Source: a virus
Virus record (IMG/VR): IMGVR_UViG_3300008108_000023
Coordinates: 91,209-155,208 of that record
Direction: 5' to 3' (one strand)
DNA length: 64,000 nucleotides
Shown: piece by piece, positions 1 to 64,000 of the stretch
How positions within the stretch are numbered: the stretch's first letter is position 1
Layout: each line of letters starts with the position of its first letter
Notes under the pieces: generated by a model
The model's database searches: none
What the model saw: only the letters and a program-made list of their open reading frames with translations
What the model was told of the DNA's origin: nothing
Translations under genes and position numbers: made by a program

Positions 1-3000
1 TGGTTGGTGTGACTGTATTCGTTGGAGTGTTAGTAGGTGTCTGAGTTGGGGTAACAGTATTTGTTGGAGTATTGGTAGGAGTATTGGTAGGGGTTACAGT
101 ATTGGTAGGAGTATTGGTAGGGGTTACAGTATTGGTAGGAGTATTCGTTGGGGTTAGAGTTGGTGTAACAGTTTTGGTAGGAGTATTAGTAGGGGTTACA
201 GTATTTGTAGGAGTTACCGTAGGACTCAATGTGGGAGTCACCGTATTAGTTGGTGTATTGGTTGGGGTTACGGTGTTGGTTGGAGTGTTTGTAGGTGTAT
301 TAGTTGGAGTAACAGTATTTGTAGGTGTATTAGTCGGGGTATTGGTTGGTGTTACGGTGTTGGTTGGGGTTAAAGTTGGTGTGACAGTTTTTGTTGGTGT
401 ATTGGTTGGCGTAACAGTGTTTGTCGGAGTATTAGTTGGGGTGTTGGTTGGTGTATTAGTTGGAGTTACAGTGTTGGTTGGAGTGTTAGTTGGTGTTACG
501 GTATTGGTTGGGGTTACTGTGTTTGTAGGAGTATTGGTCGGTGTATTCGTTGGGGTTAGAGTTGGTGTAACAGTTTTGGTAGGAGTATTAGTAGGAGTTA
601 TAGTATTCGTTGGTGTGTTGGTCGGTGTAACAGTATTAGTTGGGGTGTTGGTTGGGGTGTTGGTTGGAGTAACAGTATTAGTTGGAGTATTAGTTGGGGT
701 GTTGGTTGGAGTAACAGTGTTTGTTGGGGTTACCGTAGGGCTCAATGTGGGAGTTACAGTTTTAGTAGGGGTGTTTGTTGGAGTTACGGTGTTGGTTGGG
801 GTATTGGTTGGTGTGTTAGTTGGTGTAACTGTATTAGTGGGAGTCACTGTAGGGCTCAATGTTGGAGTTACAGTGTTGGTTGGGGTGTTAGTTGGTGTAT
901 TGGTTGGTGTAACTGTATTCGTTGGAGTGTTTGTAGGAGTGTTGGTTGGGGTTACAGTATTAGTTGGTGTGTTGGTTGGAGTTAATGTAGGTGTAACGGT
1001 TCTTGTGGGGGTGTTGGTAGGGGTTACGGTATTAGTTGGAGTGTTTGTTGGGGTATTTGTTGGGGTTACGGTATTAGTTGGAGTGTTTGTTGGGGTATTT
1101 GTTGGGGTTACGGTATTAGTAGGGGTATTGGTTGGGGTATTTGTTGGGGTTACGGTATTAGTAGGGGTATTGGTTGGAGTTAATGTAGGTGTAACGGTTC
1201 TTGTGGGGGTGCTGGTAGGGGTTACGGTGTTAGTTGGAGTGTTGGTAGGTGTGTTAGTTGGCGTAACGGTGTTAGTTGGAGTCACAGTCGGACTCAATGT
1301 AGGTGTTACTGTATTTGTTGGGGTGTTGGTAGGGGTATTTGTAGGTGTTACGGTGTTGGTAGGTGTAACTGTTGGACTCAATGTAGGAGTCACAGTATTT
1401 GTTGGTGTATTTGTAGGTGTGTTAGTTGGGGTAACGGTATTAGTTGGAGTGTTGGTTGGTGTATTTGTTGGTGTTACTGTGTTAGTAGGGGTATTTGTGG
1501 GAGTATTTGTAGGTGTTACGGTGTTGGTAGGTGTAACTGTTGGACTCAATGTGGGAGTCACAGTTTTAGTAGGAGTATTTGTAGGTGTTACGGTGTTGGT
1601 AGGTGTGTTTGTTGGGGTATTGGTTGGAGTTACCGTATTCGTCGGAGTATTAGTAGGGGTGTTAGTTGGAGTTACAGTGTTTGTTGGTGTGTTTGTAGGG
1701 GTATTGGTAGGTGTTACTGTGTTAGTAGGAGTATTTGTAGGAGTATTGGTTGGTGTTACGGTATTTGTAGGAGTTACAGTTGGTGTTAATGTAGGAGTCA
1801 CCGTGTTTGTTGGGGTATTGGTGGGAGTATTTGTAGGGGTTACCGTATTTGTCGGTGTATTGGTTGGTGTTAAAGTAGGTGTAACCGTTCTTGTTGGAGT
1901 GTTAGTTGGTGTAACCGTATTTGTAGGAGTATTAGTAGGGGTGTTGGTAGGGGTTACAGTATTCGTAGGGGTATTGGTTGGTGTATTCGTGGGTGTGACA
2001 GTATTAGTTGGTGTTACGGTTGGACTCAGTGTAGGGGTTACTGTATTGGTTGGAGTGTTAGTTGGGGTATTTGTAGGTGTAACTGTATTTGTTGGGGTGT
2101 TTGTAGGTGTATTAGTTGGTGTAACTGTATTAGTTGGTGTATTCGTAGGGGTTTGAGTTGGTGTAACAGTATTTGTAGGAGTCACAGTCGGACTCAATGT
2201 GGGAGTCACGGTCTTAGTCGGTGTGTTAGTAGGGGTAACTGTGTTCGTAGGAGTTACCGTAGGACTCAATGTAGGGGTGACAGTGTTGGTTGGAGTATTG
2301 GTTGGTGTGTTGGTTGGTGTTACGGTGTTTGTAGGAGTTACTGTATTAGTAGGAGTGTTCGTAGGGGTATTGGTAGGGGTTACTGTGTTAGTTGGAGTGT
2401 TAGTAGGTGTATTGGTAGGAGTAACTGTATTGGTTGGTGTATTTGTGGGTGTAACAGTGTTAGTTGGTGTGTTAGTTGGTGTGTTGGTAGGAGTTACGGT
2501 GTTAGTTGGAGTATTTGTAGGTGTCTGAGTTGGTGTAACTGTATTCGTAGGGGTTACAGTCGGACTCAGTGTAGGTGTTACTGTGTTAGTCGGGGTAACT
2601 GTAGGTGTATTTGTTGGAGTTACAGTGTTGGTTGGGGTGTTGGTTGGAGTTACGGTGTTCGTTGGAGTATTGGTTGGTGTATTAGTTGGGGTTACTGTAT
2701 TAGTTGGAGTATTGGTTGGGGTATTGGTTGGAGTTACAGTCTTGGTTGGTGTGTTGGTTGGTGTTACGGTGTTTGTTGGAGTATTGGTTGGAGTGTTTGT
2801 GGGGGTGTTGGTTGGTGTTACGGTGTTTGTTGGGGTGACTGTATTGGTTGGAGTGTTTGTTGGGGTGTTGGTGGGAGTATTTGTAGGGGTTACCGTATTT
2901 GTCGGTGTATTGGTTGGTGTTAAAGTAGGTGTAACCGTTCTTGTTGGAGTTACAGTCGGACTCAATGTTGGAGTTACTGTATTGGTTGGTGTTAGTGTCG

Positions 3001-6000
3001 GGCTTAATGTTGGTGTAACAGTACTAGTTGGGGTATTGGTTGGGGTGTTGGTTGGAGTTACCGTATTGGTTGGTGTATTCGTCGGTGTATTTGTAGGTGT
3101 AACAGTATTCGTAGGTGTTACAGTTGGAGTATTGGTTGGGGTTACTGTGTTAGTTGGAGTATTGGTGGGGGTATTGGTTGGAGTAACAGTATTTGTTGGT
3201 GTCACAGTCGGACTCAATGTTGGTGTAACAGTTTTTGTTGGGGTATTTGTCGGTGTCTGAGTTGGTGTTACGGTATTGGTTGGCGTATTGGTAGGAGTAT
3301 TGGTTGGCGTATTTGTTGGAGTTACGGTATTAGTTGGTGTGACTGTATTGGTTGGGGTGTTAGTCGGCGTGTTCGTAGGGGTGTTGGTTGGTGTTACCGT
3401 ATTTGTTGGTGTATTAGTAGGTGTGTTAGTAGGTGTTACTGTATTTGTAGGCGTGTTCGTGGGAGTCTGAGTTGGTGTTACAGTGTTAGTAGGAGTGTTA
3501 GTTGGCGTGTTAGTGGGTGTAACAGTATTAGTAGGAGTCACCGTTGGACTCAATGTAGGTGTAACAGTATTGGTTGGTGTGTTGGTCGGAGTGTTGGTAG
3601 GAGTTACAGTATTAGTAGGAGTCACCGTTGGACTCAATGTAGGTGTAACTGTATTTGTTGGGGTATTTGTTGGGGTATTGGTAGGAGTTACTGTATTAGT
3701 CGGAGTGTTGGTCGGGGTGTTGGTTGGAGTAACAGTGTTGGTGGGAGTATTGGTTGGAGTGTTAGTTGGTGTATTTGTTGGGGTTACGGTGTTGGTTGGA
3801 GATACCGTATTTGTAGGAGTATTGGTTGGAGTGTTAGTTGGGGTTAGTGTTGGGGTTACGGTGTTTGTTGGGGTATTGGTAGGTGTATTGGTTGGTGTAA
3901 CGGTATTTGTAGGAGTAACAGTGTTGGTTGGAGTATTGGTAGGACTTAATGTTGGCGTATTAGTTGGGGTTACGGTGCTGGTTGGAGTCACTGTTGGACT
4001 CAATGTAGGTGTAACTGTATTTGTTGGTGTGTTGGTAGGAGTGTTTGTAGGAGTCACAGTATTAGTAGGAGTCACAGTTGGACTTAATGTGGGAGTTACT
4101 GTATTAGTTGGAGTGTTGGTAGGTGTGTTAGTTGGGGTTACTGTATTTGTCGGGGTATTGGTTGGGGTATTTGTTGGTGTAACGGTGTTGGTCGGAGTGT
4201 TTGTGGGAGTATTTGTAGGAGTTACTGTGTTCGTAGGAGTTACTGTAGGACTCAATGTTGGTGTTACTGTATTTGTTGGGGTGTTAGTAGGAGTGTTTGT
4301 TGGAGTCACCGTGTTTGTTGGGGTATTGGTGGGAGTATTTGTTGGTGTAACAGTATTTGTTGGGGTGTTAGTTGGGGTGTTGGTAGGAGTTACCGTATTG
4401 GTTGGTGTGTTAGTTGGGGTGTTGGTAGGAGTTACCGTATTGGTTGGTGTGTTAGTAGGAGTGTTTGTTGGTGTAACAGTATTGGTTGGTGTGTTAGTAG
4501 GAGTGTTTGTTGGTGTAACAGTATTGGTAGGAGTTACAGTTGGGGTGTTGGTTGGAGTTACAGTATTAGTAGGCGTATTGGTAGGAGTATTAGTTGGAGT
4601 TACTGTATTTGTAGAAGTATTGGTAGGAGTATTGGTAGGGGTGACAGTATTGGTGGGCGTATTGGTAGGAGTATTGGTTGGGGTGACTGTATTTGTTGGA
4701 GTATTTGTTGGGGTGTTAGTTGGAGTTACTGTATTTGTAGGAGTATTGGTAGGAGTATTGGTAGGGGTGACAGTATTGGTGGGGGTGTTTGTAGGAGTAT
4801 TGGTAGGGGTGACAGTATTGGTTGGAGTATTAGTTGGGGTGACTGTATTTGTTGGAGTATTTGTTGGGGTGTTGGTAGGGGTGTTGGTAGGAGTTACAGT
4901 ATTGGTTGGAGTAACTGTATTGGTTGGAGTGTTTGTCGGGGTATTTGTAGGTGTCAGTGTCGGTGTTACGGTATTTGTTGGAGTATTAGTAGGAGTGTTA
5001 GTTGGTGTAACCGTATTTGTTGGTGTATTTGTGGGTGTATTGGTAGGAGTAACTGTATTGGTAGCCGTATTGGTAGGAGTGTTGGTTGGTGTATTAGTTG
5101 GTGTGACTGTATTGGTCGGAGTTACCGTCGGTGTATTTGTTGGGGTTACGGTATTGGTAGGGGTTACTGTTGGTGTATTCGTAGGCGTGTTTGTTGGGGT
5201 TACGGTATTTGTTGGAGTATTAGTGGGGGTATTCGTAGGTGTATTGGTTGGTGTTACGGTGTTAGTTGGGGTATTTGTAGGGGTTTGAGTTGGTGTAACG
5301 GTATTGGTTGGAGTCACTGTTGGACTCAATGTTGGCGTTACCGTATTGGTAGGAGTATTAGTTGGCGTATTGGTAGGAGTAACTGTGTTGGTTGGGGTGT
5401 TGGTAGGAGTGTTAGTTGGTGTTACAGTATTAGTTGGTGTGTTAGTTGGTGTGTTTGTTGGTGTTACGGTGTTCGTAGGGGTGTTAGTAGGTGTCAGTGT
5501 TGGGGATACCGTATTGGTAGGAGTGTTAGTTGGTGTATTTGTAGGGGTTACCGTATTGGTAGGAGTATTAGTTGGTGTATTTGTAGGAGTAGCAGTATTA
5601 GTAGGGGTATTTGTTGGAGTATTGGTCGGTGTTACAGTGTTTGTTGGAGTGTTGGTTGGTGTTACAGTGTTTGTTGGGGTGTTTGTCGGAGTGTTGGTTG
5701 GGGTATTCGTTGGTGTTACAGTATTTGTAGGGGTTACGGTGTTGGTTGGAGTATTGGTGGGGCTTAATGTTGGGGTATTTGTAGGGGTTACGGTGTTGGT
5801 TGGGGTCGCTGTTGGAGTCAATGTAGGTGTAACTGTATTGGTTGGGGTATTGGTAGGAGTATTGGTTGGGGTAACAGTATTGGTAGGAGTAACTGTTGGA
5901 CTCAATGTAGGAGTAACTGTATTGGTAGGAGTGTTTGTTGGTGTATTGGTTGGTGTTACAGTATTAGTTGGAGTATTTGTTGGAGTTAAAGTTGGTGTAA

Positions 6001-8280
6001 CAGTTTTTGTTGGTGTATTAGTTGGGGTGTTAGTAGGAGTTACTGTATTGGTTGGTGTGTTTGTGGGAGTATTGGTTAATGTAACGGATGGTGTTACAGT
6101 GTTGGTTGGTGTTACCGTTGGAGTATTGGTGGGTGTTGGGGTGCTCGTTGGAGTTGGTGAGGGTAACATTGTATAATCAATGTCACAAGAAGGTGCTGGT
6201 GTTGGTGAAACCGTCACAGTTACACTTGGTGTATTTGTTGGAGTTACAGTATTGGTTGGAGTTACAGTATTTGTCGGGGTGTTTGTGGGGGTAACTGTAT
6301 TGGTTGGAGTCACTGTTGGACTCAATGTTGGTGTTACAGTGTTAGTAGGAGTGTTGGTCGGCGTGTTAGTTGGAGTATTGGTTGGTGTTACGGTGTTAGT
6401 TGGTGTTACCGTAGGACTCAATGTAGGAGTCACAGTATTGGTAGGTGTATTGGTTGGAGTATTGGTTGGTGTTACGGTGTTAGTTGGTGTTACCGTAGGA
6501 CTCAATGTAGGAGTCACAGTATTCGTTGGTGTGTTTGTAGGTGTATTAGTCGGAGTTACGGTGTTGGTTGGAGTTACGGTATTTGTGGGAGTGTTTGTAG
6601 GAGTGTTGGTAGGAGTGTTTGTTGGAGTTACGGTGTTGGTTGGGGTATTGGTTGGGGTATTGGTTGGTGTAACGGTATTTGTAGGAGTATTTGTAGGTGT
6701 CTGAGTTGGAGTTACTGTATTCGTCGGTGTGTTTGTTGGGGTGTTGGTAGGAGTTACGGTATTGGTAGGACTTAATGTTGGAGTGTTAGTTGGAGTATTT
6801 GTTGGAGTTACTGTGTTGGTTGGAGTATTCGTAGGTGTAACCGTATTTGTTGGTGTATTAGTTGGGGTGTTTGTAGGTGTATTAGTTGGTGTCACAGTTT
6901 CTGTTGGAGTCACTGTAACAGTATTGGTTGGTGTGACTGTATTGGTAGGGGTTACGGTGTTGGTTGGTGTAAGTGTTGGTGTTTCTGTGGGAGTATTTGT
7001 TGGTGTGTTGGTGGGGGTATTTGTTGGTGTTTCGGTTGGTGTATTTGTAGGTGTATTAGTTGGAGCTACCGTATTTGTTGGAGTTACAGTTGGAGTGTTA
7101 GTTGGGGTAACCGTTGGTGTAACAGTATTGGTAGGAGTATTGGTTGGGGTTTGAGTTGGTGTAACGGTTGCAGTATTTGTTGGTGTTAGGGTAGGTGTTT
7201 CAGTTTGTGTTACAGTGGGTGTATTGGTTGGAGTTACAGTATTGGTTGGAGTTACAGTTGAGGTATTAGTCGGAGTGTTAGTTGGTGTTATGGTGTTGGT
7301 TGGGGTATTGGTAGGTGTTTCGGTAGGGGTAACGGTTGGACTCAGTGTTGGTGTTACTGTGTTAGTCGGAGTATTAGTTGGGGTGTTGGTTGGTGTTTCG
7401 GTAGGGGTAACGGTTAGGGTTACGGTGTTGGTTGGAGTATTGGTTGGTGTTTCGGTTGGTGTTTCGGTTGGTGTATTAGTTGGGGTAACAGTATTGGTTG
7501 GAGTTACAGTTGGGGTAACAGTTGGGGTAACAGTTGGAGTTACGGTGTTGGTTGGGGTATTGGTTGGTGTTTCGGTTGGTGTTTCGGTTGGTGTATTAGT
7601 TGGGGTAACAGTATTTGTTGGGGTGTTAGTGGGTGTTTCAGTCGGTGTATTAGTTGGGGTATTGGTTGGTGTTTCGGTAGGGGTTACTGTATGAGTTGGT
7701 GTATTGGTAGGTGTTTCGGTAGGGGTTACCGTATTTGTTGGAGTTACAGTTGGAGTTTCGGTAGGGGTAACTGTATTTGTTGGGGTGTTGGTAGGTGTTT
7801 CAGTTGGTGTATTGGTTGGGGTTACCGTATTTGTTGGGGTTACAGTTGGAGTTTCGGTCGGAGTAACAGTTGGTGTCTCGGTTGGTGTAACTGTATTCGT
7901 AGGAGTTACAGTAGGTGTGTTGGCTGGTGATTCGGTTGGAGTTACTGTGTTAGTTGGGGTAACTGTAGGAGTTTCAGTTGGGGTAACCGTTGGGGTATTT
8001 GTTGGGGTATTGGTTGGAGTTACTGTGTTAGTTGGAGTAACTGTAGGAGTTTCAGTTGGGGTAACTGTAGGCTCGTTTGTTGGAGTATTAGTCGGAGTTA
8101 CGGTATTCGTAGGAGTATTTGTTGGAGTGATAGTATTGGTTGGGGTAACAGTAGGTGTTTTTGTAACCGTAGGTGTAACAGTAGGGGTTTTGGTAACTGT
8201 TGGGGTTGGGGTATTTGAAGTAAAGGTTGTTGGTGTTGGTGTTAATGATGGTGTAAGTGTTGGTGAAGGTGTAGGTGAAG
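1..8280 (-). repeat. Degenerate Thr-Pro coding repeats, about 8.3 kb
   Basis: Near-continuous array of 6-codon units ([16 protein letters not shown] and T-E-T-P variants) with no frame break: successive plus-strand shadow frames all keep the same phase. Units differ mostly at third codon positions of the minus frame. The array is therefore long diverged or kept from exact identity, while the protein repeat is conserved. TETPT units cluster at the N-terminal end (about 6960-8050), and TPTLSPT units dominate from about 200 to 6510. Confidence 0.9.
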
Positions 8281-8482
8281 GTGTAGGGCAAGGAATCTCA
8301 GCCACACAAGTTTTATCAAGTGACGGAAAATAAACTGAGTAAGTACCTAAGTAGTAGTTTGTGTCGTAATAATATGGCATCACGACAGTACCTAAATTCA
8401 AGGTACCGCCAGTACAAGGATAAAATGTGATAACACCAATTTCACCATCAAAATTACCTGTGTTTATTTTTATTAATGCCAT
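1..8482 (-). CDS. Giant Thr-Pro repeat protein, probable virion fibre or stalk (3' end outside window)
   Basis: The minus frame is open from the ATG at 8482 to base 1, at least 2,827 codons without a stop. The first ~50 residues are unique, containing a GGTLNLGT motif and tyrosines, and end in [12 protein letters not shown]. Everything after is repeats such as [13 protein letters not shown], interspersed with [11 protein letters not shown] (left and middle parts) and TETPT (mainly 6960-8050). The minus strand is the coding one: the frequent Phe/Leu alternation in the plus frame is silent on minus (ACN Thr codons), and variation falls at minus wobble positions. One non-repeat island lies near 6155-6212. 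Such Pro/Thr repeats form extended rods, so a tail fibre or adhesin stalk is inferred. The unique head domain resembles that of the gene at 63139-64000. The C-terminal (tip) domain is not in the window. Confidence 0.85.
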
Positions 8483-8572
8483 TTAAATCTACAGTCTTAT
8501 CTATATCTATTTTTATTATAAAAATATACTCATTTATTCGGGTATTGTCAACGTCTATTTTTACAGTTTTTA

Positions 8573-11500
8573 TCATGGACAATCAAAAATGGAACTACTT
8601 AATTCCTCATTAGTTGGTTCTGTAGGACAATGGTTGGCATCGATATAATATTGACCGAGGTTGAATCCAATATTTGGATGTTTATCGTATTTGTGTTTCA
8701 TCAGAATTTGGTCGCTGTTATTTCCATTGAAAACAACAACAAATTCATCAGTTAGTGGTGTATTGTCTAATTCAAAATTTAGATTGAAGTATAATCCTGT
8801 ATCGCAATAATTTAAGTCGACATCAATTACTTCTATGGTTTTACCATATTTGTTTATTAAATAATCCCCATGGTTATATAATTCTTTCGGATGGTCACAA
8901 CAAGGTTCAATAAAATCTGTTGGTTTTTTTTGTAATTCCTCTGGGAACCTATCGTCAAAAAAGTAAACACTATTTGTAGGTGTTCCAAAATTTTCAATGA
9001 TTCTATTTGTATAAACTCTTAGTTGTGTTGTTGGTAAAACTTCAAAAACTTCATAAGTATTATTTTGGGTTAATCCTGTAATGATACTTTTCTTGATTGA
9101 TGCTAAACATTCAATGTCTGTAATTTCAAGTTTTTGATAGTTGTACGTAAATGAATACCCTGATACAGGTCCATTCACAATTTGTTGGTGACTATATTCT
9201 GTACATTGTTTGTAAGATGCAGATAAAACATATTCCCCAACATTTAAATCACAAACACTTTTACCACTTATCGTACCACCACTAATATAACTTTCAATAT
9301 TGTCATCTGTAGTTTGGTTGTCAATGGTTAATCCGCTATCAACTACTAAAACTATAGAGTCACATTTTAAACCATAGTTAAAGTTTGATTTGTATTCAAC
9401 TTTTGGTTGTATTGTGTAACCTGTGTAATTGTCACAATATGTTGCACCTGAAACAACTGAAATTGGGGATGATATTGTTCCTTGGTAACCAACAATACTA
9501 AATAATTCTACGTGACTTTTTCCTGATGGTGTTGGACATGGGTCATGTTCAATTTTGGGTTGTAGACCTTCAATTTTGAATTTTACTTCTTTATTTGCTG
9601 CATCTACAATATTAAAATCTATTACATCATTTTCTGAAAAACCAGTTAATTTATATACACAATCACTAACTTTTTGAATGTAAACATCCGCATTTTCATT
9701 TGTTCCACTTACACAATTAGCATAAATGTTAAATGGCCATGTTGAACCTTGTTGGATACCTGTTTTGTATCCAATTACTTCAAAAAACACATCACTCACT
9801 AATGTACATCCACTGTTTGAGTCGCAATAAACGGTATTATCAGTATAAACTTTAACACTGATTCCATTTGTATTTTTTGTGATTTTGTAATCGGCATCAA
9901 ATCGATAATCAAAATAGTCGACCACTGAACATTCGTTTGGACCTAATTTTACGGATGAAAACTTAACTTTTTCAACACCATTTTCATCAGTGTATGTTGT
10001 GTATTTTATTAATGGTATTGTTTCTGAAAAATATGTTTGGCCTGTGGTTCCCGTGAAAGCAGAATAGGGTTCATACCCTGCACTATTTCTTGTAATAGTT
10101 ACGTCATCAATCAATACAGATAACGCCGATAACCATAGTTCTTTAATTTTAGTAACATCAGGTTCAAGATAATCTTTATAATCACATATTAAGGAAAGAT
10201 TTACCGTATCACCACTGGTGACCCCACTTGTACATCCTGTAAATGGTTGTGCATCAAATAATTTTGCACTGTTTGAAGTGTTACTTGTTCCACTAACAAT
10301 CACATACATAGAGGATGTTAGACCCGTGTAGTCGGCCCCACCATAAACTGTTCCATCAATTTCAATTACAGGATAGTAAGTAACACCTGTAAGGTTTATT
10401 AAACCTCTAAAATTATTTTCTTCACCTAAAATATTTTCTAAATCTTCCTCAATTACATTTTCAAAATCAGGGTATAGTTCCTCAATAAATTCTAATGGTT
10501 GACAATCATATCTATATTGATATTTTGGTCTACCAAACACGTTATTTTCTATTAAATTACCGCCGGTCCATTGAGTGGTTGATGGTACTAATTGTTCAAC
10601 TAATTGTGGCCAATAAGGTGATAATTTATTAACAAATTCAATAACATTTATTTGATTATATGGTGTAAAACCTGTTGTTTGTGATATATAATCTCTATAG
10701 ACATCTTCTAATTGAATATAATTTTTTTTGTAACGAATTTTGTTAGAATTTGTTACAAGTCCATGAATAAAGGTGTCTAAAAATTCAGCAAAAGTTTTAC
10801 CTGTTTGGGGTAATAAAGTATTTGTACCAAAACTTATTAATAATTCTCTACTTTGTCTAAAGATATCATAATCTATACCTCGTGATGGTGAGATATAAAT
10901 TCCAATGTTTTTTCTATTTAAAATTAATAAATAATCATCCTCAATTGGTTTTCCGTCTTTATTATCGACCGCGGAAACCAATTCATAACCGGTATCTAAA
11001 CCTGGTAATGTTCTATATAAATCAAAGTATTCTTCTCCGTATGTGTAGTTTTTATTCTTTGTTTTAATTGTTTTGGTGTTACCCGTTAGTATTGAGTTAC
11101 TACTGTCTAAAACGAGTGGAGTACGGTGTGATAATGTAATATCGTACCATCCTGAACCTTTACCAAAGAATATGTTTTCAGTTTCGTTATATGCTCTTCT
11201 TGGTAGTCCAGTTTTTTCGTCTACAGGGTAACCCTCTCTGTCAAATGTTGTTGACGCTGAGTAGTAAACTTTAGAATATGTGAAACCTGTACTATCAAAG
11301 GTGGCGTAAGAATATCTTTTGTTACCTTGAATCGCATCGTATATGTCTTGTTGTAAATTAAAACTAGATGGAATTGACGTTACTTTATAAATGTATTCAT
11401 CAATCCTAATCAAAGGCTCGGGTGCCCCCAAAAATTTTAAAAAGAAATCAATAGAGGATTTTGTTCCTTTTGATTTATAAATGTGAGCAAGATTTATAAG

Positions 11501-12817
11501 TAATCTTCGATAAAACTCATACTCAGCTTCAATTAAATTCGTACCGGTTGATACTCCGTCATAATTTGATTGTAATCTTGAATATAAAACATCATTTAGA
11601 CTATTTTCATCGAATAAATTTAATGTTGATAAACCTAAATTTTCTGCTAAGTTTTTTAAAAGTACATCAGGTAAATTATTAATTCCATCATAACTTACGT
11701 TTCTCATATAAGCTATGTTGTCTATGTATTTCTTTACACTATCAAAGCTTTGACCATATAATTGAAATACACTTTCAGCTCTTTTATCTTCGGTGTCAAA
11801 TTCAAATAACTGTGGTGCGGCTAAAAATCTAACCATTAGATTAGATTTATACACATCTATCTCATCAGCAATATCTTTTAATTTACCAACATATAAATCG
11901 TAATCAAAACCGGTTATTTGTATGTTATAACCATCATTAGATATTGGCCAAGTTATTACAACATCAACCAAAGATGTTTTTGAATTGTCTTGAACATCTC
12001 TCGGTACTTTAAATGATGAAGTATAAATTGGATTTGTTTCTCTATTTAAAAGTGATTCCTCTAAATCGTCTAACCCTTCGAAAAATTCTTCAACTAAACC
12101 ATCGTTTGGTCTTATCAATAAATTTTCTGAATATGTTGAACCAGTAAATGGTTGTCCATATACCTTTAAGTAAATTCTATTGTTTGTATTCGGTTCGCTG
12201 TATTCTAAAATTGGATATGGTGTGTTATTTGTAACAACAACATATTTTGTATAAGACGAATAAAAATTTCTTAATTCGTTTTCAGTTTCTGGTTTAACTA
12301 CTGAATTAGGCTCAACAAAAACTAAATCAAAAGGATTGAATATTTTACTTCTTTCGATGTAAAAAGTTGTGGTATTGGTGCTATCGTTATATGTTATTCC
12401 ACTAGCACTGTAATTAGAAACACCTATAGGACTGTCCGATAAGATTGAAATTCCACCCGGAAACTTGTTTATAATTCTAGTTAATGAAACTAAAATTCTA
12501 CTTGTTAACGAACCAAATAAAGATTTATCGGCATATTTTTTGTTGCCCTTAAACCTTACTTCGTCAGTTCTCTTTTTTCTTGGTGTTGCTGATGTTGTTT
12601 GAATACCCTCAACCTCTTTTAACGTATCTAATGTTAAAAATTGAGAGAATGGGTTACTCGTAAAATTTTTAGAATCTTTGTCAGGGATAGACTTATCAAG
12701 CGCAAATACGGTGTTGGTTAGTGCAGATGAACCATCAGTTATCTGTCTACCAACTAAGAAATCATTAAATGTTTCCGCTCCGCTTGACGCTTGACTCGGT
12801 ACTTTTCTCCTTGCCAT
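8573..12817 (-). CDS. Large baseplate/tail protein with P2 gpI-like region
   Basis: 1,414 residues. Residues ~310-480 are helical and include a stretch ending in KSKGTKSSIDFFLKFLG, which resembles the tail protein I/baseplate periphery family (conserved R..L......KGT pattern). The C-terminal ~700 residues are Thr/Ser/Gly-rich and beta-like, with many short cysteine-containing segments. Its start overlaps the stop of the upstream gene by one base (TAATG), so the two are probably translationally coupled. It sits at the distal end of the baseplate block next to the giant Thr-Pro gene, so a role in attaching fibres to the baseplate is reasonable. The gpI relationship is by motif only. Confidence 0.6.
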   Translation of the reverse strand: MARRKVPSQASSGAETFNDFLVGRQITDGSSALTNTVFALDKSIPDKDSKNFTSNPFSQFLTLDTLKEVEGIQTTSATPRKKRTDEVRFKGNKKYADKSLFGSLTSRILVSLTRIINKFPGGISILSDSPIGVSNYSASGITYNDSTNTTTFYIERSKIFNPFDLVFVEPNSVVKPETENELRNFYSSYTKYVVVTNNTPYPILEYSEPNTNNRIYLKVYGQPFTGSTYSENLLIRPNDGLVEEFFEGLDDLEESLLNRETNPIYTSSFKVPRDVQDNSKTSLVDVVITWPISNDGYNIQITGFDYDLYVGKLKDIADEIDVYKSNLMVRFLAAPQLFEFDTEDKRAESVFQLYGQSFDSVKKYIDNIAYMRNVSYDGINNLPDVLLKNLAENLGLSTLNLFDENSLNDVLYSRLQSNYDGVSTGTNLIEAEYEFYRRLLINLAHIYKSKGTKSSIDFFLKFLGAPEPLIRIDEYIYKVTSIPSSFNLQQDIYDAIQGNKRYSYATFDSTGFTYSKVYYSASTTFDREGYPVDEKTGLPRRAYNETENIFFGKGSGWYDITLSHRTPLVLDSSNSILTGNTKTIKTKNKNYTYGEEYFDLYRTLPGLDTGYELVSAVDNKDGKPIEDDYLLILNRKNIGIYISPSRGIDYDIFRQSRELLISFGTNTLLPQTGKTFAEFLDTFIHGLVTNSNKIRYKKNYIQLEDVYRDYISQTTGFTPYNQINVIEFVNKLSPYWPQLVEQLVPSTTQWTGGNLIENNVFGRPKYQYRYDCQPLEFIEELYPDFENVIEEDLENILGEENNFRGLINLTGVTYYPVIEIDGTVYGGADYTGLTSSMYVIVSGTSNTSNSAKLFDAQPFTGCTSGVTSGDTVNLSLICDYKDYLEPDVTKIKELWLSALSVLIDDVTITRNSAGYEPYSAFTGTTGQTYFSETIPLIKYTTYTDENGVEKVKFSSVKLGPNECSVVDYFDYRFDADYKITKNTNGISVKVYTDNTVYCDSNSGCTLVSDVFFEVIGYKTGIQQGSTWPFNIYANCVSGTNENADVYIQKVSDCVYKLTGFSENDVIDFNIVDAANKEVKFKIEGLQPKIEHDPCPTPSGKSHVELFSIVGYQGTISSPISVVSGATYCDNYTGYTIQPKVEYKSNFNYGLKCDSIVLVVDSGLTIDNQTTDDNIESYISGGTISGKSVCDLNVGEYVLSASYKQCTEYSHQQIVNGPVSGYSFTYNYQKLEITDIECLASIKKSIITGLTQNNTYEVFEVLPTTQLRVYTNRIIENFGTPTNSVYFFDDRFPEELQKKPTDFIEPCCDHPKELYNHGDYLINKYGKTIEVIDVDLNYCDTGLYFNLNFELDNTPLTDEFVVVFNGNNSDQILMKHKYDKHPNIGFNLGQYYIDANHCPTEPTNEELSSSIFDCP

Positions 12818-13734
12818 TATTCTGTTATAGTATCAAAGTTTAAGGTTTCGTCTACGTCATTTCTTTCTTCACGAATCTCATATAATGTTTCATTAAATTC
12901 GTCTTTAACTTCGTAAAGATTGTATTGTCTATAGATGTTATTATTATTGTCATAGATGGTATAGATACCTTGTGAAACCGCTTTACTTTGATTACCATAA
13001 AGAGCATGTGCCAATGTTGAAGCATCATGTTCAACCATTTCTACCTCAATTGTGGTGGGATTTAAATATGTGTTTGTTAATATGATTTTTTGTGATGGTA
13101 CACCAATAAATGGAACCGTATTTGGTTTATTTGTTGGTGCTGAAGATGGTGTTACTGTTAAAAACATCAAATTGGTTGCCTGTTCACTATACTGATATCT
13201 GATAGCTTTTTGTGATGTACTTGTTAAATTTGAAACAATTGGTGTACAGTAGAACGAAGATGTTACGATTCTATAAAAATTTGGAATTTTTTTATTGTCA
13301 GATGAATTAATGTACTCAATTCTATATCCAACAAGTCCTTGTGGTGTAAATTTATTTCTATCATCAGCAGGAACATTGGATAAGTCAATGACCAATCCTC
13401 TAACTGAAGGTAGAGACGCTAAAATTCCACAATCAGTAATTGAAGTTCTTATTTGTTTTGGTCTTATATGGAGTGTGTATACACCTAAATCCGCAAAATC
13501 GGATGCGGTTAATTTTAAGTTGTACAATCCACCTAAGATTTCAACATTAGGTGCTGAAGTATCATCCGTGGTGTTCGAATTATGATAAACAGGGGTTAAT
13601 ACTTCAGCTGAACTTAATTTCTTAAGAGTAACAGTCGAAGTGCTATTTCTATCCGCAACGTAATGAAAATAAATTTCAACGTCTTCGGGTGACACATCTG
13701 ATGGTCTAATTATACCGTAACTACCTACTGCCAT
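12817..13734 (-). CDS. Probable tail/baseplate structural protein
   Basis: 305 residues, not recognised as a named family. Composition is beta-rich (many T, S, V, Y) with no membrane segment or signal peptide. The N-terminus (MAVGSYGIIRPSDVSPEDVE) is followed by an Ig-like stretch around residues 25-110. The C-terminal 50 residues are polar and charged. It is coupled to the next gene by a one-base TAATG overlap and is preceded by a TATTTAT motif (13745-13753), so it appears to be expressed with other virion genes. Function is inferred only from its place in the baseplate operon. Confidence 0.6.
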   Translation of the reverse strand: MAVGSYGIIRPSDVSPEDVEIYFHYVADRNSTSTVTLKKLSSAEVLTPVYHNSNTTDDTSAPNVEILGGLYNLKLTASDFADLGVYTLHIRPKQIRTSITDCGILASLPSVRGLVIDLSNVPADDRNKFTPQGLVGYRIEYINSSDNKKIPNFYRIVTSSFYCTPIVSNLTSTSQKAIRYQYSEQATNLMFLTVTPSSAPTNKPNTVPFIGVPSQKIILTNTYLNPTTIEVEMVEHDASTLAHALYGNQSKAVSQGIYTIYDNNNNIYRQYNLYEVKDEFNETLYEIREERNDVDETLNFDTITE

Positions 13735-13744
13735 GTTTTTTTAT

Positions 13745-13753
13745 AATAAATAT
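13745..13753 (-). promoter_or_regulatory. Late-promoter-like motif ATATTTATT
   Basis: Minus-strand ATATTTATT about 10 bases before the ATG of the structural gene at 12817-13734. It is one of eleven copies found just upstream of virion genes. Confidence 0.5.
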
Positions 13754-13758
13754 GAAAA

Positions 13759-14925
13759 TTATTGTTTTCTAATATTAAAATATCCGTTTCCATAAATTGA
13801 TAATTCACCTGTGTTGTCAATTTCAGATAATCGTAATGTTTTTTCCATTACACCTTGTTTTCCTCTTTCAACAAAAATGTCAGAATAGATTACTGGTTCA
13901 TCAATAAATCCTAAGAAATGTTCATTTCTTGTAATAACCTTATTGATGACTTCTTCTTTTGTAAATCCTGATGTTGTACCAGTAATTGTAGTGATTCCAT
14001 CCTCAAAATCTTGATAATACAAATTATCAATTGTGTATGCACTGTAAGCCACACCATTTGTTACTCCTGTAGTTACACCTGAGTATGTATTTGAACCGTA
14101 TAATTTTAATTCGCTAATTTTACTTTTACCAATTGCAGCATATGTAAATGTGGTATAACCTGTGTTGGTTCCATTATAGTCTAAATCGTTTAGATAATTT
14201 TGACTTTGACCCGATATGTTGGTGTATGGTATTGTGAACCCGGAGAATGTCCCTAATGGGTTAGAGACAGTGGTATTTGAAGGTACTTGTACTTTCTTTT
14301 TAGTTTCAAACTGACTCCATGGTGTGTTGATTGAAATTGATATGGTTGTTTCGCCGGTGGATGAATATGTTTTTGTTGCGGTAATTCCAGTTGTTGATAG
14401 AATACTTGTAGTCCCGTCTCCCCAACTGACAGTAAAATCGATAAAATGTATTTCAGAAACTTTACTCGTGTCCACCGTATTGTAAACCTGAACTGTGTTA
14501 CCGGTCTGAGTATAAGAAAAGTTACAAATTTGTTCAACTTGTTCAAGTTCCCCATCAAAACCAACCATTACACCCATTTCGTCAACGTGTGTTTCTAAAA
14601 ATATCGGTAACATGTGTTCACCATACGCCTCCCCTTTTGTAATATTGTTCCAACCATATAGTTCTAAAGTTAAATCACAACCAGCGTCTCCGTAAGAGTT
14701 GGTTGGTATGGTGGTTCCCGTCCACATGTAGTATCCATTACTAACAGTACCACCAGTGACGTTATACACTATAAAACCATCTAAAGGGTCAAGATATTGA
14801 GACTCCGACCACGATATTAAACTACCCAAACTATTGTACCAATATGGACCATCGTTTGAATACAATTTAACATTAGGAATATTTTTCCTAAGTATTTCGT
14901 ATTTTGTTGGTGATTTAATATCCAT
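13759..14925 (-). CDS. Structural protein with PKD-like domain
   Basis: 388 residues. Around residues 165-215 there is a PKD-type signature: a beta strand leading to WGDGTT, then a Thr-rich stretch with KTYSSTG, the usual spacing of an Ig-like PKD domain. The rest is beta-rich, with many Gly-Thr-Tyr motifs. It lies between two unidentified virion proteins in the baseplate/fibre operon, and its start overlaps the upstream stop by one base. PKD domains in phage virion proteins often decorate surfaces or bind glycans. That role here is inferred. Confidence 0.6.
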   Translation of the reverse strand: MDIKSPTKYEILRKNIPNVKLYSNDGPYWYNSLGSLISWSESQYLDPLDGFIVYNVTGGTVSNGYYMWTGTTIPTNSYGDAGCDLTLELYGWNNITKGEAYGEHMLPIFLETHVDEMGVMVGFDGELEQVEQICNFSYTQTGNTVQVYNTVDTSKVSEIHFIDFTVSWGDGTTSILSTTGITATKTYSSTGETTISISINTPWSQFETKKKVQVPSNTTVSNPLGTFSGFTIPYTNISGQSQNYLNDLDYNGTNTGYTTFTYAAIGKSKISELKLYGSNTYSGVTTGVTNGVAYSAYTIDNLYYQDFEDGITTITGTTSGFTKEEVINKVITRNEHFLGFIDEPVIYSDIFVERGKQGVMEKTLRLSEIDNTGELSIYGNGYFNIRKQ

Positions 14926-15758
14926 TATTGTTTTCTTTCATAAAAATTTATTGGTGCGGTTACTATTCCTTTTCTTGTACCTAATGAACCATTATACGCA
15001 TAAACTATGTATGAATAATTTGTTCTATCTATAATTACTTTATAGTAGACATCTTCTTCTTCAGCATACGGTGTTGTTGCATTTACATTTTTTGATTTAT
15101 TTACAAAATCAATAACACTTCCGTCTTTTGCATTATAGTACTTGGCGGTCATATAAAATGTATTTCCCGTAATATTTGTTTCATCAAATGGTGAATCATC
15201 CGCAAACCAAAAAAAGTACATATTTTCCGTATTTCTGTAGTTTGAACCAGTGAAAACAGGGACATAAACAAAATCGTTTAGAGGTAACGTAGCTCCCGAC
15301 GGTGTGCCTGTATAATATATTCTTTCACCAAGAGGGAGTGATAAATTCTTTGCAAAAACCAATCTTCTATTCGTTTGATTTGGTGATGCGTCATTATTAG
15401 TTTTGTAAAACTCTAATCTGAAAAAACTTTCTGTTGACTGTTTTAACATTTTAGAATTTTCTTCCATTGTTATTCCAACGTCTTCATAATTTTGTGAGTA
15501 ATTACCAAAACTATTCAAAAAATAAAAATTATACCATATGTCCGTTTGGTTAAAAGTATTATCAGTTACCGGTGAAACTTGGTCATATGCGGTATGTATG
15601 TATCTTACAGTTTCATAATTTTCAGTTGGGTTGATGATTTCATATAAAATCTCTTGCTCCATCTGCTCAGCATTATCAGTCCAACCCAAATCTGTTTTAA
15701 ACATTTGGTTTGATGGAATTATAATTGTTTGGTCATTATTTTTAGCAAGAATTTTCAT
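14925..15758 (-). CDS. Unidentified structural protein
   Basis: 277 residues, no family recognised. The N-terminus (MKILAKNNDQTIIIPSNQMF) is followed by a tyrosine/asparagine-rich beta-like body. A motif at residues ~180-200 (NYRNTENMYFFWFADDSPF) and the C-terminal INFYERKQ look like a compact domain. It shows no signal peptide or membrane helix. It is one base from the upstream gene and overlaps the downstream gene by one base, so it is part of one translationally coupled block. Probably a baseplate or short tail-fibre subunit. Confidence 0.55.
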   Translation of the reverse strand: MKILAKNNDQTIIIPSNQMFKTDLGWTDNAEQMEQEILYEIINPTENYETVRYIHTAYDQVSPVTDNTFNQTDIWYNFYFLNSFGNYSQNYEDVGITMEENSKMLKQSTESFFRLEFYKTNNDASPNQTNRRLVFAKNLSLPLGERIYYTGTPSGATLPLNDFVYVPVFTGSNYRNTENMYFFWFADDSPFDETNITGNTFYMTAKYYNAKDGSVIDFVNKSKNVNATTPYAEEEDVYYKVIIDRTNYSYIVYAYNGSLGTRKGIVTAPINFYERKQ

Positions 15759-15759
15759 A

Positions 15760-17520
15760 TTAACATTTAAACTTGTTTACGTTCTTAACTTTATCTTGTT
15801 TATTCCTGTAGATATTTTCGTTTCGTAAATAAAAATCAATATCACTTTTTACATAATGTATATTATTAATAAAAGGAAAGTTGGTACCGAAACCATCAGG
15901 GTCAATAAATCCATGGTCGTATAAATCTCTCCATTTCCATAACGCCTCGTCTTCAAAATATTTTGAATTCTGTGGTAATCCGTATACTTGATTTGTTGTT
16001 GAAGTTTCAATATATGGTGACAATTGTCTTAGTTTTACTCTATGGTGTGGTTGATAATAAAGACCATACATGTTTGTCATTGAACCACCTGAAAAGGTTA
16101 CAGTTGTACCCGTTTGTCCATAATCAAAAACAAATAAAGGATTAGAGAATCTGTGATATGATTCACTTATAATTCTTTCTTTTAATTCTGAACGATTGTA
16201 TTCAACAAAGGCACCATGTAAAACTGTACCAACAGGTAAATCTACACCTGTTGTAAAATTATAGGTTGTTGCACTAATCGTTCTCGAGAAACCACTTGTT
16301 AATATGGACGTTTCAGTAGTTCCTGTACCATTAAAATGTTCGTCAACCCATGTATCATGAAAATTGAATTTCCAACCAACTTTAGGTGGGTATTCAAAAT
16401 AACCGTTTCTATTGGCCAAAATGGTACTTACATAAACTTCAGTTGGTAAATAACCTAAATTATTAGTTAATCCCGTAAGAACAAATGGTTCTTTGAAATC
16501 ATAAATTAATGATTCCATCATATTCCTTTCAACCAAAACATCAGAAACACCAGCACTATTTTCTAAAAGTAATTTTCTTTCGTTTTCCCAAATAGATGAC
16601 TCAAATCCAATTTTGTCTAATATATAATCTTCCCTTTCTGTTAGTGTTTTGTGTTTGTGAACGTAATAATTAGATGTGGAACCTGTTATGTCATTTCTGT
16701 CAAGACATCGTTTACCAAAAACAACTGTTGAAAGTGTTGAACCAGAGGGTAATTCGGATTTAGATATTTCTAAAACATATTTTTCAGAATTATATATTGA
16801 GTCACCAACACTTATAATTGTGAATGTTTTACCCGTGACATTTACCGCGTTATTAAAACTACCTCCGCTTAGTGTAATAAATTCACCCGATAACATTCCG
16901 TGTTCTACAGGACTTGTTAACTTGTATGTGTTACCATTGCTTTCAACCCTAAAAGGTATTCCATCGCCTGATGTAAAACTAAAATAAGTTCCACCACTTA
17001 ATGAATATTTCATCGGATAAGCACTGTCTTGACCATAAACATATGAAAGGTATATGTTCCAATTGTGATATGGTGCTTGTATGGACGATATTGAGGTGTG
17101 TTCAGTTTCTCCTGAATAAGCAAAAATGGGACTGTACGTTGTTAATGATGAAATAGTTTGTATAGTGTTTATTTGTCTTACCACATCTTTTCTTAAAAAA
17201 GCAAATTCTTGGTAGGGTATGAAACCTGTAAAATCATTATTACCACCGTCACCAACCAAATACAGTCTTTTTAATAATGGATTATATTCAGATGAACCAC
17301 TATAAAGATTTCTAAAAACCATTTTTAGTTTACCATGAATTTTATAGCTATTACTTTCGTTCCTTTCTTTATTAAAGAGCTCCGCGTTACTTAGAATAAT
17401 TGTTCTGTCACCTTCTCTTAAAAGATTCTCAGTTTCCTCTAACCCAACACGAATTGTTTGGTCTTCATTGATTGAACCAAAAAATTTTTTAGATGGTAAT
17501 ATAATCCTTTTTTTATCCAT
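15760..17520 (-). CDS. Baseplate-region structural protein (gp8 position)
   Basis: 586 residues, not confidently assigned. It follows the gp6-like and 1,374-residue genes, the position T4 gp8 would take after gp6 and gp7, but I see no clear gp8 motif. The N-terminus is charged (MDKKRIILPSKKFFGSINED). The middle has beta-rich Gly/Ser/Thr segments, and the C-terminus has an aromatic stretch (LWKWRDLYDHGFIDPDGFG) and a basic tail ending KFKC. Start and upstream stop share one base at 17520. Confidence 0.55.
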   Translation of the reverse strand: MDKKRIILPSKKFFGSINEDQTIRVGLEETENLLREGDRTIILSNAELFNKERNESNSYKIHGKLKMVFRNLYSGSSEYNPLLKRLYLVGDGGNNDFTGFIPYQEFAFLRKDVVRQINTIQTISSLTTYSPIFAYSGETEHTSISSIQAPYHNWNIYLSYVYGQDSAYPMKYSLSGGTYFSFTSGDGIPFRVESNGNTYKLTSPVEHGMLSGEFITLSGGSFNNAVNVTGKTFTIISVGDSIYNSEKYVLEISKSELPSGSTLSTVVFGKRCLDRNDITGSTSNYYVHKHKTLTEREDYILDKIGFESSIWENERKLLLENSAGVSDVLVERNMMESLIYDFKEPFVLTGLTNNLGYLPTEVYVSTILANRNGYFEYPPKVGWKFNFHDTWVDEHFNGTGTTETSILTSGFSRTISATTYNFTTGVDLPVGTVLHGAFVEYNRSELKERIISESYHRFSNPLFVFDYGQTGTTVTFSGGSMTNMYGLYYQPHHRVKLRQLSPYIETSTTNQVYGLPQNSKYFEDEALWKWRDLYDHGFIDPDGFGTNFPFINNIHYVKSDIDFYLRNENIYRNKQDKVKNVNKFKC

Positions 17521-20500
17521 TATTCTTGAGATGGGAACGCACCTTTTGGTCCAAATAATTTTATAAATTTATCAACCGCAGTTGCGCCTGGTCTTAATCC
17601 AAAATAAAATAAGAATGGTGTTGATAATATTTGTTTATTACCAGTATAATTTACTTGTGTTGGTTTTAATATAAAATCAACATCATTATTCCACGGTTTT
17701 GAAGCCCATCCCCCCACCTCTCCAACTCTAATCCACAAAGTACCTGCATCCGGTGATAAAGTGGTTCCTGATGTTATATGTAAAACAGTAAACCCTTCCT
17801 CTTGATTGTTGTAGTTTAGATGCACGTCGTTTGTATCTTCAACATCAAACGAACCATCGTTAACATCAGCACCTGCGATTGTGAATGTATCTCCCGAATA
17901 TGTTTTTGTCATCGGAAATAAAACATAATTATATGTTGAATCACCCGTAAACGCATAATTATACGTCATTCCTTGTAATCTCTGAGAAACAACAGTGGCA
18001 TAATCCCAAGATTGTCCATATCCTTCACCAAAACCTTGTCCGTCCTTATCCCAATAAAAAAATGGAACAATTTGTGACGATTCTGTTAACCTACCTGGTT
18101 CATTTAGACAAACTCTAACCCTATAACCGTCATCGTCTAAAACAAAATTTATCGGCATTGGTCCATTCGTTGTTCCGGATTGTGATTTAAATAATTGAAC
18201 ATAATCATCAGGGTCAAGAATTACAGGACTGTATTGACCATAATATCTATTTTGTAAATCAAATTCCTCAATACCGGCTTCATTGTTAATTGATATTAAT
18301 TGTAAAACGTCACCATTTAATATTTCTTTATTAGTGTTAAACGGGTAGTATGAAGTGTATCCATTATTAGAGAAAAAATCTTTATAATTATAATTGGCGT
18401 TTGTGTCAAGTCTGTAATTAATGTAAAGACCCAACATTTCTTTAAAATTTTGATACGATGTTGAACCTATACTTCTAACAATAGAGCAATTTGGGTCTAA
18501 TGTTGGGTCTACACAAATTTCTTTAATAAATTCATCTCTTGGACCTAAATCCATTATTGTTGTTGGGTGTCTTAGGGTACTGAATTCAGAACCTGATGCC
18601 GTTTTTTGGAAAATCGAGCCGTTCCATTTTGTGGACCTGTAATAAAATTTTTTTACTGCGTCATTTGATGTTTTTTCTGAAACTTTATAATATAGTAAAT
18701 TTTGACAGTAATTGGTCCCTCTGACGTTCAAATCTAAAGTTTCTTCATTGTCCCATCTCACTCTAGCTTTGAAAGGGAACATATAAAGAGAACCCGCTAA
18801 CCAGTTGTCAAAAAAGGAATAATTAGCAATACCTTCGCAGAAAACTTTATTTACCAATTTTCTTCTTGCATATTCTCTGATTAATTTAAATTGTACATCT
18901 CTATTGTCTGTATGAGCCGCGGGAATTACTGTGTAAACACCAAATCTAAATTCAGAAAAACCACTTCTCGTGTCACATTTTATCGAACAAGGGTTTTTGG
19001 ACAAGTCATTAGCTGCTGCTTGTCCAACTACCATTAAGTTTAAATTATTACAATTTGTACCAGGGTTTGCCGTTGTTCCACTATAATCGGCAGTAGTACC
19101 GCTTGCACAGTAACTTATTTTTACAATACCACTATCGTCATATATTGTATTTTGAGATAAACACCCTTCGGGTAAAGATGTGGAATCAAACGAGCTTGTT
19201 GTTGAACCGGTTATCGGGTAATTTGAATCGTATATTTCGTAAGTGAATCCCGACCAAACATAATCTTTTGGGATTGTTGGGTCGTTCCATTGTAACCACG
19301 AATTTGCGGACGCTAAATCTCTACCTAAAACACCTGTTGTTGAACCACAAGTATAGTTTCTGTAAAGAAAAGTATAACTATTTCCTGTTGTTAATCCACT
19401 TAATGCTGTAATATCGGCCGTTTGTGCACCTGAATGAGCTAGATAAGAAGTAACCCTTATGTAATAATTTCTATTAGGATTTACTATTATATTGTTTATA
19501 ATTGTTGATAATGATTGTCCATACGTGTAACCCGTATAATAATAAGATGTTAAACCACTTGAGGGTGATTCACTTAAAAAATATTCTCTTTCAGTTGGGT
19601 CATAGTCACATATAAAAATATCTGTCACCGTGGAATCACAGGTTCCTGTTACCACGGGTACACCATCTCCACCAGCGTAGGACATAGAACCATCTCTAGC
19701 GCAAACACCTGTAACTGATGACCCACTAAATGGTATTGATTGGGATTGAATTGAGTTATTAGTACAATCTCTCCAAGTATAGGTGGTTGTGCCAGTAGTT
19801 GGTGGTGGTAAAGTGTATGTTGTACAATTAACCAAAAAAGTAAGTTTGTCTCGAACCGCGGTACCACTAGCGACTTTTTGATATATGTTAGAAGGGTCGG
19901 TGTCAGTCGACGAATCTTCCGTAAAAACTTGAATTTCATCACAAGATTCACATTCGGGATATATTGTTAAACTTAATCTTACTGTTCCCAATGCTTGTAA
20001 TGGTTCAATAATTGATTCATCCCACCCGTCAAAAGGTGCCCAATAAAAAGTCCATCCTAAAATATTCCAAGGACCAATTCTAACTTTTTCATAAATTAAT
20101 TGAAATGGAGCAATGATAATTTGAACAGCACCAACAAAGGCGGTATATATGACTCTTTCGAACGCATTAATAATAATCGCCAAAAGAATTGCAAAACTAA
20201 ACTTTCTCCACGCATAATTTATTGGTGGGGTGACAACACTTGATTCGCAATCTTCTTCCGCTTTTGGTGCAATATCTTTTATACCTAAAAAGTTGTCTTT
20301 ACCACCTTTAAAATGCCCACCCATGTAAGATGTTACAGTGTAGACTTTGTTATATGTAAATCTATAGAAATAATCCTCAGGATAATAACTTCCATAAGTC
20401 TGATTGAATATTACTGATGAACTTGTGGCTGAAGTTGGGTAGTCGTCCCAATTTAATGAAAACGCATATGAACCATCAACGTCGGAATTGTACTCCCTAA

Positions 20501-21644
20501 TGTTTGGTATCAAATAACTAGCAACATATCTAACCCTACCTAAAGTTTCATTTTTACCTGATATTCTGAATCTATAACAAGCCGATGTTGGTATTCCTTT
20601 GTTAGGGTCATTTGTTGTTTCATTTTCACCAAATTCATTTGTGTACACAAAATCCATGTTCATGGGTAATGGGACCACAAATGAACCATCGTCCTCGATA
20701 TCTTCTTGTATTTCGTATCTCTCAAGTATTGGTCGACCACTACTGTCTTTATTTGGTGTAAACCTTATTATTTCAATAACAGCATCAAATGTGGTTAAAT
20801 CACATTTTCGACCCATCTCACCTCTTGGTCTACAATTTTTATTTATTGTATTTTTACCTTTATCCGAATATATTGAACCTAATAGATACGCTTTTGGCTC
20901 TACTTTAACCCCTTTACTTGATAAATCAAAATCAGTTCTGGTTAATCCAATTTCACATAAATCTTCGTTACCCCAAAAAGGATAAACTTCTATAGTTTGA
21001 TTAAAAGAAACTATTTGAGGTAAAGTGTCTAAATCATTTGACGCTTTGTACGAATATGTATTTTTGAATTTGTCAACACCTAAACCTTGTCTAATAAAAT
21101 CGTCAGGTCTAAGTGAAAAACACCCAATATCAGATAAATCTACATCAACATGAATTGTTTGTGTCCCTACAGGAACACCCCAAATCATGAAGTCACCAGC
21201 ATCGTTTGTTTTTACAGTGTATTTGTAATATTTTTCATAAACCTCAAGAACCTCTTCTCTCGTTAAAATATCTTTTTGGTCAGGGAATGTACCGGTTGGT
21301 TCGTGTCCACCGTGTTGTTTTCGACTTGGTAAAAGATTATATCTATATCCTTCATCATTTTTACTATCTACCGTGGTAAATGGATATAACTCAGAAATTA
21401 CGGGGTCGTTTGAATCTTCTTCGGATATTGGAATGAAAATAGAAACTCTAGCATTTGGAACACCGAATCCATTGTTTACAAAGATTCTTCCACAAACAAC
21501 ACCATAGTCCGCACACATTGAGGAGTATACCTCCGTCTGTGTGAATTTAAGGGATAATATTTCCAATAAGTCAAAGTCGTTTTTTAATTCGACAACAACT
21601 TTTTGGTCTTTACCTATATTTGTGGAAATTCTGTGTTTCTGCAT
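17520..21644 (-). CDS. Large baseplate wedge protein (gp7 position) with internal hydrophobic segment
   Basis: 1,374 residues directly after gp6, the place of T4 gp7 (1,032 residues). Residues ~40-70 contain a carboxypeptidase-regulatory/Ig-like pattern (CGRIFVNNGFGVPNARVSIF), and a similar domain recurs near residues 130-170. Residues ~478-520 are strikingly hydrophobic (FSFAILLAIIINAF, later AFVGAVQIIIAPFQLIY), like one or two membrane helices, which is unusual for a baseplate protein. The C-terminal half is Thr/Ser/Gly-rich with several cysteines. A palindromic CTATTTATAG motif lies just upstream (21649-21658). The gp7 assignment rests on position only. Confidence 0.55.
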   Translation of the reverse strand: MQKHRISTNIGKDQKVVVELKNDFDLLEILSLKFTQTEVYSSMCADYGVVCGRIFVNNGFGVPNARVSIFIPISEEDSNDPVISELYPFTTVDSKNDEGYRYNLLPSRKQHGGHEPTGTFPDQKDILTREEVLEVYEKYYKYTVKTNDAGDFMIWGVPVGTQTIHVDVDLSDIGCFSLRPDDFIRQGLGVDKFKNTYSYKASNDLDTLPQIVSFNQTIEVYPFWGNEDLCEIGLTRTDFDLSSKGVKVEPKAYLLGSIYSDKGKNTINKNCRPRGEMGRKCDLTTFDAVIEIIRFTPNKDSSGRPILERYEIQEDIEDDGSFVVPLPMNMDFVYTNEFGENETTNDPNKGIPTSACYRFRISGKNETLGRVRYVASYLIPNIREYNSDVDGSYAFSLNWDDYPTSATSSSVIFNQTYGSYYPEDYFYRFTYNKVYTVTSYMGGHFKGGKDNFLGIKDIAPKAEEDCESSVVTPPINYAWRKFSFAILLAIIINAFERVIYTAFVGAVQIIIAPFQLIYEKVRIGPWNILGWTFYWAPFDGWDESIIEPLQALGTVRLSLTIYPECESCDEIQVFTEDSSTDTDPSNIYQKVASGTAVRDKLTFLVNCTTYTLPPPTTGTTTYTWRDCTNNSIQSQSIPFSGSSVTGVCARDGSMSYAGGDGVPVVTGTCDSTVTDIFICDYDPTEREYFLSESPSSGLTSYYYTGYTYGQSLSTIINNIIVNPNRNYYIRVTSYLAHSGAQTADITALSGLTTGNSYTFLYRNYTCGSTTGVLGRDLASANSWLQWNDPTIPKDYVWSGFTYEIYDSNYPITGSTTSSFDSTSLPEGCLSQNTIYDDSGIVKISYCASGTTADYSGTTANPGTNCNNLNLMVVGQAAANDLSKNPCSIKCDTRSGFSEFRFGVYTVIPAAHTDNRDVQFKLIREYARRKLVNKVFCEGIANYSFFDNWLAGSLYMFPFKARVRWDNEETLDLNVRGTNYCQNLLYYKVSEKTSNDAVKKFYYRSTKWNGSIFQKTASGSEFSTLRHPTTIMDLGPRDEFIKEICVDPTLDPNCSIVRSIGSTSYQNFKEMLGLYINYRLDTNANYNYKDFFSNNGYTSYYPFNTNKEILNGDVLQLISINNEAGIEEFDLQNRYYGQYSPVILDPDDYVQLFKSQSGTTNGPMPINFVLDDDGYRVRVCLNEPGRLTESSQIVPFFYWDKDGQGFGEGYGQSWDYATVVSQRLQGMTYNYAFTGDSTYNYVLFPMTKTYSGDTFTIAGADVNDGSFDVEDTNDVHLNYNNQEEGFTVLHITSGTTLSPDAGTLWIRVGEVGGWASKPWNNDVDFILKPTQVNYTGNKQILSTPFLFYFGLRPGATAVDKFIKLFGPKGAFPSQE

Positions 21645-21648
21645 TATT

Positions 21649-21658
21649 CTATAAATAG
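21649..21658 (-). promoter_or_regulatory. Late-promoter-like motif CTATTTATAG
   Basis: Palindromic version of the TATTTAT motif, 4 bases before the ATG at 21644. The same CTATTTATA core precedes the genes starting at 44903 and 55059. Confidence 0.45.
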
Positions 21659-21696
21659 AAAATTATGGATTTCCAGAAAAATAAATAAAAATTAAA

Positions 21697-23529
21697 TTAG
21701 AATGTAGTCGTTCCTAATGTTTTTACTCTAACTTTTATATCTTTCTGAGGAAATCTTATTTGATATATTTGGTTAGATTTCATATAGATAGTCATATCGG
21801 ATTGAGCAATTTCTTTTGTGGTTGGGTCAATATATGATTGTAACACTTCAGAAGATGAATATTCTCCACCTACGTTATTGAAAACTCTTATATCGACAGC
21901 GTTTACCACTCCATTTACTTCACCTATTGTTTTATATAAATCACCAACAAATAATGGGTCACCCATTTTTCTTTTTTCAATTGAAAAATAACTAACAGTA
22001 TCCTCGATAATAGTTTTAACAATCTCTGTTTGGTTACCATTTTTATCAATAACAACGTCAATCTCTAGTGTGAAATCAACCACTTCACCGCTTTGAACTT
22101 CTAAAAAGTCATTAACCATTCGGTACTCGGCTAAGTAAGATAAAATGTTGTTTTTTAATGTGTTTGAAACAGTATCAATAAGATTACCATTCTCATCATA
22201 TGACAATAATTTAATTTTTATTTTATTGTCTTCTTCCATCACGTTTACCTTAGCGGGAGCCCCATATGTTGATGGCATTGTCTCAATTAAAGATTTATAA
22301 TCATTAAGAGTTACCGCCCTATTTTGTGCAGAGAAGTTATATGCTATCATGTTTCTAACTTCTTCAATTGTGGGTTGGTCCGCACCTCCAACAGCTGGTG
22401 TTACGTTGGTTACGGTTAAAGAATTTTGTACTTGAGTGTTCGTTGATGAGTTAGGTCCATTAATAGAAAATTCAACATTATCTACACTTGTAATAATATC
22501 AATACCGAGATTACTATCCTTACCTCCTCCAATTCTATATTTTATGAATAACGTTGTATTTGATTTCGGTAAAGCACCTAATGATAGGTTATTCAAATAC
22601 GTTCCAAGACTTACTCTTAAAGTACCTTGGTTATAGTTGTCCAAATTATCCAATGGATTAACATTACCAGAACCAAATGTTACCGAAAAATAATTTTCGG
22701 GAGTATATTCTGTAATAAATTTATTTGTAACTGGAACGTATGTTCCCGATATGAAATTATCACTATCAGATGCCGATGTTGGGTCGGGCACAAATACTTT
22801 ATCTTGTATTAATGATTTTACTTCGTACCATTTATTTTCAGAACTTAAAAATTCAGAGTTAGTTGGATTATTTACAAAGTTTGTTCCCTCTTTATGAATT
22901 ACTCCACTCACCCCTAATATGTTTTGTTCAGGTAAGAATATTTTTAAGAAAGGTTTTTGGTCAACTTCTGTTATAACTTTTCTATATATTCTTGTTACAC
23001 CATTTACAACAGCTTCTCTTTTTACAATTGAGTATGATATGAGTCTATTATTACCATCAAAATTTGGGATTTTTAATCTGTTTGGTTCACCTCTTTTATT
23101 GAAGGGATTTGAGAAATCAATATCGTCGATGGTTTCAAAAACTTGTCCCCCACCCGATACTTGTGCACCTGATTTTATAGTCCCCAAATAACGCTCATCT
23201 TCTTTATCTCCTCTAACAGGTACTTGTATTGTAAAATCACACAAAGAAACCGATGGTCTATTACCTGGTATTCTCATACCATATGTTTTGGCAATATGAT
23301 ACAATGATTGTCTTTGTTGTGCAAAATCTAGCATTGTCTCTTGCCAAACCCTATCAATGTGAAAATGTAAATTGTCTGTCACAGCGGCATTTAAATCCAA
23401 TAAAACAGAATAAATTGATGCGTCATTTGTATTCTTAATCAAATCGGGATAATATTCCCTTGTGAGATTAACTAGTTCCTGTCTTAAACTCGCAAAGTCT
23501 CTGACGGCGTATGATATTTTTTTAGCCAT
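21697..23529 (-). CDS. 6: Baseplate wedge protein gp6-like (baseplate J family)
   Basis: 610 residues, close to T4 gp6 (660). The N-terminus has the characteristic start of gp6/baseplate-J proteins: FASLRQELVNLTREYYPD, then a DASIYSVLLDLNA stretch and an IDRVWQETMLDFAQQRQSL helix. The C-terminal half carries the J-like part, with NRAVTLNDYKSLIETMP, GAPAKVNVMEED and VDFTLEIDVVIDK. gp6 forms the continuous ring that holds the baseplate wedges together. It follows gp25 with a one-base gap, exactly the T4-like wedge pairing. Confidence 0.88.
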   Translation of the reverse strand: MAKKISYAVRDFASLRQELVNLTREYYPDLIKNTNDASIYSVLLDLNAAVTDNLHFHIDRVWQETMLDFAQQRQSLYHIAKTYGMRIPGNRPSVSLCDFTIQVPVRGDKEDERYLGTIKSGAQVSGGGQVFETIDDIDFSNPFNKRGEPNRLKIPNFDGNNRLISYSIVKREAVVNGVTRIYRKVITEVDQKPFLKIFLPEQNILGVSGVIHKEGTNFVNNPTNSEFLSSENKWYEVKSLIQDKVFVPDPTSASDSDNFISGTYVPVTNKFITEYTPENYFSVTFGSGNVNPLDNLDNYNQGTLRVSLGTYLNNLSLGALPKSNTTLFIKYRIGGGKDSNLGIDIITSVDNVEFSINGPNSSTNTQVQNSLTVTNVTPAVGGADQPTIEEVRNMIAYNFSAQNRAVTLNDYKSLIETMPSTYGAPAKVNVMEEDNKIKIKLLSYDENGNLIDTVSNTLKNNILSYLAEYRMVNDFLEVQSGEVVDFTLEIDVVIDKNGNQTEIVKTIIEDTVSYFSIEKRKMGDPLFVGDLYKTIGEVNGVVNAVDIRVFNNVGGEYSSSEVLQSYIDPTTKEIAQSDMTIYMKSNQIYQIRFPQKDIKVRVKTLGTTTF

Positions 23530-23530
23530 A

Positions 23531-23983
23531 TTATATGTTAATAATTATAAAATCGGACGAAACAAAAGGTTCGTTATTTATGTCATAGTCAATTCGAACT
23601 TTTGCGGTATATGGTTTGGTTGAATAATCAGAAACTCTAAACAATCTTGAGTCCTCATCTTCTTGTGGGCTCATAGATTCTTCAGGGTCTTGGTCAGCGG
23701 GTGTAACTCTAATTGATTTTATTTCTAAATTAGGTATGTATAATTTCACCGCAGTTCTTATTTCATCTTCTATCTGACCCCATGTTACAGCGTCATTTGG
23801 TTCAAAAATAAATTCATATAATCTAGTCCCAAAATCAGGTAAATAATATCTTGAACCCTTTCTTGTTAATAACAAGTGAATCAAGTTTGCACGAATCTCT
23901 CTCTCAGGGGTTTCGGTCATAACCAAAAAATCACCCTTAGGACTAATTCTGAATGGAAAATCTATACCATATGTAATCGCCAT
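23531..23983 (-). CDS. 25: Baseplate wedge protein gp25-like
   Basis: 150 residues (T4 gp25 is 132). It shows the GPW/gp25 family core: LIHLLLTRKGSRYYLPDFG followed by TRLYEFIFEPND, then the IEDEIRTAVKLYIPNL helix. An acidic insertion (residues ~108-120, QDPEESMSPQEDEDS) is extra relative to T4. gp25 is the sheath-nucleating wedge subunit and here is the first gene of the gp25-gp6 pair. ATATTTATT lies 4-12 bases upstream of its ATG. No Shine-Dalgarno is visible. Confidence 0.9.
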   Translation of the reverse strand: MAITYGIDFPFRISPKGDFLVMTETPEREIRANLIHLLLTRKGSRYYLPDFGTRLYEFIFEPNDAVTWGQIEDEIRTAVKLYIPNLEIKSIRVTPADQDPEESMSPQEDEDSRLFRVSDYSTKPYTAKVRIDYDINNEPFVSSDFIIINI

Positions 23984-23986
23984 ACT

Positions 23987-23995
23987 AATAAATAT
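23987..23995 (-). promoter_or_regulatory. Late-promoter-like motif ATATTTATT
   Basis: Minus-strand ATATTTATT immediately upstream of gp25. It follows the nrdA terminator, so gp25-gp6 would need its own promoter here. Confidence 0.55.
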
Positions 23996-24020
23996 AACTA
24001 AAGAACAAATACTAATAAAT

Positions 24021-24048
24021 AAAAAAATCCCAACCGAAGTTGGGATTA
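24021..24048 (-). terminator. Intrinsic terminator after nrdA, TTCG loop
   Basis: On the minus strand a 9-bp stem (AATCCCAAC/GTTGGGATT) closes a TTCG tetraloop and is followed by seven T. It lies between the nrdA stop and gp25, separating the metabolic unit from the baseplate unit. Confidence 0.85.
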
Positions 24049-24052
24049 TATA

Positions 24053-24087
24053 TTGTTTGATTTTTTTGCTCCTGTATAATCAAACAA
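24053..24087. promoter_or_regulatory. 10-bp inverted repeat downstream of nrdA
   Basis: TTGTTTGATT (24053-24062) and AATCAAACAA (24078-24087) are perfect inverted arms separated by 15 bases with a T-run. On minus RNA it would be a second hairpin just before the TTCG terminator. It could be part of termination or protect the 3' end. Confidence 0.5.
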
Positions 24088-24133
24088 AGTAGATGTATGG
24101 TTAATTATAAAATATCAATGGAGCCACCTACAG

Positions 24134-26566
24134 TTACGAGCCACAACCTTCACATTCAAAAGGAGAATCTGTTGGTCTTGATGGTATTGACATCTCCACG
24201 ACTTCTTCTTCTTTTTGATTATTTTGGTTGTATGAAGTATTTTGTACTTCTTTAGCTTCAACTGTGGGTTTTGCTGTTGAGGTGTCGATTCCTAAACCCT
24301 TTAATGGGTCAACAGCAGCTCTGGTTCGTAAATAATACATACCCGTTTTTAAACCAAGTTTCCATCCATAAAGATGTGCGGCTAAAACTTTGGTTTTGTT
24401 TGCGTTGTCAATAAATAAATTTAAAGACTGTGATTGGTCAATGTAAATTGACCTGTTTGCCGCCATGGTTAAGATTCTTTTTTGAGACATTTCCCAAACT
24501 GTTTTGTAAACTTCTTTCACATCAACAGGTACCTCAGGAATGTTTTGAACAGAACCATTTTCCATGATTAGTTTTTTCTTTAATTCGTCAGACCACAATC
24601 CTCTTTCAAGTAATTCATTTACGAGATGTTTATTGATTACAATAAATTCACCTCCTAATGTTCTTCTTGAGTAAAGGTTAGATGTAAATGGTTCAAATGC
24701 TTCATTATTACCAAGAATTTGTGCGGTAGATGCTGTTGGCATAGGAGCAACTAATAGAGAGTTTCTTACACCATGTTTAACAACATCTTTTCTTAGTGAC
24801 TTCCAATCCCATCTTCCACTTGTGTCCTTGTCTGTTTTACCCCATAACTCGTATTGAAATTGACCTTTAGATAACGGAGAACCTTCAAATGAAGAGTACG
24901 CCCCGTTTTCAACAGCCAAGTCTTTAGACGATGTGAGAGCCGCGAAATAAATTGTTTCAAATATTTCTACTTGTAATTTGTCCGAATCCTCACTTTCAAA
25001 AGGTAATTTTAACATACAAAACACATCCGCCAATCCTTGTACACCTAAACCAACTGGTCTATGTTTCATGTTTGAAAGTTTTGTTTCCTCAGTAGGGTAA
25101 AAATTCAAATCAATAACGTTGTTTAGGTTTTTCACAACTTGATATACATTATCATAAAGTAGTTCATGATTAAATTCTTTATTAATGATGTATTTTGGTA
25201 ATGCGATTGACGCTAAATTACAAACCGCTTGTTCTGTTGGGCTTGAGTACTCAATAATCTCGGTACACAAATTAGATGATTTAATTGTACCTAAGTTCTT
25301 TTGGTTTGATTTGTAATTAGCAGCATCCTTGTACAACATGTATGGGGTACCGGTCTCAATTTGTGCCGTTAAAATTGCGTCCATTAATTTTCTCGCTTTA
25401 ACAACTTTTCTTGCTCGACCCTCTTTCTCATACCTTTCGTACAATTCTGTGAATTCTTGAGTAAAAGAAAATGGGTCATCATAAGCGTCTGACAAACCAG
25501 GAGCTTCATCAGGTGAAAATAGTGACCACTCCCCGTCTTCCTCAACTCTTTTCATAAAAAGATTGGGTGTCCACATCGCTAAGAATAAATCACGAGCCCT
25601 TAATTCTTCTTTACCGTGATTTTTTCTCAAATCAATAAATTCAAAAACATCTGCGTGCCATGGCTCAAGATAAATCGCGAAAGAACCTTTTCTTTTACCA
25701 CCCTGATTAATCCAACGAGCGACTTCATTGTATGTTTTCATCATCGGGAGTAGTCCGTCTGATTCACCACCTGTTCCTTTAATATATGAACCCTTGGCTC
25801 TAACATCATGAACATGTAGTCCGATACCACCAGCCCATTTTGAAATTTTAGCAACATCTTTAATTGTGTCAAACAAACCATCAATGTCATCACCTTTATT
25901 ACCAATTAAGAAACAAGAAGACATTTGTGGTCTACGAGTACCGGCATTAAACAAAGTTGGAGTTGCGTGAGTGTAAAAATGTTGTGATAAATCGTCATAA
26001 ATTCTCAAAGCAGTTTCTAAGTCACCATTACAAATACCAACAGCAACTCTCATGTACATATATTGAGGTCTTTCAACGATTCTTCTTCCGATTTTCAAAA
26101 GGTAAGAACGTTCAAGAGTTTTAAATCCAAAATAATCAAAATCAAAATCTCTCTCTTGAACAATCGCACCATCTAAAGATTCTTTGTTTTGAATCACAAA
26201 TTGATAAACCTCATCTGATATTAAAGATGAATCTTTTCCTGTTCTTGGTTCAATAAATGAGTGAAGTTCTTTAATACATTGGGAAAACTTTTTTGGTGTC
26301 GTTTTATGTAGATTTGACACCGCCAATCTTCCAGCTAATTTAGCATAGTCTGAATGTGTTGTTACCATAGACGCAGCCGTCTCGGCTGCTAATGTGTCCA
26401 ACTCAGTTGTAGATATACCATCGTAAATCCCTTGAGTAACTTTAAGAGTCACTAATGTTGGGTCAATGTATTCTAAATTCAAATCATCACAGAAATATTG
26501 TATTCTTCTGGTGATTTTGTCATATCTCATTTCTTCCAATGAGCCATCTCTCTTTTTTACTTTCAT
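24134..26566 (-). CDS. nrdA: Class I ribonucleoside-diphosphate reductase, large subunit
   Basis: 810 residues, full length. An N-terminal ATP-cone (MKVKKRDGSLEEMRYDKITR, residues 1-~90) is followed by the RNR large-subunit barrel. Visible active-site elements are MSSCFLIGNK (first redox cysteine), NLCTEIIEYS (N-x-C-x-E catalytic motif) and AVCNLASIALP (second redox cysteine). The C-terminus ends in CEGCGS, the mobile cysteine pair that is re-reduced by thioredoxin or glutaredoxin. It reduces ribonucleoside diphosphates to dNDPs for phage DNA synthesis. It pairs with nrdB seven bases upstream and is followed by a strong terminator. Confidence 0.96.
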   Translation of the reverse strand: MKVKKRDGSLEEMRYDKITRRIQYFCDDLNLEYIDPTLVTLKVTQGIYDGISTTELDTLAAETAASMVTTHSDYAKLAGRLAVSNLHKTTPKKFSQCIKELHSFIEPRTGKDSSLISDEVYQFVIQNKESLDGAIVQERDFDFDYFGFKTLERSYLLKIGRRIVERPQYMYMRVAVGICNGDLETALRIYDDLSQHFYTHATPTLFNAGTRRPQMSSCFLIGNKGDDIDGLFDTIKDVAKISKWAGGIGLHVHDVRAKGSYIKGTGGESDGLLPMMKTYNEVARWINQGGKRKGSFAIYLEPWHADVFEFIDLRKNHGKEELRARDLFLAMWTPNLFMKRVEEDGEWSLFSPDEAPGLSDAYDDPFSFTQEFTELYERYEKEGRARKVVKARKLMDAILTAQIETGTPYMLYKDAANYKSNQKNLGTIKSSNLCTEIIEYSSPTEQAVCNLASIALPKYIINKEFNHELLYDNVYQVVKNLNNVIDLNFYPTEETKLSNMKHRPVGLGVQGLADVFCMLKLPFESEDSDKLQVEIFETIYFAALTSSKDLAVENGAYSSFEGSPLSKGQFQYELWGKTDKDTSGRWDWKSLRKDVVKHGVRNSLLVAPMPTASTAQILGNNEAFEPFTSNLYSRRTLGGEFIVINKHLVNELLERGLWSDELKKKLIMENGSVQNIPEVPVDVKEVYKTVWEMSQKRILTMAANRSIYIDQSQSLNLFIDNANKTKVLAAHLYGWKLGLKTGMYYLRTRAAVDPLKGLGIDTSTAKPTVEAKEVQNTSYNQNNQKEEEVVEMSIPSRPTDSPFECEGCGS

Positions 26567-26573
26567 AATCTAA

Positions 26574-27551
26574 TTAAAAATCTATATCTTCAAATGATGT
26601 ATCCATATCTTCAATGGAAACGTTATTATTCACACCAGCTTTTTGATATTCAGCAACTCTTTTTTCAAAGAAATTAGTCTTACCTTGAAGAGCAATATTT
26701 TGCATGAAATCAAATGGATTTTCAACATTGTAGACCTTTGAACAATTTAATGACATTAATAGTCTATCGGTCACAAATTCCAAATATTGAGACATCAAAT
26801 CTGAATTCATACCAATTAGTTTAACAGGTAGTGCCTCTAAAATAAATTCTTTTTCAATCTCTAAAGCTCCACAGATAATGTCTTTAATTCTCTTCTCACT
26901 TAATTTATTTTCAATATGGTGATTAAACAAATGACAAGCAAAGTCACAGTGCATTCCTTCATCTCTTGAAATAAGCTCATTTGAAAAGGTTAAACCCGGC
27001 ATTAAACCACGTTTTTTGAGCCAGAAAATAGAACAGAATGAGCCAGAAAAGAAAATACCCTCAACAGCAGCAAAGGCAATAAGTCTTTCAACGAAGGTAC
27101 CCTTTTCAATATACTTTAACGCCCATTCCGCCTTTTTCTTAACAGCAGGGATTGTGTCAATTGCATTAAATAATCTACCTTGTTCTTGTTTATCCTTGAT
27201 ATATGTATCAATCAACAAAGAATAAGTTTCACTGTGAATATTTTCCATCATGATTTGGAAACCATAAAACATTTTAGCTTCCGTATATTGTACCGCATTC
27301 ACAAAATTCATTGCAATGTTTTCATTTACAATACCATCCGAAGCGGCGAAAAATGCTAATACGTTTTTAACAAAATGTTGTTCATCTTCATTTAGTTTGT
27401 TTTCCCAATCATAAATGTCTTGAGCTAAATCAATTTCTTCAGCAGTCCAAAAACATGCTTCTTGTTGTTTGTAAAGTTTCCAAATGTCGTGGTGTTCGAT
27501 TGGAAAAAGGACAAAACGTCCTGGATTTTCTTTCAAAATCTTCTCTGTCAT
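26574..27551 (-). CDS. nrdB: Class I ribonucleoside-diphosphate reductase, small subunit
   Basis: 325 residues. Iron ligands and radical site are intact: [11 protein letters not shown] gives the E-x2-H pair and the radical tyrosine, VEGIFF supplies another Glu, and [10 protein letters not shown] supplies the final E-x2-H. The C-terminus is acidic ([13 protein letters not shown]), as needed to dock on NrdA. It makes the tyrosyl radical used by NrdA. It is in one transcriptional unit with nrdA, preceded by the helicase gene with a short gap. Confidence 0.96.
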
Positions 27552-27565
27552 GGTGATAATAATTA

Positions 27566-28942
27566 TTAATTTCTGTTTAAAGTTTCCTGTCTTTTGGTGA
27601 AAGCTTCTCTCACCCTGTCAGCAGCGTTTTTTTGTTTCTCCTCTTTATGACCAAGGAGTGTTGTTTGAGACTCAGTATCAATGACTAACAGTCTATTGTC
27701 AAATTTACAATTCTGCCAAATAATTCCGTCACGACCAATTCTTGACTTAAGTAAAGTCATGGTTGCTAAGTTATGTTCTTTTTGTTCTATGGTTTTACCT
27801 ATTGATAAAATTACGTGGGCAATTTGCGCTTTTTTAATTGACCCACCCATTTGGTCACTGTTTACAACTTCAGATGAAATAGATTCTCTGTTACCCTGAG
27901 TAGCCGTCCATATAACAATTCCAAATTCACTTGTCATCGCTTCTAAACTTCTCATTACTGAACCTTCACCTTTCCATTCTTCACCGAAATTAGATTTTTC
28001 GGGACTGATACAGTCGACATAATCAATAACTAAAAGGTCAATCTTTTTACCTTCTGAAATTCTTTTTCTCAATCGAGATTTAATCTCAGATATTGAAACT
28101 GAATCACTTGGTAACTTTAAAATATCCAAGGTTCCTTTACTTTGAGTTTGAACCTCGTTTATCTTTTCTTTTACAAAATCTTTATTTTCAGGTTGTTCAT
28201 CGGGTGCAATTCCTGACCAAATTGTGTAATGTTTCTTTTTGATGTTATCGGGATTGTCTTCAAAAAATATTTGAAGAACATTGTACCCATGTAAGTAAGC
28301 AGTATTTGCAAATAATGATAATATGGTCGTTTTACCCGTACCTGTTGGTGCTAATACAACACCAAGTTCCCCAATACCCAAACCACCTTTTAAAGCGGTG
28401 TCAAGACCCTCTATACCTGTTGGTATTGGTTGTCTATTATCTTTTTCTAAAGCGGCGTCGATATTGTGAAAAACATCCATACATTCTTCAGGTGGTAATC
28501 CGACTTGTAGTGCCTTTTGAATAATACCTTCAATCTTATGATACTCTTGGAATTTACCATTTTCAATAATGGTTGTTACCATTTTAAGTTCCTTCTTTAA
28601 ATTTTGTTGTTTACAAAAATTCAAAGCCTCTTCTCTGACCATTGGGTCATCTACGGTATTTTCTTTGATGTCGTGAATTGTATCTAAATGTATTCTCGCG
28701 GTTTCTTGTGAACCCATTTCAAGAATTATAGTTTGACACAAACTTTGATAATCAGGAATTTTCCCATATTTCTGATAGTACTCTTTGATATGGGAGGTAA
28801 TAAATCTAAAAGAACTATTATCAAAATATTTGCTCTCGATTACATCAATAATCTGTTCACCGTACTTTTTATCCTCTACAATTGATTTAATTAACGTTTG
28901 TTGAAATGACGCTCCGAGAAAACCAAAATTTTTTTCTGACAT
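27566..28942 (-). CDS. 41: Replicative DNA helicase, DnaB/gp41-like
   Basis: 458 residues (T4 gp41 is 475). The N-terminal helical domain (1-~165) is followed by a RecA-type ATPase with Walker [10 protein letters not shown] (198-206) and Walker [11 protein letters not shown] (301-310). [10 protein letters not shown] (225-234) fits the helicase motif after Walker A, and [16 protein letters not shown] fits the later DNA-binding/arginine-finger region. It is the 5'-3' helicase that unwinds the fork with the primase. It lies upstream of nrdB and downstream of the small duplicated protein. Confidence 0.92.
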
Positions 28943-28956
28943 AGTTTTTTATTTTT

Positions 28957-29400
28957 TTATAATTGATAGTTTAAATAAGTTGTTTCCAAATCTCTAGATG
29001 ATAAAATGTCGGTTAAATCTGACAAATATCTCTTTAAATAAGGACGAATGTCTACCGTATATCTAACCTTTGGGTGATAGACTTTAGCGGAAAACATCCT
29101 TTGAATAAATACATCGTCACCCATCTTAATCTCGAGCAAAAAGTACTCTTTTTCATTTTGTTCATCGGTTTCTGCACTATCCAAACCGTAAAAATAATCA
29201 CGATTTTCATGTAGATAATCCAATGTTTTTGTTTTCAAATCTACACCAATATCGTCACAAATATTTTTAACGTAATAGTGTAAATCCATAGAACGTCTCG
29301 ACTTTGGGTTATGCTCTCTTACATTGAAGAAGCGCTGACAGATAATGTTTCCTTCTAATGTCAAAAGGAACTCGAACTTTGTTACTTCTTGATTACTCAT
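28957..29400 (-). CDS. Unknown small protein with internal duplication
   Basis: 147 residues, no family recognised. The protein is two copies of one ~45-residue motif: residues 9-51 and 85-130 share FLL, QR-x-F, a HPK-x-R type loop (HNPKSRR versus YHPKVRY) and D-[LI]-x-x-Y-[VL]-K. An acidic/Tyr linker joins them. Its start overlaps the RNase H stop by 8 bases, so it is probably translated with it. Location between RNase H and the helicase suggests a replication accessory role. This is inference. Confidence 0.75.
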   Translation of the reverse strand: MSNQEVTKFEFLLTLEGNIICQRFFNVREHNPKSRRSMDLHYYVKNICDDIGVDLKTKTLDYLHENRDYFYGLDSAETDEQNEKEYFLLEIKMGDDVFIQRMFSAKVYHPKVRYTVDIRPYLKRYLSDLTDILSSRDLETTYLNYQL

Positions 29401-30415
29401 TGTTTTTGATTTTAATTAATTTTTTATTCTTTTCTTTTCTTGTTAATCTTAAAAATGGATTGAGGAAGTTTATCCACGCATCATCCGATTTTGGAAGTAA
29501 TAAAAATATACCATCTTCCATCATCATCTTCATGGTGTTTTTATATGACCGACCTTCAGGGTCAATCAAATCGTTTATTAATGAAGTTATAGATTCCCTT
29601 GCTTCATCAGTTAAGAAAGGATTATCAAGACTTACAATACGACTATTGACATCAAAAAATTCCTCACCTAATATCCCATATTTGGTAACACCTGTCAGAA
29701 GATTCTTTACAAGACGATTATCGTTGTCTTCCTCAAATAAATTGTTAAATCTTTCAAGAATAAATTCAACGGTAATCTCTTCGGTTTTAATTTCAGGAAC
29801 TAATGAAATTAATCTCCTGACACCTAAATTTTTGATGCCCGCAATATTATCCGATGGGTCACCACAAATCATCTTGACCAATTTTATATTCTGTATAAGA
29901 ATTTGTTCATGGTCATAAACGAACATATCATTTGGTTGGTATATTTTACTGTGTGAGGGATTAAAGAGTTTGGTATTTTCTGAAACTAATTGAGTCAAAT
30001 CACCATCTGAAGAAAAAATTATTTTGTTTTCTTTTGGTGAGTTTTGAACATAATATGCGATTGAATCGTCTGACTCACAGAATTCATATTCACCTTGTCT
30101 AACAAATAGTTCTTCAAGATATTGTTTAATTCTGTTTCTTTGTTTTCCGTAAGAATGTAATTCTTCTTCAGACCTGATACGAGATTTTCTATTCTCTTTG
30201 TATTGATGGTAGAACCTTTTTCTTGTTATAGAACCATCTTGTCCATCCCAAAAAACGACAATCTTATCCAAATGATGGATTTCAATTGTTCGTCTTAAGG
30301 TGTTTATAAAATGATATATCCCACCAATATGTTCCCCCTTATAAAAGTGATTTTTTAATCCAAAAAAACCAATAGTAAGTAAATTGTCACCATCTACCAA
30401 TAATACATTAGACAT
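29393..30415 (-). CDS. rnh: 5'-3' exonuclease/RNase H (T4 rnh-like, FEN family)
   Basis: 340 residues, close to T4 RNase H (305). Metal-binding acidic residues of the FEN/PIN family are visible in order: LLVDGDNL (N-terminus), VVFWDGQDGS, CESDDSIAYYV, FSSDGDLTQL, and the helix-hairpin-helix-like GDPSDNIAGIKNLG. It removes lagging-strand RNA primers. A highly basic C-terminus (RLTRKEKNKKLIKIKNN) fits a DNA- or gp32-interacting tail. It sits in the replication cluster with uvsX, gp32 and gp41. Confidence 0.9.
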   Translation of the reverse strand: MSNVLLVDGDNLLTIGFFGLKNHFYKGEHIGGIYHFINTLRRTIEIHHLDKIVVFWDGQDGSITRKRFYHQYKENRKSRIRSEEELHSYGKQRNRIKQYLEELFVRQGEYEFCESDDSIAYYVQNSPKENKIIFSSDGDLTQLVSENTKLFNPSHSKIYQPNDMFVYDHEQILIQNIKLVKMICGDPSDNIAGIKNLGVRRLISLVPEIKTEEITVEFILERFNNLFEEDNDNRLVKNLLTGVTKYGILGEEFFDVNSRIVSLDNPFLTDEARESITSLINDLIDPEGRSYKNTMKMMMEDGIFLLLPKSDDAWINFLNPFLRLTRKEKNKKLIKIKNNE

Positions 30416-30446
30416 TAATCATCACTCTTATAGGGTTAAACAAAAA

Positions 30447-31445
30447 TTAATCTTCTTCTTCGAAATCGTAAGTTGTTGATTCCGCTAAATCAAAGTCGCT
30501 AGACCCTAATTTTTCTTTCCAAAAACTTGAATATTCTTTTTTATACGACTCCAAAGCTTCTTTGGTGTCGGCAATATATCCATTATGGACAACGATAACT
30601 TTACCGTCTTTGTAACCTAATCCATTAACGTGGTTTTTAAGGATTGAAATTTTGGTTCTAACAGCGTAAACAATTTTTCTACCGTCTTTGGTTGCATCAA
30701 TGTGGTTGATACCTGATTTTTTCTGATTACCAAATAAGAAGATAAGTGAAGACGCTAATTTTAATGCTTCACCACCTTTTGGTTTGATTTCAGGTTGACC
30801 CATTGGATTGTCAGGTAATTCTACCCATGGTTGATTCACCACAACCATTGTCAAATAATATGACGAGTCTTTAGATGGGTAATCTTCTTTTTTTGATTTG
30901 GTAATTCTTGAGTGAATACCCATACCAATTTTATCGGATAATGCACTTGCGTTGTGTTGTTTACCACCTTTACCATCAAAAGTCATCTTACATGGTATTG
31001 AACCAATTGAATCCCAACAAAATAAAATGTGTCTTGGGATTTCACCTTTTTCATGAGCATCAATGATGTCATTTATAAAATCGGTTGCTTGTTCAATATA
31101 GTCAAATGAATCATTGAAAATAAAATCACCTGTCCACTCGCCATTCGCATCTTTTTCAGCTTGGAAACCAAGTTCAATTGCGTGTTCCCATTTCCATTTT
31201 CTTTCAGTGATAATAAGTACGGGTAAATGGCCTTTCTTTTGTGCATCAACCGCAGCTAAAATCATTGCGGTTGTTTTTGATGAGTTTGTATGTCCTAAGA
31301 ACATATTAATACCTCCCATCACGGGTCCTGGTAATCCACATGCGTTGTTAAACGCCTCACCACAATAATAAAAGTTTTCATCCTTATATTTTGTTTTTGA
31401 TGAGAATTTGGATATATAATCGAATTCTTTTTTCTTGATTGCCAT
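30447..31445 (-). CDS. uvsX: Recombinase UvsX (RecA family)
   Basis: 332 residues from the ATG at 31445. Walker A is GHTNSSKTT (51-59) and Walker B HILFCWDS (139-146). VNQPWVELPDNP and GGEALKLASSLI follow, as in UvsX/RecA DNA-binding loops. The C-terminus is acidic (AESTTYDFEEED). A longer reading frame starting at 31493 is rejected because its extra 16 codons lie in the gp32 terminator. The enzyme does strand exchange in recombination-dependent replication, with gp32. Confidence 0.92.
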   Translation of the reverse strand: MAIKKKEFDYISKFSSKTKYKDENFYYCGEAFNNACGLPGPVMGGINMFLGHTNSSKTTAMILAAVDAQKKGHLPVLIITERKWKWEHAIELGFQAEKDANGEWTGDFIFNDSFDYIEQATDFINDIIDAHEKGEIPRHILFCWDSIGSIPCKMTFDGKGGKQHNASALSDKIGMGIHSRITKSKKEDYPSKDSSYYLTMVVVNQPWVELPDNPMGQPEIKPKGGEALKLASSLIFLFGNQKKSGINHIDATKDGRKIVYAVRTKISILKNHVNGLGYKDGKVIVVHNGYIADTKEALESYKKEYSSFWKEKLGSSDFDLAESTTYDFEEED

Positions 31446-31470
31446 TGTATATTTTCTATTGTTTTTAATT

Positions 31471-31516
31471 AAAAAAGAAGAACTTGGACACAATGTCTAA
31501 GTATGTGTCCAAGTTC
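31471..31516 (-). terminator. Intrinsic terminator after gp32, 13-bp stem
   Basis: GAACTTGGACACA (31480-31492) and TGTGTCCAAGTTC (31504-31516) are perfect arms with an 11-base loop. On the minus strand the stem is followed by TTC and a T-run. It lies between the gp32 stop and the uvsX start. Confidence 0.88.
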
Positions 31517-31523
31517 ATTTTAA

Positions 31524-32381
31524 TTAGAATGGTAGGTCGTCATCCCCCTCCATGTCTTCTTGTGGGTCAACTTGAGGAACTGATGTTTTTGTTGGTGAAG
31601 ATGGTTTAGACATTTCAATTTCTTGAGTGGAATTTGAAACATATTTACCAGTTGTTGTATCCCATCTTGGGACTTCACCTTTAGCAATCATTTCTAAATA
31701 CTCTTCAGGTTTTTTAGAATATACATCAGACCAAACCAATTCATCATTAATCCAAGTATCTGCAATAACTGAATCAGAGTGTAGTGGTGATTGGTCTTCA
31801 GGGATGATAGATGTAATTGTTGTGTATTCTCTACCGTTACCCGCCTTAGTTAGGTTAAGATTAAGAATCAAATCCCTTCCTTTCTGTGGGTCGGTAATAT
31901 CACCTTTATTTCTGAAAAGAGGTGCAATTTTATCCAAAACACCTTCACTTTTAGTGTTTCTTTTAAATCTCCAAAATTTAACACCATCTTGTTCTCTATC
32001 TCTATCAATAACTTTTACGATATAGAACATTTTAGATTTATACTGACGAGCTAAAATAGCATCTTGTTCGTCACCTGTCATTTTTAATCCTTCATGTACT
32101 TCGTTCAATGGTGAACGTTTACCTTCTTGATTTGGGTCATACAGTTTAACCCAATTACCATCAACCTGTACCTCGTGGAAATACACGGGAACAAATGGGC
32201 TACTACCATCTTTCATAGGTAGGATTCTAATTCTTCTTTCACCACTTCTTTCACCTTTTGGTAGGAGTGTGGTAAAATACTTCTTCATTCTATCCTCTTG
32301 GGATACCTTGTTTGTGTTGCCGCTTGCGACCTGTTTGTCTTTTTCGTACTGTGCCAGTACTGACTCTGTTGTTGACATCAT
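31524..32381 (-). CDS. 32: Single-stranded DNA-binding protein gp32-like
   Basis: 285 residues (T4 gp32 is 301). The N-terminal ~35 residues are polar and basic (cooperativity region). The core begins at RRIRILPMKDGSSPFVPVYF with FWRFKRNTKSEGVLDKIAPLF and continues to ITSIIPED. The C-terminus is strongly acidic and ends GDDDLPF, the protein-interaction tail of SSBs. A typical zinc CxxC cluster is not visible. It binds ssDNA at forks and works with UvsX and gp41. Two adjacent ATGs (32381, 32378) are possible starts. Bounded by terminators at both ends. Confidence 0.88.
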   Translation of the reverse strand: MMSTTESVLAQYEKDKQVASGNTNKVSQEDRMKKYFTTLLPKGERSGERRIRILPMKDGSSPFVPVYFHEVQVDGNWVKLYDPNQEGKRSPLNEVHEGLKMTGDEQDAILARQYKSKMFYIVKVIDRDREQDGVKFWRFKRNTKSEGVLDKIAPLFRNKGDITDPQKGRDLILNLNLTKAGNGREYTTITSIIPEDQSPLHSDSVIADTWINDELVWSDVYSKKPEEYLEMIAKGEVPRWDTTTGKYVSNSTQEIEMSKPSSPTKTSVPQVDPQEDMEGDDDLPF

Positions 32382-32429
32382 ATGTTTGTTTTTTAAAAGT
32401 TAGAAAATGTTTCTATGTAAAGTATAGAC

Positions 32430-32469
32430 AAAAAAAGTCAGATTACAAAATCTGACTCTCTTTTTTTTT
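32430..32469. terminator. Bidirectional intrinsic terminator, Dps-like gene/gp32 junction
   Basis: AGTCAGATT (32436-32444) pairs with AATCTGACT (32449-32457) around ACAA. There is an A-run on the left and a T-run on the right, so it works on either strand. For the minus strand it ends the unit containing the Dps-like gene. Confidence 0.85.
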
Positions 32470-32489
32470 AAAATTGTTTTGGGAAGGGG

Positions 32490-32864
32490 TTACTCAAGAG
32501 TTAAAAGATACAGTAATTTATTCAATAAACCAAGCATCTCATCTCTTAAATTTAACAAATCAGTGTCTAATCTATCATCTAAGTCATCTGAGAACTCAAC
32601 AAGAGCTTCAGTACAAACTTTGACCATGTCAACGGGATTGACCTCTGAAAGGTTTACTAACTGAATAGTATTTGTATCCTCTTCAAGTGTAAATCTACCA
32701 TATTTACCCATGGCAACCTCAACAAATTCGTCAATAAGGTCTGATAAACCATCATAGGTTTTACCAAAAGCGTCGTGCCTGGCAATACCTTTTGTTTGCC
32801 AATGGTTTATTTTCATTTGTAATTGTAAACCTAATAAGAAGTTTACTTTAGAACTTAAATTCAT
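32490..32864 (-). CDS. Dps/ferritin-like small protein (DUF5856-like)
   Basis: 124 residues. The pattern MKINHWQTKGIARHDAFGKT (residues 17-36) followed by YDGLSDLIDEFVEVAM matches the helix A-B region of Dps/ferritin-like phage proteins, with candidate metal ligands H21, H30, D31 and E46. The C-terminal half is two helices. Such proteins in T4-like phages are often annotated as starvation-inducible DNA-binding. Whether it binds iron or DNA here is not shown. It overlaps the upstream gene by 17 bases and ends at a terminator. Confidence 0.7.
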   Translation of the reverse strand: MNLSSKVNFLLGLQLQMKINHWQTKGIARHDAFGKTYDGLSDLIDEFVEVAMGKYGRFTLEEDTNTIQLVNLSEVNPVDMVKVCTEALVEFSDDLDDRLDTDLLNLRDEMLGLLNKLLYLLTLE

Positions 32865-33477
32865 CTTCCTCTGTTTCTGCGTTAAAACTATCTTTTATTG
32901 TGTCGTTTGAATAATCTTCAATATCTTGCTTGGTGAGGACGTATTCGTTTTTACCTGTTTGTTGCATCTCACCTTGTTTTTGAGCAAAAAACTCTTGGGG
33001 ATTTAGATTGAAAGGGTATGAATCCAAAGAACGTAACTCCAACTTTTCTTGTGGTGATTTTTCTTTCATGGTTTCAACCTTGCTACCTAATTCATCAATT
33101 TTGTTCATTACCGCATCCATCTGAGATAATTTTTGTTCCAAATCTGTCAGTTTAGTAAATACTGTTTCCATTTTACCAACAACATCATTGTTATTAGATT
33201 TGCTATCATCCAAATCCTTTTTAATTGATTTAGTCATATTAACTAAATCTGTGATATCGATTTCTTCGGTATCTTCCACGGGTGCTGCCGGTGCTGGTGG
33301 GACTTCAGCGGGCATCGGTGCTGCTGGGTCCATAGGTGGTACATCACCAGGTGGTGGGGGTGGTACATCTCCAACAGGAGGTGGTACTTCACCTTGTTCC
33401 ATTAAGGTTTTTGCATATTTGTTAATCGCGTTGTATCTCGCGAGTTCTTCCATAAGTGATTTTTCTAATTTTTTCAT
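32848..33477 (-). CDS. Pro-rich coiled-coil hypothetical protein
   Basis: 209 residues. Residues ~28-75 are a Pro/Ala/Val-rich linker (PPPVGDVPPPPPGDVPPMDP), followed by an acidic patch and an ~80-residue predicted coiled coil (VNMTKSIKKDLDD to SKVETMKEKS). The C-terminus is acidic (NAETEEDEFKF), resembling SSB-like tails. It lies between a 68-residue gene and the Dps-like gene; all three appear to be one small operon. No known family; possibly a virion or nucleoid-associated scaffold. Confidence 0.65.
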   Translation of the reverse strand: MKKLEKSLMEELARYNAINKYAKTLMEQGEVPPPVGDVPPPPPGDVPPMDPAAPMPAEVPPAPAAPVEDTEEIDITDLVNMTKSIKKDLDDSKSNNNDVVGKMETVFTKLTDLEQKLSQMDAVMNKIDELGSKVETMKEKSPQEKLELRSLDSYPFNLNPQEFFAQKQGEMQQTGKNEYVLTKQDIEDYSNDTIKDSFNAETEEDEFKF

Positions 33478-33479
33478 AG

Positions 33480-33686
33480 TTAGTCTTGTAAAAGTTGTCT
33501 ACCGTCTTCGGTTATAAATTTTTTGTTTATTCTTTCTACTATACCATCCTTAGACCTGATAACATAACATTCACCGGTTTGAAGGTCGCATTCTTCTGTT
33601 TCCATTCCGTCTTTTGAAACGGATTTTACTTGTTTTGGATTTTTCATGTAGTTATCCAAAGTATTATTCAATTTTTCGTTGTTCAT
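33480..33686 (-). CDS. Small hypothetical protein
   Basis: 68 residues with two cysteines (ECDLQTGECYVI) and a C-terminal DGIVERINKKFITEDGRQLL motif. The motif looks like a compact beta domain that I associate with small proteins of T4-like phages, without a known function. First gene of the three-gene unit ending at the 32430 terminator. ATATTTATT (33699-33707) lies 12 bases upstream of the ATG. Confidence 0.65.
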   Translation of the reverse strand: MNNEKLNNTLDNYMKNPKQVKSVSKDGMETEECDLQTGECYVIRSKDGIVERINKKFITEDGRQLLQD

Positions 33687-33698
33687 GGTATTTTCTTT

Positions 33699-33707
33699 AA
33701 TAAATAT
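33699..33707 (-). promoter_or_regulatory. Late-promoter-like motif ATATTTATT
   Basis: Minus-strand GATATTTATTAAAG upstream of the 68-residue gene. It shares GATATTTATT with the gp13 copy on the plus strand. Confidence 0.55.
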
Positions 33708-33731
33708 CTAAAAAAGTGGAAAACTTAAAAA

Positions 33732-36700
33732 TTAATCCATTTTAAAGTATACAACGTCTCCATCGTATAGTCCTAATTCGGACATAAGTTTCGGTGACAT
33801 ACCCATACCAATCTCGGTAGACTTCGGTCCTCTACTAATTGGACCTTCAACCACTATTGAACCAACAGTTTTGTCTAATTGGTAATTAGGATTTACTGTT
33901 AATTGAGTATTGTTTTTAGGGTTCTTAAATGTTGTTTTAGCAGTTTTTATAACATCATTAGTAATGGTTCTTGACAATTGAAAATCCACATTATAGAATT
34001 TATAACTTGAATCCTTAACGTCAGACCATGTAATTCCGTTTGTGAGATTAAATCCTTGTGCGTCATCTATTGGGTATTTTTCTCCACCCATTTTATATAC
34101 AATAGTTCTAAACCATTCCTCATTACCGTTTCTAACTTTTTGTATTAGACGAGTTTCATTATATCCATTATATGGTACACCAAATCTGTTAATACCAACT
34201 TCTTGAATAACCGTTTCACCCTGTATATTTTTACCTTGTCTGTCCGTAACATATGGTATTCCTTGGTATATAACTTCTTGGTCGGTGTCGGTATCGTTAG
34301 CGGCTCTCTGTTTGATTTTAGCAATAGCTTTTGCTTGAATTTTATCAAATAGAATTCGATAACTTGCAACAAATGAGTCTTTAGGGTCAGGTAATGAAGT
34401 ATATGGTATTCGTGTTCCTGAAAAACTTGTTGAGATGTTATTACCCTTGATTTGATGAGAAACCTCAGTAATCCAATATGAACCCCTAAACATAGGTATG
34501 TTTTTTAAGTAAAAGAACATTGTTGGTTGAATCATAACGTTACCCATGGCAGTTACACCACATTTATATGATGCTTGTTTATAATAATCGAATAAACTTG
34601 TGTCTACATTATGAACACCAGCACCTGAAGCCGACCTTGATAGATTTTCTAAAACTTGAAAAGACTCTGATGTATTTTTTAGTGTACTTTGGTCTAATGT
34701 AACTCCTTTGAATATACCTTGATTTTGGTCACCAAAACTCACCTCAAACGCAACTACCCTATTAGATTTTGATAAATCGTTTTGTGAGAAACCTTCTAAT
34801 GATGTTATTAATAATGGGTTTGGAGTTTGTCCACCAATATAAAAACTATCGTCAACAAACTTATACGCCTTACTATTGGACATATCAATTCTTTTCGATG
34901 TTTGTCCAACTAATTGTATGATAACTTTTGGTGTCGCCTCTTGATAATCAACCTCTAAGAATGTACCAAATAAAGTTGATGCCACTTTTTTTGATGGTGT
35001 TATTTTATTCTTATTTGTCAAGTTATTACCATAAAAATTTATATAGGCAGGTAACGCTCTCATATCTAATCCAGTACCTTGTATTATCATAGAAATGGCG
35101 TTGTACAAAGGAAGTTTAGAGTTGTTTGGGTCCAATAAAGGTGTAAACTTATCTATGTTTAAATAAAATTTATCACCAATGTCTCTATTGGCTTTGTCTA
35201 AGAATAAAAATTCCTCAAGTAACAAACGTTGACCAATTGAATTACCGGCGGTCCATTTATCGTTAAATGATTTGAAAGTGTTATACAATTCTAACTTTGT
35301 TTGAGTTGAATTGTAACCTCTAAACATATCAATACTAGCAGCAGGATTACCCGTGGCGTTACTCGTTAAATTACCTAATAATGGTAAAAGTGTATTCAAA
35401 TACAAAGCAAGTCTAGCTTCAGCCCCTTTTGGAACATTTGTTCCACCTGTATTTTTAAGTATTATTGAATCTTGTAAATAAGTTAAAAACGCGGCTTTGG
35501 TGTTGGTTCCTCCCGCTTTTCGATATCCACCATATATTTGAGCCAACGGCCTATGTTTTTTTATGTTATCTTCAGTTAATTTAACGTCCAATAAACTAAA
35601 GAAATTAACATAGTAACTATCAATATCTTCACCAATATATAATTTAATAAAATTAAGATTTGGGGTTGTTAAATCTGAAGCACTGAAAGGTTGTGGTTTA
35701 TAAGTTGTCAAAGACTTATAAGGTTGAACCGCTGTCAAACCATATAAAGAATTGGCATCAATTTCTTTTGGGTTTGCTAACGTAAATTTTATTAAGTTGT
35801 TAGCACTTAATATATCTGTAGTGATAGATTCAGCGTTTCTTTTTTGTCTTTCTTTTAATGTGTTACCAATTAATAAATCAATATCATTACTATCATCGTC
35901 TTTCTTTTCAACAACGGATAATTTCTTTAACATATCTTGGAATTTAGGATAACTAATATTCCTAAAAATGTTATACGGTATTTCTTCATTTATTTTTTCA
36001 CTAGCAAAATCAAGAAAGAAACTTTCAAAATACTCAAGTATTTGAGGGCTAAATGTACCGATTAAATCTAACGCCTTTTTGTAATTAGTTGATATTGAAT
36101 ATGTGTTACCTGTTGTCCTAAAATAATCGTACGGACTTGGGAACGTTTGTCCACTAAAACTAGTTGAAAGAGTGTCGTTTAGGTACCAAAGTGTTTTAAA
36201 TGTCAACTCCTCAGCTACTGTGAATGTGTTACTATTGGATATGTCACTATTTTTATGTCCCCCAAGAGATGGTAATAAAGTGTAGTTTTTGTCTGAGGTT
36301 ATGTATTTGGAATTATCCATAACCACGTCCCAATAATTCATACCGCTTTTTTGTGTAACCCTATGTAATAATTTACCCGATGTACTTGTGGAAGAATATG
36401 AAACATTACCTAAAGTTATATCATAAGTTGCATAGTCATTTACTATTTGACTGTACACAGTTTGATAGAACGGTCTAATACCTGCATTAGTGTAACCAGT
36501 ATATGTAACACCTGAAGTTGAACCTGATGATGTGGAAATTTTTGGTACTATATCAAAGGTCACATATTCATCATAAACAGCAAATACTGTGGCACCTGTT
36601 AGTCCTGTAAGTGGAGTTTGTGAAATTGTAAATCCTGTAGTACTTGTAATATTTGTAATGTACGTATTCGGCGCTGTTTGTCCTGTACCAGCAATAACCG

Positions 36701-39700
36701 TAACGGTCATTCCTGTTTGTAGTCCTATTGTACTTGGTACATTAATCGTAGTACCACTACTACTTGCGTTTGTTGATGTGTATGTTATTAGTGCACCATT
36801 ATTATCAAATAGGGTTTTACCTGTTAATGGTTTTGTAACATAGCTTGAATTTACACATCCATTCAAAATATCGTAACCATCTATTAAGTGTGTTTTATAT
36901 CTATGATAAATTGAACCCCATTTTAACATTAAATGATATGGTATAAAATGTGTAGACGATACTTCTCTAAATAAAGAAGATGTTAATATTGACTGACCTC
37001 CAAATGTTATTTGTTCATCTAAATCAATGAAAGGTAATGAGTTTAATAACAAATACGATGAACCAGCGTACTTACCTCGTAAAGTTGATTTATTAAAATC
37101 ATTAAATAATTGATTATGAAAATATGGTGTGTTTAATATTGAGGTTGTGTTTCCTGTAACATTAATCGTATTTTTAAAAAAGTCAGTGCTGTCTGCTGAT
37201 GGTTTAACCCATGATTTAGATTCTATTGGTGAACATATAAAACCTTGAGAACTGTTAACTTTTAAAATGCCATTAAATTTAAAATTATCTCTTGTGAAAT
37301 TTGTTTTACCTAAATAATTCAAATATGTTGTTGAATTGAAGGGGTATATGTCTGTCCTGTATGTTTCAGGTTCGTAATCAATTAAAATTTTATTTAAATC
37401 ATCTTCTTTTAAATCACCCGTAGGGTTAGTTGCTGTCTCGTCATATTTTTCAAATTTAAATGGTTCGTCAATGACTGAAGATATATAATTGGTTGTTGGT
37501 AGATGGTCTTTAAAATAATTGAATCTTTCATATGGTGATAATCCAGGTAGATATCCATCATAAACCGTAGTGGTCTTAGGTGTCCCATCTTCATTTTTTT
37601 GAATAACACCGTTTTCTCTTAATTCTGTTTTTGTAACAGGAGCAATTAATTGGTCTTTATTGGTTATTTTTTTTGCTAACTCAATAATATCGTTATCGTC
37701 TTTTATTAATTCTTGAATATTTTTAAATTCTTCATTGGCCAACTGTCTAATCATTTGGTCATTAAAAGAATCAAACAATGTTGAATACAGTGCTCTTTCG
37801 TACAATTCGTAAACAAATCCCGCGTAACTTTTATCAATAAATGGTATAGATTCATTTATAACGTCAATACCTGATAAGTCTTCAATTTTTTGATTTTCAG
37901 TATTTGAATCAAAAACATAATTTACATCATTTCTTGTGGGTTCCCCATTTACGTTTGTTTCTACCCTATTGGTTACAATTTTAATATACTCTTCAATAAA
38001 GTCAATTTCAGGCCAAAGGGTTTTGTCATAAGATTTTAATTTGTGAACTAATTCTTCATCACCGGGATACGCAATTACATTTTGTTTACCACCACCTTGG
38101 GGTTTTTTTACTTCAGGCCATGGATATATGTTTTCACCTTTTGATTCTTTTGATAAATTTGTTAAAGTCTTTTTTCTATTATTAGCAGCATCAAAAGCCT
38201 TGTTATGAACATCTTTCATTAACCTAATAAAAACCTCAGCATTAGCTAATAAAACCGCAAACATATTTCTTACGGTTGGTTCGAATCCAAATCCATATTC
38301 TTTACTTTTGATGACCTTATTCATTTCTGATTCAACATCATCTTCGACTTTTTTTCTTTGTTCCTCAAATGATTTTCTTATTTGAAAAATGTCTTCAAAA
38401 ATTCCATCAATATGTACAACTACTTTTTTATCATTAAGAACTTTATAATATGAACTTACGTTTTTAACATTCCTAATTGAAATCCTTTTGAAGTCTCCAC
38501 TTGTTTGATTTAATAGTTCTTGAGTTAAAAGTTTGGTTTTACCCATAGCGGCATTGAAACTAGATAAAAGGAGTTCAAGAGCACCCGCTCCGTTACCTAA
38601 TATATGTTTTGTCTCTGTCTTATCTTTCGCGTTCAAATAAAACCATAAATCACTAATTGTTTCATTATTGGTTGCAGTTTTAGTAAATGATGTATATTCT
38701 TGTGATAGATATTGTTTACCCCAAGCCTTAATTGAATTTTCAAAATCATTGAGAAGGGTGTCCATTTCTTTTATACCAGAAAAGACATCCATACTGACTT
38801 TACTAAAAATTTGTTGTTCAAGTATTTTATCAAGAGTTTCAGCGATGTAACCAATTTCTTTTAGGGTACGAACAGGAAAACCTTTTGGGATTAAACCTTT
38901 TTGTTCGTATTGTCTATACACCGATTTTAATATCGTATAACCTCTTGATGATTGTTTTACTCTTTTTTCATATAATCCTGTACTTTCATTAAATTTTGTA
39001 TTGTCTTTTTCTTCGACCAAAAACATATAAGGGCAGTTGATAATTGCAGACAATGGGATATCGTTTAACCATGCAAAAGTTGAACCAACAAACTTTGTTG
39101 TTATTTCAAAATTACCATTAGATTCATTAAATCTCGATTTAAAATCGGTCATATGTAATCTATAACGAATGGCTTTACCGTAGTAACCTTTAACTGTTAA
39201 ATAAAAAATTGGCCACGGTAAATGGAAGAAAGCTCGATAAGGTGAGTTTTCAGAAGATTCGAAAAGAGTTTTACCTCTTACGTCAACAAAGTTTATAGTG
39301 ATTTGTGGAACAAAGTTGGCACCTTTTACGTCAATATTAATTGAATCAATACCAAAAGATTGTCCTGTTGGGTCTTTGAATTGGTCCTCACCGAATGTTA
39401 CGTCATATCCATCTTTATATGTAGATTCTTGACCCTGAATTGGTTTGGGAACAAAAGCGTCAGTCCATGTGGCATCAAAGTTCCCATCACCACTTGCGTT
39501 TCTTAAAAAATTGAGATTACCTTTTGCAACTTGAGTTAGTGTATTTCCTACGTTATCGTCAGCAATAAGAGTCGTTCTTGGAATCAAATCAGCTTCCAAG
39601 TTCACATACATGACTAAGTTTTCTTGTTTATGTCCTCTTGGTTGAACTTCTCCGTTTGCATCAACAACACTATTTGGGTCAACATAAATAAGATTGTTTT

Positions 39701-39755
39701 GGTCAACTTTTACAAGTATGTTTTCATTATTTGGGTAATCATTATTGCTCGCCAT
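33732..39755 (-). CDS. Giant baseplate hub-like protein
   Basis: 2,007 residues. The N-terminal ~270 residues include VPQITINFVDVRGKTLFE and FLTVKGYYGKAIRYRLHMTDF, typical of phage hub/base proteins. Residues ~1725-1790 (NVMIQPTMFFYLKNIPMFRG, then SYWITEVSHQIKGN) match the gpD/gp27 hub barrel signature. The last ~35 residues (IGMGMSPKLMSELGLYDGDV) resemble a double-psi barrel. The middle ~1,000 residues are unidentified. The size far exceeds T4 gp27 (391), so hub functions may be fused. Overlaps the gp53-like gene by 14 bases. Confidence 0.65.
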   Translation of the reverse strand: MASNNDYPNNENILVKVDQNNLIYVDPNSVVDANGEVQPRGHKQENLVMYVNLEADLIPRTTLIADDNVGNTLTQVAKGNLNFLRNASGDGNFDATWTDAFVPKPIQGQESTYKDGYDVTFGEDQFKDPTGQSFGIDSINIDVKGANFVPQITINFVDVRGKTLFESSENSPYRAFFHLPWPIFYLTVKGYYGKAIRYRLHMTDFKSRFNESNGNFEITTKFVGSTFAWLNDIPLSAIINCPYMFLVEEKDNTKFNESTGLYEKRVKQSSRGYTILKSVYRQYEQKGLIPKGFPVRTLKEIGYIAETLDKILEQQIFSKVSMDVFSGIKEMDTLLNDFENSIKAWGKQYLSQEYTSFTKTATNNETISDLWFYLNAKDKTETKHILGNGAGALELLLSSFNAAMGKTKLLTQELLNQTSGDFKRISIRNVKNVSSYYKVLNDKKVVVHIDGIFEDIFQIRKSFEEQRKKVEDDVESEMNKVIKSKEYGFGFEPTVRNMFAVLLANAEVFIRLMKDVHNKAFDAANNRKKTLTNLSKESKGENIYPWPEVKKPQGGGKQNVIAYPGDEELVHKLKSYDKTLWPEIDFIEEYIKIVTNRVETNVNGEPTRNDVNYVFDSNTENQKIEDLSGIDVINESIPFIDKSYAGFVYELYERALYSTLFDSFNDQMIRQLANEEFKNIQELIKDDNDIIELAKKITNKDQLIAPVTKTELRENGVIQKNEDGTPKTTTVYDGYLPGLSPYERFNYFKDHLPTTNYISSVIDEPFKFEKYDETATNPTGDLKEDDLNKILIDYEPETYRTDIYPFNSTTYLNYLGKTNFTRDNFKFNGILKVNSSQGFICSPIESKSWVKPSADSTDFFKNTINVTGNTTSILNTPYFHNQLFNDFNKSTLRGKYAGSSYLLLNSLPFIDLDEQITFGGQSILTSSLFREVSSTHFIPYHLMLKWGSIYHRYKTHLIDGYDILNGCVNSSYVTKPLTGKTLFDNNGALITYTSTNASSSGTTINVPSTIGLQTGMTVTVIAGTGQTAPNTYITNITSTTGFTISQTPLTGLTGATVFAVYDEYVTFDIVPKISTSSGSTSGVTYTGYTNAGIRPFYQTVYSQIVNDYATYDITLGNVSYSSTSTSGKLLHRVTQKSGMNYWDVVMDNSKYITSDKNYTLLPSLGGHKNSDISNSNTFTVAEELTFKTLWYLNDTLSTSFSGQTFPSPYDYFRTTGNTYSISTNYKKALDLIGTFSPQILEYFESFFLDFASEKINEEIPYNIFRNISYPKFQDMLKKLSVVEKKDDDSNDIDLLIGNTLKERQKRNAESITTDILSANNLIKFTLANPKEIDANSLYGLTAVQPYKSLTTYKPQPFSASDLTTPNLNFIKLYIGEDIDSYYVNFFSLLDVKLTEDNIKKHRPLAQIYGGYRKAGGTNTKAAFLTYLQDSIILKNTGGTNVPKGAEARLALYLNTLLPLLGNLTSNATGNPAASIDMFRGYNSTQTKLELYNTFKSFNDKWTAGNSIGQRLLLEEFLFLDKANRDIGDKFYLNIDKFTPLLDPNNSKLPLYNAISMIIQGTGLDMRALPAYINFYGNNLTNKNKITPSKKVASTLFGTFLEVDYQEATPKVIIQLVGQTSKRIDMSNSKAYKFVDDSFYIGGQTPNPLLITSLEGFSQNDLSKSNRVVAFEVSFGDQNQGIFKGVTLDQSTLKNTSESFQVLENLSRSASGAGVHNVDTSLFDYYKQASYKCGVTAMGNVMIQPTMFFYLKNIPMFRGSYWITEVSHQIKGNNISTSFSGTRIPYTSLPDPKDSFVASYRILFDKIQAKAIAKIKQRAANDTDTDQEVIYQGIPYVTDRQGKNIQGETVIQEVGINRFGVPYNGYNETRLIQKVRNGNEEWFRTIVYKMGGEKYPIDDAQGFNLTNGITWSDVKDSSYKFYNVDFQLSRTITNDVIKTAKTTFKNPKNNTQLTVNPNYQLDKTVGSIVVEGPISRGPKSTEIGMGMSPKLMSELGLYDGDVVYFKMD

Positions 39756-40068
39756 AATATAGGTTATACAATTCTACACTTCTTTTATAATCTTGTAAAG
39801 ACGTTGTGAGAGGAAAAGGTATTCTAATAACAAAATTATCAGGTATCTGAAATTCAACACTACCAGCGGTTGGATTTGCTTGTAATATTAACCAACCAAA
39901 TACTGGTGAACCATAATAATCTTGAGATATCTTATCGAATCTATCTCTACCTTTTTTATAAAACATATATCTGTCAGAAGGTTTTATTGGGATTTCAATA
40001 CCTGGTACAATCCTAAATTTACCATCTTCAACAAAAAACTGATATCTATCAAAATACTGTCTACTCAT
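39742..40068 (-). CDS. 53: Baseplate wedge protein gp53-like (LysM/tail protein X type)
   Basis: 108 residues. The motif KGRDRFDKISQDYYGSPVFG followed by WLILQANP is the LysM-like pattern shared by T4 gp53 and tail protein X. The C-terminus QIPDNFVIRIPFPL is the usual follow-on strand. It is shorter than T4 gp53 (196). It connects wedge to hub and may contact peptidoglycan-like material. It overlaps the 1,611-residue gene by one base and the hub gene by 14 bases. Confidence 0.75.
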   Translation of the reverse strand: MSRQYFDRYQFFVEDGKFRIVPGIEIPIKPSDRYMFYKKGRDRFDKISQDYYGSPVFGWLILQANPTAGSVEFQIPDNFVIRIPFPLTTSLQDYKRSVELYNLYYGEQ

Positions 40069-43000
40069 TATTGTGGTCTATAATAATTTAATTTATCTTT
40101 TACTTCGTTTGATGTTGAAAAGATTTGGTTCGCTTCATCTATTATTGTTTGGTTTGTTTCATCTGTTGTGGATGAAATTCCAAACTTAATTTCTTTATCA
40201 CTTTTCCTTTTTTTGAATTTGGTTAATTTAAATTTCTTTTCTTCTGGTTTTTCAACAAATTTATTTAATCTCTTTTTCAATTGATTTTTTAGAGGGTCTT
40301 TATATAACGAAGGGTCTTTTAGCTCTGATATAAATGCATCTACTTTATCGTATAACAATTGTTTCATCATAAATTCAAAATCCGCCGATTGTATTGTTGG
40401 ATTTAAAAATGTAATATTGGTAGATAGACCATCAACTAATTTCGGTGCATTTGTCTCAATATAATCAATACAGGTACTATATTCATTATATAATAAATCA
40501 GAAGTAAATCCACTAATTGCCACAGATTTAACAACACTGTCTTGTACTGTTGAATCCTTACCATTTTTAATAACGAAATTAACTCTATCTAAATCAGATA
40601 TTAGTTGGTTTCTTGATTTTTCAAGTTCATCTAATATTTGAGTGGAAACGGTAAGTTCATTTATTTTATTTTCAATTATCTCTTTAGTTATAAAATCTTT
40701 TAATTTAACATTCGTATCTGTAAGTATTGAGCCGGTCATTTCTTTATTAAAACCAACCATATCAACTAAATAAGTTGATGATGAATTGTTAAGAAAATTA
40801 GCTAATCCTGTTTTTAATCCAGTTGTGTAAACTGTTAATTCTTGTGTCTTTTTATATAAACCAAGTAATGATAATGTTTTACCCGGTGTTGGTGATGTTG
40901 AGGTGTAAATGTCGTATTGATTTATTGGTCTATATTCACCCTTAAATAAAAGAGCGGTAATATCTTTACCGTATTTTGTATAAACTTTGTTATACGTGTC
41001 TTGGTACTTATCAAAATAACTTTCTGTTGAGGCGAAGACGGATTTAATTATGTCCGTATATTTTATACTGTTACCATCAAGGGCTCCCATATAATTTCCA
41101 CCTTTTACATTTTTAGTATTTTGAGATTGATTGGTTTTGTTAATGGCATTACCATAAGTTTTGTTCAAATCTTCTAAAAATTCACGAGTAAATTCTTCGG
41201 CCTTCTTACCACCGATTGTTTCATTTGTTGCAATTGACCTTTCATCGTACATTTCGGTGTTGGCATAAAAATTAGATGATAGAGCGTTTTGAAGTCGTTC
41301 AACAGGTTTTGAAAGACCTTGACCACCAATAAAGTTTATCGATAGTGTGACCGAAGCAATCATTGGTTGTACACCAATACCTTCAGGGTTTAAATCCCAC
41401 AATATTTGACCTCCGTCATCAAAAGATATGTTCACATCTCTAATGACTATTTTTGAATGGTAAAAATCACCGATTCTTAATACACAAACAGGTGGTGGAC
41501 CAAAAGAGGTATTTCTTGCTCTAACATCCGAATCTTCTGATATACCTTTAATTGGTATGGTATCACCCGGTCTTATACATTGTTGTAAAAATGTAAGTCT
41601 CGCATTTAAACCTTCAGGTGTTGTTGAGTGAAACGCGGGATGAAAATATTTTAATTTTTCTTTAAGTGATGAAAAAACAACAGGGTCACTATCTTCTAAT
41701 TTTTTAAAGTAAAAACATTCAGATAGTGTTTTTGCAATGATTCTTTTTAATGGGTCAATTGCCGGTTTCCTTGTTGGTGGATTTACAACAACTTGTCCAT
41801 TTTCCTCAATTTTTGTTATGGGTGGTTGTGGTGCGGGTGTTTCGGGTTGTTTCTTCTCTGATTTATTATTGTACTTTAAAGACATTGCAGTTTGTCTACA
41901 ATAGAACGCAATTGGTGAGTATTGTTTTAATTTTGGTACTCTAACGAAATCTTTATTAACACAATCTTTATCAGGTTGGGTTCCAGTTAATGTTTCACCA
42001 TAATTGACCGATTCTACAATAATTTTAGTATCATGTTCAAAACCAAAATCTTTTGTACTATATTCTTTTACAATTACAATAGGTTCTCCTTTTTGAATTA
42101 TTTCTTTGTCGTTATCAGAATTATTTTTATTTACTAAATTTAAATTTGTTGGCCATTTTATTTGCCATTCTTTTTTTCCTCCGACAGCCGATAATCTATC
42201 AAAAATATCTTGAATTACGGAGTGACTTCTTCTTAGTGATAATCTTTCGTTGTAATCATTGGTTGCAACTGATGAACATGAAGATAAAATTTGAAATCTA
42301 ATTGTTTCCGCTGTTTTACCAGATATGTCTGATATTAAACTATTTAAACTAGATTCATATTTATTAAATGACACATCGGCTTCATCAAAATAATCACCGA
42401 TTTTTGTTTTTTGAGCATCAATGTCGGATTGTGTTATAACGTGATTAGCATCACCAAAAATAAAAGATTTTTCTGTTTTTACTTGAGTGTCTGTTTGAGA
42501 CAAACCAGTTAAAGTATTTAACGCGGCACCTAATTCATTAATATAAGCTTGTTTTTGGTCTTTGTAAGCTTTGTATAATTGTGTATAATTTTGTGTGGTA
42601 TCAACTTTATCTCTTGGTCCCGGTATATCGTTTTCATACTTTAATTTAATTATAACCTCATCAACAGCTTTAGAATCTGCTTCGTTACCTTGTGTTGTTG
42701 TGTTTGTTGGTGTTGTTTCTGTTGGATACTCAGTGGTTACCTTATATTGTTTGATAGTTTCGGGGTCTTGTCCTTGATTTAAGAAACTTTGAATTAGTTT
42801 TATATCGTTTGTATCTAATTGAGCGAATCTTCTGATTAATGCGTAGAAATCTAATTCCTCACACCCCGCAAAAAATGCGTTGATATAATTTTCCGATTCT
42901 TCATCGGACATTCCTTTAAAGTATTCTCTAACCAATAAATTTAAAATACTTGGGTGGTCCACTACAACCTTAAATGATAATTGACCGCTTCTAGAAGTAT

Positions 43001-44903
43001 CTTGATAAGTATATATTGGTTCAGGTCTACCTAAAAACGTATTGTCTTGCCATCTAGCTTGGTTGTTCTCGCTAACTTTCAAATCATACGGAGGAAACCA
43101 CATAACCCTACCTCCATTATTACCTCTCTCACAGAATGGTAAATCATTGTATGTGAAACCAGGTGTATTAGATGTTCTCCATGCTAAGTTCTCAATTGAG
43201 AACATATATTTTTTAGCGTAAAATCCATCACCTGTGGGTGATTCAAATATGTTTGTTGAATTCTTTGCACCAAATGAGTTTTTAAAACTATTTTTTGCAT
43301 CATAGTTTCCGCTTGACATTGGTGCGATATTAATATTCCAAGGTCTGCTCTCACCACCCATTACACTATCATCAAATTTTCTGATATTAGCGGTTCTTTT
43401 CATTGTGTCTGAATAGTTCATATAAGACCTATCTTTGGTCCACACCCTACAATATTCAGCACCTGTTTCTTGTTTATACTTGTCAACAAATTTAATTGCG
43501 GAACCTCGAGACAACATACTGTCACCTTCTTTAAAAATTCTACTTGTTTGGTCAATAACATTACCAACGTGTGTTCTTGTGGCTTGACCATCTTTAGGCA
43601 TTGAATCCAAGATTTCTTGAGTTTTACCCAAAATTGAATCTTCTCTAAATCCGTATTTTGTTGAAATTGAATTGTTGTACGTATCACTTTCTCTTGATTG
43701 GAATTCCTCGTTCCATAATCCAATTTTGTTTTGTGAGTTCTTACTAATCCACGTCAGTTTACCACTAATTGGTCCACCTTGGGAAATATTTCTTTGTCTC
43801 TCGAATAACGCGGCTTGTACCGGGTCAAACATTAAACTTAAGAAGTAACTACTTTTAACCATGTTGTCATTAAAGTCTGACATGGTATATTTCACGTCTT
43901 CACTTCTATCGTCTCCAATATATGCGACACCTTTTGGTGCTTCTAATCCTAAAACAGTTTTTACCCCTTGAGCAAAACTATTCGCAAAATTGAAAATTTT
44001 TGATGACTGTTGTGACCTCGCTGTTGTTGTATAATTTGGAGCATATGTTGAATATGTTAATTGGTCAAATAATATTTGTTTCTGACCCTCTCCCATGTAT
44101 TCAATCATTAAATCGGAAGGTTTTCTTCCGAGTTTAGGTCTTCTTTGAATACCAACTAAACTTCCTAAAACACCAGTAACGTCTTGTAAAATAGCGCCGG
44201 CTTCTGTTTTTGGTGTTGGTCTATTTTCAATAGGGTTTCTTGGGTTGGTTAAATAATCGCCAGGTATTTCACTAAAAGGGAATTCAATACCTGCAACTGT
44301 TTGAAGAAAATCAACACCCTTTCCTAATAAACTTTTAGCAACGGTAATCTTATAATTTTTTTCAACTAAAGGTTCTCTACCTGTAACAATATTAATTGCA
44401 GTCGCGGTATTTCCACCTAACGCATCTAACGCCCTAACCCTACCTAATGTTGCGGATTCCAAATTTTGTTGTAATCTAGCAAAGACAGGTCCTTGTTTGT
44501 TTTCTCTAATGTTTTGTGTGGCGAATTTCATTAACCTCGAATCACTATCGAAGTTTTGGCCCGCCATAATACTAATTAAATTTGTTGTTTGGGGTTCGAA
44601 TGAATTTACATATCCAGCTGGATTTATACCACCTAATAATAAAGCTAAAGACGGTAAAGATGTGTCAGTATATTCTTCAATTGTGTTATTGGGTGGAACA
44701 TATAAATTGATAAAATTTTGTCCAAAATAAACCGCCCAATTTGTTTTAACGTCACCGGGGTCGACATTAGCAAAATTATTTAGATTCTGAACACTATAAT
44801 TCGCATCCGTGAACGTTTGAGGTCCATTCGGTCTATTCAGAGTTTTTGAAATTAAAAAGTCCCTGAAAGTTTTGGTGTTATTAAAATCTAAATATGTTGG
44901 CAT
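40068..44903 (-). CDS. Large baseplate/tail structural protein
   Basis: 1,611 residues. Around residues 1,120-1,185 it has a conserved-looking barrel: PVCVLRIGDFYHSKIVIRDV, then NISFDDGGQILWDLNPEGIG and VASV-type strands ending SINFIGGQG. This is a pattern I associate with tail/baseplate proteins of environmental T4-like phages. The C-terminal ~400 residues are helical and basic at the end. It lies between tape measure and gp53, in the region where T4 encodes gp48/gp54/gp27, but the exact equivalent is uncertain. Preceded by the CTATTTATA motif. Confidence 0.6.
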   Translation of the reverse strand: MPTYLDFNNTKTFRDFLISKTLNRPNGPQTFTDANYSVQNLNNFANVDPGDVKTNWAVYFGQNFINLYVPPNNTIEEYTDTSLPSLALLLGGINPAGYVNSFEPQTTNLISIMAGQNFDSDSRLMKFATQNIRENKQGPVFARLQQNLESATLGRVRALDALGGNTATAINIVTGREPLVEKNYKITVAKSLLGKGVDFLQTVAGIEFPFSEIPGDYLTNPRNPIENRPTPKTEAGAILQDVTGVLGSLVGIQRRPKLGRKPSDLMIEYMGEGQKQILFDQLTYSTYAPNYTTTARSQQSSKIFNFANSFAQGVKTVLGLEAPKGVAYIGDDRSEDVKYTMSDFNDNMVKSSYFLSLMFDPVQAALFERQRNISQGGPISGKLTWISKNSQNKIGLWNEEFQSRESDTYNNSISTKYGFREDSILGKTQEILDSMPKDGQATRTHVGNVIDQTSRIFKEGDSMLSRGSAIKFVDKYKQETGAEYCRVWTKDRSYMNYSDTMKRTANIRKFDDSVMGGESRPWNINIAPMSSGNYDAKNSFKNSFGAKNSTNIFESPTGDGFYAKKYMFSIENLAWRTSNTPGFTYNDLPFCERGNNGGRVMWFPPYDLKVSENNQARWQDNTFLGRPEPIYTYQDTSRSGQLSFKVVVDHPSILNLLVREYFKGMSDEESENYINAFFAGCEELDFYALIRRFAQLDTNDIKLIQSFLNQGQDPETIKQYKVTTEYPTETTPTNTTTQGNEADSKAVDEVIIKLKYENDIPGPRDKVDTTQNYTQLYKAYKDQKQAYINELGAALNTLTGLSQTDTQVKTEKSFIFGDANHVITQSDIDAQKTKIGDYFDEADVSFNKYESSLNSLISDISGKTAETIRFQILSSCSSVATNDYNERLSLRRSHSVIQDIFDRLSAVGGKKEWQIKWPTNLNLVNKNNSDNDKEIIQKGEPIVIVKEYSTKDFGFEHDTKIIVESVNYGETLTGTQPDKDCVNKDFVRVPKLKQYSPIAFYCRQTAMSLKYNNKSEKKQPETPAPQPPITKIEENGQVVVNPPTRKPAIDPLKRIIAKTLSECFYFKKLEDSDPVVFSSLKEKLKYFHPAFHSTTPEGLNARLTFLQQCIRPGDTIPIKGISEDSDVRARNTSFGPPPVCVLRIGDFYHSKIVIRDVNISFDDGGQILWDLNPEGIGVQPMIASVTLSINFIGGQGLSKPVERLQNALSSNFYANTEMYDERSIATNETIGGKKAEEFTREFLEDLNKTYGNAINKTNQSQNTKNVKGGNYMGALDGNSIKYTDIIKSVFASTESYFDKYQDTYNKVYTKYGKDITALLFKGEYRPINQYDIYTSTSPTPGKTLSLLGLYKKTQELTVYTTGLKTGLANFLNNSSSTYLVDMVGFNKEMTGSILTDTNVKLKDFITKEIIENKINELTVSTQILDELEKSRNQLISDLDRVNFVIKNGKDSTVQDSVVKSVAISGFTSDLLYNEYSTCIDYIETNAPKLVDGLSTNITFLNPTIQSADFEFMMKQLLYDKVDAFISELKDPSLYKDPLKNQLKKRLNKFVEKPEEKKFKLTKFKKRKSDKEIKFGISSTTDETNQTIIDEANQIFSTSNEVKDKLNYYRPQ

Positions 44904-44909
44904 TTATAT

Positions 44910-44918
44910 TATAAATAG
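44910..44918 (-). promoter_or_regulatory. Late-promoter-like motif CTATTTATA
   Basis: 7 bases before the ATG of the 1,611-residue structural gene; same core as at 21649 and 55063. Confidence 0.5.
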
Positions 44919-44931
44919 AAACTTTTTAATT

Positions 44932-46887
44932 TTAATTAAATTGAGGTGGTAAGGTAAAAGATGTGTAATCTAAATCCGATGGTATAAAACTTTGAGACAT
45001 ATCATTAGCCAATGATGGACTATTATTAATCGCCCTAACAACATTATCAACAACGGCTCCGTCTGATTTAACAGTATGTGTATGGTTAACATTTACTGTT
45101 GAAGTTGTTGGTGTGGTAGATGATTCTTTTCCTTTTAATCTGTTCTCTAAATCAGATTCACTCACACCCATACTTTTAGCAACTAAAGCTTTAGCAGGTG
45201 CAACCGCTTCGCTAACCATTTTGGAAAATAAACCTTCGTCTGTTTTTTGTAAACCACCTAAACTTGTCTTTTCTTTTAAATTTCTAGATAATTCTAAACC
45301 TTCAATGTATTTGTCAAACTCAGCCAGAGGTTTTCTTATTTCTGCGGCGGCTTGTACTTTAGCAACCGTCAATAACGCACTTATGTCTTTTTGCATATTT
45401 TGAGTTACCGTGTATTGGTCTCTCGCAATATCCTCAACAGACATTTCTTCAAACGCTTTTTGATTCTCCAATAACCCTTTTGCAATCGTAGGATTTAGTT
45501 CATCCAAAGCGACTTTGGTATCTTTTAATCCCATCTTATCTGCTAAAGATTGAGGAATATCTATAACCATTCTACCACCTTCCATTTTGGAGATATTGGT
45601 TAAGAATTCTTTTTCTTTTTCATCTATTTGTAAACCTGAGGATAATAACGCGGTAGCCGCCGATGACCTTTCCGCAGCTTTAATTGCGGTTTTGGACATT
45701 TCCTCCATACTCATACCCATTTGGTCAGCTAAAGCTTTAGATTTTCTTAAGTTTGCACCTGTAATTTCAAATCTACCTAATTCGGAATTATATGTCGCTA
45801 ATGAACCCGCAACACCTATCATCGCATCTTGTAGACCACCGGCATCATTTGTTGCCATATACATTAGTTTCAATGGGTCGTTGAAATCTCCAATCGCTCC
45901 ACCTATAGCTTGTAATTCTGCGGACAACGCAATTGCTTGGTCGGGGTCAAAAAGTTTCTCCGCCATTGATTTAACCTTTTCAATGTTCATGTTAAATTCA
46001 ATAGACTTCTGAACCATTCTGGTTAATCCCTCAACACCATTTTTAAATCCAATAGTGTTTAATTTGTCCATATTAGCACCAACATCTGCTACCACCTTTC
46101 TCGCGTTTAAACCAAGAGTTAATGAACTTTTACCCGCCCTGTCAATTTCTTTGATTGCGTCTTTTGCTCCAATACCTACTTTTTCAAACGAATCCAGTGC
46201 AGCTCCCAATTTAGATAAATCACCGTAAAAAGCTCTAGCGGTTTTTTGTGATTCTTGTAAAACATCACTACCAAATGTTGTCATCTTACCTGTTTGTTCA
46301 ACCATTTGTACCGCATAATCTTTTACATCCTCAAATCCAAATCCCATAGCGGTAGCGGCTGGTAATGTTTCAAATATATTGTTTCTAAATTCTCTTGATA
46401 ATTCACCTGTTAATCCAAGTTCAGAATTAATTTTATTTCTTAACTCTACTTCTTGTGTTTGTATTTTTATTAATTCATCACCAAGAAAAGATACCATCTC
46501 TTTGGCGCCTTTAACACCTAATTGAACCATAAAATCAGGTAGATTTTTTGATTCTCTTGCAATTTTACCTATTGTTTCAGATATGGTACTAAATTGGAAT
46601 ACAGTATCTTTTGATAATGATAATGATGAAACGGGGTTTGAATACCCTAAGTCCGCAATATTTTGAGTTTTAAGTAGGTCTGTAGCAAAAGCGGCTGTTT
46701 TACTACCACCACTTCCTGTATTTCCTCCACTTGATGGTTCTTTTTGATTATAAAATGACCAATAAGTATCTACTTGACCCATTAAAGAACTGTTATTCTT
46801 CACGGATTCAAATTTCAAGAACTCGTTTTTGAATTGAGTATAATTTAAACCTGCTCTTAATTTGGATACTTCTTCGTTAATTGTCAT
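44932..46887 (-). CDS. 29: Tail tape measure protein
   Basis: 651 residues (T4 gp29 is 590). Long helical, Ala/Lys/Glu-rich composition with few aromatics. It includes alternating hydrophobic stretches (GVEGLTRMVQKSIEFNMNIE, ALSAELQAIGGAIGDF) typical of tape measure proteins, and a glycine/serine linker (GGNTGSGGSK) at ~55-65. The C-terminus returns to a small folded tail. It is placed immediately after the tail chaperone-type genes. Sets the length of the tail tube. Confidence 0.82.
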   Translation of the reverse strand: MTINEEVSKLRAGLNYTQFKNEFLKFESVKNNSSLMGQVDTYWSFYNQKEPSSGGNTGSGGSKTAAFATDLLKTQNIADLGYSNPVSSLSLSKDTVFQFSTISETIGKIARESKNLPDFMVQLGVKGAKEMVSFLGDELIKIQTQEVELRNKINSELGLTGELSREFRNNIFETLPAATAMGFGFEDVKDYAVQMVEQTGKMTTFGSDVLQESQKTARAFYGDLSKLGAALDSFEKVGIGAKDAIKEIDRAGKSSLTLGLNARKVVADVGANMDKLNTIGFKNGVEGLTRMVQKSIEFNMNIEKVKSMAEKLFDPDQAIALSAELQAIGGAIGDFNDPLKLMYMATNDAGGLQDAMIGVAGSLATYNSELGRFEITGANLRKSKALADQMGMSMEEMSKTAIKAAERSSAATALLSSGLQIDEKEKEFLTNISKMEGGRMVIDIPQSLADKMGLKDTKVALDELNPTIAKGLLENQKAFEEMSVEDIARDQYTVTQNMQKDISALLTVAKVQAAAEIRKPLAEFDKYIEGLELSRNLKEKTSLGGLQKTDEGLFSKMVSEAVAPAKALVAKSMGVSESDLENRLKGKESSTTPTTSTVNVNHTHTVKSDGAVVDNVVRAINNSPSLANDMSQSFIPSDLDYTSFTLPPQFN

Positions 46888-46890
46888 ATC

Positions 46891-46899
46891 AATAAATAT
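46891..46899 (-). promoter_or_regulatory. Late-promoter-like motif ATATTTATT
   Basis: Minus-strand ATATTTATTGATATG right before the tape measure start. It overlaps the last base of the small upstream gene. Confidence 0.45.
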
Positions 46900-47042
46900 T
46901 ATTTAGGAGTGTTTTCTAATTCAATAATGTACTCCACGTAATATCTACGTATGAAAACTGGCATGGTGATAATGTCACCATAACTAAAACCTCTTTTGAT
47001 TAAAAATAAAATTTCGTCTAACTGTCCTTTCTTATAAGCCAT
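46899..47042 (-). CDS. Small tail assembly protein (overlapping frame)
   Basis: 47 residues from the ATG at 47042, which overlaps the stop of the gp26-like gene by 11 bases (ATGGCTTATAA). The sequence has a helical start (MAYKKGQLDEILFLIKRGFS) and a MPVFIRRYYVEYI core, like small proteins next to gp26-type baseplate genes in T4-like phages. Its place just before the tape measure is where tail assembly chaperone second frames occur in other phages. An upstream in-frame ATG at 47081 is judged a shadow. Could be gp51-like; uncertain. Confidence 0.6.
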   Translation of the reverse strand: MAYKKGQLDEILFLIKRGFSYGDIITMPVFIRRYYVEYIIELENTPK

Positions 47043-47781
47043 AGAAAGGGCGAAAAAACTCAACCCCGAACCCAATTTCAACTTGGGTGTCTTCTCCTGA
47101 CGGGGTTTTTACTGTTTTTGTTAAATCTAATCCTGGTTTATTTTCTTTTAGAAATTTTCTGAAATCTTGAGAGTCTTTAATTGGTAATCTCTCAACAAAA
47201 TTATGTATGTTCATCATATCTCTATTGCCGGCAACAGACTTAATCATCATTTCTAATTGTTTGGTGACAACAGGTGCAACACCTTGACCATTCCAACTCT
47301 TTCTTAAATCATCAAGTTCTTTCTCTTGTTTTGGTGTTAAAAATTTAAATGTGATTTGAACTTTTGATTTTTCCATAAAATATGGATATTCACCGTTTGA
47401 ATCTGATTCTAAATTAAAATCTTTGAATTTTAATTCACTCATATCAACAGAAATCTCAAAATCCTTTTCAGTTTTTGGGTCAGTTAAATAAAATTTATAT
47501 TCGGGACCAAAAGCGGTGTTTCTTAAAAATATTAACACTGCTTGTCTATCTTCTTCAACAATGTCTTCAATTTGAATATCTCTATCTAATATTTTTCTTC
47601 TAAGTAATTCATCAATTACACCATTTGTCGCAATTAAATTTTGCGCGGATAAAATATTTTCATCCGCAGCCGTTAAGTATGCAACTTTAAGTGATTTCTT
47701 TTTATTTTGATAGTGTATACCTCTTGAAGGTAGTTCAACAACATCATAAGCGATTGTTGGGTCGACTCTAAATTCTTCCAT
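47032..47781 (-). CDS. T4 baseplate/hub assembly protein (gp26-like) or tail chaperone
   Basis: 249 residues. It matches the T4 baseplate protein family by pattern: DVVELPSRGIHYQNKKKSLK, LTAADENILSAQNLIATNGV, LLRRKI. The C-terminal half (ITFKFLTPKQEKELDDLRKS) is helical, and the last residues FFRPFYGL are hydrophobic. T4 gp26 is 208 residues. Probably a chaperone-like component needed for hub or tail tube initiation. It is preceded by a strong terminator after gp19 and overlaps the 47-residue gene. Confidence 0.75.
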   Translation of the reverse strand: MEEFRVDPTIAYDVVELPSRGIHYQNKKKSLKVAYLTAADENILSAQNLIATNGVIDELLRRKILDRDIQIEDIVEEDRQAVLIFLRNTAFGPEYKFYLTDPKTEKDFEISVDMSELKFKDFNLESDSNGEYPYFMEKSKVQITFKFLTPKQEKELDDLRKSWNGQGVAPVVTKQLEMMIKSVAGNRDMMNIHNFVERLPIKDSQDFRKFLKENKPGLDLTKTVKTPSGEDTQVEIGFGVEFFRPFYGL

Positions 47782-47823
47782 ATTTGTTTTATTTAATAAC
47801 TAGTATAATTTACAAAAACTTAT

Positions 47824-47857
47824 AAAAAAAGTAAAGGTCTCCTTTTGAGAGACCTTT
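47824..47857 (-). terminator. Intrinsic terminator after gp19
   Basis: Arms AAAGGTCTC (47833-47841) and GAGACCTTT (47849-47857) form a 9-bp stem with a 7-base loop. On minus this is followed by ACTTTTTTT. It ends the gp19 transcript. Confidence 0.88.
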
Positions 47858-47882
47858 TATTGACAGATTTTTTATTATTTGA

Positions 47883-48254
47883 TTAGTAAACTAATATACA
47901 TCTATCCATGTCTAACATTTCTAATTCAATATCTTTTTTGTAACCAGCTGCGTAACCCATACGACCTGTAACTGATTCAGCGTGTAGACGGAACCACTCC
48001 ATCAATGCTTGTGCCGCTGAAGGACCAATAGGGTCTTTGAAGGTTACTCTTATTTCATTCCATTCAAATCTACCAGCTACGTATGTTGATGTGTTGATGA
48101 AAGGAATTGCAACTGAGTTAATTTTTGCACTAGGTCTTGCACTTGAGGTTACGTACCACTCGTTAATACCCAATGATGATGGGAATCTAAGTATGAATCG
48201 GTTAACTCTCTTCGGTTCGTAAGGAACCGGCATTTTCATTAATAAATCTGCCAT
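47883..48254 (-). CDS. 19: Tail tube protein gp19-like, short at the C-terminus
   Basis: 123 residues against 163 in T4. The core is clear: VPYEPKRVNRFILRFPSSLG, then INEWYVTSSARPSAKINSVA, the strand FEWNEIRVTFKDPIGPSAAQ, the helix ALMEWFRLHAES and YAAGYKKDIELEMLD. It ends at CILVY, before the final beta strands usual in this family. Subunits form stacked hexameric rings of the inner tube. A terminator follows within about 30 bases, so no longer frame follows in this strand. Upstream is the 348-base gap with the parS-like site. Confidence 0.85.
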   Translation of the reverse strand: MADLLMKMPVPYEPKRVNRFILRFPSSLGINEWYVTSSARPSAKINSVAIPFINTSTYVAGRFEWNEIRVTFKDPIGPSAAQALMEWFRLHAESVTGRMGYAAGYKKDIELEMLDMDRCILVY

Positions 48255-48295
48255 GTCAATATTTGTTTTTTAATTTTTTTATTTTTAATCTTTCT

Positions 48296-48304
48296 TATAA
48301 ATAT
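48296..48304 (-). promoter_or_regulatory. Late-promoter-like motif ATATTTATA
   Basis: About 42 bases upstream of the gp19 ATG, followed by AGAAAG. A copy with a longer leader than most. Confidence 0.5.
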
Positions 48305-48377
48305 GTTGTATATGAAAAAACAAAAAAAATCTTCTCAATACTTGATTTTGTGAAAATTATTTCGTATTTTTTCCATA

Positions 48378-48474
48378 CTAGTACTAGATGCTAGTAAATT
48401 AAGAACTAGATTAAAGAAACTAGAATAACTATAAAGAAATAAACTAGATAAAAATAAACTAGAACTAGAACTAG
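48378..48474. repeat. Cluster of nine CTAG sites (AACTAGA iterons)
   Basis: CTAG occurs at 48378, 48384, 48391, 48406, 48420, 48444, 48459, 48465 and 48471. Six are in AACTAGA; the first three form an imperfect palindrome (TACTAG...CTAGTA). Given this AT-rich background fewer than one CTAG would be expected in 97 bases. It is non-coding and resembles iteron or regulator-binding clusters. Confidence 0.65.
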
Positions 48475-48553
48475 AATACTGGTGCATATACTGGGTAATT
48501 TATAATTTTATTTTTTTTATATTTGGTAATTCCGTAGGTCACACTATATTATA

Positions 48554-48571
48554 ATGTTCCACGTGGAACAT
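48554..48571. promoter_or_regulatory. parS-like palindrome TGTTCCACGTGGAACA
   Basis: Perfect 18-bp palindrome. The inner 16 bases (48555-48570) fit the bacterial ParB-binding consensus TGTTNCACGTGNAACA. It lies between the CTAG cluster and the sheath terminator. No parA or parB gene is in the window. Confidence 0.6.
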
Positions 48572-48577
48572 AAAATA

Positions 48578-48601
48578 GGGAGGGTTTCCCCTCCCCTTTT
48601 T
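48578..48601. terminator. GC-rich intrinsic terminator after sheath gene
   Basis: GGGAGGG (48578-48584) and CCCTCCC (48589-48595) form a 7-bp stem with a 4-base loop. On minus it begins 8 bases past the sheath stop and is followed by TATTTTA. A T-run on the other side allows plus-strand use too. Confidence 0.82.
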
Positions 48602-48602
48602 A

Positions 48603-51458
48603 TTAGATATTATCAAATGATGCTCCTGTTGGTGTGATTATGAATTCAACATCGATAAATTCAAGAGCTCTTGTTGGTTTAATGTAAATTTTACCTCTCA
48701 AAGTATTAGCGTCAATATCTTCAGGGTCGTTGGAAACCGTTACACGGAATTCATACAAACCTCTTTCTCTCTTAATTGCGTCTAATATCGGGTTAACCAA
48801 TCTCAAAAACTCATTACGAACTTGTTCGTCGTTTTGTTCAAATAACAATCTTACCGCTACTGCTGAAATTAATTTTCTTGCTCTTAACAGTAATCTTCTT
48901 ACGTTAATTCTATCCAAAGCTGATTCACGTACTTGAAGTGTTTTATTACCCCAAATGATTGTACCGGTATCCGCAAATGTTGCGATAGGGTTAATTCTCG
49001 CTTTGTAAAGGTCATCTCTCTCATCCAAAGTTAATTTCTTATAAGCTTTGATTGAGTTTACTAAACCTCTTGAATAACCCGCTACCGCGAACCAAGGGAA
49101 AGATACGTTATCTGTTAATGCTATATTTCTCAATACTTCACCTGTTGGTGGTAAGTATAATTGTGTAGCGTTGTCTGCGTCTCTAACTTGAATCCAAGGC
49201 CAGTAAACCGCTGAGTAGTTACTATCAATTGCTACGCCGTCCAAAGCGTCTATTACTTCATCCGCTGTACCGTAGTTTGGTGATGAAATCACATAAAGTG
49301 AATCCGCTCTATCTTCTTCAATCATATCAATTGCGTAAGATGTTAATGAACTGTGGTCATAGAAGTTGATACCTGGTGTTGCGAAGATGTTTACATCAAC
49401 AGCTTCAGGGTTTGCGAAGGTATCAATACCTTGAGTGTAAGCGTAGTAGTCAGAGTTTCCTGATACTGTACTAAATACACCACCATTATTAGTGTTACCA
49501 CTTGTGTAAGTATTTTTACCAAAGATGTATCCATCACCGTAGGTTCTCACATTTCTGTAGATATCCCAACCGTCAAATCCACCAGCCGCTGCGAATGTGA
49601 ATTTACGATAATTGATATTTGTTAATACGTTATTCGCTCCACCTGTTTGACCCTCTAAATCATACGACGTGGTTAAGAAGGTTGTTCCTGTGATTGTAGA
49701 TGCGTTTGTTGATAAGTGGAAACCCTTAGTTGTTCCAGCTGCTGATGTTCCTTTGAATTTAAACAAGTCTCTATCGTATGTTACTGCGTTTGTTGGACTT
49801 GATAAACCAAAGTATGTTCTTCTTACTTTGTCACCTGAAGATAAAACAGGTGTTCCATCGGCTTGATAAGATGTAGTATCACCAGCGTTATAGAATGTAG
49901 TCTTGTACATCACCGAACCTAAAGTACTTGAACCAAAAGATGTGTTGTTTGTAAATCCTTTAAATCCTGCAGGATATGCGTCGGTTGGGTGATTATCAGC
50001 CATTGACAACATAATGTATCTTGAACGTAATTCATATTCACCATCAGATGTACCAACTTTTTTAGCAACATATCCTGGTAAATCTGGATTCATATTACAT
50101 CTACCAAATTTTTCAAGTACAACTAAATTATCGTCTGTATCATTAAAGTCTCTAACGATTAAGTCAAAGTCACCAGTGTTTACATCAATATTAATAATTG
50201 AAACTTTTACTTCGTAGTTTGCAGAATCACCATCTGATACTGTGATTACATCAAATAAATCATCAACTTCACCACCTCTAACCTCTGATACAACAGTTGG
50301 TGTCATTGGGGTATCCCAAGATGTTTTAAAGTCGTTACCAACATGTTCGAAAACTTCTGTTAAACTTAAACCTCTAATTAAACCTTGTTCATATGCTCTT
50401 TGTAAGTAATTTGGATAAGATTCAAAAACATACACAGGTACATCACTTTTTAATTTGTCATAAACATCGGTACCAAAAACTTTTGTTACATATTTTGATG
50501 ACGAAGAGTCCATACTACAAGTGAATGATTTTGGTCCACTTGTTGAACCTGTAACATTAACTGTAAATTCAGCTAATGGATTTGTAGTGATTCCTGAACC
50601 TGTAACCACAAAATTTACATCTGCGGTAGTTTCCAAGTTTAATGTTTGTCCATTGTAAGAACCTCTTGGTCTGAACGCTAAAACCACTTGTCCATCATAC
50701 GCCGTGTTCAATGTTCCATAGTATGTGTACTTAGTCACATCAAATCTACTCGCACCGCTGTTATAAACAAATAAGTAAGAATATACTTCAGAACCTGTGG
50801 TGTTACAAAGTTTATTGAACCATTCCTTATTGTTGTAATTACTTGCGTTATTCAAACCTGTTAAAGGAGAAACTTCTTCAAGTGATGATGTTTGACCACT
50901 TGTTCCTGAAGTTGGTACTTCACCCATCACAAACCATTGTCCATGGTTAGATGATGTGTTACCACTAAAGTTTGCTACAATATATTCTGTAATATAATTT
51001 CCATCTACAGATATTTTATCTGATAGTTCACTATAAATCGTACTTGCTGTAATTGTTGTGGTCGATGCTGACATTGTTAAACTTGTGGTTGTTCCACTAA
51101 GAGCCCCCAATGTAACCCCACCAATTGTTTTAACACCATAAGTTTTGACAGGTAAATAACCCGTTAAACCTAATATTCTTGTTACAAACATTTGGTTAGA
51201 TTCTTCTAAATAAGATTTTGCGAAATAAGGTAATTCATATTTTGGATTGTTATTGTTGTCTTTTAACGGACTTGTTCCCCCAAAATATGACTTGAATTCG
51301 TCAAAATTAGTTATTAATACAGGTTCAAAAGCGGGACCTTTTAAGGTTTCACCCACCAAACCTAATGTGCTCACACCAACACTTTGTGCTACGAATGTTA
51401 AGTCTTTTTCAGATGTATATACACCCGGAGATACAAAAACTCTATTTGAATTTGCCAT
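48603..51458 (-). CDS. 18: Tail sheath protein gp18-like
   Basis: 951 residues, against 659 in T4, so it probably carries a large surface insertion (about residues 100-550). The N-terminus VFVSPGVYTSEKDLTFVAQS with GLVGETLKGP is typical of sheath proteins. The C-terminal ~250 residues (RVNVRRLLLRARKLISAVAV-like helix, FRVTVSNDPEDIDANTLRGK, ALEFIDVEFIITPTG) form the conserved domain that makes the contractile mesh. It drives tube injection. Preceded by ATATTTATTGATAAAG (51497-51505) and ended by a strong terminator. Confidence 0.9.
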   Translation of the reverse strand: MANSNRVFVSPGVYTSEKDLTFVAQSVGVSTLGLVGETLKGPAFEPVLITNFDEFKSYFGGTSPLKDNNNNPKYELPYFAKSYLEESNQMFVTRILGLTGYLPVKTYGVKTIGGVTLGALSGTTTSLTMSASTTTITASTIYSELSDKISVDGNYITEYIVANFSGNTSSNHGQWFVMGEVPTSGTSGQTSSLEEVSPLTGLNNASNYNNKEWFNKLCNTTGSEVYSYLFVYNSGASRFDVTKYTYYGTLNTAYDGQVVLAFRPRGSYNGQTLNLETTADVNFVVTGSGITTNPLAEFTVNVTGSTSGPKSFTCSMDSSSSKYVTKVFGTDVYDKLKSDVPVYVFESYPNYLQRAYEQGLIRGLSLTEVFEHVGNDFKTSWDTPMTPTVVSEVRGGEVDDLFDVITVSDGDSANYEVKVSIINIDVNTGDFDLIVRDFNDTDDNLVVLEKFGRCNMNPDLPGYVAKKVGTSDGEYELRSRYIMLSMADNHPTDAYPAGFKGFTNNTSFGSSTLGSVMYKTTFYNAGDTTSYQADGTPVLSSGDKVRRTYFGLSSPTNAVTYDRDLFKFKGTSAAGTTKGFHLSTNASTITGTTFLTTSYDLEGQTGGANNVLTNINYRKFTFAAAGGFDGWDIYRNVRTYGDGYIFGKNTYTSGNTNNGGVFSTVSGNSDYYAYTQGIDTFANPEAVDVNIFATPGINFYDHSSLTSYAIDMIEEDRADSLYVISSPNYGTADEVIDALDGVAIDSNYSAVYWPWIQVRDADNATQLYLPPTGEVLRNIALTDNVSFPWFAVAGYSRGLVNSIKAYKKLTLDERDDLYKARINPIATFADTGTIIWGNKTLQVRESALDRINVRRLLLRARKLISAVAVRLLFEQNDEQVRNEFLRLVNPILDAIKRERGLYEFRVTVSNDPEDIDANTLRGKIYIKPTRALEFIDVEFIITPTGASFDNI

Positions 51459-51496
51459 TTTTAATTTGTTTGGTTAATTAATTTTATTTCTTTATC

Positions 51497-51505
51497 AATA
51501 AATAT
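51497..51505 (-). promoter_or_regulatory. Late-promoter-like motif ATATTTATT
   Basis: Upstream of sheath as GATATTTATTGATAAA, a 16-base identity with the plus-strand copy in front of gp13 (58029 onward). Confidence 0.6.
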
Positions 51506-51555
51506 CTTTGTTTTTAGCAAAGATTCCCTTGATTTTTTTAAAAATGGCACTTATG

Positions 51556-51579
51556 GATACTAATTTATCCTTTAGTATC
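51556..51579. promoter_or_regulatory. 8-bp inverted repeat before small plus-strand gene
   Basis: GATACTAA (51556-51563) and TTAGTATC (51572-51579) are perfect arms with an 8-base loop, 17 bases upstream of the plus-strand ATG at 51596. Could be an operator or a minus-strand hairpin. Confidence 0.4.
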
Positions 51580-51595
51580 TATATTTATCTTTATC

Positions 51596-51772
51596 ATGAA
51601 AAACACCCTAAAAAACATAAAGGTTAGTGAAAATCACCACCAAATGTTAAAAGAATATTGCGACAAAAATGGATTAAAAATTTATAAGGTTGTTCAGAAA
51701 TGGATTGATGAAGTTTGTAAAACAGGAAAGGTGAATGATTCACCTAAGAAAAAAGATATCTATGGAGATTAA
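51596..51772 (+). CDS. Small ribbon-helix-helix-like protein
   Basis: 58 residues on the plus strand, opposite to all neighbours. The sequence starts MKNTLKNIKVSENHHQMLKE, with CDKNGLKIYKVVQKWIDEVC after it. The short strand (NIKVS) followed by two helices is the pattern of an Arc/MetJ-type RHH DNA-binding protein. The C-terminal tail is basic (KKKDIYGD). It ends 5 bases before the convergent stop of the 75-residue gene. Candidate transcription regulator, by pattern only. Confidence 0.6.
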   Translation: MKNTLKNIKVSENHHQMLKEYCDKNGLKIYKVVQKWIDEVCKTGKVNDSPKKKDIYGD

Positions 51773-51776
51773 TTTT

Positions 51777-52004
51777 TTATAACATACTAATCTCCGTCAT
51801 ATCAACGGTAATGTTATTACAAATTAATAAATTACCATCAATTATAAAATTGTCAGTTCTTTCTAAAACCAATAATGATTCAAGATGACTAGTATCAACA
51901 CTAAGACCATAGATGTCATTATCAACAACCAAATTGATTATTAAATTTTCATATATTTCAATATGAGATAATGTTTTTTCGTATAAAAATTCTTGTATTG
52001 TCAT
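51777..52004 (-). CDS. Small hypothetical protein
   Basis: 75 residues (MTIQEFLYEKTLSHIEIYEN start), acidic and Ile/Leu-rich, single domain by eye, no family recognised. It follows the gp15-like fusion with a 5-base gap and probably shares its transcript. The convergent small gene ends at 51772. Confidence 0.55.
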   Translation of the reverse strand: MTIQEFLYEKTLSHIEIYENLIINLVVDNDIYGLSVDTSHLESLLVLERTDNFIIDGNLLICNNITVDMTEISML

Positions 52005-52009
52005 GTTGT

Positions 52010-54544
52010 TTAATTTATTGGGGTTACTGTTGTGATTGTTGCTCCAGAACCAAATCCTGTACCGGTATTAAGTGTCGTGTCTAAAGTTCCATCTGAAAAT
52101 AAACGTACAATGTTTCCTACCGATGTGCCGTTATATGATGTAAAATTACCACTAATTAGTATTTTACCATTTGTTTGAACAACAATACTGAGTACATGAT
52201 TATTAAATCCGGTTCCAATACTAAATGTATTATCAATAGTTCCATCAGAATTTAGTCTAACTATCCTATTAGATGTTACACCACTATACGATGTGAAAGC
52301 TCCCCCGACCATTATTTTACCACTTGAAAGAGTCGAGACAAAATAAACACTATTATTAAATCCGGTTCCAATAATAAATGTATCATCGATAGTTCCTCCG
52401 GAATTTAATCTAATTATTCTATTAGATGTCACTCCACTATATGATGTAAAATCTCCACCAACGACAATCTTACCATCTGATTGTACCGATGACATGTATG
52501 TGTAGGCATTAAATCCCGTACCGACTGTAGTTGTAAAACTAGAATCGTGACTCTTATCGGAATTAAGTCTCTCAATTCTTCTTGTGGTCATACTACCACA
52601 AAGAATCATTTTACCATCTGATTGTAAAGAAACATCTTGAACAGTTGAGTTTGCATCATAAGTAGTAGACGTTGAACCACTAAATGTATTATCAATTGTT
52701 CCGTCAGAATTTAACCTAATAATTTTATTCGCCGACGTGCCATTATATGATGTAAAATATCCACCGATTAATAGTTTTCCATCAGATTGGGGTACAACAA
52801 ATTTTGTGATACTATTGAATCCCGTTCCGATACTGAATGTATTATCGATTGAACCGTCTAAGTTTAATCTAATTATATAATTGGACGATACACCACTGTA
52901 TGTTGTAAAATAACCCGCACCGTAAATTTTGTTATTATATATTATGTGATTTTCTAAGAAATTATCAAATCCGGTTCCACCGCTAAATGAACTATCAACT
53001 GAACCATTTGAGTTTAATTTAATTATGTCATTATATAATGTGCCATTGTATAATGAGAATCCACCAGAAATTAATAGTTTATCATCCACCATCAATGATG
53101 GTGTTGGGGTGGCCGATGGTGTGACAGAACTATTGGGAGTAATGGATGGTGTTACTGATTGAGTTGGTGATGGTGTCGGTGAAGACTCAATTGTTACCGA
53201 AGGGGTAACTGTGGGTGTTGAGGTTAAAGTAGGGGTTGGTGTAACCGATGATGTAAGTGACGGAGTAATTGACGGTGTTACTGAGGGGGTAACTGAAGGT
53301 GTTACAGTTATGGTTGGGGTGATAATAGAGGTTGAGGTTAAAGTAGGGGTAACCGTAGGTGTTGATGTTGGGGTTATTGATGGTGTTACAGATGAAGATG
53401 GTGTTATTGAAGGTGTTGGGGTCGGTGTTATTGGTATTGTAAAAGTTGATTGTGTTGTAAAATCATATCTAAATTTTGTTTTAGACGACGTATTAATATC
53501 TACCGAACTAAAATTATTAACCAAAGTTAAATTACTAAACGTACCATCGACAGTATATTGTGTAGTACCACTTAATTGATTTGGTTCAATAAAAATTTTA
53601 ACAGGAATTGATATTGAACTACCAGTCACAGTTAATAAAGTGTCAGTAAATGAAATTTCAACCGTCTTATCTACCTTATTTGTTGCGGTTGCGGTGTAGT
53701 CCGCAACGATTGAACCACTACTATAATTTGATGATATTGTTATTGAGTTTTCAATTTTTTTTATAGATGGAATTGACCTTAAATCGGGTTCCACCATGGT
53801 AATACTTCTGTTAATTGCAGGAGAAACTTCAAATTCTTCATCATCAATTAAGAATCCTAACATTGTAAACCCGTAATTTTGAATGTAGAATCTTCTACCA
53901 TCTAAAGTATCCATCGGAGTATTATCTTCGATTCTATCTAATACAATTGGGATATAATGACCTTTTACTCGAGTGTATGCTTGACGAGATGAAAACTTTT
54001 GTAAAACCTTTTGATTGAACTTATTTATATCTCTAAATTTTGTACAAACAATAGTTACATCAAAACTAATATCAACCGCAATTGGTTGAGGTATTTTGTA
54101 TATGTCCGCACCCATTTGATTTCCATCCCAAGTCGGAACCGATGCATAAAAAAAGTCTCTTCTATCAGGAATAGTTCTTTGAATAGATGGGTTTGTACCT
54201 AACTGAACTTCAGGTTTTCTTACAACAGCAATAAATGGTAACTTAATATTTCCATCTTCATCACTAAAAGACCAATTGTTGGTATACTCACCCCATCTTT
54301 GAATTGTGAGAATTTTTGGAATCATTGGTATTTGGTCCCCGTCAGATATTACTTTAAAATTTTCTTTTACAAATTCTAACATACCCAAATCAAGGTCGTC
54401 GTGCAATATCGAATCAGGAAGAAAAGTATCAGATTTAATTATTTCTTCTAATAATTCTTTTCTTCTACCGGTAATTGCAGGACCATCCGCGTTTTGGTTT
54501 ACACCGTATACTTTAATATCTTTTTTTCTTTTTGGTAATCCCAT
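52010..54544 (-). CDS. 15: gp15-like tail terminator fused to Thr-Pro linker and beta-propeller
   Basis: 844 residues, about three times the size of T4 gp15 (272). Residues 1-~265 fit the gp15 sheath-terminator family: [20 protein letters not shown], then [20 protein letters not shown] and [20 protein letters not shown]. Residues ~270-370 are Ig-like. Residues ~370-490 are TPTP/TPS repeats. Residues ~490-840 hold seven copies of a ~50-residue motif (SDGKILIGG.FTSYSG...[11 protein letters not shown]) of the delta-60/DUF5122 type, enough for a seven-blade propeller. The gene overlaps none of its neighbours. If the gp15 reading is right, the propeller would be displayed at the head-tail neck. 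Confidence 0.78.
53090..53440 (-). repeat. Thr-Pro/Ser-Pro linker repeats inside the gp15-like fusion
   Basis: Minus strand codes [10 protein letters not shown]-type repeats ([16 protein letters not shown] units). Kin to, but more Ser-rich than, the 1-8280 array and very like 63585-63785. Confidence 0.8.
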
Positions 54545-54546
54545 AA

Positions 54547-55059
54547 TTAAATTCCTCTAAATTCAGATTCTTGTGCAATTGCACAGGTGATAGTTCTATA
54601 ATGAGGTCTAAAACCAAACATATTATGTTTATTATCGGAAGTAACTTTTCCATCGTTTACCACCGTATAGTATCTAATTCTTTCTTCCGATTCGGGGTAC
54701 CCAATAAAATCACCATATCTAATATCAATACCCATTTCTTCTAAGTGTTTTATATAAACTGAAATGGTCATATTACCGGGTTCCAAATATCTATTTACAC
54801 CTTTAGTATATGAATTGTTTTTAGGTTCTTCAATTTTAACCAATCCGAAAAATTCGGTAGGTGGTAAAAATTTAATTTGGTCTTTACCAACTTCACCGTA
54901 TACATCATCAGTGTCGGTTTTTTGTCTATCTACTCTAAATAAAACTAATTTCATACCTAAATCACCATGCAAGTATTCTTCCCCTAACTGAACATTTAAA
55001 TCAAAATCAGTTTGAGAAAAAAATTTACTTAATCTGGTTATCGGTAGTTTATTCTTCAT
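54547..55059 (-). CDS. 14: Neck protein gp14-like
   Basis: 170 residues (T4 gp14 is 256). The pattern [20 protein letters not shown], with the phrase [13 protein letters not shown] and later [20 protein letters not shown], resembles the gp14 order (protein-receptive strand, then a phrase like EGDLIYFP, then a Tyr-rich strand). The C-terminus ([16 protein letters not shown]) closes the fold. It precedes the gp15-like gene by two bases, matching the T4 order gp14-gp15. Would form the neck ring with gp13. The assignment is moderate. Confidence 0.6.
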
Positions 55060-55062
55060 TTA

Positions 55063-55072
55063 CTATAAATAG
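55063..55072 (-). promoter_or_regulatory. Late-promoter-like motif CTATTTATAG (palindromic)
   Basis: Just upstream of the gp14-like ATG on the minus strand. As a palindrome it also reads on the plus strand ahead of the helicase gene (start 55113). Confidence 0.5.
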
Positions 55073-55112
55073 TTCATTTATTGATTCTATTTTACTATAT
55101 TTAACTTATTGT

Positions 55113-56867
55113 ATGCAGAGTAAGATTCCTGAGATAGAAGCAAGGGAAATTTTGTCCACTTACGAAGGTTTTAACAACCAACTAATTGAGTGGAAAAGAA
55201 AGTTATCTGAAGTTAAAGGTTTTCAGTTAACAAGACCCCAAGCTGAGTATGTTTTAAAATACCATGAGGTAGTTCCTCGGGTTGCAAAAAAATATATCAG
55301 TATTGTTGATGGATTTGCAGACAAGTTAATGGAATCTAAACATCTAACAAAACCACCCGAAAAAATATGGTGTGAAAAGTTATTATGTGAAAGTGATATG
55401 GCATATCACATATGGGGTAAAATTTTTGAAACTGAAAAAAATTCAGCTATGTGGGTTCCTAAATCCGCAATCATCCAAGAGGAAAAAAAATTAAACAGAG
55501 AGATTGATTATTCATCTTACGATAACCGACCTCCATTACCTCACCAAAAAGAAGCTATTGAGAAATTATTGGCCAACGACAAATATATTCTCGCTGATGA
55601 TATGGGACTGGGTAAAACCACATCAGCGATTATTGCCTCTTTAGAAAGTGGAGCAAAAAAGATTTTAATAATATGCCCAGCATCTCTAAAGATTAATTGG
55701 CAGAGAGAAATTGAAAATTACTCAGATAAGAAAACTTTAATTGTTGAAGGTCGTAAGTGGGGTTCAACATTTAATTACTATATTATAAATTATGATATTG
55801 TAAAAAACTATCACTCAACTGAAACACCTGAAATTGGTCAAGAAAATACTAATTTAATTGCCAATGAAAAATTTGATTTGGCAATAGTAGATGAAGCTCA
55901 TTACATATCAAATACTACCGCTCAAAGAACTAAATTAATAAATGATATATTAAAAAATATACCAAAAGTTTGGTTACTTACAGGTACACCCATGACCTCA
56001 AAACCAATCAATTATTATAATCTATTAAGAATCGTAAATTCAAATGTTACGTTAAATTGGCAAGGTTATGTTAAAAGGTATTGTGGTGGTTATCAATTCA
56101 CGGTAAACAAAAAGAAAATATGGAATACTAACGGTGCAACAAATTTAGATGAACTTAGAATGAGAACTAAAAATCTTGTTTTAAGAAGAATGAAAACTGA
56201 CATATTAGACCTTCCCGATAAAATTATCACACCAATATTCTTAGATTTAAAGAGTACATACTATGATGAAGAACTTGAGGACTTTTTAAGAATTACAAGT
56301 GAATCTAAAAACAAAGAATCATTATCTGTTACTATTAATCGTTTAATGAAAGTTAGACAAATTATCTCTCAGGAAAAAATTGATTATACTTGTGAGATTA
56401 TTGATAGATGTTTAGAACAAGGTAAAAAGGTTATTGTGTTTACGAACTTCACCATGTCTTTAGATATGTTACATGAGAAATACAAAAAGAACTCGGTGGT
56501 TTTAGATGGTAGAATGTCTAAAGAAAAAAGACAACAATCTGTTGACCGTTTTCAAAATGAAGACAAAGTAAAAGTGTTTATTTCAAATATTATTGCAGGT
56601 GGAGTTGGTATCACCTTAACCGCTGCGGAATGTGTGATTATGAATGACTTATCATTTGTTCCTGCACATCACAGTCAAGCAGAAGACAGAGCGTTTAGAT
56701 ACGGACAAAAGAAAAATGTATTAGTGTATTATCCGATTTTCGAAAATACTATTGAAAAGATAGTGTATAATATGCTTCAAAAGAAAAAGAATATTATCGA
56801 CCAAGTAATGGGTGATGGAGATTTCTCAGAAAGTTTTGCACAATCAATTCTTAAAGAGATTCTTTAA
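55113..56867 (+). CDS. uvsW: SNF2/UvsW-type helicase
   Basis: 584 residues. An N-terminal non-helicase domain (1-~140) precedes the SNF2 core: Q-like PHQKEAIEKLL, Walker A DDMGLGKTT (162-170), DEAH box (260-263), motif III TGTP (290-293), then a helicase C domain with GGVGITLTAA and SQAEDRAFRYGQKK. The terminal motif is SNF2-type, so it may be UvsW-like or a RapA-like enzyme. Likely processes recombination intermediates or forks. It is on the plus strand and its last 24 bases overlap the end of the antisense gene. Confidence 0.85.
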   Translation: MQSKIPEIEAREILSTYEGFNNQLIEWKRKLSEVKGFQLTRPQAEYVLKYHEVVPRVAKKYISIVDGFADKLMESKHLTKPPEKIWCEKLLCESDMAYHIWGKIFETEKNSAMWVPKSAIIQEEKKLNREIDYSSYDNRPPLPHQKEAIEKLLANDKYILADDMGLGKTTSAIIASLESGAKKILIICPASLKINWQREIENYSDKKTLIVEGRKWGSTFNYYIINYDIVKNYHSTETPEIGQENTNLIANEKFDLAIVDEAHYISNTTAQRTKLINDILKNIPKVWLLTGTPMTSKPINYYNLLRIVNSNVTLNWQGYVKRYCGGYQFTVNKKKIWNTNGATNLDELRMRTKNLVLRRMKTDILDLPDKIITPIFLDLKSTYYDEELEDFLRITSESKNKESLSVTINRLMKVRQIISQEKIDYTCEIIDRCLEQGKKVIVFTNFTMSLDMLHEKYKKNSVVLDGRMSKEKRQQSVDRFQNEDKVKVFISNIIAGGVGITLTAAECVIMNDLSFVPAHHSQAEDRAFRYGQKKNVLVYYPIFENTIEKIVYNMLQKKKNIIDQVMGDGDFSESFAQSILKEIL

Positions 56868-57998
56868 GATATTCATCATGAAATCAATGTCCTCTTGTTT
56901 TTGAGAAATACTCTGAATTATTTCAACCCACACATCGTGGATTTTATCAATATCAAAATTTTCACTACTTGAAGGCAAACTCACACAAACTTTTCTTTCT
57001 TCTTTTATAAAATTTAAGTTTGTGTCTTCAGAAACTTCAAGAGAAAACTCTACATCGTTTTTTGAACAATACATGAAAAACTCAAAGAAAATTTTTGAGT
57101 TAAAAATATCATCAATTTTTTCTTCCATTAGTATATTATTTTTGTTATATGTATACCAACCATTTAATTCGGTTATAATGGTATCTTCTTTAAGATGTAA
57201 AAAAATCATTCTCGTTGGGTTCACAGTATGAAATCTAAAATCATAGTTCAATGATACCAAAACTAAATAATCAATATTTTTACCAATGTAATCCCTTACA
57301 TCTATAATATTTTTAAAACTATCACCTTGAAATTTAACAACCTTGCTTTGGATTCTTTTAACTTTTGTATTATCATCGTTGTTGACCGTGAATAAATCAC
57401 AACCGTTAACCATGTCAATCGAAGAACCCCTCACCAATGATGTCCTGTAAATCTTAGCTGTTTTTACATTTTTTTTAAAATAATGTTCAATACACAATTC
57501 ACCATATGTACCCGTACCAATCGTTTTGGATGCAATATGAAAAAGTTCATATAAAAAATCGCTAGGACCAACAGTCCTATGGTCTATCAATATTTTGTCT
57601 TTGTATACTCGAAACCATTTAAAATAGTTTTTTATTTCTTCTTCAATATAACTTGAACTATTACCATCAAAAGTAATTTCTTTTAATGGTACGCCATTTA
57701 GATTGTTTATTCCCTTAAGAAAATAATCTTGAAAAATCCATTCGTTTAATTTCTCAACAATTTTTATGTTGACAATATAGTTCGTATTAAACTGATTTAC
57801 AGGAGACCACGACCCCCTTGGGGTTAAAACACCATATGTCCCATTTTTTTGACAAAAACCATATTGGTTTTTACTCAAGTAGCATTCCTTAAAAACCTCT
57901 CTCCATTCACTCAAAAAAAGGTCCTTGATAGGTCCCTTTATTGTGCAAATCTTTTTTACGTGGTTTTCTATGTTTCTTAAGTTTCCGGTGGAATACAT
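56844..57998 (-). CDS. Nuclease-like hypothetical protein (antisense insert)
   Basis: 384 residues from the ATG at 57998, chosen over 58100 because the extension overlaps the gp13 leader. It contains SSIDMVNGCDLFTV followed by RIQSKVVKF, reminiscent of a PD-(D/E)xK core with QxK in place of ExK. A helical N-terminal domain and a beta-rich C-terminal half follow. It lies between two plus-strand genes, convergent with the helicase (24-base overlap) and divergent from gp13, with different orientation. That suggests a mobile or acquired cargo gene such as a restriction-like or homing nuclease. The function is inferred from one motif. Confidence 0.55.
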   Translation of the reverse strand: MYSTGNLRNIENHVKKICTIKGPIKDLFLSEWREVFKECYLSKNQYGFCQKNGTYGVLTPRGSWSPVNQFNTNYIVNIKIVEKLNEWIFQDYFLKGINNLNGVPLKEITFDGNSSSYIEEEIKNYFKWFRVYKDKILIDHRTVGPSDFLYELFHIASKTIGTGTYGELCIEHYFKKNVKTAKIYRTSLVRGSSIDMVNGCDLFTVNNDDNTKVKRIQSKVVKFQGDSFKNIIDVRDYIGKNIDYLVLVSLNYDFRFHTVNPTRMIFLHLKEDTIITELNGWYTYNKNNILMEEKIDDIFNSKIFFEFFMYCSKNDVEFSLEVSEDTNLNFIKEERKVCVSLPSSSENFDIDKIHDVWVEIIQSISQKQEDIDFMMNILKNLFKN

Positions 57999-58029
57999 TA
58001 ATATTTGGAATATTAAAACAAATATACAG

Positions 58030-58038
58030 ATATTTATT
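58030..58038 (+). promoter_or_regulatory. Late-promoter-like motif ATATTTATT (plus strand)
   Basis: GATATTTATTGATAAA precedes the gp13 start at 58054, in the same orientation as the gene. The only plus-strand structural gene has the motif on plus. Confidence 0.6.
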
Positions 58039-58053
58039 GATAAATCAAAGTTA

Positions 58054-59172
58054 ATGTCAACAACTGTCATTTCAAATACTGAAAAACAAAAATTGTACAC
58101 CCAAGTGTTTCATTTATTGGGTTTACCCGTTAGGGGAGTTGAACTCACAGAAGAACAAATGGACACCTTTTTAGAGTTGTCAGTATCTGAATATGAACAA
58201 TATGTAAGTGATTGGTTGATTGAATCACAGTGGTCAGCACTCGCTGGTCTTAATGTGGATACACAATCATTAACAAGAGCGTTTACCACAAGGAGTTTAG
58301 ATTACGAGACACAATACACCCATTCTTACTCTAAGATTGTAGGTCTACAGACGGGTGGTAATAGTGAATTAAAAAAAGATTATATTTCATTATCTGCGAA
58401 CACACAAACTTATGTGATTCCTGCTGGTAGAGAGATTAATGAATTATTGTGGTTCTCAAGAGCGGAATTAACAGACTCAATTGTTGACCCATTTTTAGGC
58501 GGTTTTGGTGGTCTTGGGGGTGTTGCTTTTGGTGGTGTCGGTGGATTTGCACAACAAGGAGCTTCGGGTTCTTATTTCTTATTACCAGCTTATGATTTAT
58601 TATTAAGAATGGGCGATAGAAATATTAAAAACCGATTAATTGGTGGTGACTTAACATATAGAATTACGGCAGGACCAAACGGAACAAAAATAGTTCACCT
58701 ATACAATGTACCAGGTGGTAGATTTGATTTTGGTTCGATTCAAAACAATAGACAAAAAGTGTGGTATTGGTATTATGATACCACAGACCCCGATACTTGT
58801 TTAGACAAAAATAGTGGTATTGTAAAATTACCTTCTGATGTTGAAACCGAAGAACTTACTTGGGACATGTTAAATAAACCAGCACAAAACTGGGTTAGGA
58901 AATATCTTATCGCATATTCAAAAGAAGGTTTAGGTAGAATATGGGGTAAATTCTCAGGTGATTTACAAGTACCTGATAGTTCTGTTAAGTTAGATTATTC
59001 AACATTGTTACAAGAAGGTAAAGATGAAAAATTAAAACTTATTGAGGAATTAATGAATCGTTTAGAAAGATTAAGACCCGATAAGTTAATGGAAAGAAAA
59101 GGAGCGGAAGCGGAAAACCTAAACAAAGCACTTAAGTACAGACCTTTCCAATCACCATTTAACGTAATCTAA
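58054..59172 (+). CDS. 13: Neck protein gp13-like
   Basis: 372 residues from the ATG at 58054 (T4 gp13 is 309). The N-terminal helical block (LYTQVFHLLGLPVRGVELTE, then QMDTFLELSVSEYEQYVSDW) and the strand QTYVIPAGREINELLWFSRA are typical of gp13 neck/connector proteins. A glycine-rich loop (FLGGFGGLGGVAFGG) is inserted near residues 140-165. The last 70 residues are helical. It seals the portal with gp14. The upstream in-frame ATG at 57925 is rejected. It ends adjacent to the DNA polymerase gene (convergent). Confidence 0.75.
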   Translation: MSTTVISNTEKQKLYTQVFHLLGLPVRGVELTEEQMDTFLELSVSEYEQYVSDWLIESQWSALAGLNVDTQSLTRAFTTRSLDYETQYTHSYSKIVGLQTGGNSELKKDYISLSANTQTYVIPAGREINELLWFSRAELTDSIVDPFLGGFGGLGGVAFGGVGGFAQQGASGSYFLLPAYDLLLRMGDRNIKNRLIGGDLTYRITAGPNGTKIVHLYNVPGGRFDFGSIQNNRQKVWYWYYDTTDPDTCLDKNSGIVKLPSDVETEELTWDMLNKPAQNWVRKYLIAYSKEGLGRIWGKFSGDLQVPDSSVKLDYSTLLQEGKDEKLKLIEELMNRLERLRPDKLMERKGAEAENLNKALKYRPFQSPFNVI

Positions 59173-62070
59173 TTAGATATTGGTTGCGTGATAAGCGTAA
59201 TCATTACCGTTGGTCTGAATAATCTCATCCTCATTACTCTTGATACTTTCAGCTTGTAGAGATACCACTTTTCTATTCAAATCCACCCAATAAGGGTCTG
59301 CTAACTTCAAACTGTCCTCCACATACATAAAGAAAGGGTCTCTTTTTACTCTATTCCAAAATAGTACTTCACTATCAGATAGTGTCATTACCTCATCGTA
59401 CTTATCTTGACCATCTTCCTTAAGAGGAAACCCACTTACTAATTCACATTGAGCTCTTGTAAAATATTGTCTGTCTTCGGGTTTTTCAACCAAAATATCG
59501 TGACGTATTTCAGGGTTGAAAACAACTAACAATGGTTCTATTCTCTTATTAAAATTAGTCAAGTATCTCGCCACGTTATAATCACCAGTCATGTCGGGAT
59601 TGTTTGTTAACTCCTTTTCAGAAATCATGTAACAATTAATCTGTATGTAATTATCTGGCATTGGTTTACCGTGTAATTTAGTAAACTCCTCTTGTTGTTT
59701 TTTGGTTGGTTTTGTTATTTTCTGAACATCACCGTCTGATTTTTTTTCACCATTATTAATATAGTAAATGGTCTCACCAAGACTGGCGGGATAGTTATTC
59801 TGAATAACCAACTCCATATGTGCTTGTCGAGACATCAAAGAACCAGCTTTCGTGGTTTTTTTAATATGTTTTTTGTAATCCTCGACCGATTGTTTTACAC
59901 GAGACTTATTAGCCATTTTAGACAATGGGATTTTCTTATCATAAATTTGTTGGACATATCTGTAATAAAGCTCAACAAAAGATAATCCATCGCCATTTAA
60001 TAGGTGTTTTAATCCTTCATCTAAAAATTCTACAACATATTGTTGAAGTTTTTTTGATTTAATAGTATTCCCCGTAAGTTTGATTTTTTCTTTACCTTTT
60101 TTAAGAAGTTTAATGATGTAATTTTTTCTTGAAACGTTGATACACGCAGGTGCGGTGTAATCAATATCAAGACCCATTTCATTTCTCATAAAAGTGTCAT
60201 TGAATTCCGCGGTATCTGCTTCGATACCAACGTATTCTTTCCCTTCTTCTACTAATTCATTCAAACCTTTACCAATGTATATGTGGGTATCAATATCATC
60301 GGGAGTAGAAAAGTTAACACCGTCCGTATCCATTACAAGAGGTTTATATCCTTTTTTCTCAAAGAACATAATCATCATACGAAGACACTGACGACCAGTA
60401 CATGTGATGGTTTCACCCATGTTCATATCACCCCATGGAAATACCTGTGGTGCGGACAAGGAACCAAAATAAGCGTTGATAAAAATCTTGATTGGTAATT
60501 GTTTACGGTCGTACATTTCTGCTTGTACGGGGTCACTATCTTTAAGTTCACCAGCAAGTCTTTTATATTTGATACGAATGTTTCTAAAGTACTTTAACAT
60601 AGACTTCTGAACACCCATAACATCACATTCAGGAAATACATCATAAACCAATTGGATTGATGGGTAAAGAGATGCGTAGTCAAATTTTACAATATTCTTG
60701 GAGTATCCGACATTTAATAATCTTGAAAGACCTCCTGTAATTGCTCTTTTTTCATCTTTGGTGGGTATTGCCAAACCGTTTTCATATGACCAAGCTAACA
60801 TGATAATTTTCCAAAGTGTTGCAGTTCCCATCGTTGCAATTCTTTCATAAGTTGTTGGTACCAATTTAGAAAGTAAGAACGTAGATTGAGAGAACGAATC
60901 ATCCACAATCATTGTTTCGTACAAGTCATCATCAAGATACTGTTCTACAATTCTTTGACCTGGCCATATTTCGTATTTATTAGGGTATTTGTCTAATAAA
61001 TTTTCAGTACCGGGTTCACCAATCTTTTTGTATTTACCTGTTTTAGGGTTAACGTAATAACTATCATTTTCCAAATATATTTTTGAAATAAAAGCACCAT
61101 CGACATATACCCGATTTGGTTTTTCTTTTTCCAAATATTGGGTAATGTATTTCAATCCCCAAGATTTAATTTCCGAATTAATTGCTTGTGCCCTTCTTAC
61201 TGCGTGAGCGATATCAACAATATTATGACCCCAAATGATATGTTGAGTGTAAGGTTCAATTTCATTTGCTAACTTTAATACACCTTCTTTTTGTTTAATC
61301 CCATCCGATGTGAGTATTGATGTACACTCAACAATATCAACACCTAAAATTTCGGCTCTTTTTAATATGAATGGAAAGTCAAATGACGCTGAATTATACC
61401 CACCAATAATTGTTGGTTTTAATTCTTTTATTATTTCAAAAAATTCTTCGATACATTTTTTCTCACCATCAGGACCAAAAGCGGGTATGGTTTTTTGTAA
61501 ACCACGGTTGTCCTTTACTCCAATAAGAATTATCTCATTAGTCTCAGGTTCAAGGCCCGTGGTCTCGATATCGAATACAAATCGATGAACACCTGAATAA
61601 TCATCAATACCTTTAAATAATCTTTTTTTCTTTTGAATAAGATATTGTTCTACAGGTGATAAAATAGTAAATAAGTGTTTAAAATTATCACCCCACGGGT
61701 CAATACCGCCTTGTTTGAAAAAACTAATTAATTCACGATAACCCTTTAGACTTTTTACTAAAAAATTTTGTCCATTTTCAAGTCTATCATTACCTTGGGT
61801 CTCAAGTTTATCAATAATAATACCGTATTCCCCCATTTTTTTCTTTTGTATGGATTTACTTCCTTGATAGAAATTACAAGAACTTAAATCACCAACCCAT
61901 AGAAATGGAGTTAAAGTGTCGGGTTTTACTACCTTACCCCTTACAGGGTCTTGAATAATTTTGTAAATTTTGTTGGTTTGGTAATCGTATTCAACCCCTA
62001 CAATGTATTCTTCAGGGTCCCAACCATTTAAAAAACTTTCGATTACCTCTTGAGAAATAACTTCTGACAT
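59173..62070 (-). CDS. 43: DNA polymerase, family B (gp43-like)
   Basis: 965 residues (T4 gp43 is 898). The proofreading exonuclease has FVFDIETTGLEP (D167, E169) and IIGGYNSASFDF (D231). The polymerase domain has FDYASLYPS (D463), the KIFINAYFG finger motif (527-535) and VMDTDGVNF with the second metal aspartates D580 and D582. That last motif has Gly where Ser is usual (DTDG rather than DTDS). It is the replicative polymerase and should interact with gp32 and clamp proteins. A palindrome precedes it (62101-62117). Confidence 0.95.
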   Translation of the reverse strand: MSEVISQEVIESFLNGWDPEEYIVGVEYDYQTNKIYKIIQDPVRGKVVKPDTLTPFLWVGDLSSCNFYQGSKSIQKKKMGEYGIIIDKLETQGNDRLENGQNFLVKSLKGYRELISFFKQGGIDPWGDNFKHLFTILSPVEQYLIQKKKRLFKGIDDYSGVHRFVFDIETTGLEPETNEIILIGVKDNRGLQKTIPAFGPDGEKKCIEEFFEIIKELKPTIIGGYNSASFDFPFILKRAEILGVDIVECTSILTSDGIKQKEGVLKLANEIEPYTQHIIWGHNIVDIAHAVRRAQAINSEIKSWGLKYITQYLEKEKPNRVYVDGAFISKIYLENDSYYVNPKTGKYKKIGEPGTENLLDKYPNKYEIWPGQRIVEQYLDDDLYETMIVDDSFSQSTFLLSKLVPTTYERIATMGTATLWKIIMLAWSYENGLAIPTKDEKRAITGGLSRLLNVGYSKNIVKFDYASLYPSIQLVYDVFPECDVMGVQKSMLKYFRNIRIKYKRLAGELKDSDPVQAEMYDRKQLPIKIFINAYFGSLSAPQVFPWGDMNMGETITCTGRQCLRMMIMFFEKKGYKPLVMDTDGVNFSTPDDIDTHIYIGKGLNELVEEGKEYVGIEADTAEFNDTFMRNEMGLDIDYTAPACINVSRKNYIIKLLKKGKEKIKLTGNTIKSKKLQQYVVEFLDEGLKHLLNGDGLSFVELYYRYVQQIYDKKIPLSKMANKSRVKQSVEDYKKHIKKTTKAGSLMSRQAHMELVIQNNYPASLGETIYYINNGEKKSDGDVQKITKPTKKQQEEFTKLHGKPMPDNYIQINCYMISEKELTNNPDMTGDYNVARYLTNFNKRIEPLLVVFNPEIRHDILVEKPEDRQYFTRAQCELVSGFPLKEDGQDKYDEVMTLSDSEVLFWNRVKRDPFFMYVEDSLKLADPYWVDLNRKVVSLQAESIKSNEDEIIQTNGNDYAYHATNI

Positions 62071-62100
62071 ATCGTATATTTTTGTTTTGACACATTTGCT

Positions 62101-62117
62101 TACAACACCGTGTTGTA
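62101..62117. promoter_or_regulatory. Palindrome upstream of DNA polymerase, candidate operator
   Basis: TACAACAC (62101-62108), one spacer base, GTGTTGTA (62110-62117): perfect inverted arms 31-47 bases upstream of the polymerase ATG. T4 gp43 represses its own translation by binding an mRNA hairpin; here the near-perfect spacing is better suited to a DNA-binding protein, so either is possible. Confidence 0.45.
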
Positions 62118-62157
62118 GTTTGTCTTGCTAACAATTATACGAAATAATCATCACATA

Positions 62158-62526
62158 TCAAAATATGGTGATAAATAATTTTTCCTTTACAGGAAGAATC
62201 AGTTTTGTGGTTGGATTTAAGTTGGTATCTAAAAATTGAACTGTAACTTTACCTTCATACTTACCAATTCTTGCGGTTTGTGATTCTGTGAATTGGTGGG
62301 TAATATAATATTCGTCTGTGGTTTGATTGTACTTTTTGTCTCTTGTGGTGATTAAACAAGTTGAGTTTAGGATTTCAGGTTCACCTGTCTCAACATCAAA
62401 CATATCAAAAGTAATATCACAACTTTCCAACATATCGTTGAATCCGGATTTATCATTTTTTCCATCATCAATAAGTCTCATTTTTAATATCGGTTGTGAA
62501 GCACCTTGTCTTATAAAAAATTCCAT
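62158..62526 (-). CDS. Small virion protein
   Basis: 122 residues, beta-rich (MEFFIRQGASQPILKMRLID, then FDMFDVETGEPEIL). It resembles N-terminal domains of phage upper-baseplate or fibre-attachment proteins by pattern, but I do not assign a family. Acidic, without cysteine clusters. It lies upstream of the polymerase and downstream of the frameshifted tail protein gene. Confidence 0.55.
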   Translation of the reverse strand: MEFFIRQGASQPILKMRLIDDGKNDKSGFNDMLESCDITFDMFDVETGEPEILNSTCLITTRDKKYNQTTDEYYITHQFTESQTARIGKYEGKVTVQFLDTNLNPTTKLILPVKEKLFITIF

Positions 62527-62531
62527 CTTAT

Positions 62532-63109
62532 TTAATATATTTTATTTAATACAAAAATGTCACTATATATTTTATTTGCGGGGTCACTTGAACTAAACTG
62601 AGCTGTTACTTCAATTGTATTTGAAACGGTGGTATCAAACGTAGTACTATTAACCGTATTGAACGCAAACCCACCTTGTGAACCATTAGATTGTTTTGTT
62701 GTATGAAATACACCAAGAGCAACTATACTGGCAACACCCGCAACACCGAGAGACCTAATTGTGAAATTTATAGAAAGTTGCCAAACGTCATCAACTGATG
62801 TTGTCATATTTTGAAGTCCAGAATCTGCTAAAATTACCGAACCAGTTTTAACTTTTATTCTTATATCATCACCATTTTTTGCGGATAAAAGACCACCAAA
62901 ATCCGCTCTAAAGCTATCACCAACCCTAAATCCATTAGCGGGAACACTTAAGGTTCCAACCCCACCGTCAATAACACTTAATTCTGATGTTGTACCACTT
63001 ATAGTTACACTATTTCCTGTTTGAGTGTGGTTCCACCTTGAGAAACAGCAAACTCCGCATTTGCGGTTAAACCTGTAAGTTCGGGTAATTGGGATATTGG
63101 TAAATTCAT
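62532..63109 (-). pseudogene. Tail fibre-type protein with apparent frameshift
   Basis: The ATG at 63109 opens with MNLPISQLPELTGLTANAEF and AVSQGGTTLKQ, then stops at 63005. The next frame (-1) continues as GNSVTISGTTSELSVIDGG, then VGTLSVPANGFRVGDSF and RIKVKTGSVILADSG, ending at 62532. Both halves are characteristic, in that order, of one phage minor tail protein. Adding one A to the AAA at 63020-63022 joins them into ~193 residues (GGTTLKTGNSV). So this is a sequencing/assembly indel in a homopolymer, a real disruption, or programmed -1 frameshifting. Confidence 0.7.
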
Positions 63110-63116
63110 CTTATTT

Positions 63117-63125
63117 TATAAATAT
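63117..63125 (-). promoter_or_regulatory. Late-promoter-like motif ATATTTATA
   Basis: Minus GATATTTATAAAATAAG just upstream of the ATG at 63109. Confidence 0.5.
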
Positions 63126-63138
63126 CTATTTTTATATT

Positions 63139-64000
63139 TTAATACGTTTGAGGTGTTTGATACGTATTTCTTGTGGTGGTAGAGTTAAATCCTGATACCG
63201 TATGTAACGTTGTCCAAGTTGTTCCATTATTACTACCGGCAATCGTCCATGATTTAGGGTCTCTACTTTCTTCATCATTTGCGGTACCCCATCTATAACC
63301 CGTAAACGCCTTTGCACTACTAAATTGAAAAATAAAATTACTTACATTTCCATTTGTTACAAAATTCAAATCCAAAGCTTTAGTTGTTAAATTACCATCC
63401 GCTAACTTTGGAGGTTCCTCACCAACAGGGTTATTACCACTTGGGTTAGTTACCGTAACACCAGCCATACTTTGGTCTACACCACCTATTTGAAAAACGA
63501 ATTCGGATGCTTGTATGCAATTCGCATTAGGTGGTGATGTTTTACTTTCAGTAATCTGCCACCTATAATATGTGTATGCGGGTCTTGATGGTGTTGGTGT
63601 TGGTGTTGGGGTAACCGACGGTGTTCTACTTGGTGTTATTGATGGTGTTACACTTGTTGAAGGTGTTCTACTTGGTGTAACAGACGGTGTAACAGATGGT
63701 GTTACACTTGGGGTTATAGACGGTGTAACAGATGGTGTTATCGATGGTGTTACACTTGTTGAAGGTGTCACTGTTGGGGTCGGAGATGGACCTGTTTCTA
63801 TTTTTATTTTATAATAGTTTTCTTGGAAAATATAATCACCGTTTTCTTGTAGTAAAAAATTACCTGATAAATCTTCTACGTACAGTGTACAAGTACTACC
63901 AAACGCGGGAAAAAATAAAGAATATGTTCCATAAAAATAAGACGCAACATAATCATAGGGTAATACTTGGGTGCCAAGATTAATAGTACCACCAGTATCT
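63139..64000 (-). CDS. Thr-Pro stalk protein with F5/8C-like domain (5' end outside window)
   Basis: 287 codons in frame from the right edge to the stop at 63139; no start is in the window. The first ~75 residues are a head domain with [13 protein letters not shown] and [10 protein letters not shown], clearly like the head of the 1-8482 protein ([23 protein letters not shown]). Then come [10 protein letters not shown] repeats. The C-terminal ~145 residues resemble an F5/8 type C (discoidin) module: [10 protein letters not shown] start, [11 protein letters not shown], and [20 protein letters not shown]. The F5/8C family binds glycans or surfaces, so this is a probable adhesin or fibre. Confidence 0.8.
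63585..63785 (-). repeat. Ser-Pro/Thr-Pro stalk repeats
   Basis: Minus-strand [10 protein letters not shown]-type repeats joining the head to the C-terminal domain in the partial gene at the right edge. Confidence 0.85.

Follow-up and report, generated by a model that had tools for sequence, protein, structure and literature searches.

A predicted contractile-phage tail terminator of the gp15 type bearing an exchangeable seven-bladed β-propeller

The window analysed here is a 64,000-nucleotide stretch (positions 91,209 to 155,208) of IMGVR_UViG_3300008108_000023, a virus contig of 155,208 bases. A single open reading frame of 844 codons, starting with ATG, fills positions 54544..52010 of the window on the minus strand. 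The interval 52010-54544 given in a preliminary description of this DNA is exact, and the gene lies on the minus strand; the plus-strand frame over the same interval is riddled with stops. The motif AGGA lies 8 bases 5' of the ATG, which itself stands 2 bases past the stop of a 170-aa gene (54547..55059, minus strand). Gene order places this 170-aa gene at the position of gp14. It had no family match and no similarity to its positional counterpart, and we did not annotate it as gp14 because sequence support is absent.

The neighbourhood is that of a contractile-tailed phage. Downstream of the 844-aa gene lie a tail sheath gene (48603..51458, minus strand; Pfam and PHROG sheath matches), a tail tube gene (47883..48254, minus strand; PHROG 4542, E 1.5e-13) and a gene for a T4-type baseplate protein, with a baseplate wedge subunit further along. 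Upstream, a head-tail adaptor gene of the Ad2-like, gp13 type is encoded on the plus strand (57925..59172; PHROG 211, E 1.1e-9), and its product is 25% identical to the counterpart in Microcystis phage Mel-JY01 (E 6e-24). The nearest named sheath is also that of Mel-JY01 (33% identity); among named polymerases, the nearest come from Salinibacter and Nostoc phages. Directly behind the 844-aa gene is a 75-aa open reading frame (51777..52004, minus strand), described below.

From the N- to the C-terminus, the 844-aa protein comprises a domain of ∼252 residues, an all-β domain, a Thr/Ser-Pro linker and seven DUF5122 repeats. Residues 1-252 (53789..54544, minus strand, as are all segments of the gene) form a conserved core, in which column identity averages 75% over 33 relatives. 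In sequence searches of Pfam, PHROGs and the PDB, this domain had no match, and the PF16724 and PHROG family models gave no direct match to the 844-aa protein. An AlphaFold2 model built from 24 homologues was of moderate confidence (pLDDT 66.8). When 350,542 PDB chains were searched with this model, the P1 tail structure 8jan, in which the terminator gp24 is modelled (PMC10304247), ranked first (2.3e-5). Matches 2-5 were T4 gp15 (3e-5 to 1e-4), all of the top five had a probability of 1.00, and other phage connectors and collars ranked lower. Annotated tail sheath stabilizers were among the top fold matches in the viral structure library BFVD.

Profile comparison linked the domain to annotated gp15 proteins through an intermediate set, composed of proteins of Mel-JY01, Flavobacterium phage immuto and an uncultured phage (LR756508). 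According to hhalign, the window family scored 36.8 against this set (best of 100 column shuffles, 22.3), and the set scored 50.1 against annotated gp15s, one PF16724 member included (shuffled best, 19.0). The direct comparison of the window family with true gp15s scored 38.8 (shuffled best, 30.2). The protein stretches aligned between families were 32 and 20 letters long, and the sequence link of the core to T4 gp15 appears to be remote. Finally, the gene lies just upstream of the sheath, tube and baseplate genes, an order that matches those in Mel-JY01 and Bacillus phage SP-15. The preliminary description had assigned the N-terminal domain to the T4 gp15 type and had named a structural comparison with gp15 as its test. 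The assignment stood: P1 8jan and T4 gp15 make up the top five PDB matches, and fold search, profile chain and gene order agree. Together, these data support the annotation of residues 1-252 as a predicted tail terminator of the gp15 type, related only remotely to T4 gp15. We use the label gp15-type, as opposed to PF16724 member, because the PF16724 model itself gives no match. A PF16724 search for a second gp15 in the same phage was silent, and it was equally silent on control sequences.

Residues 484-844 (52013..53095) matched Pfam DUF5122 (PF17164) in seven stretches (E = 5.6e-82; 270 bits against a cut-off of 27). The repeat period is 51 residues, with a self-identity of 32% at lag 51 and of at most 13.5% at any other scanned lag. 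An AlphaFold2 model of this region from 19 aligned homologues had a pLDDT of 92 and a pTM of 0.89. Its strand list corresponds to seven blades, with the first (6-12) and last (353-360) strands positioned for the usual closure, blade count and closure being taken from strand order and not from coordinates. Foldseek searches against the PDB returned β-propellers of many functions, none of them close, and no solved close homologue with a known ligand was among these matches. The seven-bladed lectins PLL/PHL of Photorhabdus gave an E value of 2.8e-4 over the whole sequence and 0.25 for the best stretch. Designed trefoils scored alike, and we set this hint aside because repeat composition may produce such scores. 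Many other large proteins encoded on viral contigs (L245-L290, L292-L329) also carry DUF5122 propellers, sometimes with Thr/Ser-Pro linkers or LamG-like ends.

Between core and propeller lie two segments. Residues ∼264-369 (53438..53755) were predicted to form a seven-stranded, all-β domain (pLDDT about 70-88). The Ig-like identity first proposed for it found no proving match in family or fold searches: there was no Pfam match, and a fold search with the whole model gave only weak Calx-β matches. It evolves fast, with identities of 48-79% between proteins whose cores are 84-99% identical. Residues 371-483 (53096..53434) constitute the linker, in which 36 of the 113 residues are Thr, 26 are Pro and 25 are Ser. 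In relatives, the linker varies in length or is missing.

Eleven near-identical contigs preserve the fusion of these domains in one unbroken reading frame, and so do two diverged lineages, L027 (816 aa) and L104 (870 aa), across which the frame has been kept over a dS of about 1. The propeller itself is under purifying selection (dN/dS 0.13-0.14). An in-frame ATG stands at the propeller edge. It is not preceded by a ribosome-binding sequence, L104 has no Met at this point, and promoter-like sites are fewer than in shuffled sequence. We therefore rejected separate expression of the propeller, for which neither a ribosome-binding sequence nor a conserved Met was found, and an internal start appears unlikely. 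In one further contig, L112 (IMGVR_UViG_3300017917_001687, 8001-10396), the gp15 and β domains run into a stop where the linker begins, and the remainder, linker and propeller, is encoded in the -1 frame. The cause may be an indel that disrupts the frame, or else a frameshift site. As the frame is broken in L112 only, programmed frameshifting was discarded as a general rule. Overall, three further elements of the preliminary description hold: the Thr-Pro linker, which is evident from composition and is Ser-rich as well; the seven-bladed propeller, on the strength of the Pfam match and the high-scoring model; and the encoding of all domains as one protein, with no separating start or stop supported.

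A profile-guided scan of viral contigs in IMG/VR identified at least 574 relatives of the core; no relative turned up when cellular genomes were scanned. Across more than 500 of the IMG/VR relatives, the gp15 core is strongly conserved while the C-terminus varies. Some proteins carry the β domain alone (364-373 aa), and others the β domain with a bare linker (395 and 412 aa). A third kind has a domain between two linkers (598-664 aa) that is BetaGal_ABD2-like, for which Pfam is only suggestive (E 0.04-0.9). A further kind, of 944 aa, has two LamG stretches (Pfam E 3.4e-23), and the propeller proteins are of 816-870 aa. More distant relatives have a different β module of about 165 aa, and one of them, L278, is 267 aa long and nearly devoid of an extension. 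Most relatives have no propeller, and the tip is therefore dispensable for tail assembly.

The eight C-terminal labels require 10 changes when placed on a tree of 75 distinct cores, where the three propeller rows occupy three separate positions. Two comparisons show the differences at the nucleotide level. Contig L088 lacks both the tip and the 75-aa gene. Its flanks are for the most part 96-100% identical to those of the gene in the window (55260-56259 and 46010-51509), and its gp15 core is 84-94% identical. Between the window and L104, the core has diverged to a dS of 0.98 but the propeller only to 0.27, and the raised identity spans 53083 to about 51834, then drops. The propeller and the 75-aa gene thus appear to have moved together between lineages. 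According to these computations, tips have been exchanged between related phages, the propeller moving from lineage to lineage. A very recent change of tip was considered and rejected: cores that are 99% identical as protein still differ by a dS of about 1, although the L088 flanks are close to those in the window.

The 75-aa gene matched no family in family searches. It occurs behind the gp15-propeller gene in each of the four lineages that have one (the window, L104, L027 and L112), and it was absent behind the other gp15 tip types in all cases examined. A wider scan of viral contigs for homologues returned the same contexts, apart from one in L294 (3353-6192). There, an 84-aa homologue (43% identical) lies directly behind an unrelated 851-aa gene, whose product stands alone and has 14 DUF5122 repeats, enough for two propellers, and whose neighbours look non-structural. 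Most other propeller genes are without a 75-aa gene, and we discarded the idea that it accompanies DUF5122 propellers generally. The simplest inference from this distribution is that the 75-aa protein is a partner of this type of propeller, as a candidate chaperone, assembly factor or subunit.

The gp15-type core, the intact fusion, the propeller fold, the exchange of tips, the purifying selection and the linkage of the 75-aa gene were all established computationally. On balance, we favour a reading in which six replaceable adhesins project from the tail-terminator hexamer at the neck of an aquatic contractile-tailed phage. The conserved cores would assemble into the hexamer usual for terminators, which closes off the sheath and tube and joins the tail to the head. 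The β domain and flexible Thr/Ser-Pro linker of each subunit would hold an outer module, here the seven-bladed propeller, and six tips would then surround the neck of the virion, presumably facing outwards. The terminators of P1, XM1 and Milano are hexamers in which a C-terminal arm enters the top sheath ring (PMC10304247, PMC10457771, PMC10491603). As the C-terminus lies in this ring, an extension beyond it should point outwards there. At about 3 Å per residue, the 113-residue linker could reach ∼30 nm if extended. The 75-aa neighbour, inherited with the propeller, may help it to fold or assemble, or may be a subunit. Polysaccharide on or around the host is the probable ligand of the tips, and binding it would aid adsorption; the phage would probably have sticky arms at the neck in addition to those at the tail tip. 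Polysaccharide is our best guess because lectin-like LamG and other β modules share the site in relatives, and because other phage propellers are proposed adsorption domains (PMC4901313).

Other readings of the tips deserve consideration. They could be general anchors to a matrix, such as mucilage, biofilm or particles, which would concentrate phage near hosts and leave recognition to the baseplate fibres. The occupation of one site by tips of unrelated folds and the many relatives without a tip are consistent with such anchoring, as is the report that the lactococcal neck structure is non-essential for infection (PMC6669499). However, host-range selection would also account for outer parts that evolve fast and are often exchanged, and we regard a role confined to anchoring as possible but rather unlikely. 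A regulatory or structural device in the manner of whiskers, which would hold or release fibres, sense conditions or stabilise the neck with no host binding, is suggested by the neck position and by T4 fibritin, which acts in fibre attachment and in environmental control of infection (PMC3797505). PF07921, the fibritin C-terminal domain, had no match in the 844-aa protein or in three near-identical records, the longest of 288 kb, which would be in keeping with a substitute for whiskers as the preliminary description suggested. Nevertheless, that search is weak, as a diverged fibritin would escape it, and LamG and unrelated domains at the same place misfit a single conserved fibre-holding contact. 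We consider a whisker-like device improbable.

Two further alternatives concern the protein itself. The virion might retain the gp15 core only, with the arm cleaved, or with the propeller made separately and secreted or used elsewhere. The frame break in L112, the relatives that end in a bare linker and the ATG at the propeller edge point in this direction, but the missing ribosome-binding sequence, the missing Met in L104 and the retention of the frame over a dS of about 1 leave this explanation with little likelihood. Finally, the N-terminal domain might be another neck protein, such as a head-closure protein. Its one phage match by sequence, a weak one, was to a Vibrio phage 'head-closure protein' (E 0.2), direct family matches are lacking and the model is of moderate confidence. 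Against this, terminators head the fold list, the profile chain reaches gp15 and the gene adjoins that of the sheath; we judge this assignment very improbable.

The display of adhesins by a terminator, the reading that we favour, resembles several known systems in part. The predicted core is like T4 gp15 (PF16724; PDB 4HUD/4HUH) and P1 gp24 in its fold, in its position before the sheath and tube and in a remote profile similarity. T4 gp15 has 272 aa and no displayed module. By comparison, the window protein has an additional ∼580 residues, which make up the β domain, linker and propeller. Extended gp15s already exist in databases, in Vibrio phage V09 (434 aa), Campylobacter phage CPt10 (456 aa) and Flavobacterium phage immuto (463 aa). 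Their extensions are of roughly 150-250 residues, and the immuto sequence is without a propeller, LamG or a Thr/Ser-Pro arm.

The neck passage structure (NPS) of lactococcal phages (936 phages, TP901-1) likewise has a constant N-terminal neck anchor and exchangeable C-terminal carbohydrate-binding modules (PMC6669499). It differs in that these are siphophages, and in that the anchor is a separate, non-essential BppU-like collar protein and not the tail terminator. In an NPS protein, a coiled coil comes after the BppU-like N-terminal domain; the window protein instead has a terminator-like domain, a β domain and a Thr/Ser-Pro linker. By analogy, it may work like an NPS without being one. The XM1 gp40 collar spikes, the Milano gp13 collar and the T4 fibritin whiskers are also neck appendages of contractile phages or have glycan-binding-like domains (PMC10457771, PMC10491603, PMC3797505), but they are separate proteins on neck rings, with no fusion to a terminator. 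The phi11 receptor-binding protein and phiKZ gp131C contain β-propellers, seven-bladed in phiKZ, that are proposed adsorption domains (PMC4901313). Unlike the propeller described here, they are located at the baseplate, and no relation to DUF5122 was seen. In the open-access literature searched, which leaves out most subscription papers, we found no account of a gp15 that ends in a propeller or a lectin-like tip. Modular neck adhesins and extended gp15s are already known; a terminator that itself serves as the platform for exchangeable tips was not found described.

The tip of the tail is where phage adhesins are normally looked for. If the favoured reading is correct, an essential structural ring now serves in binding, and does so at the other end of the tail. 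As adhesins, terminator tips would offer a clear place to seek host-range or matrix-binding modules in uncultured aquatic phages. The propeller and the 75-aa gene form a small cassette whose partnership is testable by co-expression. We also advance, tentatively and with some doubt, a broader idea: that in a large group of aquatic myophages the tail terminator may be a general neck display platform, on whose six subunits tips of unrelated folds are swapped as cassettes that change what the neck binds, the propeller cassette including a dedicated 75-residue partner.

Two observations concern other genes of the tail region. In the window, the tail tube gene is 39 codons shorter than in its relatives, about 100 of which encode a protein of 162 aa; the missing codons lie near the 3' end. 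The full-length gene occurs even in contigs that are otherwise identical to the window, and 27, 35 and 38 codons are missing in three other near-identical contigs. All of these deletions (the window was compared with L076, L078, L080 and L081) are in frame and share a common 3' breakpoint; they may be either an assembly error or real variants. In addition, the tail and baseplate region encodes proteins of 2007, 1611, 1414 and 1374 aa on the minus strand (33732-44903 and 8573-21644). These proteins have no PHROG match and are candidate fibre or tape-measure proteins.

Follow-up and report, generated by a model that had tools for sequence, protein, structure and literature searches.

The window, that is, the whole 64,000-nt stretch analyzed here, forms the right end of a virus record of 155,208 bp. 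It holds 12 copies of MTATTTATW, 11 of which lie 3–41 nt ahead of a same-strand ATG. A first-pass annotation had listed eleven [AC]TATTTATW sites as a candidate late promoter, and we found all eleven in place, each on the same strand as the gene it precedes, including the one at 58030–58038(+). Its list needed amending: the TATTTATC box at 51582(+) had been overlooked because of the W in the motif, and the gene at 63109 is shortened by a deletion. The features are as follows, with the gap counted from the 8-mer TATTTATN to the ATG.

63117–63125, minus strand: late-type box ATATTTATA ahead of the F5/8-C virion-like gene (ATG 63109)
58030–58038, plus strand: late-type box ATATTTATT ahead of the gp13-like head-tail adaptor gene (ATG 58054, gap 15)
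55064–55072, minus strand: late-type box CTATTTATA ahead of the 170-aa gene (ATG 55059, gap 4, near-leaderless)
51582–51588, plus strand: box TATTTATC ahead of the small divergent ORF 51596–51772 (gap 6)
51497–51505, minus strand: late-type box ATATTTATT ahead of the tail sheath gene (ATG 51458, gap 38)
48296–48304, minus strand: late-type box ATATTTATA ahead of the tail tube gene (ATG 48254, gap 41)
46891–46899, minus strand: late-type box ATATTTATT at the 651-aa gene (ATG 46887, gap 3; as a promoter it would give a leaderless mRNA)
44910–44918, minus strand: late-type box CTATTTATA ahead of the 1611-aa gene (ATG 44903, gap 6)
42357–42365, plus strand: motif copy within a gene of the opposite strand
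33699–33707, minus strand: late-type box ATATTTATT ahead of the operon 33686–32490 (gap 12)
32436–32457, no strand assigned: terminator-like hairpin with T runs on both sides, between the late operon 33686–32490 and the SSB/replication cluster
24026–24047, minus strand: terminator-like hairpin with a T run, immediately ahead of the gp25 box
23987–23995, minus strand: late-type box ATATTTATT at the gp25 baseplate wedge gene (ATG 23983, gap 3)
21650–21658, minus strand: late-type box CTATTTATA ahead of the 1374-aa gene (ATG 21644, gap 5)
13745–13753, minus strand: late-type box ATATTTATT ahead of the 305-aa gene (ATG 13734, gap 10)

The gp13-like ORF matched phrog_211. Its motif had been described as lying on the plus strand and as identical to that of the sheath gene; indeed, there are exactly two copies of the 16-mer GATATTTATTGATAAA, one at 58029(+) and one at 51506(-) ahead of sheath. 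The gene at 63109 encodes only 34 aa in this contig, compared with 210 aa in the near-identical record G018; a 56-bp deletion near 63025, which may be a real variant or an assembly error, accounts for the difference. The hairpin adjoining the gp25 box indicates that a new transcription unit begins there, and the motif copy at 42357 is probably a chance occurrence and not a promoter. As the annotation had also noted for all of them but nrdA, the motif does not stand close ahead of the genes for SSB/gp32, the uvsX-like protein, rnh, the helicase, nrdB, nrdA, or the DNA polymerase. An Rfam search of the window returned no matches, and a sigma-70 consensus scan of two window stretches gave 108 and 100 matches, about the level of shuffled sequence. 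An inverted repeat, ATCTTTG-CTAAAAA-CAAAGAT (window 51500–51530, minus strand), abuts the sheath box and is retained in many relatives and gone in others.

The whole-phage motif search that the annotation had proposed yielded 31 copies in the record, 19 of which begin no more than 50 nt upstream of a same-strand ORF start, and these upstream windows make up 2.8% of strand positions (binomial, 3e-22). In non-coding DNA, 15 of the 17 copies were upstream of genes, compared with 23% expected (2e-8); the reverse complement showed the mirror pattern there (4 versus 15, against 15 versus 2 for the motif). When all 7-mers in the 60-nt upstream regions of the record were counted, TATTTAT ranked first, with 28 occurrences against 6.2 expected under a first-order model. 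The remaining 91 kb of the record contain 19 more motif copies, several of them ahead of genes of unknown class. That the box is merely A/T-rich sequence arising by chance in a genome of 34% G+C is extremely improbable. In favor of chance, the motif consists of A and T only, and 12 of its 31 copies in the genome fall outside the 50-nt upstream windows; however, TATTTAT was enriched upstream of genes rather than equally frequent at random A/T-rich positions, permuted and all-A/T 7-mers behaved differently, the motif is oriented toward the gene, and in relatives the box is kept while the flanking sequence diverges.

To follow the box beyond this record, relatives were gathered via the sheath protein (at least 80 loci), and the box was upstream of sheath in all 68 loci inspected. 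Counting distinct upstream sequences, we found it ahead of sheath in 35 of 38 (the three misses being truncated genes), tail tube in 34 of 35, the gp13-like gene in 20 of 21, the 651-aa gene in 19 of 20, the 1611-aa gene in 13 of 14, the 170-aa gene in 30 of 33 (the other cases resemble misassigned starts), and the small divergent ORF served by the 51582 box in 33 of 36. Most misses were genes cut by contig ends or starts set too far upstream, while ahead of one tube gene and a few small ORFs the promoter appears to have been truly lost. The box was found in 0 of 21 DNA polymerase upstreams from distinct relatives and in 0 of 14, 2 of 31, and 3 of 41 distinct upstreams of operon-internal genes. 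Over all loci it preceded 29.8% of likely first genes versus 2.3% of operon-internal genes, a contrast that is partly compositional because internal genes have coding DNA upstream. TATTTAT was the most frequent of all A/T 7-mers ahead of first genes.

A second class of promoter was recognizable in the same genomes. Among the 351 genes of this record and the G018 arms, TTTG-N17-21-TAnnTTTG stood ahead of 26 versus 0.7 in simulations, with best spacers of 19–20. TTTG at -33 with TAnnTTTG at -7 is the Bacteroidota sigma-A promoter (PMC9723704, PMC7366714), and the host therefore most likely belongs to the Bacteroidota. These host-type promoters serve a gene set other than that of TATTTAT: the 33 TA[AT][AT]TTTG boxes and the 63 TATTTAT boxes had no gene in common (chance, 0.001). 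The late boxes were without TTTG at the -33 spacing and did not match TAnnTTTG. Bacteroidota-type early promoters of the form TTTG-N19/20-TATATTTG were also seen in L323, in L324, and at record positions 12553, 17751, 23885, and 32955, and their -33 element often carries a TTTGGATAT-like extension.

We then examined the distance from the 8-mer to the ATG at 515 distinct sites. The gap was 3 at 101 sites, 4 at 62, 5 at 22, and 6 at 10, and was below 3 at only 6 sites; further modes lay at 10–15 and 36–42, with an overall range of 3 to about 48 nt. Twelve gene families contributed at a gap of 3, 12 at 4, 8 at 5, 6 at 6, and 1 at 7, compared with three at most for any single value below 3. In the sequence logo, most of the information fell in the box and in a short, A-rich stretch at the start, sites with longer gaps were A-rich at the fourth to sixth base past the 8-mer, and no -33/-35 tetramer was found upstream of the late boxes. 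The ATGs of two families with gaps of 3–6 are real starts, because the codons directly after them vary chiefly at the third position and almost no in-frame ATG occurs further downstream; in the 1611-aa gene, the codon-position pattern shows coding from ATG 44903. From the sharp lower limit of 3 nt we infer that late transcription would start about 4 nt past TATTTATN and that many late mRNAs would be leaderless. Published 5'-end mapping places the host-type box at -12 to -5 (PMC9723704), and host-type promoters with the -33 TTTG never had an ATG gap below 4, as expected if a start site on the A of AUG sets the limit. Leaderless mRNAs are rare in Bacteroidota, amounting to 5.5% in F. psychrophilum (PMC9723704), and 3.7% of 5' UTRs are shorter than 10 nt in B. 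thetaiotaomicron (PMC7366714). A weak pyrimidine/C bias (TTYY) was visible 12–15 nt upstream of the first T of the box, about 24 nt ahead of the inferred start.

The many copies 3–6 nt ahead of an ATG could also suggest a translation-initiation element, a Kozak-like context in an SD-less host, instead of a promoter, and flavobacteria are reported to be without SD sequences and to rely on sequence identity around the start instead (PMC6847099). This explanation is very unlikely: the gap runs from 3 to about 48 nt and has a lower limit only, and the box is almost never found at operon-internal genes and is absent from host-type genes. In Microcystis phage Mel-JY01 (L146), moreover, the box is mostly 32–36 nt (about 33 nt) upstream of the ATG and SD-like sequences occupy the interval, as would suit a host that uses SD sequences. 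A translation signal was thus rejected on the gap range and the operon placement.

In T4, the late promoter TATAAATA is read by gp55, together with the co-activator gp33, a small protein of low conservation, and the activating sliding clamp gp45, and its transcription is late and replication-dependent. As the annotation had pointed out, the box described here is not the T4 one; the difference lies in the two central bases (TATAAATA versus TATTTATW), and TATTTATA matches the reverse complement of the T4 box exactly. Because the polarity toward the gene is clear, this match is probably incidental. The same exact match is what would speak for a T4-type box on the other strand directing transcription away from the gene, a reading with almost no probability that was rejected on polarity. 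Many sites end in T and hence do not read TATAAATA on the other strand, TATAAAT was not enriched in the upstreams of relatives, and the gap limit and the initiator lie on the gene side.

The box was also detected in other phages. TATTTAT was the top upstream 7-mer in Flavobacterium phage vB_FspM_immuto (laboratory host, Flavobacterium sp. LMO8; 16 versus 1.3 expected) and in Mel-JY01 (10 versus 1.4 expected), and T4 passed through the same pipeline returned its TATAAATA core. The gaps between box and ATG in immuto were mostly 11–25 nt. In a second set of relatives, consisting of contigs chosen by the gp55-like protein (below) alone, TATTTAT ranked first in two large pools (169 versus 37 in the distant set, and 74 versus 16) and second in a small four-contig pool; P-values from pooled relatives are only descriptive, because related sequences are not independent. 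In a blind test, genes near the sheath gene of the uncultured phage LR756508 had no TATTTAT upstream, and pelagiphage HTVC008M showed no TATTTAT signal and few copies of TATAAAT. A literature search for the TATTTAT motif in phage promoters retrieved no relevant paper and none describing this promoter in immuto.

The annotation had further suggested a search for a gp55 equivalent. This search identified a 232-aa protein with a weak sigma-2 match that is encoded in hundreds of relatives; in the near-identical 288-kb record G018, its gene lies at 40520–41215, about 11 kb past the right end of the window. The window's own record, which ends ahead of this locus, is without the gene, and the copies in near-identical records are 95% identical to the query used. 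Alignment to T4-type gp55 with hhalign gave 93% and an E of 2.8e-7 over 158 columns, and 38 of 40 members matched the PHROG late sigma factor (best, 9e-6). A structural model (pLDDT 82) aligned with T4 gp55 (7d7c) with a VIA-align Z of 10.4 (rmsd 6.1, 121 aligned), while plain Foldseek gave only an E of 0.06 to a sigma factor. These sequence and model comparisons indicate that the protein has a sigma-2-like domain homologous to T4 gp55. Among 50,697 phage records, matches to it occurred only in immuto (4 records), where the gene, immuto26A_153, is annotated as hypothetical, in Mel-JY01, and in LR756508, the most distant carrier (E 3e-4).

The C-terminal part of the gp55-like protein, about 65–95 residues, has no T4 counterpart. 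By eye, these C termini are basic and helical and have no acidic-hydrophobic tail. A sigma-4-like C terminus, suspected from the sequence, was rejected: a model of this part alone had no convincing structural match (lowest Foldseek E, 0.5; highest VIA-align Z, 5.9, with unrelated proteins), and the Pfam model of region 4 did not hit the protein. The T4 clamp models PF02916 and PF09116 matched nothing in five family records, immuto, or Mel-JY01, while T4 itself was found; a diverged clamp could escape these models. T4-style clamp activation is therefore not supported. In relatives, a 124-aa protein gene just after the gp55-like gene (for example, L150:2721–3095) has a leaderless box, with a gap of 3 in 66 of 107 sites.

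A second candidate reader is encoded in the record, outside the window: a 270-aa RpoD-like sigma that has both region 2 and region 4. That this protein reads the box, or that host sigma-A reads it as a variant of TAnnTTTG, is an alternative that we regard as improbable. The phage does encode a full sigma-70, and TATTTATW agrees with TAnnTTTG at four of six fixed positions and has almost the same spacing to the inferred start. However, immuto and Mel-JY01 share the box, and a search for sigma-70 region 2 gave no match in either; the same genomes have separate -33 TTTG promoters that do not overlap with the box, and the late boxes are without that element. The RpoD-like sigma was rejected as the family-wide reader, being undetectable in immuto and Mel-JY01, and the gp55-like protein is therefore the shared candidate. 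From homology and co-distribution, the best-supported mechanism is that the gp55-like protein most likely reads the box; common descent alone could also account for the co-distribution. The gene for the RpoD-like sigma (record 64590–65402, minus strand; L004:4890–5702) apparently follows a late box at 66678, within an operon that also holds a spanin-like ORF, and this sigma might be produced late and perhaps carried in the virion.

The strand, position, and conservation of the box, its placement at first genes of operons, its mutual exclusivity with host-type promoters, and the presence of a gp55 homologue in the same species all support the annotation's late-promoter reading. We consider it probable, on sequence evidence, that [AC]TATTTAT[AT], found shortly ahead of most virion operons, is a core (-10-type) late-class promoter element in a large family of T4-related Bacteroidota phages, with the gp55-like sigma as its reader. 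Promoter function is very likely, and the late class, judged from the genes served, is likely. Host core RNA polymerase carrying the phage gp55-like late sigma factor would recognize the box without a -35 element and would initiate on an A about 4 nt past TATTTATN, placing the box at about -11 to -5. Genes with their ATG at the start point would give leaderless mRNAs, others would have leaders of about 7–12 or about 35 nt, and early genes would use the host sigma-A signal TTTG-N19/20-TAnnTTTG.

With the T4 late promoter this element shares an 8-bp A/T box, the lack of a -35 element, virion genes on both strands, and an encoded gp55 homologue. It differs in having central TT instead of AA, in the inferred position of the box (about -11 to -5, whereas the T4 consensus begins at -13), in gaps from 3 nt upward (14–28 in the T4 stretch examined), in the extra helical C-terminal part of the gp55-like protein, and in the lack of a clamp detectable by T4 clamp models. 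The box appears to work like a T4 late promoter but departs from the TATAAATA consensus, so that it is not a strict member of that class. The cyanophage late promoter NATAAATA of S-PM2 and Syn9 likewise belongs to T4-related phages with late virion genes and a gp55 homologue, but it retains the T4 core ATAAATA and makes no use of TATTTAT (PMC2984593). The Bacteroidota sigma-A promoter, genuine copies of which occur elsewhere in this phage, resembles the late box in its distance to the start site and in an A/T-rich box opening with TA, but the late boxes are without the -33 TTTG and the terminal G and serve other genes. Immuto, too, has TATTTAT as top upstream 7-mer and a gp55-like gene but longer gaps and no detected RpoD-like sigma.

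These results provide a concrete candidate late promoter and a candidate late sigma factor for a group of T4-related phages that is abundant and almost uncultured, with immuto as the one cultured flavobacterial representative. They indicate that not every T4-related phage uses the TATAAATA box, and a divergent gp55 with a changed box makes a natural pair for learning how gp55 reads its promoter. Leaderless virion mRNAs are predicted, and the box may be a practical marker of virion operons in environmental contigs. A broader proposal, which we put forward tentatively and think rather doubtful, is that a clade of Bacteroidota phages transcribes its late genes in a T4-like way, with an altered box, a gp55 bearing an extra C-terminal domain, no recognizable T4 clamp, and perhaps clamp-independent initiation, and that a large part of its virion mRNAs start at the AUG, leaderless translation being a main route to virion building in SD-less hosts.

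Apart from the promoters, the left end of the window (1–8482) lies in a 4248-aa minus-strand open frame (record 86944–99690) that is antisense to long plus-strand ORFs (694 aa, 601 aa, and others).
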